Assembly: GCA_030141605.1 (NCBI GenBank)
Contig: JAQGDQ010000002.1
Span: forward strand, 2,588,501 to 2,652,500
Reading direction: 5' to 3'
DNA length: 64,000 nt
From: Tubiluchus corallicola
Lineage: Eukaryota; Priapulida; Priapulimorpha; Priapulimorphida; Tubiluchidae
The notes under the pieces are model-generated. The model was not told the DNA's origin and did no database searches. It worked only from the letters and a program-made list of their open reading frames with translations. Below are positions 1 to 64,000 of this stretch, one piece after another. A program made the translations under genes and the position numbers. The first letter of the stretch is position 1; each line of letters begins with the position of its first letter.

Positions 1-416
1 ATATTCTATTGTTAGATAACAGGTCCTGGGTAACTTATTGTGTCATATGGAATGCAGATATTAGTGAGGTGCTCACTGACTTTGAATGGGTGATTCAAGA
101 TCAAATGTCATTTAAAACTAAGAAAAACTGTAAGCGATGAGCATCCAAACTACAGCACTGGACAAGGGACAAGTTTTATTGTAGTTGCTGATGACATCTA
201 ATGAGTGGTTCAAGATCAAGGGCTCAAAATCACAGCTGAAAAATTACAAGAAGTTGGACAAGCAAGTTTGAGTAGCTAGTTGAACCAATTAGTGTCAAAT
301 TTTCTAATTATGATGCAATCAGCAACCTTGAGTTGATGGTGTGAATCTTAATGAACACAAATCTGCAAGTGCAAGTATTGCCTCCTCCAAACCGTAATTA
401 TAATTTTTTGTTTTAG
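1..416. other. Intron sequence upstream of first visible NDUFAF7 exon
   Basis: I see no exon here. The stretch is AT-rich and ends in a T-rich tract plus AG at 411-416 that acts as the acceptor for the exon starting at 417. The 5' exons of NDUFAF7 (mitochondrial presequence and roughly the first 100 residues by comparison with the family) must lie before the window. Confidence 0.6.
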
Positions 417-3400
417 TTACTCGGAGTCTGGCTAATCCATGAGTGGATGAAGACTGGGAAAACAGAGCAAGGATTAAATGTAGTGGAGTTAGGACCAGGA
501 CGTGGCACTTTAGCACATGACATTTTAAGGGTGAGCTCTCTCATTAAGTCATTATGATATGAAATCCAAATCTTAAGTTTATGTCTGTGAACTTGTTAGC
601 TGCATTTGTTTCGCAGTGAAATAAGCTATATAATGCTACAGCGCCGGGTACACCACAGTGCATCATACATAGATAAAAGTAATGAAAATAAAAATATATA
701 ATGCTATAGTGTCTGGCACACCATGGTGCATCACACATAGATAAAAGTAATGAAAAGAAAGATTATTAAGCCTTTCACACTATCCCCTAAAGGCAAGGTA
801 TTTTTATCTTAAATTACACGAGGGTCCTTTTAGTTTGGTTAAAGCAAGACACTGATGATCTCTGTGCCATTACCTTTGCATTTAAGAAAATCGAGAGCAA
901 ACTGACAGATAGGCAAACAAAATTCGTTTTTTATAAAAACTGCAAATTGTTTAATGGTAGATTTTAAGGAATAAATCTATAGTTATTTCCATGCATCTAT
1001 AACTAACAAAACTCAACCCCAACCCAGATAAATTAAAGGAGAGAAAAGGATATTTACCAGCATACCATGGATCCATAAGCAATGCAAAATCCCATTGACC
1101 TCACTCATTGATGATAAGTGCATGGGAACCATAACTGCATAGAAACTGCATGCCGTGGCTTACTCATTGCAGACTTATCAGCGCCAGTGTATTTGTCAGA
1201 AACAAAGATCTAGAAACTTAAAATGTCTCAGGATGCTCCTGTACCCTACAATTCTTCAAAATTGAGCAGGTAGTAAGAAAATTCCGCGTCCTAACCATAC
1301 GGCAACAACGCATTGAGCATTCTCACTCGATCAAATTCTGATGACTCTTGGCACCTTGCTCCAATAGTTCTATCAAATTTTTTATGTGTTAATTACTGTT
1401 GGATGATTTTAAATTCAGTCCGCAGAAGGTGTACATAGTTAACTACACTATTTACACTCTAATATGTGTGTACGCCTAACATATGGGTAACATTATACTA
1501 TTAATGTACGACAAAAGGTCATTTTGGGGTAGGTTGGAATATAGGGGATGGAGTTGAGGAGAGGGAGAGCTAAAAATGCTTTTGCTTAGGGTGCCAAATT
1601 ATCTAGAGCCGGTTCTGAGTAGTATGTAATTGTGATTGCAATGTATTTATCTAATTATGGAAAAATCAATTAATTTTTAGGTGATTGGTCATTTTGAAGA
1701 CATTGCCAGTTGTTCAGCAATGCATTTAGTTGAAGTTAGTCCAAAACTTAGTCGCCTTCAAGAAGAAAAACTGTGTGGGAAAAATTCCTCGACAGAAACT
1801 ATCGAGGTGCAAAAAATGCTCTCGACGTCATCATCATCAGGCCAATCTTCTCATGATGAAAACTCACAAGCTGATGTATTATTATCGAAAATGCAGTTGC
1901 CACCAAATGAAAGCAATACGTTTTACAAGTGTGCAAGAAGTAAAGGAGGTGTGCCCGTTTATTGGTATGAGAGTTTGTCTGACATTTCGCGAGTTCCTGC
2001 AATGTTTATTGCAAATGAGTTCTTAGATGCACTTCCTATTCATAAGTTTCAGGTACAATTAAAATTTTATAAATGCTTCTTTAGTGATGTTTTTCACGTT
2101 TCAGCGATGCTGAAAACAAAAATTGTGTTTTGCTCATCGTTTATTCACTAGCTGCTTCATTCCAGTGATTATTGGCTTCTAGCACCCTCTCTAACTGCTA
2201 CAGTAATTTTCAGTAATGAGTTGTTTACTATCAAGGCAAATGCTCACAGATAACAGCTAAAATTAGTGCCAAATGTATATCTAATTTTACAACCACTGTG
2301 ATGCTCATGCATGATAAGCACAGTTTGAAGAACTTTTGGTAAACAATCTACTCATATCTTACAGAACTGCTAAACATCGCCAATCCAGACTCGCCTAAAA
2401 CCACACTCTAGATGACTAGACTCAGATGTGGCGAGCTTCCAATCTTCACATTGTAATAAAATTGAGAATTTAACCCCTGAATGCATGAATAAGAATGGTG
2501 GACTTGAAAAACCTTATTTCAAATCATTTTTGTAACTACAGTTTTTGGAATAGTTTTTTGTAAATGTTGATGACAGTTTTTATTCTAAAACTGATTGTAT
2601 GATTGCATATGTACCTGAATGTATATATAATGACACGATAATCAGCTGGCCAATTTGCAATTTGCTATGCACCTATAGCTATTAACTGCAGAATATTATA
2701 ATGACTACAATATGTATATTTCTCGTATACTGTATCTAAATAATTATCGTGTTGTAGAAAACTTCAAAAGGCTGGAGAGAAGTGTTTGTTAATACTGATG
2801 GTGGAAGTGGTTTTTGTTTTTCGTTAGCATCACAGTCCACACCAGCATGTGTGTTAATCCAGGTGAGAATTATATTTTTGAAAAAAATGGCTGCATTATT
2901 TGTGTCGGCTTATGCCAGTTATACATTCAGATGCTTTTAATCTGTAATTTTTCTGCTGTTTAAGTGAACTGTAGTGGCGTAGCTAATAGAGGCAGAGGGG
3001 CAACTGCCTCAGGTGCCACTTTGATCCAGTTACCTGAAAATGTTGATTCTCAATAGTAAAAAAACAAAATGCCCGACACAATTTAATTTTCCACGAAAAT
3101 GTATACTGCGCTACCATAACTTGGATGACCTTAACTAGTAATTTTATATCTTTACACAGTAATAGTAAGAATAATTGTACAAATAGTAATAATTGTAATA
3201 TTTACACAGTTTTTCTTCACTTTGAAAATTTCCGTGCAGTACGTTTTGAGTTAACTATAAAATATATTTATAATCACATTTCTTCCTGTTTTAACATTTG
3301 AAGATGCCTCTGAGTATCATGATATGCCTTCTAAATGCAAGGAGAATTTATTTCTTAACAAACAAATTTTTTCAACAGTGCTTTATTATTTTATCAGTTT

Positions 3401-6400
3401 ATCTCTACAACTTACTGCAATTGCATCATCAAAGTCAGAGCCGTTCTGTGTGCCACTGAGTCCATGCGCATATTATTTTGAGTTCCCACATGTTGAGTTG
3501 TAATGTGATCTAAAAAATTTTAGATTTAGTCCTTTACTAAAGATGCCGCCAGATTTATTGAAGCATAATTATTGTAATAATTTTATGTGAAAATGGCCTT
3601 TTGTCAAATTTTCACTGATTTTGCAACTTAATCTGTTTAAAAGTGCAATAATTATTAAAAGCATGAAACCAGGCATTTAATAGATATCACCTAACCCTGT
3701 CTACTATATTATTATAGCAGTTACTATAGTTATATTGATTATAGTAAGTGAACTTGTGTGATTTTGTTTTCCCAAAATTTTAGAAACTGTGGTTATTTAT
3801 GAATAAGCAATACATAAGATGTTATCTATAGAGTTTGTATAAGATGGCTCATAGTCTTTCCAACAGGTTCTTGAAATTAGCCATCTAAATCATCCAACTT
3901 TTTTTAGAGATTTTTCAAACTTTTCTGTGAATAACTTTGTAGCTACTTGCCAATTTGTAACATTGTAGTCAATTTGACTAACAAATAGCAAATCGATCCA
4001 ATATGCAACACAGACATGAAAAGTGCCTAAATGCTCAGAAGTTTGCGTAGAAGCACCAAAATTCCTAAATAAGGTTCTAGTTCCATTGTGTCTGGTGTGA
4101 TAATTAGACAAAACATCTTTATCACTAAAATGTCCGCATATCTCATTAACAAACCTGCTAATTATTCTACTAGTAATTCATATATTGCAAATATTATCCA
4201 CTTATTTACCCTTCTGTCAGTTGTGTTTTAAACTTCACAGGAATATTATTGGCTTTTGTAGGCAGACGAAACAAGAAATCATGTTGAAATCTGTCCAGAT
4301 GCTGGTATTATTGCACAAACTCTTTCACAGCGTATTGCAAATGATGGAGGTGCTGCTTTGATCATTGACTACGGCCATGGAGGCGAAAAAACCGACACTC
4401 TCAGGGTATATAGTCTTCCAAGTCCAAGTCTGTAACTGAAAAAGAATTCTCACCAAAGTCAGCAATTTGCTCAGCCCAAAGAATTACTAGATAGCCCAGT
4501 AACTTTGATGGTGTCATTAGTTTTATCATTACTTATTATTCTGAAATGTTGAGCATAAAGCTCCTGAAATGTTTGAAGATAGCAGCAATTACAGCAAAAC
4601 CTGCTATTAGCACATTCTGTATTTGTGGTATTATTCGTGGCATGCAAATGCTAATCAAGAAACCAGTTTTTGCCCATCTCTTTGCACACTTATTAGTAAT
4701 TAAATAAAAAAATGAGTTTGAAGAAAACCTTGTTTTTATTGTTTTTGTCATGTGGATTTTGTCAGGCACCTTGTTGAAATAGTATTAGACCTATATTTAC
4801 TGCAGTGTCGAATCAAAAATTTTGGTGTTTCTTACATATTTGTTAACCTGACATAATTTGACAAATGAAAAGAGTTTGCTGTTCACTTGAAAATGTATGC
4901 AAAACCCCAGTGGTCATAGGACTAAAATCCGTTTTTAGATTGTTTGTTTTCTCTTAATATTAAAGTGATCTTCGATTTTTTTATCGTTTACATACATCGG
5001 TTACATACATTCACAGGGTTTTCGAAATCATAAACTGCATGATGTTCTTAAAGATCCAGGAACTGCTGATATTACTGCTGACGTTGATTTCAGTTATCTG
5101 CGCAGAATGACAGGAGATAATGGTACATTCTTTTGTCATTTGTCATGTGTTAAATTTGCATAGAGCTTCACTAACTTATGCATTTGTTTACAATAATATT
5201 GTACTAGGTTTATTCAGGTCAATTGCTGTTCTTATGAATAAACAATATGTAAAACATATTATTCAGGAACATATTGCGAATTAAAATGTACACTTTTGTA
5301 GTTATTGTAGAGTTTGGGAGCTCTTGAGCTTTAGCAATTAATACATCTTATCCAACTACTGTAGTTCAGCAGAATAAATGGTAGGATTTTTATGCACGGT
5401 TTGGCAGTGTGCAAGTCAGCATCCAGCACTTTGTATCAGGATCCATTATAGTCAGTTGTCACTTTCCCTCCACTGTTCTCCTTGGTCCAATTAACGAGGC
5501 CTAATTATCGCAGTGACTTCCAGGTATTCAATGTTCATCCTTAGAATAGTTTGTTTATCGTCTATCTTTATATTTGTTCTTTTACAGTAACAGTGTTTGG
5601 GCCAATATCTCAGGCAGAATTCTTGCAAAACATGGCAATCGATGTACGGATGAAGGTAAATTTGTTATTACAATGAATCATAGAAAATTTGGCTATGGAC
5701 AATAATTTAAGCAATTATTTTTATGACAGGTTGTAACTATTTTTATAACACACGCAAATGGTCAGTGTCACACATGTGCAAAATATGATACATATGTGCT
5801 ACACAAAAAGCTTTTTGACTTGTACTCTCCACTTCTGTCAAAACCATTACACAAATCCGAAAACCTGGTTTAGTTCAACACATCATTTGGATGTGCTGCT
5901 GGTCTAAAATAATATTCAAAAAGGAGAAAGCTAAAGCATTTATCCAGCAGCCTAGCTAAATTTTAATTGGTCTTATAAAGACCTGAATTGTATTAAAAAA
6001 ATTGAGTGGCCCCAATTTTGGGGCATCATCTTGTAAAAATAACAAGCAGTTCATTTTTATAACTCTCTGTTTAACATTTACTACCTAATTTTTTTGATTG
6101 TGCACAAAAATAGTTTTTATTACGGTATTTTTGTGCACACCGGTCTAATGATTTCATTTGATGAAATGTTAATAAATCTTAAAAAACAGTGTGCACTCTT
6201 GAACCCTTATTTTAATACAATATTAATTAGTAGTTATTAAATATTAAATTAATTTGCCAAAACGGGTTTCATGAAATTGGAACATTCACTAATTTCAAGA
6301 TACTGTGTACTGTGCATTTGAAAGTATAATAATAATCTATTATTTGTAGAGCGCATTCACATCGGATATCTCGATATGCTTTACAATTTTCAATTACACA

Positions 6401-7973
6401 CCATCATTATAAAATTAATCATTCTTAAAATCACAAAATTATGTAAATTGTAAATAGTGCTAAGCTTATAAGGTTTTGAAAGTCATCGTAAAATTGAATA
6501 ATGTATAAATAAAACTATAATTCACAATGCTGCCTAAAAAGATGTGCTTTCAAGTGTTTTTTCGAAGTTTTTAATATTGGTAGTTGATGCATAGTTAAAG
6601 GTAAATGACTCCGCAATCGTGAAGCACTAACTGCAAAAGCATGACAGCCATATGTTACTGGCTTATATTTGGGCTTTTTTAACCGTAAATTATCAACTGC
6701 TGCGCGATTACGACTTACAACATCGTCATGAGTAGCTCTATGCAGAAATAAAAGATCAAACAAGTATGTTGCACACTGTACAAAAAATTTTGTAGGTAAA
6801 TACTAGAATTTTGATTTCAGTGCACTTATAAAAAAACAACCAATGCAAGTCACAAAGAACTCATGTGATATGCTGGAGAGTTCGTGTAATGAGTCGTGCT
6901 GTCGTATTTTGCATTGGCTGCAGATGATTTGTAAGATCATTTGGCTGAAGGTCATGCAAAAGACTATTGCAGTGCATGGACTAGAAGTTCAGCTGTGGTG
7001 AGGCTAAGAATATTACGGATGCGACCAATGTGGTAAAGAGCATGAGACGCTTTCTTGACAATTTGTGAAATGTGACTATTAGGAATGCCATCCTCGTCAA
7101 AATAAAAACCCAAATCCTTGACAGTTTCAGAAGGTGCAACATAGTCATCCCCACTTTAAAGATTTCTGAGACTCATGAAATTTTGAGTGAATATGAATTA
7201 CTTCAGTTTTGCCATCATTTAAAATTAGTTTGCTGGCTGCCATCCAAAAGCAGATGTCAGTACACAGTTTTCTACATTCGTTTGTGAAGAAACAGCATTT
7301 TTACAAACAAGATAGTGTATAATCAGATGAAATATGATGTATGGCATTTAGTTTTCCAGCAGGGTGTATGTGCATAAAAATATGCTGTAATAGTACAATG
7401 TGCACAGAATATAATTACATGTATTACAAAACATTTATAAGTGTGTTGTCTTACTTCTTGTGCCAAATGAAATCACTACAAGCTTGTCAAGGTCATAAGG
7501 TACCTATCAAGGTCAACACACATAATTTACATCATAGCAATGACATGCTCATGGTCATCAGGAGGAACATGGCCAGTATTTGGCTTCTTTTCCTTTACCC
7601 TCAAACTCAGACAAAAACAACCAAATGTGCTACTTTTTCATGATTTACTTAAGATGAACTTTTATCGAAATGTGCTACTTTTTCATGATTTACTTTAAGA
7701 TGAACTTTTATCATTTGTACTTGTCGGCTTAATACATGCAAATTTTTGCATTTATTGTGTGTATTTCACCTTTAATCTTTGCATTGTTTTCAACAGAAAT
7801 TGATACAAAACAGTAAGGAAGCTGAAAGACGAGATCTGATAAGTGGTTACGAGATGCTGATAAGCTCCTCTCAGATGGGAGAGAGATTTAAATTCTTTGC
7901 CATCATGTCCAAGGATGTCTATAGTACAGCAGAAAGTGATAATAAACCAGCTGGATTCATGCCTGCTTTTTAG
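417..7973 (+). CDS. NDUFAF7: NDUFAF7, complex I assembly arginine methyltransferase (5' partial, 7 exons)
   Basis: The family (MidA/DUF185, class I SAM-dependent methyltransferases) acts in the mitochondrial matrix and symmetrically dimethylates an arginine of NDUFS2 during complex I assembly. Exons joined by eye, all GT-AG: 417-530, 1681-2052, 2758-2862, 4262-4405, 5017-5122, 5588-5655, 7797-7973. They give 361 residues in one open frame ending in TAG. Seen motifs: VVELGPGRGT (SAM loop) in the first exon, HLVEVS and ANEFLDALPIHKFQ in the second, EICPDAG and DYGHGGEKTDTLRG across the fourth and fifth, ITADVDFSYLRRM, then GYEMLISSSQMGERFKFFA near the end. The second exon has a Ser-rich, Glu/Gln-rich loop (about residues 60-110 of the visible part) longer than in the human protein. 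The N-terminus is outside the window. The last intron holds a dead LINE. The 3' UTR probably contains a MITE. Confidence 0.95.
6324..7290 (-). mobile_element. Decayed 3' end of a CR1/L2-type LINE in NDUFAF7 intron
   Basis: Read on the minus strand, 7280-7050 gives peptide pieces typical of the end of a non-LTR reverse transcriptase (WMAASKLILNDGKTEVIHI, VKDLGFYFDEDGIPNSHIS, then HALYHIGRIRNILSLTTAEL). Positions 6763-6515 give the usual C-terminal block (YGCHAFAVSASRLRSHLP followed by a Lys-rich HLKAHLF motif). Stops and frame changes interrupt it. The 3' part carries an AGCGC-containing segment near 6359 and a (ATT)n-like tail near 6325-6345. This is a dead fragment; the clade is inferred from these blocks only. 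Confidence 0.8.
7623..7713. repeat. 45-bp tandem duplication
   Basis: Two adjacent 45-46 bp copies (7623-7667 and 7668-7713) both contain TGTGCTACTTTTTCATG and AAGATGAACTTTTATC. They differ by about one inserted T. The repeat lies in the last NDUFAF7 intron, about 80 bp before the terminal exon, and has no evident function. Confidence 0.9.
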
Positions 7974-8302
7974 ATTTTTGTCTGCCAAGCCATTATTGTA
8001 AGGCATACTCATTTTTTATGCAGACCAAAGGTAATCGAGATAATTATATTGGTTGGAATGCATTATTTTGACATGGTGCAATTGTTAAACATGATGATGT
8101 TCACAAAAAATTTATATCTAAGAAATTTTGCTTGTTCAGTTACAATCAAAATTTGTATATGCAGTTTTTTTAATATCTATTGTCTGACAGTGATCACAAA
8201 ACTGACATATGTTTAGGCTGATGATCTGACCAACTGTTATTATTGTGATTTTATCAATTGAGATATATTTTTTATCTTTGCATAGTTTGTAAAACTACAA
8301 TA

Positions 8303-8808
8303 CAGTGGCCGCCGCTTATTGTGGACACCTCGGGCCAGCAGTGTATGTCCATATTAAGCGGCTGTCCATATTAAGCGAAGTGACCCATGAAGACCCTTCC
8401 CCTTCATTAAAAAAGGCAAAAAACTGTCTGTATCAACTCGTCTCCTGTTTTATTGAAAAAAAGAAGTCAGACGAGTTTGTTTGGCAGGAAACTTTTCTCT
8501 CAACCTTGAACGGAAGGAAGTTACACAGTTTCGAAGCTCTGAAGGCCACGGCAAACGGCGAACTGACTGATGCAATGACTCACACAGGCAGCAGAGCGGG
8601 AAGCTCTTTTCAATCACACGCGCAGGCCGTGGTTGGCACGGCTGGTTCACGTTATATGACCTTACGTTATAGGTTCGCTGTCCATATTAAGCGGCGGTTG
8701 TCCATATTAACCGGCGGATTTTATTAGGGGAAAATTCCGTCCCTCGCGAGTTGTCCACAATAACCGGCTGTCCACAATAACCGTGTCCATAATAAGCGGC
8801 GGCCACTG
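8303..8808. mobile_element. Tc1/mariner-superfamily-like MITE (506 bp, TA target duplication)
   Basis: The ends are inverted repeats: CAGTGGCCGCCGCTTATTGT at the left and its near-perfect complement at the right (ending GGCGGCCACTG). Both ends are flanked by TA (8301-8302 and 8809-8810), the target duplication of Tc1/mariner/pogo elements. Sub-terminal copies of TGTCCATATTAAGCGG and TGTCCACAATAACCGG recur in both arms. A 140-codon open frame crosses the element, but it includes the terminal repeats and resembles no transposase I know, so I call the element non-autonomous. It lies between the NDUFAF7 stop and the AATAAA at 8925, hence probably within the 3' UTR. Confidence 0.85.
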
Positions 8809-8924
8809 TATTTGAAAGATATTGAACGTTATGACTCACTGTAAATTTGGAAAACTGCTCATTTCACTTACAAATCTGCTAATGTTTGGAGAATGTTCTA
8901 TAATATTATTAGGGTTTACCAATC

Positions 8925-8930
8925 AATAAA
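8925..8930 (+). terminator. Candidate poly(A) signal of NDUFAF7
   Basis: This is the first AATAAA I see downstream of the NDUFAF7 stop at 7973. If it is used, the 3' UTR is about 1 kb and contains the MITE at 8303-8808. Confidence 0.45.
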
Positions 8931-9400
8931 GTAACGATGTTATCACATGAAAAAAGCTGTTTGTTGGTATCATATATATACATATATATATATATGATAA
9001 AAATAATTTTCACTTAACTTTACAATAAATGAAATGTCGTCGTCATTCTACACACTGTAATTTGAAATCTGTACAAGTTTCTATTTGGTAATTGCCTCCA
9101 TCTGTGTTACCTGAGCCTAGCAGTTTCATGGAAACAAATTGCAGTAGGTTGATACAATGATCTCGTGTTAACAGAACTTCCTAATACTGCTGCCTGTAGT
9201 ACTGTCCACTTTGCAGTGATGAACCATTTTTTTGTACCAAGCTTCAAGCTTGCCATCAATAATAATTTCTGTAGATAAAAAGAATCTCGGCAAGATTGCC
9301 ACAGCTTGTAACCTCTAATAACATTTGCATTGACATTATGTAAAACACCTGTGGCAGATTATAATAGGCATTGCAAGCAGTGCCTCTTTAAACACTACTC

Positions 9401-10863
9401 CTATTCTCTTTGCAAGCTACTCTCCTGTTGTGGCATAGCTTGAATAAGCATCTGGATTCTTTCTAGTACAATTTCATTGGTGCTCTGACAGTCTGCTACT
9501 CCATAAGGGGGAAAAATGGTCACAGCATCCATAATTGTAAAAACACTGTCATGCTCTCCTGTCACTGCATAGGGGACTCTATTCTGTGTTAGCCAAGCTT
9601 TCAGTTTCTGGCTTTTCTCTTCCAGATTCTTTGCATCTTCTGTGGCAGGCTTATTTCGAAACAGTTTGTCCAAGAATTGTTTCAATGATGGTGTGGCATC
9701 ATTAAGAACCGTTACATTTCTTACAGCATGTCCAAGAATGAGATGTAAGCAGTCTGGTTGATGTGACTCATCCAGAGTAACGAGCACGAAACTGAAATAC
9801 AATTAAATTAACACACATTATTATAGTAGGCCTGAATTGCAAAATATTACAGTTTGCAATAAAGCAAAATGGAAACGTGATTTAGTGAATTATATAAACA
9901 TGCAGTGCTTAAAGTGCGCTGGGACTGTCAGAGTCGCAAACCCGGAATTTGAGTTAGACCCTGCACCTAAAGAAAAACAGTCTTGTGAGGTAGCGCATTT
10001 AGTTTTCTCACCGTTTAAATGCTATGAGCCTATTCATAACACGTTAATAGTGCAATTTCTGTCTTTCATTCAGCAAAATTGAACTGCAGATGCCAATTGT
10101 TACAATGGGCACAAATAGTTTTTTTGTACTGAGCTGCTGCGACCGCTTTATGATAACATGCTGCAACTTCTCAGGAAAAAAGAAAAAGGATAAGTGAAGA
10201 GTTAATTCATTTTACTGCAACTTATTTTGCTTTAGACTTGAAAAGTTAGGTGCAGCAAAATTTAGTTGTAATCTGTTGGCATGATTGTCTTTGGCGGAAG
10301 TATGTCAACATGTAAATTGGAGCTAGTGCTTCGTTTGCTTAGTGATTACTTATAGTTGATTTGATTAGAATATGATTTGAATAGGCCCAGACTTATACTG
10401 GGTAATTTATAAAAGCTACATGAAGAAAACTAGTTAATTATTGATAAAAAGCAATTTAATTCCCATTCCATCACAAATCATTTTAGTGGGTAGTTAATAG
10501 TTTCTTTCAAAATTTGCTTTTTTGCATCTTTGTTTGTTAACCATTGAATTATTGAAAGCATTTATTTTGTATTTGCGTTGATGTAAAATAAACAATCTCA
10601 ATCTTGGAATTTTGAAAAAAATCTTCTGACGATGTGCATCGTGGCGCAATGAAAATTTCTGTAAATTGAATTAAATAGACTGATAATACCAGGCACATGT
10701 ACCTTTCACTAACTGGATCCACTGTGTATACCCAGCCCACGTATGCTTTATCTTCAAGAGTTTTCACTTCCACCAACTTGTAAACGTATTCTTTTAACTG
10801 AGAAACATCTTGGTTAAATATTTGATGCTTTTTCTCGTTTGAAAAATTTTCTTCTATCGACAT
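9401..10863 (-). CDS. GEMIN6: Gemin6, SMN-complex subunit (2 exons, complete)
   Basis: Gemin6 heterodimerises with Gemin7 through an Sm-like fold and works in the SMN complex that assembles Sm cores on snRNAs. The minus-strand exons are 10863-10703 and 9791-9401 (TAG). The junction reads GAAAG/GTACAT...TTTCAG/TTTCG, a normal GT-AG intron. The joined frame is 183 residues against 167 in human. The N-terminal part has the Sm-like start (LKEYVYKLVEV, YVGWVYTVDPVSE). The second exon carries the family C-terminal region: LILGHAVRNV, LKAWLTQNRVPYAVTG, and VTIFPPYGVADCQSTNEIVL. The start ATG at 10863 is the first one upstream of the Sm-like block. The gene converges with NDUFAF7 and is head-to-head with ARV1, 1.8 kb away. 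Confidence 0.93.
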
Positions 10864-11770
10864 GGTGTTCTACTTTAACAACATCCATATTCGGCATCAC
10901 ATTTTTGAAGCGGGAATTGATGGCTAATGTCGAAATGCAATGGACACTGAGCTTGCGATTTGTTTAGCAGGTGGCAGCACCCTACAATAAATAGTGTACT
11001 GCTCGCACGTGTTTTAAAATTAGCAGGTAACTAGGTACAGTTACAGTATTGCCACCTTTCTCGTCTCTTTGGCATTTCTAACATTTTTTTACTTTCGACA
11101 GCTTAACATTGTTCTGTTGTTTTTGCTCTTATTTTAAAAATTCTTTAAATTACCCTGTTATTAGTCTACTCTACAATTCACACTAACCTGAGAAGGGTAG
11201 CTGACTTGATGACCAATTGGTCTTTCGCTACCTTTTCTCCTACACACCAACTCTTTCCTTTATGCATAATTTATCCTGTTTAATTAATAACTATAGCATT
11301 AATAGCCTATTTGTATTCTGGTGTAAATGAGGAGGTAAATGTCTATGCCTATATTTTAAGTTTATCTGTCATTTTATATTAAAGATCTTCCATTTCTGCT
11401 TTATTAGCATGTTTGCCCTATTTTAAAGCTCAAGAAAATCCTCCACTTACATAAAGCTTAAAAAATCGTCTTGAAATTTTATACTACTGACTTAATGCCT
11501 TTTTACATGCGTCGGCAGTAATGCTGTATAAAACTTGCAAATTTAAGCGACGACCATTAGACACAACCATTTTAATGGTAGGTCATTTGAAACAAGTTTT
11601 GATAACATTGCGTGAAGTCTGAAAAACTAATCAGAGCATGTGTAATACACACATTACTAACTAAGGAAAAAATTGAATTACTGTATTTGTCAATAAGATT
11701 AAAAATAAGTTTTTGATTAGCGAGTAATGCGCCCTGAAAGGTGAGCCAGCGACATTTTACCAGTTGGCAC

Positions 11771-12280
11771 CAGACATGGACAGATAGTGGATTTGCAGTC
11801 ATGCGGTTGCAGTATGTACATTAATTTTGAGAATAGTGAATTCATTGCGGACTGCGGATTTTTAATGCCTAAAATCTCGGATTTTAAGCGAAATTGCAGC
11901 ATGTAAAGCCACTTATGTTAAGTAAATTTTCAAGTGTTTGTTTTTGATGGTTTATGATGTGCTGTGATGGGTATGATATGGTCAAGTGATATACTATGCA
12001 CATCATGCTGTGTGTTTTGACATTGAATGTTTACAAGCAAAATTGGGGTCTGACTAGTAATTTATTATTGATTCGCGATTATAACTCCTAGCTTCATATT
12101 AAGAAATGGTTTTTAACAATGGGGCACACATACCAAGCCTAGTTAATTTATTGCCTACATTTTTGTGTATACAAGGATATTCAAGTTTCACTCAATCTGC
12201 GGATTTTGCAGATGCGGATATTTACAATTGCAGATTTTGCGGTTGAGGATAAACAAGAAAGTGATATCTGCCCATCTCTG
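11771..12280. mobile_element. hAT-type MITE (510 bp) nested in the dispersed repeat
   Basis: The left end reads CAGACATGGACAGAT and the right end is complementary to CAGAGATGGGCAGAT, an inverted repeat of the hAT kind. The flanks are GTTGGCAC (11763-11770) and ATTGGCAC (12281-12288), an 8-bp target duplication with one mismatch, as expected for hAT. Removing the element restores continuity with the uninterrupted copy near 44.65 kb (TTACCAATTGACACGAAC in reverse complement). GCGGAT-rich sub-repeats occur near both ends. No transposase is present. Confidence 0.85.
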
Positions 12281-12423
12281 ATTGGCACGAACCTTTTTAT
12301 TTTTCGTTACGTAAGTCTTTCCAGCAGGTAAGCGAAATGCTAAGTAATATATATATGCATGGAAAGTTTTTTGGGACATAATTTAACATTGCCCTTTCTT
12401 CCCCTAATTTACGTTTGCATAGG

Positions 12424-12431
12424 TGACGTCA
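12424..12431. promoter_or_regulatory. CRE-like palindrome upstream of ARV1
   Basis: TGACGTCA, the full cAMP-response/ATF site, lies 255 bp before the ARV1 start and inside the dispersed repeat. The matching place in the second repeat copy has only the degenerate ATAACGTCA. Function is inferred from the motif alone. Confidence 0.35.
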
Positions 12432-12685
12432 TGAATGGCGCCATCAGAACAGTATTGCAGGAGATTTAAAATGAAAACAAACAAAAATTACTTTTAATGT
12501 GAGTACGATTATGCATACAAATGCTGTAAAGTAATATAATTTTCAAGGCGATTTTTCTCAAACCTACTTCAGGTTCTTGTCCTTTAATTTCTCAAAAATA
12601 TGATAATGAGAGTAGGCTTGTATCGAAATGTAACGGTTCAAGTTGCGCTGCCTGAATGAGCTGCAATTCTCTCTCCAAGGTCAAA

Positions 12686-15600
12686 ATGAAATTTCGATGC
12701 ATTCACTGTGGGCAACATTCATCGGAGTTGCACAGAGAGTTCAGTGCTGGAATCATTAAATTATCACATTGTGTAAGTACTATAGTCACTTGACAACTTG
12801 TCTTAGTAAATGCAACACATTATATTACACAACAAAGAATTGACTAATTACAATAAATACAAAATTTTGAGAATTTTGAGTATGGCTACAATAAGCTCTG
12901 TTTAATCTGAAAAAAGGTCAGCTAGTTAATGTCTTATCTTGATCTTATGACATCTGCAAACAAGTTTATTCTACACAGCATTTTTTCGAGTGTTCAAGCA
13001 GTACTTGATAGTATTGTGTAATTTGTGAAACTGTCAGTGTCTGCTCATTAGAAGTTATTATTTTTAGGCCCACAGACAGGAAGCCCAGGCAGCATCCATT
13101 GTCTGCTCATGATTTGAGTTTAAGCCAGTTATACCTGAACCACTTGGGGTAGCCTTGAGATTTTTGGTATAGGAAACCCTGGTAACTTTGGGACAATATG
13201 ATGGTCAAGGTCAAAAGGTCATCCTAAGAGCATATCCAGGACGCGTAAACAAGTAATAGCTACAATGATGAACATAATGTGATGTTCTGAGTCAACTCAG
13301 TGCAAGGAATTACAGCCTCATCTACTCCCTCCCCGAGAAAGGGAACAAGCGAGAACCCAGGGTGGTGCCAAGCATAGTAGGAGAATATGAGTCAGCTTAA
13401 TGTGATGAATTAAAGTGACCTGTCACTATTGAAAATGCATCATTGGCAAAGGTGGAAGGAAACTAGGTCAGATACGTCATTTGAACATTAGCAATTATTG
13501 TATGGTGTTGTAAAGGCAGTTTTGTTGTGCAAAATGCCAAGTGTAGATGTTAGATGAAGTTTGATAACTGGCAGGTCTGGAAATAGAACATTTGCAACTA
13601 CAGTGTTTTGCAGGTTTGTCCTGCAAAATGTTCTGTGGCTAAGTTTGTACAAACCATAGCCACTGAGCTATTTTGTCACCCTAATCCTGATGCAAGCTGA
13701 GATCATAAGCCTACTAGCTCTTTGGGTGTTAGTAGGACCTCTGCCATCTATTTTGACCACCTTACAGTTTTTGGGTCATTCGCTTGCAATGTAACTCTAC
13801 AAACACATCCGTAGTCATATCTGTTAATAGTTAGTGTATTACGGTCATTTCGGGAACAGTAAACAAAGATTATGCAGAATGTTTGCGCATTATTGATTAT
13901 CAGTGGATAGATTCATTACTGTTTGTCATTTCATGCAATCGACTTTGGGCAAAGTGTTTTTGTCCTTGCTGTTATTTTGTGGCAGGGTGTGTGTAGTGTC
14001 CTGTGATGTGGGTGGTGTGGGTGTTTTTATATTGTGACATCACAATAGGGCACTACTGCGTCATCCAAAGCAGCATTGTACCTAAAGTAAATTTGCCTTT
14101 TAGAGCAGCTAGGAAGCTGAAATTTGACACAAGTATTCTTTGGCATGGTAGGACTATACATATTAAAGCTGATGCAAAATGGAAACTTGTTGCCAAGTAA
14201 CCCAATGCCTCACATTCCTGACTAGTTAAAAATGAAATCTGCAGATTTTTTTGTCAGGCGGCTAATAACTCATCATACAAGGTTTTCCAAAGTGCTTTGG
14301 ATAATTGTCATGTACTGTGAAAGGTCACAGTGGTGTTCCAGTTCAGTGTAAAGAATTGCTGTTAGTTCTATGTTTTAGGTTACATTACTTACGTAGCACA
14401 TAATGTGGAGTTTTAGTCGTTAATGTAGGCAAATCTTGTAATAATAAGTATAATAATTTATCAACATTTTATAATTTTTTTTAATGTGTTGTTATGTAAG
14501 TAGCAGTGACCGGCAATAAACAATTTACTCTGTTTACAAATCGTCTACAGAAATTATTACTCAAGTATGCACACTTGTTTTAAACAATTAAAGCATTGTA
14601 TAGATTAAAATGAATGCAATAGTTCTGAGAGACACTTAGCAATGAAATACATGATAACTTGTGTTTAATCCTTGAATGATTCATTTTGTGTCTAGACACG
14701 ATGTGGCAAGCAAGTGGATAAGTACATTGAATTTGATTCAGTGATCATCTTCCTGGATGCTGTATTACACAAACCTCAAGTTTATCGACATGTGATTTTC
14801 AATACTTCAGTGCAGGTTTTATCACTTGTTAATTTTTGAAAATAGATGTTATTTATTTTATTTCAGTTTTCAAATTATCGAATAATTATCAGGGCATAAA
14901 TTACAGGTTTAGTTGATTGCATTAGTAATATATTTATGACTTAGTGACATACACAGTGGTAATGTACTTCTGAGATCGTGACAGTTGGCTGTTGGCATGA
15001 ATTACTTAGATTACTAAGAATTTCAAAATTTTTACCAACTTGAGTGTTTCTAGCAACTATTAGTGATACTACCAGTTGATTACAGCTTTTTTTCAGAATT
15101 TTTTAAAAGTACCATAAAATTTAAAAATTACTGCTTTTCCTCTTTAAATTCATTTTTCATTGAAGAATATAATTAATTTCATGTAACTTCCGTTATTTTT
15201 ATTTTTTTAAATAAATAACCATGTAGTTTGGCAATGATTTCTTCAGCCACAGAAAATTACAAAGTTGAAAGACTAATTTTATGCACATCTTTTAAAATTC
15301 CCACTGATATTCCATTTCTAGTGTCCTTGTTGTTTTCTGTTATTATTTTTAATTTGTTATTTTTTCAGCAAATAAGTTGGAGGCTTTTCATCTTTTTTAT
15401 ATTCTCTGATGCATATATGATGTGGACCCAAGAGAAACAGCTGACAGATGAAGATTTATCCATAGAGAGCATTGTGGAGCCTCGCTTTTACGACATTGAG
15501 TGGGACATTTATAAAATGTGTATTAAGGCAACTGCCGGTAAGACTTTAGTGTTTAATTTGATTTGATTTATATCTTTATTGCAAATTCTAGGTTCATATT

Positions 15601-18382
15601 TCATAAATACATATCATAGACGTAATTAGTAAAACAATACATCATAGAGAGGTACAGTAAGAAGTTGTGAAACATAATGAAAACAAAAATGACTTACATT
15701 AGTTGATGAGGCATGTGGAACAATACATTTAACACAAAACTTACTTGAGTAAAGTCATTACATAGGCATTACCGAACACAATAAATAAGCTCTCTCCATT
15801 TCTTTTTAACAGAAAAAGTGAAGAAGGCATCACCTTCACTTAAATAGTTTTTAACATCACGAAAAGAAACAAAATTGTATTTGCTGTCTTTTCTTTTATT
15901 ATTTTCATATTAATTAAACATAGTGTTTACAGGTGTTAATTTCATACTAATTTTATTACAATTGTATATTTCACAGCCACAAACTGTTAACCTATGACTA
16001 TTATCACAATATGAGTGTTTTTTCTGTCAAATACTGGAATACCTTGTAAAGTTTAGGCAAGATCATATCTTGAACCAATTGTTATTTTCAGAATTGCTTG
16101 TGTTTTTACTGACAGTAATTATGTGCTACCATCTGGTGGAGTGTTTCTTACAAAACAGGAATGTGCAAAAACTGAGGTATATTTGATTTACAATGTTCTT
16201 GGAATACATTCTCCAAGCAAGTCTCAAAATTTTGCATATTCTCAATTATCCATCATGACAAACAATTATTGAAAGTTTCAACTGATGTTAGCTCCAAAAG
16301 ATATTCAAAAATGATTATGTTTAATTGCGTTAAAAATGTTTATAATAGTTGCAACTTAAAATTCATATCTTCACAGCTGTTTGTATCAGCTGGTAACTAG
16401 CAATTTACTTTTATATAACTTAAAAATAATAGTCATGCAGAAGTGCTAAATTATTCAAGTATAAAATTTTCGAAAGTCAGGAATTCCTGTAAGCTAAAGT
16501 TACATAAATATATATAGGCAAATCCCATTATGAAGTTTAACGTCTGTATTTTATCTGTAATTCTTGTAATTCATGTGCAAGAGTAAATTCTTGCATTTCG
16601 TAGCGTAGTGCAGCACTCAAAACACTGATTCATGTCCATTATTCCAAAAAAGATCCTTGTCATTTTGTCTAATTCAGCTTTATGCAGGTTAGTGTTTTAT
16701 GCTGTCAGAATGAAATATTCGAATTAAATGAAGATCTATATGTGTCTGTTGTATAATGGTGTATCCAATTATGCTATCTTTTCAGTCTTTATAAGGTGTT
16801 TGCTTTTTTTCAGCTTGAAGCAACTGATTGATGGGTTGATCATCTCAAGTTTTGGAAAATTCTTAGCAGTTCCTGCAGTTATTTGGGGCCAAAGCAACAA
16901 TGTCGTCTACTTATTTCTTACTCAGTTCTTCATATTTTCGTCCAATGTCCAAGCACTGACTGGTATGTCTGAAATGATTTGACAATTTATCTCAAAAAGT
17001 GCTCTTATTAGGTAAGATAAATGTCAGAATTGTTACAGCCATACATGCAAGAGCATCTGGTGCTTAATGTCCTAGGTATTTCAAATGTTAGCCAAATTAC
17101 AATCTCAACACAAGTTGCAAAAATGTAATTAACCAAATGATTATATCTTTTATATTATAATTGTTAAGATTAAAAGATGGCACAGCTCTACGTATATACA
17201 GTTGATAAAATGAGCATTACAAAATCCTGGTCCGTTAACAAATGTAGCTAGAATTATGTCGAAGTCGTCTTGTTGTGATAGAAGGAATAATGCAATAACT
17301 TTAAAGCATCAGTTGGTTGCTAATTAAATATACAGATTTTAGACTGCCTTTATCAAGTTCCCGCTTAAATGATCTGTCGTATTTAGTTCTCTCACTTCAT
17401 CTACTGCACCATGAAAGAATAGCATTCACTTCATTTCAAAATCTCTAAAATTCATCCTCAGTCATTAAAACAACTGTAAAGGGTTTGCTTGAATTTGTTT
17501 TGCAACAGCTTTACAAAAGCAATGCATTTTGAAAAACATCCCATTGACACCGATGAATGTGCAGTGCCCTATTTACTATAGCCACTGTACTTTTGAATTT
17601 TTCTTATTGCCTGTGTTTTAATCAATATGTTGGACTGGTAATATTAAGCAGTTCTTAAAAAGCAATGCGTCTTTTGCATAGAAAAAATTAGATATTCCAC
17701 GTCATATTCTAAAAGTATTATTGTTACCATCATTTTTGTTGTCAGTATTGCCATCATTATCATGATCATTTCCTTAAATTTGTGATATGCAAATATGTCG
17801 CAGTATACTGTGTATTATGTGGTCATTAGAACAGGTATAGTAAATATATGTTTACAAATTATTTAAAATGGGACTTTCTAAAAAGCAGTGTAAGTAATTA
17901 CTGTGCAATCCTTATTTTGATTTTCATATCTGTCATGATATACGTTGATGTAAGCACATTACGTAGGTATGTTCTCTAAGCTTCTTATGTGCTATGTACA
18001 TTTATAAGATGCTTCGCAACACTAATCCCTTCAGAATTTAATCTGTAGGTTCGTGGCAATGAAAGTGATCAGTTATAGGCTGTGTAAGCTAATATCTTTT
18101 TGTCTACACCTAGTGGAAGTGATGAATAACCTGAAATAGGCAAGACATTTTTGTAATTAGTAGATTTTAGCTGATGTTTACCACATCTTTACTTTGCAGC
18201 ATTAACAAGTTTGTTTACTGTTTACGGAATAAGTACTCAAATTAAGCTTATGCATACATTTTGATATTTCAGTGCTATGGAATGTCAGCAAAATAATAAG
18301 TGCTCCCATCATTGTTAGTGGATTTGCTGCACAGTGGATGATACACACAGCATTTCTAATTCCATGTGAACAGTCTAGATAA
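12686..18382 (+). CDS. ARV1: ARV1, ER lipid/sterol homeostasis membrane protein (6 exons, complete)
   Basis: ARV1 proteins are ER membrane proteins with an N-terminal zinc ribbon (ARV homology domain), needed for sterol distribution and GPI-anchor synthesis. Exons, all GT-AG: 12686-12772, 14696-14815, 15369-15537, 16092-16176, 16814-16962, 18273-18382. Together they encode 239 residues (human 271). Seen: CIHCG in exon 1 and SHC joined to TRCGKQVDKYIEFD, i.e. the two CxxC pairs of the ribbon. Next come FLDAVLHKPQVYRHVIFN, a hydrophobic WRLFIFFIFSDAY segment, ELLVFLLTVIMCYHLVECF, and FGKFLAVPAVIWGQ. Further hydrophobic stretches follow (VVYLFLTQFFIFSSNVQALT, and IISAPIIVSGFAAQWMIH in the last exon). 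The last exon was found by phase and hydrophobic pattern and is slightly less certain. The donor after exon 2 (GTTTTA) is weak. Confidence 0.92.
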
Positions 18383-20822
18383 TGTGTTACTCCATGTGAG
18401 CACTTTAGATGATGTAGCTGCACGTGTCTTCGTCGACATTAATAGGGAATTGGCAGCGATGTAGGTATGTGCGTGCCTAGTTATAGTGCGTATTTAACAT
18501 GCCCACAGACATTGGACATTGGCGGTTGATCATGTAGTTTCCTGGAAAAAAACTAATAGATAACTGTGCATTACGTAATTGGGCCTTTACTGAGAGCTAA
18601 GCAAGCAGGTACATTTAAAAAGGGAGTAGACACACAGGATGCAGTCATATGTGCTGTTACCTTCACATGTAGCTTACCCGTCCGTCCATAAAAGTATTAC
18701 TGAAATGGTCACAAATTCTTGATATTTCTTCTGGACTAAATAGGCACACAATTTATCTCATAAAGGCGAAAGTTGATGAATCTTCAATGTTTTTTACTAT
18801 TTCCTAATCAGCCGGTACAAAAAGCTTACCATTTCTTGCTACACAGCATATCCTTTCATAAATTTTGTTTTTGAAATCCATTTGTACATTTTTCTGACAT
18901 CACATGGACTCAGGAAGCTACAAGGGAAGATGATTTATAATACATCAATGTACTATAGCAAGTTGTTTGAAAACATTAATTTATTTTAACCAAGACATGT
19001 TTCGTTGATTCTGTCAACTTCTTCAAATGGATTAAAAAACAATGAAATATAATGATAAATACACGAATTTAATGTCCAGGTTCAGATACCTCTGTGTGTA
19101 GAAATAAACATTATTTGTTCTTAATATTAATTTAAATATGAATTATAACAAAAACAAACATATATTGTTCAACATATTTAGAAGCTTTTAAAAAGCTTAC
19201 CTTTGCTGTAAAGACTTGTGTACATATTAAAATATTTAGTGTTAAATTTCCTTTTTTTGGTCCATTTAAAAAGCTGACAGGGATCATCAAAACATGTTAT
19301 GGTTAAAATGAATAATTTATAATATCTCTGCCAGTTCTTATCTGCTGTCTATTCTAATGCTGCATGTGGCACATTCACTCAAAAATTCCGTTGAATGGAA
19401 AATTCTAGTGCATTTCTTGTTAAGTGCGGCACATTCTTTCTAAAAAATTTTGTATAGAATTGTGGCATCTGTTAGATTTTGATGGTACTTAATTTTATAA
19501 TTCCAAATATGATTTTGTGTTACAGTTAAGAAAAAATAATTGGGTAACTTGACTCTGAAGGTAGTATAATATATGGTGTATTGTAATTTTTCAGTAACTT
19601 GCTTGTCCCTAGATAAATTACCCAGATGGTAGTTTTCTCCATTTTTTGTTTGAAAAGGTAGCACCCATTAGGAGATAAGAAACATTACATGGGCCTACAA
19701 TGTATTGTGGTTTGTGGCCAACAATCACACATACACATAGAACCACACAGAATTGAAAAGTTGCCAAAATGTGTTTCTATCATGGTGTACTGTGTGGTTA
19801 CTACATTTTACAATGAATCCGTCAATTTTATGATTATTGATGTACTGCAAAAGAAACTGGTGATCAATAAATTTCTTAAGTTAAAAAGTTAGACATTGAT
19901 TTATGCTGTTTTAATTTAGTGTTATGTTTATTACATCTACATAGCAGAAGATTTGCTGACAACTATTTATAATGCACATCTCAAGCACAATCTCCAGTTT
20001 TTATTTTCATTTTTTTGCAGAGAAATGAGTGTTCCATCTTTTTTTATTGTTTATTTGTTTATTTTTGCCTTCCGTTCTGCTGTTTTAAATCTGGATAAAT
20101 GTAAACTTCGCAAGTGATAGAAGACATCTATGTCTTGCGAAGTTTTAAAAATATGTTTAAGGTCACAAAAATTCTACACTGCTGTCTTGTTTTGTAGATT
20201 TTGACAATTTTCACAAAATAAAAGCTGCAGTGAGCCCTGATTTTTCTTGCACCAATAAAAAGTAGAAAGAATGTGCAAAAATGTTATTGGTTCCTATAAA
20301 ATTTGAGCTTCTATGTTGCATTTGTTATACAGTAAGTAAATTACAGATGAAGCACTGCCTTATATCACTTCAGTTTTCTGGAAATGTAGATACTTTTCAA
20401 ATAATTTCTCTGCATGTGTTGCTGTACAAAAACTCTAACGAATATTGTGCGTTTTCATTGTTGCCAAATTTGGTCCCCAGTACATCATCATAATTACACA
20501 TGAAGTTAAACAGAGGAATATCAAACTAATATTCAGTATTGCATCTGTTAATACTTTCCCATGTCGTGAACTTGTGCTGAAAGTCAACTTAAACAAATTG
20601 TCAAATTTTCACAAAAACAGCAGTTATTCGGCTTAGTTCAATATGTAATTAAAAATGAAGCATAAAACTTCTTATGTTAAATGTTTTCATAGTTTAAAGA
20701 GATAGCTACATAGATTGAGAAAAATTTTATAGTGCCAGATTTTGGACATTTGTGTTCATGCAGCAATCACTGATGGGAAAGGATGCAGTAGCATTGTGTT
20801 ATTCAAGAACATTTTGTGTATT
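18383..20822. other. Intergenic, no gene seen
   Basis: AT-rich sequence between ARV1 and the foldback-like element. ARV1's 3' UTR must begin here; AATAAA near 19107 is a possible signal. A segment near 18999-19030 (ACATGTTTCGTTGATTCTGT) resembles ends of dispersed repeats in other invertebrates, but I cannot define element borders. Open frames are short and unconvincing. Confidence 0.5.
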
Positions 20823-22990
20823 GGAAGTAGAATCGGGCAGTGGACGCTTGGGCAGTGAACATCTGGGCAGTAGGACATTTGGATAGTGGACAGTTGAACC
20901 GTGGACCACTTGGGCAACGGATGTTTAGGCAGTTGAACATATGGGCAGTGAGCACTTGGTTGGTGAATTAATACATTTCGGCAGCAAAGGAGTACTACAT
21001 AGCTATTACTTACCTGCCTACTTTCGTACTGTGACGCTCAGGCTTATTTTAGGCCAGGTTATGTAACTAGTTCCTACTGTTATAATTCCACCATTTATTA
21101 TTTTCAATTTTTATAAAAGAAGTTTAGTTAAACTGTTTAATGATATAATGACAGAAGCCAACCTGTTCTGAAATCAGATTTCACCTGTACATTCAATGAT
21201 ACTGTTTATGCATTACTACTATATCATGTGATTGAAGCCACGTAGACGAAATTTTGGCTGTTTAGTTCGCCCAGGCATTCCGCTTTAAGTTGTCGAGTTA
21301 AGCGGACGTTCTCATGTCATAAAATGATGGTTTAGTAGTAACGGTGCTTGCTTGTAGAAAAGCGATTTGTCTACATGGTTACGACAGAGGCGATAGTTGC
21401 ATTCTAGCGATGATGCTTACCTGTTGCTGATTATATTTTCCTGACACTGATGATACATCACTTATTAAAGATTGTACTTACCAATTGTCGATGATATCTG
21501 CTGCTGATGATACTTACCCGTTTTTACCTGACGTTGATGATACTGTCCTAAGTGCTACCATGCTGTGATTACGAAATTGGTGATCCTTACCTTGTGACGA
21601 GTGCAGGAGCTTGAATGCTACCCTATTTTGGCGTCATATAAGTGGAGGTGTGTATATCAGGAGTCGTTAAAGTTTGGAGATGCAACCTACGTAATCAGAT
21701 TCATGAAGAGGTAGTGTAGTCAACCGTTCTATGGTACCCGATTCCTCGATGAAGCCCGTGGTGAGGAGATAACGCGGAATGGGAGCAGGAGAAAAGTCGC
21801 TTGATGATGCCAAGACAGGACTGGTGAAAAACGTTACGTTGTTCTTTTTTTTCTTAGCCGGCTTAATCTGTATTGTTAATATTTGTCTTGCAATGTATTT
21901 TGGGATATTAATTAAATTGTTATATTATTCTATTAATTCAGTGGTTTTTCCCCTGTGTTTTCGACTAAGTGTTTTATTCTTTACCTAAGGGTTCCACTTA
22001 AGTCACGAACCACATATTTGCAATAGCGAAAATTAGACTACATCGTCACACGTACCTACTACCTACGTCCCTACTTAACCAACCAAAAACCCACCCACCC
22101 ATCCGCTCACCTGTCTACATACCTACCTACTTAAAATCCCTGCCCACTCAGTATCTACCTAGCTACCCACCTACTTAAAGCAGCCAACCAACGACCTATC
22201 TAGTTATGTACCTATACACCTATCTAGTCTATCTACCTACTAATTACCTAACCAGACCTATGTTTTAACTACTTACCTATGTACCTACCTATATAACTAC
22301 CTGCCTTCCTATCTACCTGCCTTCTTACCTATTTACCTGCCTACTCTCCTAGCTATCTGCTTGCCAGTCCACCTACTTAGCTATCTACTCATTTACCTAC
22401 CTTCCCACGATCCACCTACCTAGAACTGTTTAGACATATAGCACATTGAAACAAAGTTGAATACTATAAAGTATGGACACACTGCTCTGTTTCTATTCCA
22501 TTGAATTACGTTTATGTTCCCTGGCCGTTGATTTCTATGCTATTCTGTACTGTACTGCTCTGTTTTATTGTGATGTATTCTATTTTGTTTCACTCCATTC
22601 ATTCTGCTGTTTTTTATTCTGTTCTCTTGTAAGTAAGCAAGCAGGCAAGTATTAATTTTCACAATTATAGAAATGTACAATATTTATACAAGTATTAATT
22701 AATTATGTAGTAGCAAGTAGTTTGTTGGTTGACTGGCTGGTGGAGGTAGGTAGGTTAGTGAATAGGTAGGTAGGTAGTTAGATAGGCAGGCAAGTAAATG
22801 GAACAGTGTCCCTTGCCAAAATATTTTGGAAGTTTGAACCACGTGCCCAAGTGTCCATTGTCCGACTGTTCACTGCCCAAGTGTCCTCTGCCCAAATGGG
22901 CACTGTCCAAGTGTCCGCTGCCCAAATGTCTTACTGCTCAATTGTCCGCTGTCCATGTGTCCACTGCCCGTTTACTGAATTTGCCACTTC
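20823..22990. mobile_element. Foldback-like element built of minisatellites
   Basis: The left arm (about 20833-20985) is a degenerate tandem array of a ~15-bp unit, GGGCAGTGGACACTT and variants. The right arm (about 22848-22970) is the same array in reverse complement (AAGTGTCCACTGCCC and variants). Between them lie a TGATGATACTTACC-type degenerate repeat (about 21405-21560), a degenerate (ACCT)n tract (22040-22420) and its complement (AGGT)n (22728-22800). Long inverted ends made of short tandem repeats are the hallmark of foldback/Galileo-type elements. That identity is an inference, as I found no transposase and no clean target duplication. Confidence 0.5.
22040..22420. repeat. Degenerate (ACCT)n minisatellite
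   Basis: About 380 bp of imperfect ACCT/CTAC tetranucleotides with interruptions. A complementary (AGGT)n patch lies at 22728-22800, so this part could form a long imperfect hairpin. Confidence 0.85.
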
Positions 22991-24770
22991 TTAGACATGT
23001 TTATATTTTATACAATAATAGTGTACTACCAAGAATGGGTGACAGCTTTATCATTACGGGAAAGAGAAATACTTTTAACGACATTAAATACAAACACAGA
23101 GCATTTCCTAAACATTTCACTGGAACATAGGCAAGGATACAATTCGCTAGACACGTTTCTACCAACAGGTATGATCCAGTTATAACTTGTTGCCGATTTC
23201 TTGGCGGGCAGTAATATCGGTGATAATACTGCTACAGGTATTTTATGGCGATAACAGATCACACGACCTTGTGCACGAATGTACATGTAGCTCAAATTTA
23301 ATTATACGGTGCCTTAGCCTAATGTGCCGAATGCCAACATATGTACAACGATCTGTGTAGTGGCTACACAGGATTGCAAGACAGACAAACAAGGACGACC
23401 TGGCTGATGATCACGTGATGTTTACGACTGCCTTTCTACCGGAACTACTTTCTACAGTAAAATATGGAACAGCTAGTAACTACTTGCTATGTCGATGAGT
23501 CAGCATCAGTGGCGTACTTTCAGTTCCAGGAGTGAGAAGCCGTATGCCGGCGTTTTTTTCCCAACAGATAACAACTTTTTCAGGCACTAAATTCAGAAAT
23601 TTGCGTATAGGTTTTTGGAAATGAATGTTAGTGGAAATTAAGCACCAACTTGGTTTGTGTCATCAGGGACTTTTATAGAGGAAGAACCAGATAATAATGG
23701 TTAGTGTTGCTCAAGAATATTGTAAATTAGAACTCAGAATGATGGCTCATAAATTGGAGCACTATCTTCGCGTATGATCGCTGAAATACAGTACTTGTTA
23801 TCATAACAGGTTGAATTTCACTATAAAGATTAGAACTGAGTCATGAAAAGATGTTTTACCCGTAGTTTGTTTCACTAAAATATCAGTCTAGTATAAACCG
23901 CTTAATAAGTTTGGACATTGTCTGGTATCTGTTACTTTTAAATGTGTTGTTAAGTTAATGTGTATCAATTACTAAACTGCAGACTATAATCAATAACACT
24001 ACACGGTCAAACGGGCTATTTTAGCTCAATTCCAGATTACGTGTATGAGAAAGTGTTTTGGGAATTTGTGTAGAATGAATGCTGTTCTCAGGAAAGTGCA
24101 TTTTATTGAAAACTGTGGACACGCAGAGCGCTTGCTACAAATTTTAACAATGTCTACACGAACTTTTTTCCAGCATTTATTTGTTATTGGATTTATTGAG
24201 TTAAACACGTGTCTTTTTAAAAATTGAGGGAAATCATCAGAAATTTTTGGACATAACTTATGTAGCATCAATGTGGTAATTTTCAAGCGATTTCGTTATT
24301 TTCCACTTTAATGAAAACTTTGGCATGTTTTTGCGCTACTTGATATATAATTTTGCAGTATCACAGAATTACCTACCTGCCTTGCGTTATAATGGTGTTA
24401 TCACGTCTCATGCCACCTACCTACCCTAAACATGAAGATGGCCCCTTACCTGTACTGAAACAGCTTAGTAGCTGTATAAGTATCCGTTGTCAAGTTGCCC
24501 TACTTGAAAGATTAAGTTGAAACATTTTTACCATTTTATTTTGTGCATTTACAATGCTTAGTGTTTATTGAAAATTTTCGCAATGTTCGACAATTAGATT
24601 CTAATCATGGAGACATTCACTCACAGGCTGTTTCTTCGTGATATGCATTGACCACGTAACGGCGCTCACCACTCAAAGTCAGTTTGTCTGTAGGCGCGAG
24701 CTAGTCATTTCTAACCTTTCCTACATTTAATTGATTTGCTTGGCTTATTCATTTCTACATATTCTCGATA
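22991..24770. other. Intergenic, no gene seen
   Basis: No exon chain, RNA gene or recognisable element was found. Open frames on both strands at 23026-23295 and 24026-24286 are short, overlap each other antisense and lack domain-like composition. Confidence 0.5.
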
Positions 24771-24774
24771 ATGC

Positions 24775-24799
24775 GAGAGAGAGTGTGTGTGTGCGTGAG

Positions 24800-24846
<47 letters not shown>

Positions 24847-25250
24847 ACTGGTGGTCTGAGAGAGGCGCGCCTTTTGTACAAGTTTTTTCTTTATATTTAT
24901 TACCACCCTGCAAATGGAGGGATTTGTATGTATTTTATTTTGAAATAAATGAGATTTAATATAAAAAAAAATTATACTTATTTCAGTTTATTTTAAACAA
25001 CAACGACAAATGATGTTATGGCTAATTAAACTCTATGTTGAAATTTTTAATTAACTTATTAAAGAGTGGAGAGAGAGAGAGAGAGAGAGAGAGAGCGCTG
25101 ATCTCAAAGAGGCGCGCCTTTTGTGCACGTTTTTCTTTATATTTTGTGGGCTGTGCAGTTCAATTCATTTTAAACAAGAAAGGCCAATAACATTGTGGTT
25201 AAACTCTGTGTTGAGATTTTTTAAATTAAATTAACAGAGTTTATTTCCAC
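24775..25250. repeat. Duplicated (GA)n-containing block
   Basis: Two related segments (about 24790-25060 and 25070-25250) each start with a (GA)n run. Each is then followed by GAGGCGCGCCTTTTGT, a CTTTATATTT stretch, a TTTTAAACAA stretch and a TTAAACTCTRTGTTGA motif. Copy 2 is shorter. The repeat precedes the promoter region at 25.3-25.6 kb. Confidence 0.85.
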
Positions 25251-25330
25251 GGTCATCTACATTTCCTGGCATTACCACTATAATTAATTTTGTCCAATTT
25301 ACTGTAGCATCATGTTACGTATTGCATTAC

Positions 25331-25626
25331 TGACGTCATGCATACGCTTTGACGCTACCCGCTTGTTTGCGCTGATTTGTAGCGGTAAAACTCCGCTGTA
25401 TTTCAATTGTTGTAACTCTGGTTTTGAGAATATGGAAAAAAATCTCCCTGTTCATTGCATCAGAATTGTGCGAACATTTTAAAGAAACGTTACTATCAGC
25501 TACTCAGTTATTTTTTTGTTTTTGATTTTCTCGTAAAAGTGTTTTTTTAGTATGCACTATTTTCTTAATTCTTCGCGTATGTGTACAGTGACCCGGTTGT
25601 TTCAGCAGCCAAGGCGACTATAAATA
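25331..25626 (+). promoter_or_regulatory. Candidate promoter: CRE plus TATA box
   Basis: TGACGTCA at 25331-25338 and CTATAAATA ending at 25626 (TATA box about 25619-25626) are spaced within 300 bp. The region is locally richer in CpG than its surroundings. It stands upstream of the SERTA-like ORF and of the repeat-exon array, so a transcript starting near 25650 could serve either or both. Downstream, a possible short exon at 25933-25975 is bounded by CTTTAG and GTGTGC. Confidence 0.45.
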
Positions 25627-26048
25627 CCACGCAATGTAAGTACTACGCAGTTGATGTGTTCGATTCGTCTGTTTCTGTTGTATTGCTGTTTTCTTCGAAA
25701 TTTCTGCAATAGTGATCAGCGATCTTCGGTTTTAACAGTTTCAAGACGTTCTTGTCTGAAATCTTCTGCCAGGAGGACTATATTGTTGTTAAATTCCTTT
25801 TGTTGGTTTAATACAACTAAAAATTTTCGTCGGTCTTGGATTTGATGTTTAGTAGTCTTAAAGTTATTTTGGCCGCATGGTTTAAAACTTCATATTGAAC
25901 TGTGGTTATTGTTTGTTATCTGTGTACTTTAGGGGCTGCCTCGAGAAGACGAACCTGGAGAGGCCCTTCTTAAAGGTGTGCATAATATTTTACTAATATT
26001 TTATCCTTAATTTATGAGTTAAAAATCTGAATTATAAAAAAGTTTGCA

Positions 26049-26459
26049 ATGGGCAGAGTAAAGACTGTCGATTTTTCGTTATCGACTTTTATTGAGGACA
26101 AGGATGTGACCAGATTACTAGAATTGTCTATAAAAAAGCGCCGTACTATACGCGAGAAAAGAAAGCCCGATTACTTGAAGCAGGTACTACTGCAGCGTAC
26201 AGTTTCTCGTGCTTGTGAAGATATTAGCAAAACACTGGACAGTTTGAATGCTTTACCTCCTTCGTGCAGTGGTTGGGAAGATCCGATTTTCCCGGTTTCA
26301 ACAATTCACTTGGATTCAGAACATGTTGTTACTACTGCATCACTGAATGCAGAAAGTCTTAGAGCACCATGCATAGATGATTCCATCTCTTTGGTAGTAG
26401 ATGAGCAGCCATTTCCATTGTCAAAGGACGAGTGTCTTTGGAGTGGGACGCCAAGCTGA
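26049..26459 (+). CDS. 136-residue single-exon protein, SERTA-domain-like (tentative)
   Basis: An intact ATG-to-TGA frame. Residues about 20-62 (VTRLLELSIKKRR... KPDYLKQVLLQR ... ACEDISK) match the SERTA spacing: a Leu/Ser/Lys helix, a loop, then a conserved Val-Leu-x-x-x-Thr helix. SERTAD and CDCA4 proteins are small transcriptional co-regulators with a short acidic C-terminus and their whole coding sequence in one exon. This ORF also ends in a mildly acidic tail (DDSISLVVDEQPF). The promoter-like CRE/TATA region is 0.4-0.7 kb upstream. No AATAAA follows within a few hundred bases (AGTAAA near 26530 is a weak alternative), so the exon might instead belong to a longer transcript running into the repeat array. 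Family assignment rests on pattern only. Confidence 0.55.
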   Translation: MGRVKTVDFSLSTFIEDKDVTRLLELSIKKRRTIREKRKPDYLKQVLLQRTVSRACEDISKTLDSLNALPPSCSGWEDPIFPVSTIHLDSEHVVTTASLNAESLRAPCIDDSISLVVDEQPFPLSKDECLWSGTPS

Positions 26460-26792
26460 AGCTCATTTTTTCACGTTTACTGAAATGTTTTACAGTGCCA
26501 TTTAAATAGTGCTAATACTACTGTATTTAAGTAAAGTTTTTCCTGTTAAATTCAAGTGTAATCTTTTTCAGCATCATTACGGTGTGCGTGTATTATTATT
26601 TTTTTAGGCAAAATGCAGTGCATGTTACATGCTTATAATACCTTCAAAAATTTGTAACGTAACTGTTTTACAGGCTTGTGCAAAACTAATGTGTCACAGT
26701 AAAGACTTTGATGTGTTCTAATTGCTGTTGCTTTTAATAGGTTTCTGTGTGGTGCATGTATTTGTAATTATTGTTCTTTTCCAGGCACAGCA

Positions 26793-27143
26793 TAATGTTG
26801 TTCATATGGTGGCCAACACAGTCAAGTAGGCACATCTGGGATCTTCCCATTTGCTGCAGATAGCACTTCGTTTCTCAGGTCGTGTATGAAATGTAGTATT
26901 GTTTGAAAGGGTGTTTGCGGGCAAATGCCAATTATGATTAAATTCAATTTTGTTGTAAATATGACTTGTAATGTTGTTCATATGGTGGCCAACACAAGTC
27001 GTGTAGGCACATCTAGGATCTTCCCATTTGCTGCAAATGGCACTTTGTTTCTCAGGTCGTGTATAAAATGTAGCATTGTTTAAAAGGGTGTTTTACGGGC
27101 AAATGCCAATTGTGATTAATTGTGATTTGTTGTAAATATGATA
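26793..27143 (+). repeat. 176-bp tandem duplication at the start of the noncoding array
   Basis: Copies at 26793-26968 and 26969 to about 27143 share TAATGTTGTTCATATGGTGG, ATCTTCCCATTTGCTGC and a GTTTCTCAGGTCGTGTAT segment. They differ by scattered substitutions. A TTTTCCAG acceptor-like site precedes copy 1 at 26784. TTTCTCAG/GTCGTG in each copy could be either an acceptor or a donor. Confidence 0.9.
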
Positions 27144-27999
27144 ATGTATGTTTTATATTAAATTTGTCTGCACAGTACAGTTTTATTTTAAGGGCTGTTT
27201 ATTTTTTGTAGTTGAATGGGATGGGTTGGGAGGGGGTTCATTTAATCCATTCTTTTTCTTGTAGCTGCACATCTAACTCTGGATGATGAGCATTGAATTT
27301 GTAAGAGCTGAAGTCAGACAATCAACCAACTGGACTGGTGCAGGCCAGTAGTACAGATTTGATGACTGTTTAGAATAATATCTGTCCTAAATGCTTACAT
27401 GGTGACTAAAAGATAAGGCTGGGTATGTGGGGTGTTTGTGTATTACACTTACAGGTGCAGATGCGATTTTCCAAAACCAACATGTCCACGTCCTCCTCGT
27501 TGCTGATGTCGTGTATATGAGAGTGCTAAATAGTACAAAACACCGTCATTGACAGCTATGTGCAAAGCGGTTGAACAAAAAGTAGGCATATTCACGTCAA
27601 CTCTAATGCAGGCCAGTACACTGTCTAAGGTTTATTTTGCTGTTTGGTTTTTTTATATTTCTCTTGATTAACTTGACAACAGAATATCGTTTGTGTGTTG
27701 TTTCTTAATTGCACTTACAGATCCAGGCCAACTTGCAAGATTCGCTTAAAGCGGCCGCATTTGTTCTCATTCTGATTGATTGCCGAAAGAACTGCAGTAA
27801 AGGTAGATCTAAATGCACGTGGAGAGATTACTTGTGACAGCATTGACTTTTGATTGCCAAAAGAACAGCAGTAAAGATAGTTCTAAATGCACATGAACAA
27901 ATTACACATCACAACATTGACTTTTGACTTCAGGCCAGTATAGTTAGTTCTTGCTAAATTGGTTTTGCTAATTTTGTAGGCAAGTGCGCATTGGCTTGT

Positions 28000-29973
28000 A
28001 GGATGTTCTTTTATTACACTTACAGATTCAGGTTTGCGGAAAACGCTTGTTCCAGATCTGATGCATATCAAATGCAAACAGTTTCAGAACAACACTACCA
28101 ATAGATTCATAAGTACATGTGGCCAAAGTTCTCGGAACCATGTGAGTCCTCCTGGAGGCTAGTACAACATCTTCTTAAAGTTGAAGGTTGGGCTGGTATA
28201 TGTGGTGTCTTTTTATTACACTTACAGATACATCTTTGCAAATCATTGAAAGTTGGCTTCATTGTATTCAAGTTGTAGAAGCTTAATCTGGCCGTTTGAG
28301 TTTCCGTGTGCAAGAGCTGGAAATTTGATACACGCAACCAACTGGACTGGTGCAGGCCAGTAGTACAATTTTACTGACATTGAAATTTCAGCTAATGTAT
28401 ATTATTAAAATTTCCGTAACTGCTCAGAATTACGCGCTTGGTAGCTAAAAGATAACAATTGGTATGTGGGGTGTTCGTTTATTACATTTGCAGGTGATTT
28501 TGCAAAATTCAAAGATCCCTATCCTTGTTGCTGATCTGATGTATGTGAAGTGCTGAATAGTACAGAACATCAGTATTGACGGATATGTGCATGCAAGCAG
28601 CTGAACAAAAAGTAGACAACCATGTCAATTCTAATGCAGGCCAGTGCAAGTGTCTTAAGGTTTTTCTGCTGTTCATTAGTTTCTTTCGATAATTGCTCTG
28701 ATTAACTGTGTGCAGGCTACTACAACTTACTAAATTGAAGGGTGGGCTGGTATGCGTGGAGCTTTTTTAATTGCACTTACAGATTTGGCTTTGCAAGTCA
28801 CTTAGAGACCCGTCTGTTTACGTCTTGAGACTGAAAGCAAAAGTGTCGAAAAGTCGACAGTAAACGTATTGGAGCTGTAGAAGCTTGATCTGGACGTTTT
28901 GAGTTTTCATATGCAAGAGCTGAAAATTTGAGTAGTATACATTTATTTAATTTTAGGCAAAATTAACTTCACAAGCTAAAGATGGGTTTTGGTATGTGGT
29001 GTGTTCTTTTATTTACACTTACAGATGCACTGGTGTTTGGAAAACTCGTTTAAACGCCCATGTGTTTGTTGCTGGACAAGTAATGTGCACGACATACTGT
29101 ATAGTACAAAACATCGGCAGCGGTGAATATAAATACATGCAAGGAGTCTTAAAATGGTGCCAACTGCATTGCAGGCTAGTACAGTGTACATGATTGTTTG
29201 CTGAAGTTTTAGTCTTCGATGATCTATGAATTACCTTCATTGCTAAAATATACATGTAATTTGGTTTGTGCTATTTTTTTAATTGCACTTACAGATGCAG
29301 ACAAATTTGCGAGGTACACTTAAAACCTGTCTCTGTTTTGAATTTGATCGAAATAATAACAATCTAAAGACAACACATGAACAGTTGCGCATAACCACAG
29401 ACTCCATTGAAGTCAACGGAGTAGAACCTTACCAAAATTACATAGAACAGCATCAACGCAAGTGCAGGCCAGTACAGTTTACTAAATTACGTAGGCAATT
29501 TTATGGGTTGGTGGGTTGGTATGCAGGGTACTTTTTGTTACACTTGCAGGAGCAGAAAGATTTGCCAATTACACCTGTCAGTGATTTGCACATCAATGCC
29601 AAAAATTGCATAACAGCAGTTGCAACACGCTTTAGAACGACGGACAGTTCAAGTGCACATGACCACATCGCTTTCATACAGGCCAGTACAGTCTTCTGCA
29701 CGTTTTTCTTTGGTTGTTTAACAGCTGACAAGCATGGTTTCGGCATGCAGGGCGTTTTTTTTATTACACTTACAGATGTAGAAAGATTTGCGAGAATACA
29801 CACACTGCCCCTTGATTTGGTACACATCACATGTAGAAAATTGCATGACAGCGGTTACAATGGATGTCTAAATACATGAGCAGACTGACAGCGTGCAGAA
29901 CCGTATGAGCTCTCATACAGGCCAGTACAGCTTTCACTGAATAATTTTGTAGGTAAGATGCGCATTGGCATAT
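28000..29973 (+). repeat. Higher-order unit, copy 1 (1974 bp)
   Basis: First copy of a ~2.0-kb unit containing eight array segments. It is offset from copy 2 by 1974 bp at its start and by 2005 bp after about 28930, because copy 1 lacks a 31-bp piece there. Apart from that, differences from copy 2 are rare substitutions and indels. Confidence 0.93.
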
Positions 29974-31977
29974 AGGATGTTCTTTTATTACACTTACAGA
30001 TTCAGGTTTGCGGAAAACGCTTGTTCCAGATCTGATGCATATCAAATGCAAACAGTTTCAGACCAACACTACCAATAGATTCATAAGTACATGTGGCCAA
30101 AGTTCTCGGAACCATGTGAGTCCTCATGGAGGCTAGTACAACATCTTCTTAAAGTTGAAGGTTGGGCTGGTATATGTGGTGTCTTTTTATTACACTTACA
30201 GATACATCTTTGCAAATCATTGAAAGTTGGCTTCATTGTATTCAAGTTGTAGAAGCTTAATCTGGCCGTTTGAGTTTCCGTGTGCAAGAGCTGGAAATTT
30301 GATACACGCAACCAACTGGACTGGTGCAGGCCAGTAGTACAATTTTACTGACATTGAAATTTCAGCTAATGTATATTATTAAAATTTCCGTAACTGCTCA
30401 GAATTACGCGCTTGGTAGCTAAAAGATAACGATTGGTATGTGGGGTGTTCGTTTATTACATTTGCAGGTGATTTTGCAAAATTCAAAGATCCCTATCCTT
30501 GTTGCTGATCTGATGTATGTGAAGTGCTGAATAGTACAGAACATCAGTATTGACGGATATGTGCATGCAAGCAGCTGAACAAAAAGTAGACAACCATGTC
30601 AATTCTAATGCAGGCCAGTGCAAGTGTCTTAAGGTTTTTCTGCTGTTCATTAGTTTCTTTCGATAATTGCTCTGATTAACTGTGTGCAGGCTACTACAAC
30701 TTACTAAATTGAAGGGTGGGCTGGTATGCGTGGAGCTTTTTTAATTGCACTTACAGATTTGGCTTTGCAAGTCACTTAGAGACCCGTCTGTTTACGTCTT
30801 GAAACTGAAAGCAAAAGTGTCGAAAAGTCGACAGTAAACGTATTGGAGCTGTAGAAGCTTGATCTGGACGTTTTGAGTTTTCATATGCAAGAGCTGAAAA
30901 TTTGAATCGAACCAATTCGACGACAAGTGCAGGCCAGTAGTATACATTTATTTAATTTTAGGCAAAATTAACTTCACAAGCTAAAGATGGGTTTTGGTAT
31001 GTGGTGTGTTCTTTTATTTACACTTACAGATGCACCGGTGTTTGGAAAACTCGTTTAAACGCCCATGTGTTTGTTGCTGGACAAGTAATGTGCACGACAT
31101 ACTGTATAGTACAAAACATCGGCAGCGGTGAATATAAATACATGCAAGGAGTCTTAAAATGGTGCCAACTGCATTGCAGGCTAGTACAGTGTACATGATT
31201 GTTTGCTGAAGTTTTAGTCTTCGATGATCTATGAATTACCTTCATTGCTGAAATATACATGTAATTTGGTTTGTGCTATTTTTTTAATTGCACTTACAGA
31301 TGCAGACAAATTTGCGAGGTACACTTAAAACCTGTCTCTGTTTTGAATTTGATCGAAATAATAACAATCTAAAGACAACACATGAACAGTTACGCATAAC
31401 CACAGACTCCATTGAAGTCAACGGAGTAGAACCTTACCAAAATTACATAGAACAGCATCAACGCAAGTGCAGGCCAGTACAGTTTACTAAATTACGTAGG
31501 CAATTTTATGGGTTGGTGGGTTGGTATGCAGGGTACTTTTTGTTACACTTGCAGGAGCAGAAAGATTTGCCAATTACACCTGTCAGTGATTTGCACATCA
31601 ATGCCAAAAATTGCATAACAGCAGTTGCAACACGCTTTAGAACGACGGACAGTTCAAGTGCACATGACCACATCGCTTTCATACAGGCCAGTACAGTCTT
31701 CTGCACGTTTTTCTTTGGTTGTTTAACAGCTGACAAGCATGGTTTCGGCATGCAGGGCGTTTTTTTATTACACTTACAGATGTAGAAAGATTTGCGAGAA
31801 TACACACACTGCCCCTTGATTTGGTACACATCACATGTAGAAAATTGCATGACAGCGGTTACAATGGATGTCTAAATACATGAGCAGACTGACAGCGTGC
31901 AGAACCGTATGAGCTCTCATACAGGCCAGTACAGCTTTCACTGAATAATTTTGTAGGTAAGATGCGCATTGGCATAT
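29974..31977 (+). repeat. Higher-order unit, copy 2 (2004 bp)
   Basis: The complete copy, with eight segments starting at 30000, 30202, 30468, 30757, 31030, 31300, 31555 and 31780. It has the full-length end of the fourth segment (CAAGTGCAG/GCCAGT at 30932) that copy 1 lacks. A one-base T-run difference near 31762 changes the open frame relative to copy 1, which argues against coding constraint. Confidence 0.93.
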
Positions 31978-32979
31978 AGGATGTTCTTTTATTACACTTA
32001 CAGATTCAGGTTTGCGGAAAACGCTTGTTCCAGATCTGATGCATATCAAATGCAAACACTTTCAGACCAACACTACCAATAGATTCATAAGACATGTGAC
32101 CAAAATTCTCGGAACCATGTGAGTCCTCATGGAGGCTAGTACAACATCTTCTTAAAGTTGAAGGTTGGGCTGGTATATGTGGTGTCTTTTTATTACACTT
32201 ACAGATACATCTTTGCAAATCATTGAAAGTTGGCTTCATTGTATTCAAGTTGTAGAAGCTTAATCTGGCCGTTTGAGTTTCCGTGTGCAAGAGCTGGAAA
32301 TTTGATACACGCAACCAACTGGACTGGTGCAGGCCAGTAGTACAATTTTACTGACATTGAAATTTCAGCTAATGTATATTATTAAAATTTCCGTAACTGC
32401 TCAGAATTATGCGCTTGGTAGCTAAAAGATAACGATTGGTATGTGGGGTGTTCGTTTATTACATTTGCAGGTGATTTTGCAAAATTCAAAGATCCCTATC
32501 CTTGTTGCTGATCTGATGTATGTGAAGTGCTGAATAGTACAGAACATCAGTATTGACGGATATGTGCATGCAAGCAGCTGAACAAAAAGTAGACAACCAT
32601 GTCAATTCTAATGCAGGCCAGTGCAAGTGTCTAAGGTTTTTCTGCTGTTCATTAGTTTCTTTCGATAATTGCTCTGATTAACTGTGTGCAGGCTACTACA
32701 ACTTACTAAATTGAAGGGTGGGCTGGTATGCGTGGAGCTTTTTTAATTGCACTTACAGATTTGGCTTTGCAAGTCACTTAGAGACCCGTCTGTTTACGTC
32801 TTGAAACTGAAAGCAAAAGTGTCAAAAAGTCGACAGTAAACGTATTGGAGCTGTAGAAGCTTGATCTGGACGTTTTGAGTTTTCATATGCAAGAGCTGAA
32901 AATTTGAATCGAACCAATTCGACGACAAGTGCAGGCCAGTAGTATACATTTATTTAATTTTAGGCAAAATTAACTTCAC
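31978..32979 (+). repeat. Higher-order unit, copy 3 (partial, ~1.0 kb)
   Basis: The first four segments only (starts 32004, 32205, 32471, 32759). Identity with copy 2 stops abruptly after TTAACTTCAC at 32979, where unrelated array sequence resumes. Near identity of the three copies implies recent unequal exchange. Confidence 0.93.
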
Positions 32980-34078
32980 TGCTTATCAAACCTGCTTTGT
33001 TCGCTGATCTGATGTACATCAAATGCCGGAGTACAAAACTGTTATATTGCAGATAAACCTCGATACATATTGATACATATTGAAGATGTAACTACACACA
33101 AGCAGTAACAAACTTCACCAAACCATGGCAACCCTCATACAGGCCAGTATGTTATTTGTGTGCTTTTTCTATTCCTTATTGTTTGGTGGGTGGTGTGTTC
33201 GTTTATTACAGTTGCAGATGTGGAAGAATTGACAAAAATGTATGAACTGGAACCTTTGTCCCTGATGAAAAGTTCAAAACAACAGTTAATAACAGATGTC
33301 TAAACACACATGAACAGATGAACAAAATGCACAGGGCTGTATGTGAACTACAAGAGTGAATTGGTATGCTGGGTATTCTTACACTTAAAATGCAGATTTG
33401 CAAAGTGTCACCTGTCTGTTTGCACATCAATACCCACAAAGCAATGCAAATGAAAGCAAATGCAGGCCAGTACAGTTTTTCAATATTGTGTTGTGCAGCA
33501 TTCCATTTTATTATACATCGAGTAATTGACTGGAGTCGATGACATGGTTTTGCATGCTTGGTGCCATTTTGTTACACTTGCAGATCCAGTTAGAGTTAAA
33601 AAATTGTTACAAGGCTGTTCATTGCAAGCCGTCGGCATATCAGATGTTAACTGGTACGTGACAGTTGCTGAATCTAAATATAGTAAGCAAGTCCATGGTT
33701 GCATGCACTTTAAATGTTGGAGTGTACAATTGGTGCTGAATTGGGATGAGCAACTGATGTGAGTTCAGGTATGCATTTCTGATGGTAAGAAAATGTCACT
33801 TGTCAGACTTCATCTTCTGGGACTTGTAAAACCCTGTCAACTCTGGATGCTACTGACTGTGTGAATTTTTTCGAAGATTACTTAGATATTTGACTTAATG
33901 TTTGTGGTCCGTTGTGTTTTTATTACTAACTAGTTGGGGGGGGGGGGGCTGGAATTAATCATTCACATTTATGTTTTAAGCTTCATTCTGCATTTTTTTG
34001 CTTTTGCCATTGTGAATGAAGAGAATTAAGACTGTCGAGAATGCTGTCGATCAGAGTGAACCTATCAACACCTGCAAG

Positions 34079-36094
34079 GCCAGTAACGTTTTGGTCACTA
34101 ATTTATATTCGAGACATTTTTGCATATTTGGAACTGCATTTCCAGAGTTAATTTTAAAATGGTAGCTAGAAAAATTGTGTGTGTGTGTGTGTGTGGTGTG
34201 CTATTTTATATTTACAGGTCGTTGCTGTTAGAAACCCTCCATTGTACGAAAGAAAATGTTCAGAGTCCTAACATTGAGTACATCTAGAAATGTGGAGTGT
34301 TTGAAGGAGCTGTCAAGAACTGATATGATTTTTGATCTTTAGCAGTCTGTAGGATAAACTGTGAGCATATTAATAGAATGTTTTTTATCCAATTTAGTCG
34401 TTAATTACAACTTCTTCCTTCTATTTGGAATTTACCACACTTCTGAATATATATGTATCTATATAATCTGTGTTAACTGAAATGTTTTTATTTTTGCTCG
34501 ATTTTCTGTATGTGTCTTTATTTATTTAATGTGGATTAACAATGTAGCAGTGATTTTTAGTAGCAGGGAAGAAATTGTGGGGCATGTGTGTTTTTACTTC
34601 TACAGGTTAATAATTCTGCCACATCAACTGCAGTGGCGAGACAAGTAGTGTCAAGATCTACCGAAGATGAGTGAACAGTGTTCATGGCATTATACGTGTG
34701 TATCTAATGTGGTAAAATTCTTTTGTCGAGTTTCTATAGGTGGTATTGATACATGTAAAAACGGGTTGGGGTAGGTGCAGTCAAACTGGTATTCTTTAGT
34801 TCTTTTTCGAAGTTCTACGATCTGGTTATGAAGTCTAGGAATAGTGTTCAACAGCGATGTACTCCGTTTAATAATGGTTGGCAGAAACTGTGAGAGGATT
34901 CTGAACGCCAAGGCTTGTGCTGCTGTTTATTTTCAAATTCATTTTGGATCTTTTTGAAAAGTTGCTTAATTTCAACACAACTTTACTATACCTTTGTGAG
35001 TGTGACTTCTGATAATATTGTATATATATATATATATATATGTTGATAACCTCAGTTCTCACACTTTGCCATCGCATTTTGTAAATTTCTCGTTTAAACC
35101 AATGCTCGTGTTTTGTGCTCACTTATGATACTTTATGCTGCTTTGATTTTTTTTATTTTTATGCTTATGGTAACTGTGTATTGTGAATTTGGGTGGATAA
35201 GCACTTTATGACTCTGCATTTAACATCGCTCGAGTTTAGCAATATTGACTGTGACAGCAAGACCACATGTTTTTCACTTTGTGTGATTACTCTGTACTAT
35301 AAATTTTCGTGATTTTCGTAATTTTAATTTGCTATGGTGTTTTATATACATTTGCTTGTGTGTGGAAGTGCTGGTTGAAATTCTTTTAATAGTTGCTTTT
35401 ACCAAGGAGATAGTGTTTACTTTGTCTCCAGTGAGTTTATGACTCCAAAAACTAGTGATACTTGTTTGGTGACCCACTTTGTATCGCAGTATTCCATTTA
35501 TTGTATATTTTTATTATCGTTGTGTGTTTTCGTGATGGTAGTATATGCGAGTTACGACAGTTTTGTTCTTCGGGTATCATGGTTTTCTGTATTGTAACAA
35601 AGTAATGGTGGCCATACCAGAAGAAGCCATCTGTGAGCAGTTTGGAGCAACTTGTGGTAAAGAAAGTAAACTTCACTTTTGGAACAGCATAATTGTGGTA
35701 AAATAGCATATTTTCTCTACTGTGTAGTATATTAAAGGCTGTGAGCTAAAATAACCTGTTCAGCTTTTCTGTAAAAACAATACTGTGCTAATTTCCATTT
35801 TGCATGTGTTGCAAGATAGTTTTCATATTTTTATAGCACCCTGTTGCTAACTATGGATCAGGTTTATGTTGGAATGCTATATAGATCCTCGGTTACCTAG
35901 TGGCGCCTTGTTGGCTGTTCCACTGCTATTTTGTTTGTGAAGAATGTTGGGACACTTGGTAAGCACGGAATACTAAAGGTGGTTGCATATGAACTTGAAG
36001 ATGTCTCATTTTGCAAGTAATACCAAACACCTTAACAAAATGTTTGCTTACTTGATTTCTAATGGATGTTTTTTGTCTCGTGAAATCTTGTGTC
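34079..36094 (+). other. Transition region of the noncoding locus; simple repeats only
   Basis: Two more acceptor-like sites (TATTTACAG near 34218, CTTCTACAG near 34605) follow GTG-rich runs, as in the array, but I see no clear donor partners. It also contains (GT)n at 34176-34194 and (TA)n near 35022-35041. A 13-base G run lies just before, at 33936-33948. No protein gene was found. Confidence 0.4.
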
Positions 36095-36372
36095 ATCTTG
36101 TTGCCAGCTAAGTTAGTGTGGTGTTAAAGCTTGCCTTTTAAATAAATTGCAATTATAATTTGCGTGGTGATGTGCTACTATCGTGTTTGGATTACATAGT
36201 GTGAACGTGATAGTTTATACAAAACTATTTTTGATCTTGTTGTCAGCTAAGTTAGTGTGGTGTTAAAGCTTGCCTTTTAAATAAATTGCAATTATAATTT
36301 GCATGGTGATGTGCTACTATCGTGTTTGGATTACATAGTGTGAACGTGATAGTTTATACAAAACTATTTTTG
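36095..36372 (+). repeat. 139-bp tandem duplication
   Basis: Copies 36095-36233 and 36234-36372 are nearly identical, differing at a few positions (for example GCCAGC versus GTCAGC, and GCGTGG versus GCATGG). The unit begins ATCTTGTTG and ends with TTTATACAAAACTATTTTTG. It sits between the first and second repeat families. Confidence 0.95.
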
Positions 36373-36479
36373 TGACAATTGTATGCACATTATATGCTTT
36401 TGAGTGTAACACATTCGTAATTGTGGTGTACATATTCATTTGCCAAATTCTTTAAAATATTTAATTTTGTGTTTTAGTT

Positions 36480-39360
36480 TTGTGGATAAACGGGTGTGGT
36501 CAAGTTTTTTTTTGTTGCAGCATAGAATGTTTTGTTAATATAGTGCAGTTAGCTCTTCCAAATTGGCTTTCAACACAAAATCAGCCCTGACACTTCTTCA
36601 GTTTTGGCTTTCAATGAAGGATCTCATTGGAATAGAGTACAGTTTGGAAGCGGTTTGGCATTTGATTAAGGCTGTGTTAGTCGATGTTTGGGCATATGTG
36701 TACGAATTTAATTTTACTGATTTTCATTTCTGAAATTTGTTACGCAGGCATGTTGTTGTTTAGTTTAGTATGTGTTATTCTGTAGCTTGTGCTGCTTCCA
36801 GTCTTTTCCAGTTTGCTCAAAATCGTATGAACAAGAATATTTTCGCAAAATTTGTTTCGACAGGTGAATAAACTACAAACTTCTGAAAAATAGTGCTAAC
36901 TGTCGTGTAAAGATGTGTCATCTTGATGGATTGGCTGTGCTGTGCAGTATGTTGTTACAAGCGGTTTGGACTTTGTATCACTTTATAATTGTAATTTATT
37001 TTGTATCAAATACTGGAATCTGTTAATGTCGAAGTTTGTAATTTTTCGTCTCATTTGTAATGGTGTACTTTTAGTGTGCTACATTCCGTTATCAAAAAAT
37101 TGCATGTTGACTTTTAGGTTGTCAGCTTTCTCAGTTCAGTAGCTTTTTGCTTAATTTAAAATAATCATAGCATTATATTAGAAATGAGGTTTTTCTTTCA
37201 AAGTTTATATTTTGACAGGTCAAATTGTAATTGAAATGAGCAGTGTAAATGCCTTGTCATCAATTATAGTTGACTCACCATATTGGATTGGGTACGCCGT
37301 GGTTGTTGTCACAAGCAGTTTGGAATTGTATCAATTAATTTTCTTTTTTATAATGCTTCATTTTACTATTTAGAAATGGTGCGCGTTTGTATTTAAAGTT
37401 AGCTTAAACTTTCCATTTGTTCATACTCCGAGTAACAATGCAGTTCATGAACTTAAACTTAACTTGTTGAATACATCGATGTTTATTTTTATGGGGTCAT
37501 TTAAAATTTTCACAGGAATACTAGCATTTTCCAAGATAACTAAACTAGTCACGGAAAAATCGACGGATGCCATAATAAAAGCACTGTGCGGTGTAGCTAT
37601 TAATGTAAAAGGTACAATTGATTAAACATGATGTAATAATGTACACGAACTGTTGCTTATAAATGCAGTAACTTTAATTACTTAAATTTCTCAAATGAAT
37701 TGTTTCATTGGTTTTCATGTTCTACTATTTATCAGTTGTTGCAAGAGTAAAGGGCGTGGGGAAGATTTTTTTATTGTTGCAGTATTGAGCTGGCATCTCG
37801 TTTCGTGGAGGGTCTTGCGTACTGATTTGTTAACTAAAGAGATTGTTGTCGGAACAACTTGCAGTGCACGGTTTACAAGCGGTTTGAAATGTATCGTTTG
37901 TTTATTTTTCGTTCAAACATATTAGAGCTATTAGTACGTTACGAAACATATTGGAAATATAGTTTTGCATTACAAAACATTGGTTTAGTTTTGTTGTTTC
38001 AAGTGATTCATAAACTAAAAGTGTGTGTTATGGACAAAAAAATTTTCTGTTAAATTTTTTTAACAGGATGCAAGGTTTTTTCCTCCGAGGCAGTGCATGT
38101 ATTTTCTGTATGTAAAGAGTAATTGGAAACTGGTGAGCCAAGGTTAAAGATATCTGTTTTGTCTTTTGTGAAATACTTGTGTGTGATGACCTACTTTTGT
38201 TAGTCACTTTAATTTACTGCTTACATCGTAAATAACGTGATTGTTACTGTTTGACTTCTAATTTAAAGTGCATTACAAACTATGATTCTTGATCTTGCAA
38301 GTTAACATTGTTTTTTGGGATGTGGGGTTTGCTTTTTTCTCTTTGACAGATTTGCTTCTGCTGTCACTTCCGTCTGCATTCTAATGCATTTATACAAATT
38401 TGATTTATCATCTCTACTTGTTAAAATGGACTTCTTGGACACGAAGCTCTTGAGACGATTTCTATATTGCACACAACAGCCTCTGTGAATACTTCAGATC
38501 TCCAGGCAAGCAGTAGATAATTAATTCCGTTCTTCCAGTCATATTTTAATTATTTGTGCATAGTTTTTGTTGATGACGAATTTATGCTTTGGGGATGTGG
38601 GGTTCTCTGTTTGACAGGTTCTTCGCCATTGCTGCACAAGCACTTATCTGCTAATCTGATGTCCCTTTGCTCATAATGCAACCTTGCTGCTGATTTCTTC
38701 AATACAGTGTATATACATACATAAACACAAAAGGAGTTGCCAAAAACTGGTTAATTCATCAAGACAGGTAAAAAGGAACTGGTGTACAGTAAGTGAATAC
38801 AGAAAGCAAACAAATAAGGTACTGCTGTAGTTTCATTCATTGACAAAACTTTGTTAAACTGGAATATCATGGATATTAGCTTTACAAAAAAAACTTGCAA
38901 GATGAATGAGTTCTCTAAAATATATTACGAAAAACATTTCTTAATTTGTCTTGTTTTATTGTCATTCTATGGTTTACGCAATCTATTAGTTTTTGGTTGT
39001 TGTCGTGTTTTGTGCGAGTTTTGACAGGAGTAAAGGAAGTCCCACTTGTTCTCTGACGAGATGTGTAGTGCCAATTTCACTTTAGTGGAAAAGGATGGTT
39101 ATCGATGCTGTAGGCTATCTACTGTACGCTTTTCACCTCATGTCTGATGTCAAATGATTTTACATTTCTTGAACTGGGTAACTGTCATTTTCTTTTCACT
39201 GTATTCTCACTATATTGTAATTTCATTTGGCATTTCTCTGTTTTTTGTAATAAGAGCATTTTACTTTGTAACAGTCATGATTTTGGTTTCTTCGAAAATA
39301 ACTATTGTCGACGTGTGTGCGTGTCTGAGTTGTTTTGACAGGTGAAAAGATGTACCATGT
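36480..39360 (+). repeat. Second repeat family of the noncoding locus (~300-bp spacing)
   Basis: Acceptor-like TTTGACAG, TTTCGACAG, TTTAACAG or TTTTCACAG recurs near 36864, 37219, 37516, 38067, 38350, 38618, 39027 and 39342. Between them a diverged motif ACAAGCGGTTTGGA plus TTGTATCA recurs near 36648, 36957, 37315 and 37877. One segment (38351 to about 38505) ends in CCAG/GCAAGC, a strong GC donor. The next (from 38619) ends in GACAG/GTAAAA near 38766, a GT donor, giving ~150-nt exon-like pieces as in the first family. Open frames here are short and inconsistent. Confidence 0.5.
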
Positions 39361-39399
39361 TTGGTGTCCCTTCACCTAAATTCTTGGAAAGAACCACCA

Positions 39400-40260
39400 C
39401 ATCACTTGGGGTTTCTACATTTGTCCAAAAATACACAGAAGGGAATAGCCATGCCTAGGTCATTGACATCTGTAGGTGCTGTGCCATACCCATGGATAAC
39501 TGGAAAATAGCCAGGTTCAAGCCTTCAACGTTTTTAGGCATTGCATTTCTTCGATACCATGGACCATGGAGAGCTAGGAAATAATAAAGTTCTGAGTCAC
39601 TGACCATGTCCAAATTTTGATGTCTGTAGATGAGTGTATCATGGAGAGCTAAGGATGGCCATTTCCGCTCAATGATGTAGATGCACTGCTGAATTTCTTC
39701 ATTACCTTGGAGAGTATGTGAATGTACCTGGGAGAGTTAAGGATGGCCCTGTTCACTCACTGCTATGAATAGGCCCAGTGCTGAATTTCTTCATTACCTT
39801 GGGGAGTTAGGAACTGGCTGGGTCCGGTTTCACGAAAAGTGCGGAGAGCAGAGGAAATCCAGGTCCAAATTTTCAGTGTTTTAGGCATTGAACTGCTGTA
39901 AAGAGCTTAAACTAGCCAGGTCCAAGTCAATGTCTTCAATACCACAGGGCGCAGGAAATAGCCATTTGTATATTTAATCCACTACCTTATGTAGGTGCTG
40001 AGCTGCTTCATAATACTGTATCATGGTGAGCCATGGAATCTCATTATTCGAGCCTTTGCTGTGTTTAAACTCTGGTCCGTAATGTGGAGAGTTGGGAAAT
40101 GGTGAGGTTTATTAAGCATGGCGAGGACAAAGTCACTGGTGTTTGTAAACAGCTGAAATTTTCTACTTGCCTTGGCGAGTCGAGGACTACCTTGGTGCAG
40201 GTTGCTGTTGTATGTGAATACCATAGGGAGCAGGGAATGCTATTTTTTCAACATTTCGTA
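39400..40260 (+). repeat. Third repeat family: degenerate ~70-110-bp tandem units
   Basis: Diverged units share ACCATGGAGAGCTAGGAA, a GCCAGGTCCAAGTC stretch and TTTAGGCATTGAACTGCTTC-like sequence. Examples are near 39541-39600, 39655-39735, 39735-39815, 39880-39955 and 40015-40110. Identity among units is low, so the array is old compared with the 2-kb higher-order unit. Confidence 0.7.
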
Positions 40261-40623
40261 ATTCTCTTCTTTGATGATTGTGTGTCGTACACTAGATTTG
40301 TCACCATTTGCACCTAGATTGTTACTGTACTTGTGTTATTGCGTCGTTTAAATCATTTGAAGTCTATGTGAAGGATCTAGTTGAAAGTAAGTGTAAGTCG
40401 ACACGTTCTAACATATTTTAAGAACAATTCTATTTTTGCACATTGTTCAACAGTAAACCTGTATTTTGTTCAAATTTAACAGTAGTGCTTTCTAGTCAAT
40501 TTTTCAAAATTCAATTACTGGATTGTTGCATTTACCACTTTATATTCATTGTGCCAGGGGGAGAGAGAACTCCTTCTGCTGGTCAGAGCATGGGAAATCA
40601 CACCTCCCCCTCCTCGAGAAGAA

Positions 40624-40629
40624 AATAAA
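40624..40629 (+). terminator. Candidate poly(A) signal ending the noncoding locus
   Basis: AATAAA follows the third repeat family and a small G/A-rich block (40556-40622). It is a plausible end for a transcript from the 25.6-kb promoter, but there is no direct support. Confidence 0.3.
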
Positions 40630-43600
40630 AATTGAAAATGAGGAGTTAGGGTTGGGGTGTCCGGCTCGCAGCCTTTGCCTGGCACTCAAAATCTTGTTCT
40701 AGTAATTCAATCATGTAAGTCGTGCAGTGTGAATTTTTAAAGTGTGCTTACAAAAAAGTTAACGTGCACAAACTACGTGTAAAAACGCAATTTACAATTT
40801 TTTGAAATGTAATTTGTCTAAAGTTTTGTAATTTGCATTTCTGCTTAATACGTGTATACACTAATACACAAATAATGTTTCAGTTATTTTGTATGTTACG
40901 TGCGAGTTAATTACTAGTATCTATTGAAATCATTCCGATTCTTTACTTGCAATAAAATTCTGTTTAGCAGAAGATTTGAAGCAAATGCAGGCCCTTTAGC
41001 ATGAAGTGTGCGGTACGTGTAAAAGTGCTTGCGTTCTTTTTACCCGAACTTTGTAACATGATTGCTGCAAAATTGCTTAATTTCATGTCCATTTCAGTAG
41101 GTAACGTGGAGTATTTTTATTTGTATTGAATTAAATGTTTGCTCATAAAATTCGCGATAAATTGCAAACGTGAAAAGAATTGTATTACAAAAGTTTATAA
41201 CTTACAAAAAATAAAAGAATAGTAAAGTAAAAAATCGATAAAATTCAATAAAAAAGGTCAATTGTTTTTATGGTGTTCTGTGTTTGATTATATGACAGTT
41301 GTGTGAGAAAGTTGGGTGCACGTACTGCAGTGTGGTGAGCGGCAGCAGCTGAAATTGAGCAACGTTGAATCTGGTCATTAGATGAAGTGACGTCGCTTGC
41401 TGTTTCGTTATTTAATCCTGTTGAGGGAGGATGTGTTCTTGCATGTGAAACATGGTAAGACGCTGTTATTGGAGACTTGTCGAGGAACATTACAATTAAT
41501 TTGCGCAACTGCAGTTTCTGGTTAGAAACGTATGTGCGCACTTCACCAAATATGTTGCAAGCAAAGAGTTGTGTGAATTATCAAGCAGATAATCAAATGG
41601 TGTGTGCGTTCAGAACTGCATAGCCTGTGTACTGTATAAACTTAGGAAGAGGCCAGATCACGGCCAATGCACAAGAAGCCATATGATCAAACCACAGCAT
41701 ATGTATAAACTTCAGAAAGAGGTCAGATCACGGCCAATCCACAAGAAGCCATGTGATCAAGCCAGCGTAAACCAAAATTTGGAGAAACTACGTAGGTAAT
41801 CAACATGCGACAGACTTTGTGCAACAGAAAAAGATTTTGAATGAGAAAAATCATCGCTTGTCAAAGTGAAACAAATACATTAACTTAGAATTGGACTCAA
41901 AACCTGTGCGTCGTGCCAACTTTTAATCTTTTCAAACTAAAAAATTGCAAGTTTCTAATTTGCATGACGTGAGTTAAATTGGAGTTTGGCATACTGATCT
42001 TTGGTTGATGTAAAGCTAATTACAGCAGTTACGTATCTACGAAAAGAAATTGCAAAGTCACCTAGCTTATAGATTTTAGATTTAATATTTTATTTCAAAC
42101 TTCACAAAGTTCATATACACATCACATTAATACCATAAATCTTGAAACAACAATAACACAAATAACAATTAACGATATAGCAAACTACGCCTACGACATC
42201 TAATTACAGAAGTAAAGTTTGCATCACTGTTTAAAATGTTCTTGCATATAAACTTTTCACTGTTATTTAGCCTGACGTATACTGTATGCACATTTTCTGT
42301 GAATAACATCAAAATAAATAATATTAAGTCTAGTAGAAATATATCTTGCGCTCGTTTCATACATGTATTGGTCACGTCCTCAATTTTTTCAACTCTGTAT
42401 GTAACGTTTTAGGCGACAGATACCACGTGGGTAACTTTGCAGTGTTGCCACAGCCTTCGCAGAAATTGCGTGATAGGTAGTGGTAACATGAAATGGGTAC
42501 ATTGTAGCTAACCGTTGAGGAGGACTATAGATTTAACGTCACATGTGCCATAAATGTAAGTTTCACCAGGCTGAACGCTTTCAGTAAAACAAAAATATTT
42601 TTCAAACATTTTAACTGTTAAGTCCGTGTTAGAATGAAGCCAGAATTAATAATCCTAGCGGTTTATATTAAACGTAACGAGTATAATTTAATGCGTTTAT
42701 TAGCTGCTCGATTGTTTCAAGCTTTTAACGTCTTAACAGATTAATTTAGCATTAGTGAGTGTTATATGGTATAACCGTTTGGTCACATTTAAAATTCACA
42801 GTAGAATTAACTTTGGTTAAGACCACCTAGTCAGATTACTTACTTTTCAATTAAAAAATAATTAATTTTGCTCGTAATCGCTATCAAATTGAAATAGTTG
42901 TAGTACGACAACATTTCAAATGGTAGAGATCTGAGCTAGCTTGTTACTAAACTGTTTACGTTGCTGTAGTTTAGTTTAAACATACTGTAATTTATAATAG
43001 GACTGGATCAGACAGTTTCAAAACATGATTTAAGATCCTCTTCACAAACTATATGCACTATTTAGCTGATAAGTTTACCTTAAAATTGCATTAGGTATAA
43101 GTAATAAATCGACAGTTGAAAATTTTAATCTAAACAAAATAATGGAATTAGGACCTGCCCTGTTTTGTTTTCCGCACATCTCGGGAATCCCAGGGATGAA
43201 TAAAATAAGTTACAAAAAATAGAAAATCTAGAAACAGCGGACTGTGGCTTAAGAAAACACAGCTTGGAGTAGCATTGACAGAGTGGAAAAGAGCATTGGC
43301 GACAATGGAAAAACGTATTGTTTCAACAAAATAAAACTGAACTAGTAGTCTGTGTTTTTGAATGTATGGATAGTTGGGTGGGACGGGTAGATATGCATTA
43401 ATACTTTTCAAAAAGCGGGCGTAACCAAGCCATGGTTATTCCGGACCTTGAAGTAAAAATTTCATGATATTCTCTGATAATGGTTCGTCGTGAAATGTGA
43501 CTATGTCGCCATTTAATGTCTTTTAGGGAACCTCGATAAGTTCTTGAAAATTTTTGAAAAATCGCTACTAAATTTAATTTACCACATACAGTGAGTCGAA

Positions 43601-44329
43601 TTCAACGTAGTGATACATTGACAGTAAAATTATTTTTGTCTTTATTTGTTACAACGACATTGGTCTTGCTTTGTAAAACTCAACACAAGTAACAAACTTA
43701 CTTCGTACGTAACGTACTTCGTGGTCACCCTCTTGTACGCGCACGCTGGTTGAACTAATTCAAACTTTGGCATCTTACAAAAATGTCACAAAATCAGCTA
43801 TTTGGTTTTAGTAAAACCTTGTTATATTTTGATAAAAATTCATAAAAGTCATAAGTAGAAGAATGGCTGTTCAAAGTGGGAGCATCTAACCGTAAAATGA
43901 TCGCGTCTTCAACGTGATGTTACTAATTACACGAGCTGCTTATTACACTTTTATTACTAAATCCTAACATTTTTCGCGAACATTGAACTAAGCCTAATTT
44001 CACATAAGGCATAGCCTTTGCAAATTATATACATATGCCGTGACACGCGTGCCTGAAATATAGCCATAGGTCCATTATATAAACACACATTTAAAGAAAC
44101 TTATAATTATATGTAAAACACTCACTCAGGCAATTATAGAGATGCTATTCGCAGGTAAATTGTGGAAATTTTATTCTGTAACAAAAAGTCGATACGAAAT
44201 TCAGCAAAGCCCAAAAACTGTAATAATTAGTAACAAGTTTTTCACACTTCCACGCCCAAATTTTTCAGACGCTTTCTTTCGTCCTTTTACGTGATCACAA
44301 ATACTCCTACAAACAATAATTCTAAAATA
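40630..44329. other. Intergenic, no gene seen
   Basis: AT-rich. Apart from the short tandem duplication at 41633-41770 I see no exon chain or element with defined ends. Open frames such as 41245-41541 (-) and 43148-43411 (-) have no recognisable domains or flanking splice logic. Confidence 0.5.
41633..41770. repeat. 69-bp tandem duplication
   Basis: Two copies (from 41633 and 41702) share TGTATAAACTT, AGATCACGGCCAAT and CACAAGAAGCCAT, with a few substitutions. No function is evident. Confidence 0.9.
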
Positions 44330-45070
44330 GTTCTCGTAAAAAGTTCAAAGAACAAGAAAAGGGGTACTTGAAGTAGGTTTCAGAAAAATCCCCTTAGGAA
44401 TTGTATTACTTTACGTCATTTTATGCTTGTATCGTACTCGCGTTAAAGGAATTTTTGTTTGTTTTCATTTTAAATCTCCCACGGTACGTTTCGAAGTCGC
44501 CATAACATAACGTCACTAAGCAAACGTAAATCAGGGGAAGAAAAGGCAATGTTAAATTATGTCCCAAAAAACTTTCCATGCAAATCTATATTACTTAGCA
44601 TTTCGCTTACCTACTGGAAAGACTTATGTAACTAGAAATAACAATTTAAAATGTTCGTGTCAATTGGTAAAATGTCGCTAACTCACCCTACACGGTATGC
44701 CACTCACGAACTAAAAACGTATTTTCAATCTTATTGATAATATACTTAAAAATAAGATCAGTAACTTAAAAATTTTGCTTCGTTAGTAACACGTGTCGTG
44801 TGCTACGCATGCTTTGATTATTCTTTTTCAAACTTTACGCAATGTTATCTAAACTTGTTTGAAACGAAGAACCACTAAAATGGCTGCGCCTAACGGTCAT
44901 CGCGGAAGTTTAAGCCTACAAGTTTTATACTGTTATACAGCGTTACTACCGACGCAAGCCGTGCATGCAAAAAGGCAGTATGTAAGCGGTATAAAATTTC
45001 AAGACGAATTTTTTAAGCTTTATGTAAGTGGAGGGTTTTCTTGTGCTTTAAGCCCTTAGTCTACAACATA
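44330..45070 (-). repeat. Dispersed repeat, copy 2 (inverted, uninterrupted)
   Basis: The reverse complement of this stretch aligns with 11395-12600 without the hAT insertion. It includes GGGACATAATTTAACATTGCC, GCGACATTTTACCAATT and CCTCCACTTACATAAAGCTTA blocks (each read on the minus strand). It ends about 360 bp before the PRORSD1 start, so both copies lie next to 5' ends of genes. Copies differ at many positions, so the duplication or transposition is old. Confidence 0.75.
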
Positions 45071-45433
45071 AAAGCAGTGCATTTCGGGAAATGATTAATT
45101 TTGCACTTAAATTTTTTATTAAAGTAAATCAAAATTCCATTTTTGCTTTCTGGTACTTTAAAACCTAAGACGTGATGCTGGTTTATAAATAAATCAAAGG
45201 CAGCGTGTTGCAAAAGATCTACCAAATTAGCGGATTTAGTCAATCTACGTTCTGTGCTTAGCAAGGCAACACAGGTCCAGCGTCACAAAAGCATGGCGGT
45301 GCACATGTAATGCATATTAAGCCCTTCGTTCGTTCTGTTTTGACTCTTGTTTTACTAGACAGTTATGTTGTAGCTTCGTGAAATAAGTTTTCTTGATATG
45401 TAGCAAAATAATTGCCGCGAATTTTTGCTTACA

Positions 45434-46424
45434 ATGACGGAAGTCAACCGTCAGTTTGTGTGTACCAACCGAGCAGAGCTGGAGAACAAATTTGTTGAAA
45501 TGGGAATCGAGTATGAATCTGTAGAACATCCCGAGGTATTAGTTAAACCGTATTTTTACACTAAAAGAATGGGCTTGAAACTGAGAGACGGGACGTATAT
45601 AGCTTGATTATTAATGACACAAGTCTTATTATACTTTTTAAGTAGGTTGACTAATAACTAGCTAAAAAATTGATGCGGCAGAATTAACTTGATGTACAAT
45701 AACTGCAGTTTAGTTTAGACAGTTGGATCATATAAATTGATTCCGTCAGCGATGCACTTGTGCAGTTACAATAATTTGTGATTGGAAACAAACAAGAAAG
45801 AGAGGTCCCATAAACAAAAATTGTATGAATGCTGTTGCTGCATGGCTTTCTGCCCATGGAAAAAGTGCTTGGTTTGGTAAAGGCGCCATAGGTAATCTAG
45901 ATGCTAACAACAGTTTAACAGATGGTGACATGTCTGAAGAGTTAGCATTTACATTGTTAATGAGATATGTCCATTGGCATTTTAATTTTTATGTTTTTCA
46001 GGTTTTTACCGTTGAAGCGATGATGCCGCATGTCAAACATGTCACTGGTGCACATTGCAAAAACCTATTTTTGAAAGACAAGAAAAAACAATTGTATTTG
46101 CTCTCAGCGAAACATGATTGCGAAATTAAGTTGAATGAAGTTTCAAAGCAAGTTGGTGCAGTAGGAGGACTAAGACTAGCTGATGAGAAAACACTGTTTG
46201 ACAAACTTGGGGTTAAGCAGGGTTGTGTTACTGCATTTGCATTAATTAATGATGCCAATCTTCATGTGAATTTTTTACTAGATGATGATTTGGTAAATGG
46301 TGGACATGCGAAAGTTTTCTTCCATCCAATGGATAATTCAGCATCTACTGGTATTTCTCCAGTAGATTTCTTGCGCTTCTTGCACATGACTGGACATAAG
46401 CCGGTTTTAATAAAATTTCGTTAG
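45434..46424 (+). CDS. PRORSD1: PRORSD1-like prolyl-tRNA synthetase associated domain protein (2 exons, complete)
   Basis: A free-standing YbaK/INS-type editing domain; relatives hydrolyse mischarged aminoacyl-tRNA(Pro) in trans. Exons are 45434-45535 and 46002-46424, with a phase-0 GT-AG intron (CCCGAG/GTATTA ... TTTCAG/GTTTTT), 174 residues. Seen: MGIEYESVEHPEVFTVEAMM across the junction, HVTGAHCKNLFLKDKKKQ with the conserved lysine region of the pocket, AKHDCEIKLNEVSKQVGA, and RLADEKTLFDKLGVKQGCVT. The end is SPVDFLRFLHMTGHKPVLIKF. The ATG at 45434 gives the usual short N-terminal helix; the length is close to family members (about 165-175). Reading through the first exon stops soon after, which confirms the intron. 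Confidence 0.93.
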
Positions 46425-49400
46425 TTGAAATTTAATTTTTAGTAGAAGATGAAAGTACTATATTTTTCATCTTTTGGCAACAGCCGTTGTTAAGTAAAAG
46501 AAAGTATTATAAGATACAATTTGTTTCCAGTGCTTATGAAGCATGCAGTTCAGATGGCAAGGGTAGCCCAATCGGCTTTGCCATTGTCGCTTTTTACTCT
46601 AATAGAACTATTTGCTTCACTAATACTCCTTGTGTCAAACAGTTTTGCAATTCAAAATTTTCTAAAAAGTATTAAAGGAGGAATATCTCGAAAATCGAGT
46701 TGAACTCATTTTATAACTGATTTACTCAACAGTAATTTGTCAGAGAAATTTTAGCACTGTGTTGTCTAATTAATGAGTAATTAACTCATTTGTATCCCAC
46801 AGAAAAAGACATGGAGTGCCTTTCCCGAGGAAAAACTGCAAAATAGCACTGCTGCGTCACAAGCAGTATTGCGGTAGAGCAACATATTAGTCATTACGAT
46901 GTTTTTGTTTACAATTATACTTAAATTACTGTACCTAACCTTGCCTCTGTCAGCAAGTCAGCTGATAAAATTGTCGATTCATGCCTCATTAGTAGAATTC
47001 CGTTAAGTTTGTGAGAGAAAAACGATTTTTCCGCCGTATCGTGGAAGTTCTAAGTGTATACCAGAACAATATACCAGAATAATATTAATTCAACAAACGT
47101 GTGAAGAACGCATGCAAGAATGGCCTGGATTTTGTTTTAACTTTCATGGCAGTAATTGAGAACATCATCTACAAACAAACAAGTTGCAAAAGTGCTAGCC
47201 TGGGTTGTTGTAGAAACAGAGTCCATACAGGGTAGACTACTCAATTTTATTCTGGTAGAAGAATTCTTGAATTTTTAAATGCACTGAACATCAAACAATT
47301 GTGCTAGCATGACATAGTAACGGAGTACAATTTGCCAGCTTTGACAAGAATATGTGAAGTCCATAAAGCTCGTGTAATGCAGAGATCACAACACTAGTTT
47401 TTATTTAATTTTAAATATTTATATCTATTTCAGCCACTGGAATTTAAATTTCTTGACTATAAAGCATGCAAAAGTCTAATTGTTCTCACTTTGCTTATGT
47501 AACAACTGAGAAATACATTATGCAAAGTATATTTAAAAATAAATATTTTTCCTAAACATTAATATGTGATTAAAATTATTAAAAGTATAAGAAATAATGA
47601 ATAATTAATTCATTCACTGAAGTTGCATGATTATGTTACTTAACGGCTGTTTCAGTTAGGAGAGTAGGTTTTTATTGAAATTTTGAATGAGCTGCTTTAA
47701 AAACATCATTATGTAAAATAACATTTGTCTGAACTAACAGCTCAATTAAAGCAAAACCGGACTCAATCAGAAACTGCATGTCAAAACAATCTAATCTTTA
47801 AAATATTGAAAGGAAACATACTATTTTTTTTCAAATATGACTTGCGTGAAAGAATTATTACCACACAAACACAATTTCACGTTTGCGCCACAAGTTCTTC
47901 GCTGTTACATGCACCATCTATTAGCTAGTTAGACGGGCACTAGCATCTTCATTTCGGAAACGCATTGCACAAAAAACAGGTGCTGTACCGCTCAGTTCAG
48001 ATGCGTTAGTTTGTGACAAACTACACATGTTCGACAGCTCATGCGTGAACACAGCGGTAAATTTGAAATTTGAATTTTTATCTTAAAATTTGCCTAGTTT
48101 TAGTACAACGCACTGAAACTCTTACAGTAGCACTGTACTTCAGTTTTCTCTTTCACAAACACGTGCAACACACTCGTGGAATATTTTTGCTGTTGAAAAT
48201 CATGTTAGTTTGTGATGTTATCAATAGTTGGGCTTGCCTGTCTTTAATTAGGTTTTTAAACTATTATTTAATTATCTATTATTTAAAGAAATGCTTTGGC
48301 ATTATTAATTGTGTTAAAATGTATACTTTTTATCATACTTGAAAATGGGGTGGCATGTGAAAAATCATCCTGTCTTCCTTTAAATATTAATTTTTTTTGT
48401 AGTAACAAAAAATCGAGAGGTTATTAAACAATTGAGTAGTGAGTACACCCTGACATAAATTTAACATAGGTACAAGTTTATCCTTGGCAGTCTAAACTCG
48501 CTTACTGTATTTGTAAAATTTGACCAAGAAAAATGTTTTTCATTCTAAATTATTACATAGTCAAAACAATAAAAGCCGTGATGAATGAAAAATGTGTGTT
48601 ATCAACTTTTATGAAATGAGTGCAGAACGTCTCTGGCGCTACTCTTGCATTGTTTGTGAAAAGTGTACTCTTCTCATTCGATTGACTGTTAAATGTATTA
48701 ATATCAGCTTGTTTCTATTTTGAAAATTCAATGTTTTTCTATTTTACCTTGTATTAAAAATAATTTGGCCATTGTTTGTTGCTCGATCTGTTTGACTAGT
48801 GGTTATGTAACGTTAAAATATTTTAGATTGACACACTTAAGTGCTGGTACTTCAAAATGATGTATGATTAGAGCAATGAGTTACAGCGTATAAACATTCA
48901 CTGCCTCGCTGCCTATTCTTCAGCCAGGCTAGGATTGTGCTGCCATCTAGAATTCAACTTTGAAGTTGTTCAGACTTACTAATTTTTATATTTTGCCCCT
49001 TCCTGTTCCATCAGTACCTATACCGTCCTCAGATAAATAAAGTACGTGTCTGTAACCCGTCTCAAGTTAAAGGTGGCAGATATTTCACTGGCCATTCAAT
49101 ATCTTCAACTATCGTTTCCCGTCCAGGAATGCCGCTACCGATTACTTTAAGTTACCAGTGATTGGTTGCCGCTATTCTTATAAATTATAGTTTCTGAATT
49201 TTCAAGCAAAACAGAAAATAAATAAATAAGCTACTTGACCGTTATTTGTGACAGACGAGAAACTGAGTATTTTGTTGCAAAGTTAAAAACTGAAAGGTAT
49301 GTAAAAGCAACAAAAAAAGAAAATAGAAGCAGTGAGTGTACCAAAAGTGTAACAGAATTTAATGCACTAATCACTGTTTAATGCCTAGACATGAATAAAT

Positions 49401-50819
49401 AACTTATTTTGCAACTAACATGCGCTGTATATATTACGTATTAAATATTAAATATTAGAAAGCAATTACGTATTCATGCGCCCACAACGAGATAGATGGA
49501 TATATTGTATAATTTTCGTAGCCAAAAATTCGATACACATTTGCTTTGTCCGGCTTTGCTTTTTGAAAATTGTGACGAGTTGCAAAAGTTGAATCGGAAT
49601 GATGCGTCAGATTTACTGGCGTCCAAGAATGTGCGACTTGAGCGTTTGCAACTATGGAAATAACTTCTCATTCGGGAACATATCCAGTAAGATATATACA
49701 TACAGTATTTCAAAAACATCTGTAAACAACAACTTGCTAGACCAAGTCTGCCTTGCGGATGTGTAAAATCTGCCTACCAAAAGGGTAGTTCAGAAGTTCC
49801 TGACTAGTTTCAGTTTCAATTTTCTTAGCAGCTAATTGAGACGATATTCATCTTGTAATCAACTCATACTCAATAATGGGGATTTTCCTGAGTCTGTTAT
49901 TGTCGTTGTTGTTGTCACTGTTGTTGTTTGTAGTGCCAGTATATTTGCTGATCTGAAAATTATAAATCTCTGTTGGATTTGTAATAATGACGTCTAATTT
50001 CATTATTCTCCGGGGCACAGTATTCTCCAAATTATCAGGTTTTTATCCTTTATATAAGTTTTTATCCTGCGCACCAAAAAATTGTACGTTCATACGAGGC
50101 ATCAAATTTTCGACGAGTTTCTGAACGCAAATATGTTTAGTGGTTGTGGTTGTTTCATATTTTTAATAGCTTCGCAAAAACAACTCGGGCAATTGTTTTC
50201 CATTCCAGAGGTTGTGAGTTCTACCACCAAAAATTTGTTTATTGGTTTTCTCCCAACCATGCAGACGTATCAGTGTAAAAGTAGGGTAAGATGTCGGCTG
50301 ATCCGACGTTCTCGCCTATGCCGTTTCACAAGGCTTTCCCATCACTATTACTAATGGGTTAATAAAAAATCAGTGAATCAGACAGAGTCTGTGCCACGTT
50401 TTTTCACCTTACAGATATTGTATTAACACGTACACGTTTCCCCTATCGGTATTCATTTATTTCTTGGCCAGCTGGATAGACGAATGGCTTTGCACATTTA
50501 TACGTAGTTGCAGGATCAAAGCAGATTAGCGTGTCAGTAGATGTCTTTCCCATAGCCACCATTAAAAACAAGAAATTTTTCGTTCACCTGCATCTTTCGA
50601 GGGTAAAGATAGCCTTGCTAGCTTGCCTAAAACTGAAAAAAATTGCATAACTGAATTTGATGTGAATCCAATTCAACGGGAATAATAATTTTCACTCGTA
50701 GAAATTAGTAAAAATTTATCTATTAGATTGCAGTTGACTACAGTGAGCGGAGGAGTGGAGTATCGTACAGGGGTTTCTAATTGGCGTCGTGCATTCAAAT
50801 ATTCATCGTCGTCGTACTC

Positions 50820-50822
<3 letters not shown>
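46425..50822. other. Intergenic, no gene seen
   Basis: AT-rich sequence without an exon chain I can support. An open frame at 49474-49719 (-) and one at 50082-50354 (+) lack recognisable domains. No AATAAA is close to the PRORSD1 stop. Confidence 0.5.
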
Positions 50823-50914
<92 letters not shown>

Positions 50915-50943
50915 CTCTCTCTCTCTCCCTCCTCTCTCCCCCT
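50823..50943. repeat. Long (CT)n microsatellite
   Basis: About 88 bp of near-perfect CT dinucleotides followed by CT-rich interruptions to about 50943. It lies 0.5 kb upstream of the secreted-protein promoter. The apparent Ser/Leu-repeat open frames over it are artefacts of the repeat. Confidence 0.97.
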
Positions 50944-51430
50944 CAGCTCTTGCCTTTTTTTCTTTTCACTTTTTTTGTCTATTCGACACCTCTTCGTTTA
51001 TGTCTTCCACTCTTCCCACCATTTCATTTGCATGCATTCAACGGATATCTCCATTCAGAAATTTCGCTGAGCAGAGCGAGTTTGTAATTAAAATAGAACA
51101 ATTGTATTTAGTTGAGGCAAAGACATGCTGCGCCGATTACGCCATATATTGCGAACGTCTAGTATTTACACTCAAAGCAATTTAACTTGTACAAAAACGC
51201 CTGTATCTTTTCTCCTTATTAGACAGTTTGAATAATAAGTGAATTGGTGCTCAAACATAATTAGAAATGAATACAGTGCAAACTGCAGATATTCCTCACA
51301 GACAGAGGCCGCCATTATTAAACTGTTTCTGCACAAATAAAAAAGCATCGTATGCATATAGAGATGTGTAAAGTGTGCTTACAAGTTTTGTTGGTCAGCG
51401 TGCCAGGTCAGGGGGTAGTTTCCTATTCGT

Positions 51431-51539
51431 TATAAAGATCCACTGACCAACCATGGCGTCAGTTACTGGTGTAGTTTGGATTTGTTACAGTCTCAAAAAA
51501 GCTGTTGTTGTTGGATAACCGCAGTGACTCATAAACACG
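51431..51539 (+). promoter_or_regulatory. TATA box and untranslated first exon of the secreted-protein locus
   Basis: TATAAAG at 51431-51437 would place a start near 51460. A likely 5' UTR exon runs from there to 51539, where CACG/GTAAGATT is a good donor. It would splice to the acceptor TTTTTCAG at 52095, just before the signal-peptide ATG. The leader has a short upstream ATG frame (from 51453) that may or may not be in the transcript. Confidence 0.5.
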
Positions 51540-52113
51540 GTAAGATTAAATTTTAAGAACCATTATAATTTAAATTTATTAACTGTACTTAGTTAATTAC
51601 TATGTAAGAAATGAAATTATGCCTATTTTCTATTCAATAAATTCCTCAGATGGACATGATTTTGCGATGTTACTTGTTAATCAGTGGCGCATTTTGTAGC
51701 TAAATCTCAATGTAGTTCAGTATTTGGCAATGTAAAACGTGTAGCTTATATCTTGGTATGTTTTTGCCATTGATTTGTTACGTAGAGTTTTAAGTGCGAG
51801 ATGCCAAATCATCGAGAAAATGCTAAATAATTGACAAAAAAGAAAATAGAATAATTCTCGGTCAGTTACTTTTCAAATTCTATAAGTTTGATCATTATTA
51901 TCGCTCACAGCTGATCACTTCCGACTATAGTGCCTGTAAATCTCTAATGTTGTAAGATTAGATGTGAGTAATGTTTCATTCTTTATAAGGGGATGGGCGC
52001 TATGTCGAACAGAGGTCAAATAAAAATTGCATTGTTAATATATTATTATAGCTAAGTACAAAACATCCGCATGATTCTTTCTGACTCTTTTTCAGGGCAA
52101 TTGACAGGAGATC

Positions 52114-55100
52114 ATGAACAAGCTTCTGTTCTGCTCAACCGTGGGAGCCGCATTGGTGAGTTTTTTTTATTTCGATACCCAGCTAGGATTCAGCACCGGC
52201 CACATTGCCTACTTACTTTGATTGTGGCGGGACGCGAATCTAGGTGTTTATCAATGGTTGGCCTCTACAATGAGGCAATGAATGCGCAATAGTGTCTTAG
52301 TTAATTGGGAATACCTACATCACCTGAACAGGGCCTAGAATCAGTTTTCAAATCTCTTATCTATTTTCTAACTAAACTCGCAATTACTTGAAGTTACAGC
52401 TAAACAGACACAGTGACTATTGGGCTATATCCCTTACCCCAATTATTTTACCTGACGAAATGCTTTACTGTCTTTTTGCAACAGTAAAAAATGAAAAATG
52501 GAATGCAGCTTTCATAAAATCTTAGGAAGAAGTATTTCTTTGTATACTTAAAAAATGTGTGTTAATCAGTTATGAGCTACTATCCAATTATATTAAATTA
52601 TATGCTTCTCTTGTTATGTTGTAATTAACATATTTGCTGCAAACATGACCTATCCACCCTGTGATTTAATTTTTAATGAAGTTCATTTACTAAAAAATAA
52701 AATGGAAGAAACTGCCAAGATTTTTGCACTACGTCCACAATTTTGCCCAACTTCGCAACCAATGTAGATACTGAACCGAGTTCAGTCTTAGTACGGCTTC
52801 GTCTCACTAGTATGGTTTGAAAAAATCATAATTTCAAATTAAAATCGCCTGAAACCTAAGTTAAATGATTTTACTTTTTACATAATAAATTTATGAATCT
52901 AATATAAACTTACTTTTAGCATAAGCTTATGAAAAAATATATCAATGTTGACTTGAAAAGAGGCAAAAAATAAAAATAATAGTTCATAAACTGACTGTGA
53001 GATATTTATATATAAAACAAATGTGGCTTTTTTGTTTGCGTGAGATATTTCCGATACGTTGATTTACTAATGATGATTAATGTAATTATCTGACCGCCCA
53101 ATAGGCGAAATTTAACATTTATAGAGAAATTATATCTTTTCGTAGTTCGGAGTCAGTTAGCCAATTAACTCGTTTTTTGTAAGTAATCAGACTCCACTAA
53201 TTCGTGTCTTTGTAACTGGTCTGACTCCACTAATCCAGAAACCGTTGATTCGTCAGACTCACTAGCCCAAACTTGGTGGCTTCATTAATTCGAATTCTAA
53301 GTTGGCCAATCTGTCAGGCCCAGAAACCGTTAATAGCTAATCCAGACGTAGCTAATTTGCATCCTGTAAATATGGAAGTCACTGATATGACTTTGATATT
53401 TTTGCCTTTTTCGTCCCACTCGACTGAATTTCATTAATCCAGACTGTGACTGTGCCGACTCAGGATTTTATAATTTAAACATTAATAACGCTTTTTCATT
53501 GCAGATTGCTGTGGTGCTATGTCAAGGCTATGGACATGGCCGAGGCGGTTATGGCAGACACGGGGGTGGTTACGGTGATCATGGAGGTGGTTATGGCGGC
53601 GGTGGCGGTGGCTATGGTCATGATGTAGGTTATGGAGGTCATGGAGGCAATAGTGGTTCCTGGGGGAAATATGGCGTAAGTGCAACTGTTTACAATGTTT
53701 TGTATCACTATATATTGGTGTTCTTACACTCATTCCTTGAATGTGCTTCTGATGTCTGGGCTTTCTACAACGTTTATACTTTTTCGCATTGTGCCACTGG
53801 ATGACGCTACCATCTGTGAATTCGCGTAAAGCAAACGCTGTATGAACTTGTTTCGCTGTGCCAGAAGTTAGTTCGTTAATTTGCGTGCTGATTACAGTTT
53901 TCAAAAATACTCACATAAAGAGCGATTTTTCTCGTTTCACCTGAATATTTGTACCTATACAGCTTTTCAATCAAAAGTAATATCTGTCAGCCTGACTTTA
54001 GGCATATTCATCCGTTGATTAATCTCCTAAACTAATCAGTAGGCCTAATGAAAATTAAATTATGTCGAGCAGAGCATTTTAAACTATCGTATAAGCTTAG
54101 ATGGCGTTTTTATATGCCGAAGAAGTTTAATTAACGTCTTGTATAAAGCCAAGTCTCGGTCAGCTGAACTGCTATTATATTTTTCGCTGTATGAACTCCG
54201 ACAGAATGTCGCTATTTTTTAGTTTACTGTCACTAAAACTACTTTTTTGCTGATTTATTTTCTTTTTTCAAAATGTTTTATTATTTGTAAATCACCACAT
54301 AATCGTTAAACTTACCAATTTATCATATAGTTTATCATAGTTAATTGTTCATTTACCAGTTAATTATTAAATACGCAAAGCAGTTAACTTCACATAGGTG
54401 TATAATTGGTCAGTTAAATCGGCCTGTTAACAATACTGTACCATAAACTGCAAGATAGTAAAATAACATATTCGTAAGTTGACCTTATTTTTAACTTCCA
54501 ACTTCTGTTTTAACGTAAATAACAGCAGCCTCGCAAACTGCTTTGGAGCAGAACACAAATTACCAACTGCAGCGAAACAAAGCATGGCTTATTTTTCTTA
54601 AACGCGGGTGTTATTTTGGAATCGCATATCCCAAATTAGACAAATTTAAGCCATTATCTTATTATGTTTGTGAACTCGTAGGTTAAATGTGGTAGCTAAC
54701 AAAAACTAGGAAGTGCAAAGGAGCAAGTTACATAGACGGCTTACTTTTCCTAAACTACAGATCTACTTTGCAGATATTCTGAATAAGGCTAATTTAAATC
54801 ATTATCTAATTATGATTCTGTACCACCACAGTCAAGGTTAAAAGTACGTAACTATAACTATTGTTTCGGGAAGTATACAAGGCAACTTGTTCTACTAAAC
54901 TTTGTGTGAATAGGTGAATAGTTTTTGTGATATGTACGCGCGCATGACATTCACAAAACTTAAATTTGCTTCAAACAATTAAGGCCTGTTAAGTATATGC
55001 ATTATTTAATTAGACCATTAGTCCTGAAAAGTTGTACATTATACACGCACTATAAAATAGTAATAGCGAGCGCTCATTTACTTACCAAAACCAATCATTA

Positions 55101-56551
55101 TACTGATATTGAAGTACTTTGTTTCGTTCTAACTTTAACTTTAGAAAGAACTGTTCATTCTTACATCTAACATTTCGTGAGCCTGGAATATCTAATCCAG
55201 TAGTTGTTAAACTAACACTACCCGCTGTACACGGCCTATGAGAGGTGTTCATAAGGTCACCGAGACCATCAAGTATAGAACTGCCAAGTATAATAAAACT
55301 ACATATAATATATAATATAGTGACATATTTTACCGAATTACTTTGGAATCCTGGTTTTGCGGACTTGTCGAAAGCCTGTTACCTGGACGTACATAATCAT
55401 GTCTTACGGTCAAGGTCAATCGTTATTTTTATTCAGGCTTCCAAATGAAAATTGGAAACTGCATCTTTCACGATCACATTTTGCTATGAAATTATCGAAA
55501 AGTTAAACGAAGCTTTTTATTTTTCTGTCGAGCGAATGTACCTTGAACACGAAATGGCATTGCTTAGCAGACTGAAAAATCACGCAATAGAGTATAAGAA
55601 TCCAGCTTTGAATTAAGTTTTGCAAATCAGTTTACATTCTGCATGCAAATATGCGGTGGTTGCAGCTTTTTCTAAGGGCGCCTCCGTTTTTTCTCGGATG
55701 ATGTAGCATCATGATGATTGGCACAAGTACTGGAAGAAGGAAAATTATAACCGCTACGGCCAGAAGTACGACGGCGGCGGTAAAGGCAATGTAATACTAT
55801 ACGGCAAAGCCAGCAAGAACAAGGGGAAAGGAAACTTCTACTTCAGTAAGGGAAAAGGTAAGCGAAAGTGTTTTTTGAACATTTTAACGAATGATTTGTG
55901 TTTAAAGTTATATCAGTTGTATGACCTTTCTCGCAGACTACAATGGCGCAACGAATTAGATCTGTTTATTGTGGTATTAGTTACGCAGCTGTTAATTGAC
56001 ATGGTTTAAAGTAAAAAAAACAGACAAATTTTTGCTTATAAGAAAATATTCTTACAAGTTCTGTTTCTTGCCTTTTATTTTTCAAAGTTGTAACTTTTTT
56101 TCGCTCACGCACAGAAAAAACACCTTTGTATTTTAACGACACCTCATAACATGGCACCAGGCCTCCTAAAGGAATTTAAGCGACACTAAATTTTTTTGCG
56201 CGAAAATAATCCCCGATCTAGTTTGGAAACCTTACATTTTTACCTATAGTTCCCGATCTTGCGTCACTTCCACTATGTGAGCAATTTCTAAAGCATAACG
56301 AAACTGTTCCGTCTTAGACCACTGCGCCACCTCCGCATTACCTAGAGTATTTAATTAGTGCTAACAACACGCATTCTTTAGGTAAATATTTCTACGATAA
56401 CTACCACAAAGATAATGGAGGAAAGAAATACTATGAAGACAAAGGGTACAAATCCATGCATAAAGGAAGAGGGTATCATGATGGGAAGGGAAACAAGCAT
56501 GGCAAAGGACAATACGGAAACTATCACAAATATTACGCAATGGAGCACTAA
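52114..56551 (+). CDS. Secreted Gly/Tyr/Lys/His-rich protein, module plus terminal cassette A (4 coding exons)
   Basis: Coding exons: 52114-52155, 53505-53675, 55707-55857, 56382-56551 (TAA), all GT-AG, 177 residues. The first exon and start of the second make a signal peptide (MNKLLFCSTVGAAL + IAVVLCQG). The second exon then encodes GYG/GGH repeats (GGGYGDHGGGYGGGGGGYGH). The third exon is Lys/Tyr-rich (QKYDGGGKGNVILYGK, NFYFSKGKG). The fourth is Lys/His/Tyr-rich (FYDNYHKDNGGKKYYEDKGY, GQYGNYHKYYAMEH). No Cys is seen after the signal peptide. The composition suits an extracellular structural or matrix protein, but I recognise no named family. The coding exons of cassettes B and C downstream repeat exons three and four. 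Confidence 0.8.
53188..53460. repeat. Degenerate internal repeats (ACTAATCCAGA-type)
   Basis: GACTCCACTAATTCG, GACTCCACTAATCCAG, GACTCACTAGCCC and ATTAATCCAGACTG recur irregularly over about 270 bp in the intron before the Gly-rich exon. This style is common in sub-terminal parts of DNA-transposon MITEs, but I could not find matching ends. Confidence 0.4.
56250..56345 (-). mobile_element. tRNA-derived SINE head (partial)
   Basis: The reverse complement of 56311-56329 is TGGCGCAGTGGTCTAAGAC, an almost perfect tRNA/SINE A box, preceded by GCGGAGG. No convincing B box or cloverleaf follows, so this is a decayed SINE or tRNA relic rather than a tRNA gene. It ends about 37 bp before the last exon of cassette A. 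Confidence 0.5.
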
Positions 56552-57909
56552 GTCTTGTGAACTTTCTGCCACTATCGTCAGAAGAGACGATAATAATTGT
56601 TTGAGTAGTCATATATCATTTATATAAAAAGTTTTACTTTCCCCGTGTTTAATATTTTTCAACCTTTTGGTTTACGAAAACCATTGCAGATGTAATTAAT
56701 TCGGCTAAAAAATTCGTACTCATATGACAAACGATTGGGATTGGGTTATTTATAATGGGGCCGTTTCATATTTGCAACTTGTTGTAATTACTGTGAAAAA
56801 CAAAATAATCAATTACGTACGTTTTAAAAGTTAGATTAACCTAATGCAGATAAAAAGAAGCTGGGTGAAACTTCACTGAAATTTTGGTGAAAAGTCTTAG
56901 AAAAGATGCCATGAGTTTGATGCAGACTGTTGTTGTCAAGATGATTAGTCATTGTTGTAAGGCGGAATTATTTTGTTGTTCAGTTAAAGTGTACGTGTTT
57001 TATCACACAATTTACATAAAGATGAATTTTTAACCGTAGATTGCATACTTCTCTGTTATTGTAAATTTCCGTTTGATAACAATTTACCATAATTTGTTAT
57101 ATATGTTCCTGTTAAACTTTATTTCGTCTAAAATACAAATTTTTGTTACAAAAAAATCATTTTGTTGCGTTTTTGACTAAGGTGTTACCAAAATAATAGT
57201 CTCAAAATTTCAGTAACTGAACGTTTAGGCAGTCATAACGAAATACTTACGTATGATGGTTTTATCATTTTACATTGTTACCGTGTTTATGTTTTCATCA
57301 TTTTTATCATCGATCATACTTTCTCTAATGATGATTCCTTTACGGCATTAACTAACGTAAGTATCTTTGCAATTTTATTTTTGTCTTTTACTTTTACTTT
57401 ATTTGTTTTAAATAAATGTTCAGTATGACGATTTAGTTTGAAGTAATTTCGTTGTAATCACTTATAGTCTCTAAACTGTTGCTTCAATTAATTAGTTTAA
57501 TAACATTTTTTAACTATAATATAGTAGTCCTGTATTGCATGATTAATCGTTCTTTTTACTCTTTTCACATGAATAATTTTGTTTGTTTCAACTTTTCTTA
57601 GACTTGACTAATTATCGCTAACCCCTCTAAACATTGAATCAAAAATAGAGGATTTTAATTAAATGCTTATTTAATAGTTATAATCAATATAGTCCTAACG
57701 AAAAATATCTTTGTTTGAGTTTCCAAAGGAGAAACTATTGTCATTGTTTGATTTTCTTTACCTAAGTAAGTTATAACTAAACTATAAGTTAAAATCTATA
57801 ATTGAAATTGTTGAAGTGCTTTGTATTTTAAGTGTAACACTTTTTGCGTTTCATTTTTATACGTAATAATTATCATGAAGAAAACCTCAGCTGATGTCTG
57901 TTTGTGCAG

Positions 57910-58797
57910 AAATACTACAATCAACATTACTATGATCGAAAGGGAAAATACGATAAATACGAGGATAAAGCTGACTGGGGTGGAAAGGGAGATGTCTTCC
58001 TGAAAGGAAAAGAAAGCCATAACAAAGGGAAAGGCAAATTTTTCTTCAGCAAAGGCAAAGGTAAAGCCACAGCAAGACTGACATGAGTGTTAAATTTCTT
58101 GATTTTCTATGTTTCTTTAGATTGATAAGTTTTTTTTTCAAACGAAATACACTAAGATACTGCAAATTACAGCGATGTTTTCAGCTATTATATCACTTAA
58201 ATTTTACGATTTATTTTGGTTAATTTCCGTTCATTTCTTTGTGCAAGTTAGATATTAAGGATCGCCCAAAAATGAAAAAATACTTATTTCGGAGTATTTC
58301 AGCTTCTTCTGTGTGTTCACAGATTAGATTCATTAAGACAATATGGAGTTTTTTTTCTGAATAGAAGAGATAGAAATCAAATATAAAATTTGGTCAGTTA
58401 GTGTGAAAGCTGAGCAGAAAAAGATGAGAGAAAATGAGGGAGGAGAGAGAGAAAAAGAGAGAGGGAGAGAGAGCGACAGCGACAGCGAGAGCGATAGCGA
58501 GAGAGCAGAGAAAGGAGGAAGGGAGGGAAATGAAGAAAAGGAGCTATACAGCGTAACTTATTATAATATGTACATCAAATTGACTTTAATACCTAATGTG
58601 TTAATAACTGTTTCTGCAATATTACAGGAAAATATAACTATGACAATTACCATCAAGACAAGGGTGGGGAGAAGTATTACCTTGACAAGGGCTATCATAG
58701 CAAATATGGCGGCGATGGTTGGTTTCAAGGATCTGGAGAATGGCATAAAAAGGGCAATTACGGAGGCATGCACAAGTACTACAACCCACACGATTAG
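57910..58797 (+). CDS. Terminal cassette B of the secreted-protein locus (2 exons)
   Basis: Exons 57910-58060 (151 nt, phase 0 in, phase 1 out) and 58628-58797 (170 nt, TAG). Both lengths and phases are identical to cassette A. The encoded parts are YYNQHYYDRKGKYDKYEDK, WGGKGDVFLKGKESHNKGKG, FFFSKGKG, then NYDNYHQDKGGEKYYLDKGY and GEWHKKGNYGGMHKYYNPHD. There is no signal-peptide exon of its own that I can find between 56.55 and 57.91 kb. The entry phase fits a splice from the Gly-rich exon ending at 53675, giving a 177-residue alternative form. AATAAA at 58980-58985 would end it. Alternatively it is a separate gene whose first exons I missed. Confidence 0.7.
58427..58530. repeat. GA-rich and GACAGC/GAGAGC simple repeat
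   Basis: A purine-rich tract (GAGAGA runs plus GACAGCGACAGCGAGAGCGA) in the intron between the two cassette B exons. It reads through as a Glu/Ser/Arg-rich open frame, which I treat as a by-product of the repeat. Confidence 0.85.
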
Positions 58798-58979
58798 AGA
58801 CGACAACATAATCACCCGATCTTCTAGACAGCGTGATCAGGAATTTTAACTGGTCTCTAATGTGCCACAATTTTATAACATCCCGTCTTTCCCATTTTCA
58901 ATTCACAACATTACACAACACCAACACCAACAGAGCGATTTCATTTGTTATAATTTTGGTGTAAAAATATCTTTGTTTT

Positions 58980-58985
58980 AATAAA
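58980..58985 (+). terminator. Candidate poly(A) signal after cassette B
   Basis: AATAAA lies 183 bp after the TAG of cassette B, a normal spacing. It suggests cassette B transcripts can end before cassette C. Confidence 0.55.
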
Positions 58986-59861
58986 TTTTATTATTCTGAC
59001 ATTTGTAGTTATGCGTTCTTGCCTTTTTGTCTTTAGTCTTTTTGCATCTTAACAAAAATAAGTCTATATTTGTTTAATACTATAAATACCATTTACGAAA
59101 TACTTTTTACAGTTGAATCCTTAGGAACAACATACCTCACCAGCTCTTTAAATTAACCATATCACTTTGAGGATCGTAATTAACGTTTACTATAGAAGTG
59201 CTTAAGTTGACTTGGCACTGAAGTGTTGTACTAAGAGCATGTTAATTACCTACAGCTGCCAGTAGCAAATCGCGTAAGCTAAGTTTTAGTTTTCAGCAAA
59301 TTTTAAAAGTTTTAGAAGGCAAACATTTTTTCTGTCAATGAACTCTTGAAATCATCACCAAAAAGGTGAATCACGACATCCGTTTGTGTGGCAACTCGTC
59401 TCAATGAACGAGATTTCCTCAAGGCAGTTTATTCACACTGAAGCAGGACGTCAGTTCGTTTGTCTTCTTTTAATTTGTTGCTGTATTTAGTATTTTTAAG
59501 CTTATTTTTGGAGTTGCCTCAACAATTGCTCTAAACACGCGTTTTCACGTGTAACAAAAACACAGAAGAAATGTCCTATAAAACTTTGAAGTTTCTATAG
59601 CATACCAAAAGGACACCAGCTTATAATGGTTCCTCTTTCTTATCAACTGATGCCACTACATTATAAATAATCTACAGTCAATGTTGTTTATCTACGAAAA
59701 AAGTTAGTGAACTGTTTGGAGCTAGTTTGCTTTCTTCGCTTGTATATAGAAATCCTCATTATCGCTTTAAGTGGAAATTGATAAAATACTGATGACGTTT
59801 TTTCTCTGAGTTATAGCCTTTATGTATAGCGTATTATGTAATTTGTGTATTTTTGCTCTAG

Positions 59862-60666
59862 CACTACGGCGGTTACCACCAGTATTACAAGAAGGGTTAT
59901 TATGATAAGTATGACCAGAAATATGATGCTGGTGGGAAGGGAAATGTTTACCTGCAAGGAAAAGAGAGCAAAAACAAGGGATACGGAAACTTCTACTTTA
60001 GCAAAGGAAAGGGTAAGGAAATGCGTCAAAAACATGCGCAAACGTCTAAAAAACATGACTAATTTGAACTTAATGGCAAACTACATAAAGAAGGAAAATG
60101 TTGAAAAGGTGCGACGTAAGTCATGTTTGACACAGACATTTCTGAATGTGTTTCTCCACTTAAGTGGGTGACTAACACTGATAGAGCATGCCGATCTGAA
60201 CATTAGACTGTGAATGTAATTAAAAACGCTCAAATGTTTAATTTGAAAAGCATTTACACTGTCCATATATGGCGCCTAGTTGACAGAAGCCGGCTCAAAC
60301 ACATATAAATCAGATTATCAATCTTTTGGTAAATTAAGAGACGCAACTATTGTTCAGTTTCTAACTAATCATCAACATCCTAAATATAGTCCGAAATTCA
60401 TGAGTTTTTTTAAATAATCCTAAGCGTTTATTAATTGTGTACAATTTAACATCCAGTTTCGGCTAACATGTGTACGATTTTCAGGTAAATATAATTACGA
60501 TAATCACCATGTGGACAAGGGTGGTCAGAAATATTACATTGACAACGGACACGGCTACAAGCATGCTGACAAGGGCTATTTCATGGGCGCCGGGGACTGG
60601 CATAAAAAGGGCAAATACGGTAATATGCACAAAGTCTACGGATTAAAAGAAGAGTATGAGAGATGA
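59862..60666 (+). CDS. Terminal cassette C of the secreted-protein locus (2 exons)
   Basis: Exons 59862-60012 (151 nt, phase 0 in, phase 1 out) and 60485-60666 (182 nt, TGA). The encoded parts are HYGGYHQYYKKGYYDKYDQK, AGGKGNVYLQGKESKNKGYG, FYFSKGKG, then NYDNHHVDKGGQKYYIDNGH, GYFMGAGDWHKKGKYGNMHK and a charged end LKEEYER. The last exon is 12 nt longer than in A and B. The GDWHKKGKYG motif is closest to cassette B, which suggests B and C share the more recent duplication. No private signal-peptide exon was found, as for cassette B. Joined to the shared module it would give 181 residues. Confidence 0.7.
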
Positions 60667-62983
60667 GGCCAAGTTAAACATTTTTAAAAGGATATGGCCT
60701 CTTTTTGAGATAATGGACTTTGATTTCTACATTACATATATATGTCACTACAAAGGCGCACAGGTTTATATATGATCCATGTTTTAATGCATTTTGTATT
60801 GGATAAAATCGATTGTAGGAAAATCTTAGTGATAATTCAGAGCTGTTATTAAAATTACATTTCTATTTGAATTAATCTTGTTTTATTTACCCCGCGTATT
60901 AATTAAAAAGCAATCGCAATATTTAAATACAATTTAATCACACCTTTTTTGTATTTTTTGTTCCTTAGCTTTTACCTTCATTACTAGAGCACAGAACTGT
61001 TCTCTTGTTTGATTGTTTTTACAATAAACTTCTTAATATAAATTTACAAACGCATGTTGAACTTTGTCATTATGGATTTCTGTATTGCGTTGTTTCTTTC
61101 AGCAAAAACATATACTCATGTGAAGCGATATTGACAGCAGCATAAGCTGTAGACCTTAAACCTAAAACGATAACTTCGAGTGTCCTTTAAAAGAGGAGAA
61201 ATCCGTAAGAGAAGGACTCAAAATGAGTTAAATGGAAATGACTACCCGCTTCATTTTCAAACGCTGAAGCTTAAAACTTTGTTCATTCTTGAGTGCGGTG
61301 ACCGATGGGAAAGCGGTAGCGATTGGGTGGTTTTAACTGCCATACTGCCCCGTCTGTTTCTCATGTTAAGCGAGGAAGATGTATATTCATGTGTAAGGTG
61401 CAGGCTCACACATTTCAGTCGCCTCAGTTGGTGTACTGTCTCATCTCTCAAAGGGTTATACTTGATAATCAGTAAAGTTCATGTACCGCCACAACAATCA
61501 ACGTTATTTAGCTTGCGTTTGGTGGGTGAATAGGATTTAGATAGAACAAGAAGGTAGAGCTCTGGCAATGGTAACCGACCTGGTTGACAATCTGCGACTA
61601 TTATTTTATTGATACACTATAGCAAGTTTGTCAATTTCGGTTGATATAGCGTGTATATCTTTAACGCTGTACTAGTATGTTTGTTCTCAACAAAGAATGC
61701 CTATTCAGCATTTTTGCGTCCTAAAAACGCCTCCTAAACGCCCCTTACTCTAATTTTACTCTGTATAGTTGGCAACAAAAGAGTTTTTGCGTAACAATTC
61801 CTTATAAGTGAATGCAGGAATATTTGTGCATGTACTGTATATAAAAATAAGCACAGAAATAATTATTGTAATTTTTATTACACTAAGCTAACATAACTTT
61901 ATTATTTATAAAAACAATTCAAAATCAAACAGATCTATATCGTGATTGTATCTCGACTAATTTAATTGCAGAAAAAACACAGTAACAATGAATCAAAAAA
62001 TCCCACAGTTAATTCTTTTTTAACTTGATATCTTTATGAGCTAAAATATGAAGTAAAAACTCTTCAATAAAAGTATTAGTAATTACACCCGTTTTTTGTC
62101 CTTTGTTTTTCACATGAAGACAAAACTGCAGTGGCAGCTTGAGACATCGTATATTTCTTTTTTCCTAGTTTTTTTAATTGTGGGAGTTTTAATTAATTGT
62201 TTCTGTTTTTGTCACAAAGAATAGATTATATTATAAATAAGGGAGTTTTTTAAATTGGAGAACTTGGGAACTTAGCCGGCACTCTGGTGAATGTTAATAT
62301 TACTAGGAACCAATTCATTCGAACAGCAGTCTGTGCTTTTTTGCAAGTCACTGTTTTCTATAGCTTACCTAAAAATCGTAATAAAAACATATGAATTTTC
62401 TGCATGCATTAGTCTAAATCGACCTCAACAATTTGTTGGCAAAATGATAGTGAGACGCAGGGAAATGTATTTGATGACAACATAATGGGCTATTGACTTG
62501 ATACAAATAAGATGCCTCAGACAAGAGCCTTTGATGTCTCACAAACCACAAACATTTTCTTTTCCGACAGCTTTCAGTCAAACTACATACGTTCACCCTG
62601 CCAAGCTTTGTGACAGTGAGTGTGGCATCTATCAACTGACTTGCAACTTCTGTTTCTCACTATTTCGTAATCGCCTTCCAACGGGTTTCCTATCTCCGTA
62701 AACAGGAAATTAGTGGATATAGTTCACACTTCACCTGTCTGTATAGGGTAGTTCACATACATGCCAACACGCCCATCTTCATACAACTGACTTTTTTAAA
62801 ACTAGCCAAGTTAATATAATATTAGACTGGGTCTTCTAAAAGTATTTAAATTAAAACGCCTTCGTCAGCTGCAAGTGAATCTGCACAGTTTGCTCTTGGC
62901 GAAGCTATTTTAAGATAAAGCTAAAACAGTATTGCAAGTGTATGATATTTTTTTGCTTTGTTATTCAGTCATATTTTTTATGT
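60667..62983. other. Intergenic, no gene seen; contains AATAAA after cassette C
   Basis: AATAAA at 61023-61028 may end cassette C transcripts. A 117-codon open frame at 61180-61533 has no domain I recognise, and a shorter frame runs antisense to it. The rest is AT-rich without structure I can support. Confidence 0.5.
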
Positions 62984-64000
62984 TTAGTAATCTGTCATAG
63001 CAATAGCCGATATATGTGACATTCTTCCCAAACTTCCGGTTATGTTGCTTTCCTCGGATGAAAGCATTGACGAGTTACATGTCAACAGTCTCTTAAATGC
63101 TAAACGAAAGTCTTTATTCTTCCATGCGTATATGACGGGATTAATCAACGAATTGGCGAACGCCATAAAGTAAACCACACGACTGAGCTGCACATAGAAT
63201 GGTCGAAAATCAGTGGTAAGTACCACAAAATGGTACAGAGTCATAGGCATCCAACACGCCACAAATGCCCCTACAACGATGAACATGACTTTGACGCCCT
63301 TGGCGTTGCTCTTGAAAGTCTGATTCGAATGAGAATCAGGACAAATCTGTTTCAAGTGTCTATTAGCAACAGCAATGAGCTTGATATACATGACCATCAT
63401 GATGATGGCGATGCCAATGACGTTTCCACTGATGGCGATGATTACCACGCGATGAACAACAAACTCGTAGATACATAGCTGCGTCAAACCTCTGGGGTTG
63501 TTATAGTACTGGCAGCTGCTCACGATTAGTGAGTAGGTCCAGGTGCAGGCGATGACAATCAGCGTGGTGGCGTGGCTCACAATGCTCGGATAGTGGAGAG
63601 GGTAGATGATAGCAATGAATCTATCACACGTAAGCGACAAAAGTGTGGTCAGCGATTCCACAAAGAGAATATTTGCCACAAAGAACACGGACAAACACTT
63701 GACCTCTGATTGACCAATGTCTCCTTGCCTGACGAAAAAGGTTGTCTGGACAGCGGCAATGTAAGTTCCAGCAAGTACATCGGTTAGGGCCAAGTTAGCC
63801 ACATAGTAATTTGCAAAGGTTCTCAACCGTTTGTACTTAAGAACGGAAACTATCACCAAGCCATTTAAAACACAGATAAAGAATCCCATTAAATTGTACA
63901 CCGTCAGGTTGATTATGATGCCAAGTAATGAGGTATAATAATGAGTTTCGAAACGGGTAGCATTATTAAAATAAGATGTATTATTTCGGCAATTTACTAC
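62984..64000 (-). CDS. Class A (rhodopsin-like) GPCR, 5' end off the window
   Basis: An uninterrupted 338-codon frame from the window edge to the TAA at 62984-62986, with no in-frame Met before TM1, so the start lies beyond 64000. The visible N-terminus has N-glycosylation sites NNTS and NNAT. Landmarks: N of TM1 (VLNGLVIVSV), NLALTDVLAG (TM2 Asp), Cys of TM3 (EVKCLSVFF), DRF in place of DRY, a second extracellular Cys (SSCQYY), CWMP in TM6, NSLINPVIYAW in TM7, then KNKDFRLAFKRLL as helix 8. The 3.32 position counts to Ala rather than Asp, which argues against a biogenic-amine receptor. The ligand is unknown. Coding is in one exon as far as seen. Confidence 0.93.
   Translation of the reverse strand, partial: VVNCRNNTSYFNNATRFETHYYTSLLGIIINLTVYNLMGFFICVLNGLVIVSVLKYKRLRTFANYYVANLALTDVLAGTYIAAVQTTFFVRQGDIGQSEVKCLSVFFVANILFVESLTTLLSLTCDRFIAIIYPLHYPSIVSHATTLIVIACTWTYSLIVSSCQYYNNPRGLTQLCIYEFVVHRVVIIAISGNVIGIAIIMMVMYIKLIAVANRHLKQICPDSHSNQTFKSNAKGVKVMFIVVGAFVACWMPMTLYHFVVLTTDFRPFYVQLSRVVYFMAFANSLINPVIYAWKNKDFRLAFKRLLTCNSSMLSSEESNITGSLGRMSHISAIAMTDY

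Follow-up and report, generated by a model that had tools for sequence, protein, structure and literature searches.

What could give one locus a long run of exon-like segments that end at GC rather than GT donor sites? The preliminary description of this DNA (the window, a 64-kb stretch in whose numbering all positions are given) counted about 25 noncoding segments ending at such sites and proposed either a specialised splicing system or an RNA motif that mimics a donor. The word [ACG]AGGC[CT]AGT occurs exactly 25 times in the 64-kb window, always on the plus strand and between 27341 and 34084, compared to 1.62 occurrences expected on both strands, and none of 100 shuffles reached 25. The count is real, but the sites are not independent: 24 of the 25 fall within a single homologous family. 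They belong to units E1-E3, seven units in block copy A, eight in copy B, four in copy C, E12, E14, and E16. An eight-unit block recurs in these copies, so the 25 sites reduce to 14 distinct ones, 13 of them in the family. The E16 site lies outside the family and within the chance expectation, and it may be a chance match. The series is bounded by the following sites, in which a slash marks the predicted splice position.

27341..27349, plus strand: first GC donor, CAG/GCCAGT, after E1 (27265-27343)
33463..33471, plus strand: last GC donor within the family, after E14
34076..34084, plus strand: 25th site (E16, 34079), AAG/GCCAGT, outside the family

Donor positions were compared in 15 tabulated sites, the 14 distinct GC sites plus the decayed GCTACT at 28716, which falls outside the set of 25. 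Their sequences read GC at +1/+2 in 15/15, and A-2, G-1, G+1, C+2, A+4, and T+6 are invariant, with +5 G and +7 A each present in 14/15. At +3, ordinary GC donors carry A or G. The +3 purine of an otherwise strong GC-AG consensus was found in none of the 15 tabulated sites, which have C (12 sites) or T (3 sites), and the other U1-pairing positions are kept; the missing +3 A had been noticed correctly. The kept donor bases pair with the 5′ end of U1, with eight matching bases surrounding the mismatches at +2 and +3. Predicted U1 duplexes, calculated for short duplexes of unmodified RNA, are -7.2 kcal/mol for GCC and -8.1 kcal/mol for GCT sites, compared to -7.3 kcal/mol for the GT site after E15 and -14.0 kcal/mol for a canonical site.

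The repeated units were collected with a nhmmer profile built from 13 of them. The profile gave 28 matches, all on the plus strand, with aligned parts spanning 27266-33625 and the last envelope extending to 33682, and its matches in the window are confined to the array. A block of eight units (E4-E11, about 2 kb) is present in about 2.5 copies with start-to-start spacings of 1974 and 2002-2005.

27265..33682, plus strand: array, exon-intron units of one homologous family, about 28 slots, some decayed, defined by the nhmmer profile
27985..29958, plus strand: block copy A, E4-E11, seven GC donors, found as direct repeats with spacing 1974
29959..31961, plus strand: block copy B, E4-E11, GC donor in 8/8 units
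31962..32979, plus strand: block copy C, partial, E4-E7, four GC donors, joined to E12

Over 1975 aligned bases, copies A and B are separated by 7 substitutions; the 1005 aligned bases of B and C contain 8, of which three sit at the edge. Unit E7 of copy A lost its GC donor through a 31-nt deletion (indel at 28931). The copies, which differ by substitutions and this indel, may be a false duplication from two haplotypes. Differing bases number 9/1737 in exons and 6/1243 in introns, and the youngest block copies show no exon constraint as yet. In a tree of the units, copies cluster by unit type, E5 joins E7, and E2 joins E6 less firmly; 6 of the 14 inner branches are weak, and E12 and E3 are long. 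Pairwise scores exceeded z 3 for 18/55 exon pairs, 72/78 pairs of whole introns, and 7/78 pairs of introns without their ends, counts in which E6 was placed one base off and from which, as from the exon coding counts, E1, E13-E16, and the younger block copies were dropped. Because the units share ancestry, the z-scores of these pairs, the p value for base composition, and the shuffles used for duplex energies and open runs overstate independence. Common descent through tandem duplication accounts for the GC donors occurring in a run, and their number is no argument for a specialised splicing system. The survival of a donor with C or T at +3 stays surprising after descent is taken into account.

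Conservation within the units is concentrated at the putative splice sites. Mean majority identity is 0.96 across the donor (-3 to +7) and 0.92 across the acceptor (-16 to -1), compared to 0.78 in the intron block from -35 to -17 and 0.59 in exon interiors (10 of 13 units, distinct from one another; E12-E14 were dropped). The best 10-column exon block in these ten units reaches 0.75. All invariant columns of the intron alignment but one lie within the donor and acceptor blocks, and three of the four invariant columns of the exon alignment are at the exon 3′ end. Base composition reverses between the two compartments: exon interiors have A 0.345 and T 0.257 (12 exons), and intron interiors have T 0.406 and A 0.265 (13 introns), a contrast with a p value of 5e-5 if the units were independent. 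These data, together with the better U1 pairing of the GC register, support the earlier view of exon-like segments with GC donors.

The acceptor side was searched with TTRCAYTTRCAG. Allowing one mismatch or fewer, there are 28 matches in the window compared to 6.15 expected, and the exact word is found at 23 plus-strand sites between 27443 and 33583. An exact copy precedes 21 of the 25 GC segments, consistent with the report that most begin after an acceptor, and CAG ends the intron in all 13 tabulated array sequences. The four segments without an exact copy are E1 (TTTTTCTTGTAG); E12, which sits at the junction of the third block copy; E14 (AAAATGCAG), which has lost its acceptor; and E16, for which no acceptor was identified. 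Inspection by eye showed that the GC donor is missing from the units at 28783 (E7 in copy A, the first copy) and 33218 (E13), and that a GT site at 33769 follows the unit at 33584 (E15).

27443..27454, plus strand: first TTACACTTACAG acceptor, before E2 (27455-27611)
28716..28782, plus strand: unit remnant, decayed donor GCTACT directly after GTGTGCAG, exon gone
33584..33768, plus strand: E15, last family member, homologous at its start only, then donor-like CAG/GTATGC

Splicing on the minus strand was considered because the reverse complement of the acceptor resembles a GTAAGT donor, and it was rejected. A G at -4 in 4/13 copies breaks the GT, the plus-strand CAG is invariant by eye in the tabulated copies, and the other end reads ..TGG (TAG in the GCT units) with no steady AG by eye.

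Strand composition was measured as GC-skew minus AT-skew in 1.5-kb bins. The value is 0.11-0.40 in the ten bins from 25501 to 40500, and the plus strand from 25.5 to 40.5 kb has T > A and G > C. The maximum of the 43 bins, 0.40, occurs at 34501 and again at 36001; bins within the array have only 0.11-0.12, and bin 13501, far outside, reaches 0.25. This asymmetry favours a plus-strand transcript, with stronger support downstream of the array than inside it.

25501..40500, plus strand: possible transcription unit, suggested by strand asymmetry

The array is probably a multi-exon lncRNA gene on the plus strand whose exons, the segments described here, multiplied by tandem duplication and carry the donor CAG/GYYAGTA. 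The homology of the units, their duplication history, the constraint on their splice sites, the strand composition, and the lack of a coding pattern are observations; transcription, splicing, and function of the array are inferred from them. The ancestral unit would have comprised an exon of about 150 nt, the last part of the preceding intron, and the first part of the next; it would have been copied head to tail repeatedly, and a block of eight units would have been duplicated again later. The descendants would share a GC donor because the ancestral 5′ splice site was CAG/GYYAGTA, and selection would have preserved the splice sites as the exon bodies drifted. U1 would pair with CAGG and AGUA around a two-base mismatch, giving a weak and usable site, and exon definition would be aided by two further signals, the TTRCAYTTRCAG/AT acceptor, which is fixed, and the G/T-rich block that precedes it. 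Weak donors among look-alike exons would be expected to cause exon skipping, products that differ in exon number, and perhaps circles, and the mature RNA would consist of diverged repeats strung together in the manner of Firre. Several findings weigh against this interpretation: the donor is weak (-7.2 compared to -14.0 kcal/mol) and unlike ordinary GC donors at +3, some units have lost donors or acceptors, the skew in the array is a modest 0.11-0.12, exon constraint is not seen in the young copies, and a 198-codon run is present. If the array is spliced as drawn, its series of GC-AG introns would be exceptionally long, and we know of no longer one. The array would also provide a natural test of U1 tolerance for mismatches at +2/+3 with both flanks paired, and an invertebrate lncRNA built from duplicated exons in parallel to Firre. 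The exon bodies have diverged and the splice sites have not, so the array records what the sites need.

The array may instead be plain tandem-repeat DNA, or generate small RNAs, with its conserved blocks acting as motifs bound by proteins on DNA or RNA instead of as splice sites, and the GC site may be an RNA motif that resembles a donor without being one. The donor and acceptor are atypical and are lost in some units, and the motifs exceed what splicing needs, with an acceptor core of 12 nt. Against this, the invariant bases are those critical for splicing (the acceptor AG and the CAGG and AGTA of the donor), the composition reverses between exon and intron, and the flanking sites resemble an ordinary acceptor (E1) and an ordinary donor (E15). 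We judge the plain repeat rather unlikely.

The introns carry a further conserved element. A donor-like word (G[TC][ATG][TG][GA]) lies 31-33 nt upstream of the acceptor in 14/14 introns, a rate that has no chance control; GYNTGY is found in 11 of the 14, GT in 10, and GC in 4.

28195..28212, plus strand: G/T-rich intronic block, GTATAT 32 nt before the E5 acceptor

RNAalifold analysis of 13 introns predicts a helix between the donor and this element. In the alignment 89.7% of the cells pair, compared to 20.5-41.0% when the element is slid. A change on both sides was seen in 0/9 pairs, and shuffling partners among the introns paired equally well in 202/500 trials. The mean duplex energy of -10.4 was reached by 3/500 column-permuted controls and 1/500 plain shuffles, and a window 50 nt further upstream is lower still at -11.0. 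The predicted pairing of the element with the GC donor is suggestive only, and the element could be a bridge between splice sites, a donor mask, a decoy donor, or a G-rich enhancer. A loosely defined branch-point-like word, [CT]T[AG]A[ACT], occurs 44-65 nt before the acceptor in 12/13 introns and is absent from I12, again with no chance control. RNAalifold predicted zero pairs across ten exons. Rfam gave no match in the window at gathering scores, and the single sub-threshold match was a bacterial sRNA (E 3) at 34914-34997 on the minus strand, outside the array. A docking site was not detected between 24 and 42 kb, where the best place scored 14.8 and column-permuted controls scored 15.1 ± 0.9.

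A more elaborate form of the lncRNA interpretation is a noncoding gene whose run of exons is defined by one co-inherited set of signals: the GC donor with a +3 pyrimidine retained through selection, the fixed 12-nt acceptor, and an element that pairs with the donor. Every element would pair with every donor, so splicing could link each exon with any of those downstream. The resulting repeat RNAs would vary in length or form circles, perhaps with a U1 variant assisting. We regard this form as unlikely.

Splicing at other sites in the same sequence was also evaluated, using either CCA/GTAC four bases downstream of the GC site or mini-introns of about 32 nt that run from TTG/GTATGT to the same acceptor. 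In 14/15 tabulated sites a GT at +5/+6 is followed by a purine, and the donor-like word present in all 14 introns (GT in ten, GC in four) could supply the start of a mini-intron. The overlapping GT register is disfavoured, with a predicted U1 duplex of only -1.7 kcal/mol compared to -7.2 kcal/mol for the GC register, and the donor-like word is loosely defined, with a match rate that has no chance control. Introns of 32 nt are below the usual length for animal splicing. Use of these other sites is very doubtful.

Coding tests were mostly negative. The lengths of 7/11 exons are not multiples of three, and 7/11 have stops in all frames, leaving an open frame in 4/11. Ten exon pairs have 94, 109, and 104 mismatches summed by codon position, and 70 of their 92 indels break the frame. 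One pair, E2-E6, shows a third-position excess (4, 7, 15). The longest open run in the spliced array, 92 codons, was reached by 121/300 shuffles. A stop-free run of 198 codons (29283-29879) crosses E9-E11 and two introns and was matched by 1/300 mononucleotide shuffles of the unspliced array; removal of the mini-introns leaves 187 codons, reached by 0/200 shuffles. It has no homolog at E ≤ 1 in a set of 5.8 billion proteins, and we take this mild anomaly as chance. Alignment by hand places E4, E9, and E10 in a common register, joined by E8 after a 1-nt gap. The array has no Pfam match. That the units are coding or decayed coding exons of a repeat protein is highly improbable: the long run, the four open exons with their common register, and the E2-E6 excess speak for it, but the even mismatches, the frame-breaking indels, a spliced run no longer than in shuffles, and the lack of Pfam matches and homologs speak against it.

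A search of a narrow range of open-access literature returned no account of such an array, and the closest known architecture appears, by analogy, to be that of Firre. Passages in the cited papers describe a local repeat, RRD, of 156 bp (PMC7734150) that is present in 7/13 human and 11/23 mouse Firre exons (PMC4820808), other local repeats being intronic (PMC4820808, PMC7734150), and report that the repeat-bearing central FIRRE exons appear mostly in RNA circles when human ES cells differentiate (PMC5910558). The array likewise has a local repeat of about 150 nt across many exon-like segments, its exons being predicted from sequence, and the repeat and the exon-like bounds that it overlaps are both present. 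Unlike Firre as these passages portray it, the array duplicates the exon and its flanking intron ends as a unit, and a series of GC donors is not mentioned there for Firre. GC-AG introns make up 3.0% of human lncRNA introns compared to 0.8% in protein genes, according to the relevant part of PMC7242645. The array resembles the lncRNA GC-AG introns outlined there and in part of PMC7072748 in its GC donor, AG acceptor, weak donor, short introns, and noncoding character, but it is a whole run at one locus, arising by descent, and it has C or T at +3. Tandem Dscam exons, as summarized in PMC6071210, share the duplication of exon plus adjacent intron and a conserved intronic element before each copy, whereas Dscam-type exons are protein-coding and mutually exclusive and use a common docking site. 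Eurytemora and Oikopleura, in the section of PMC7072748 that treats them, also have non-canonical invertebrate donors with a U1 variant as a possible helper, but these are GA donors found genome-wide, compared to GC donors at one locus here.

The array lies between the C-terminal domain of Gemin6 (9401-9802, minus strand) and PRORSD1, a tRNA-editing domain (45741-46424) whose best named matches are from the nemertean Lineus longissimus, the sea urchin Lytechinus variegatus, and the brachiopod Lingula anatina, which indicates DNA of a bilaterian invertebrate. The initial statement that every intron resolved in the neighbouring genes is GT-AG holds for the single donor checked, in a control PRORSD1 intron (GAG/GTATTA ... 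TTTTTCAG). The likely Gemin6 acceptor, TATTTCAG, has no homolog backing. A single-exon ORF of 136 amino acids (26049-26459) lies just 5′ of the array; it had no Pfam match up to E 10 and no homolog at E ≤ 0.1, and its presumed resemblance to a SERTA motif is unsupported by Pfam. Two-copy duplications are found in or near the array locus at 26793-27141 (177 nt) and 36095-36372 (139 nt), and others at 39631-39807 (about 88 nt) and 24852-25144 (about 47 nt, 247-nt spacing). A weaker 60-nt pair is at 36927 and 37284 (E 0.002). Between 35636 and 37887 there are five plus-strand words like AGCGGTTTGG with one mismatch or fewer, compared to 1.85 expected, and 2/100 shuffles reach five; they are perhaps a further diverged repeat. 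Two exon-like stretches were noted by eye at 38340-38780, with acceptors after GGATGTGGGG and donors CAG/GCAAGC and CAG/GTAAAA, and they look like more distant members of the putative array gene. The secreted-protein locus at 55722-60632 contains diverged repeats with 71-73% identity.
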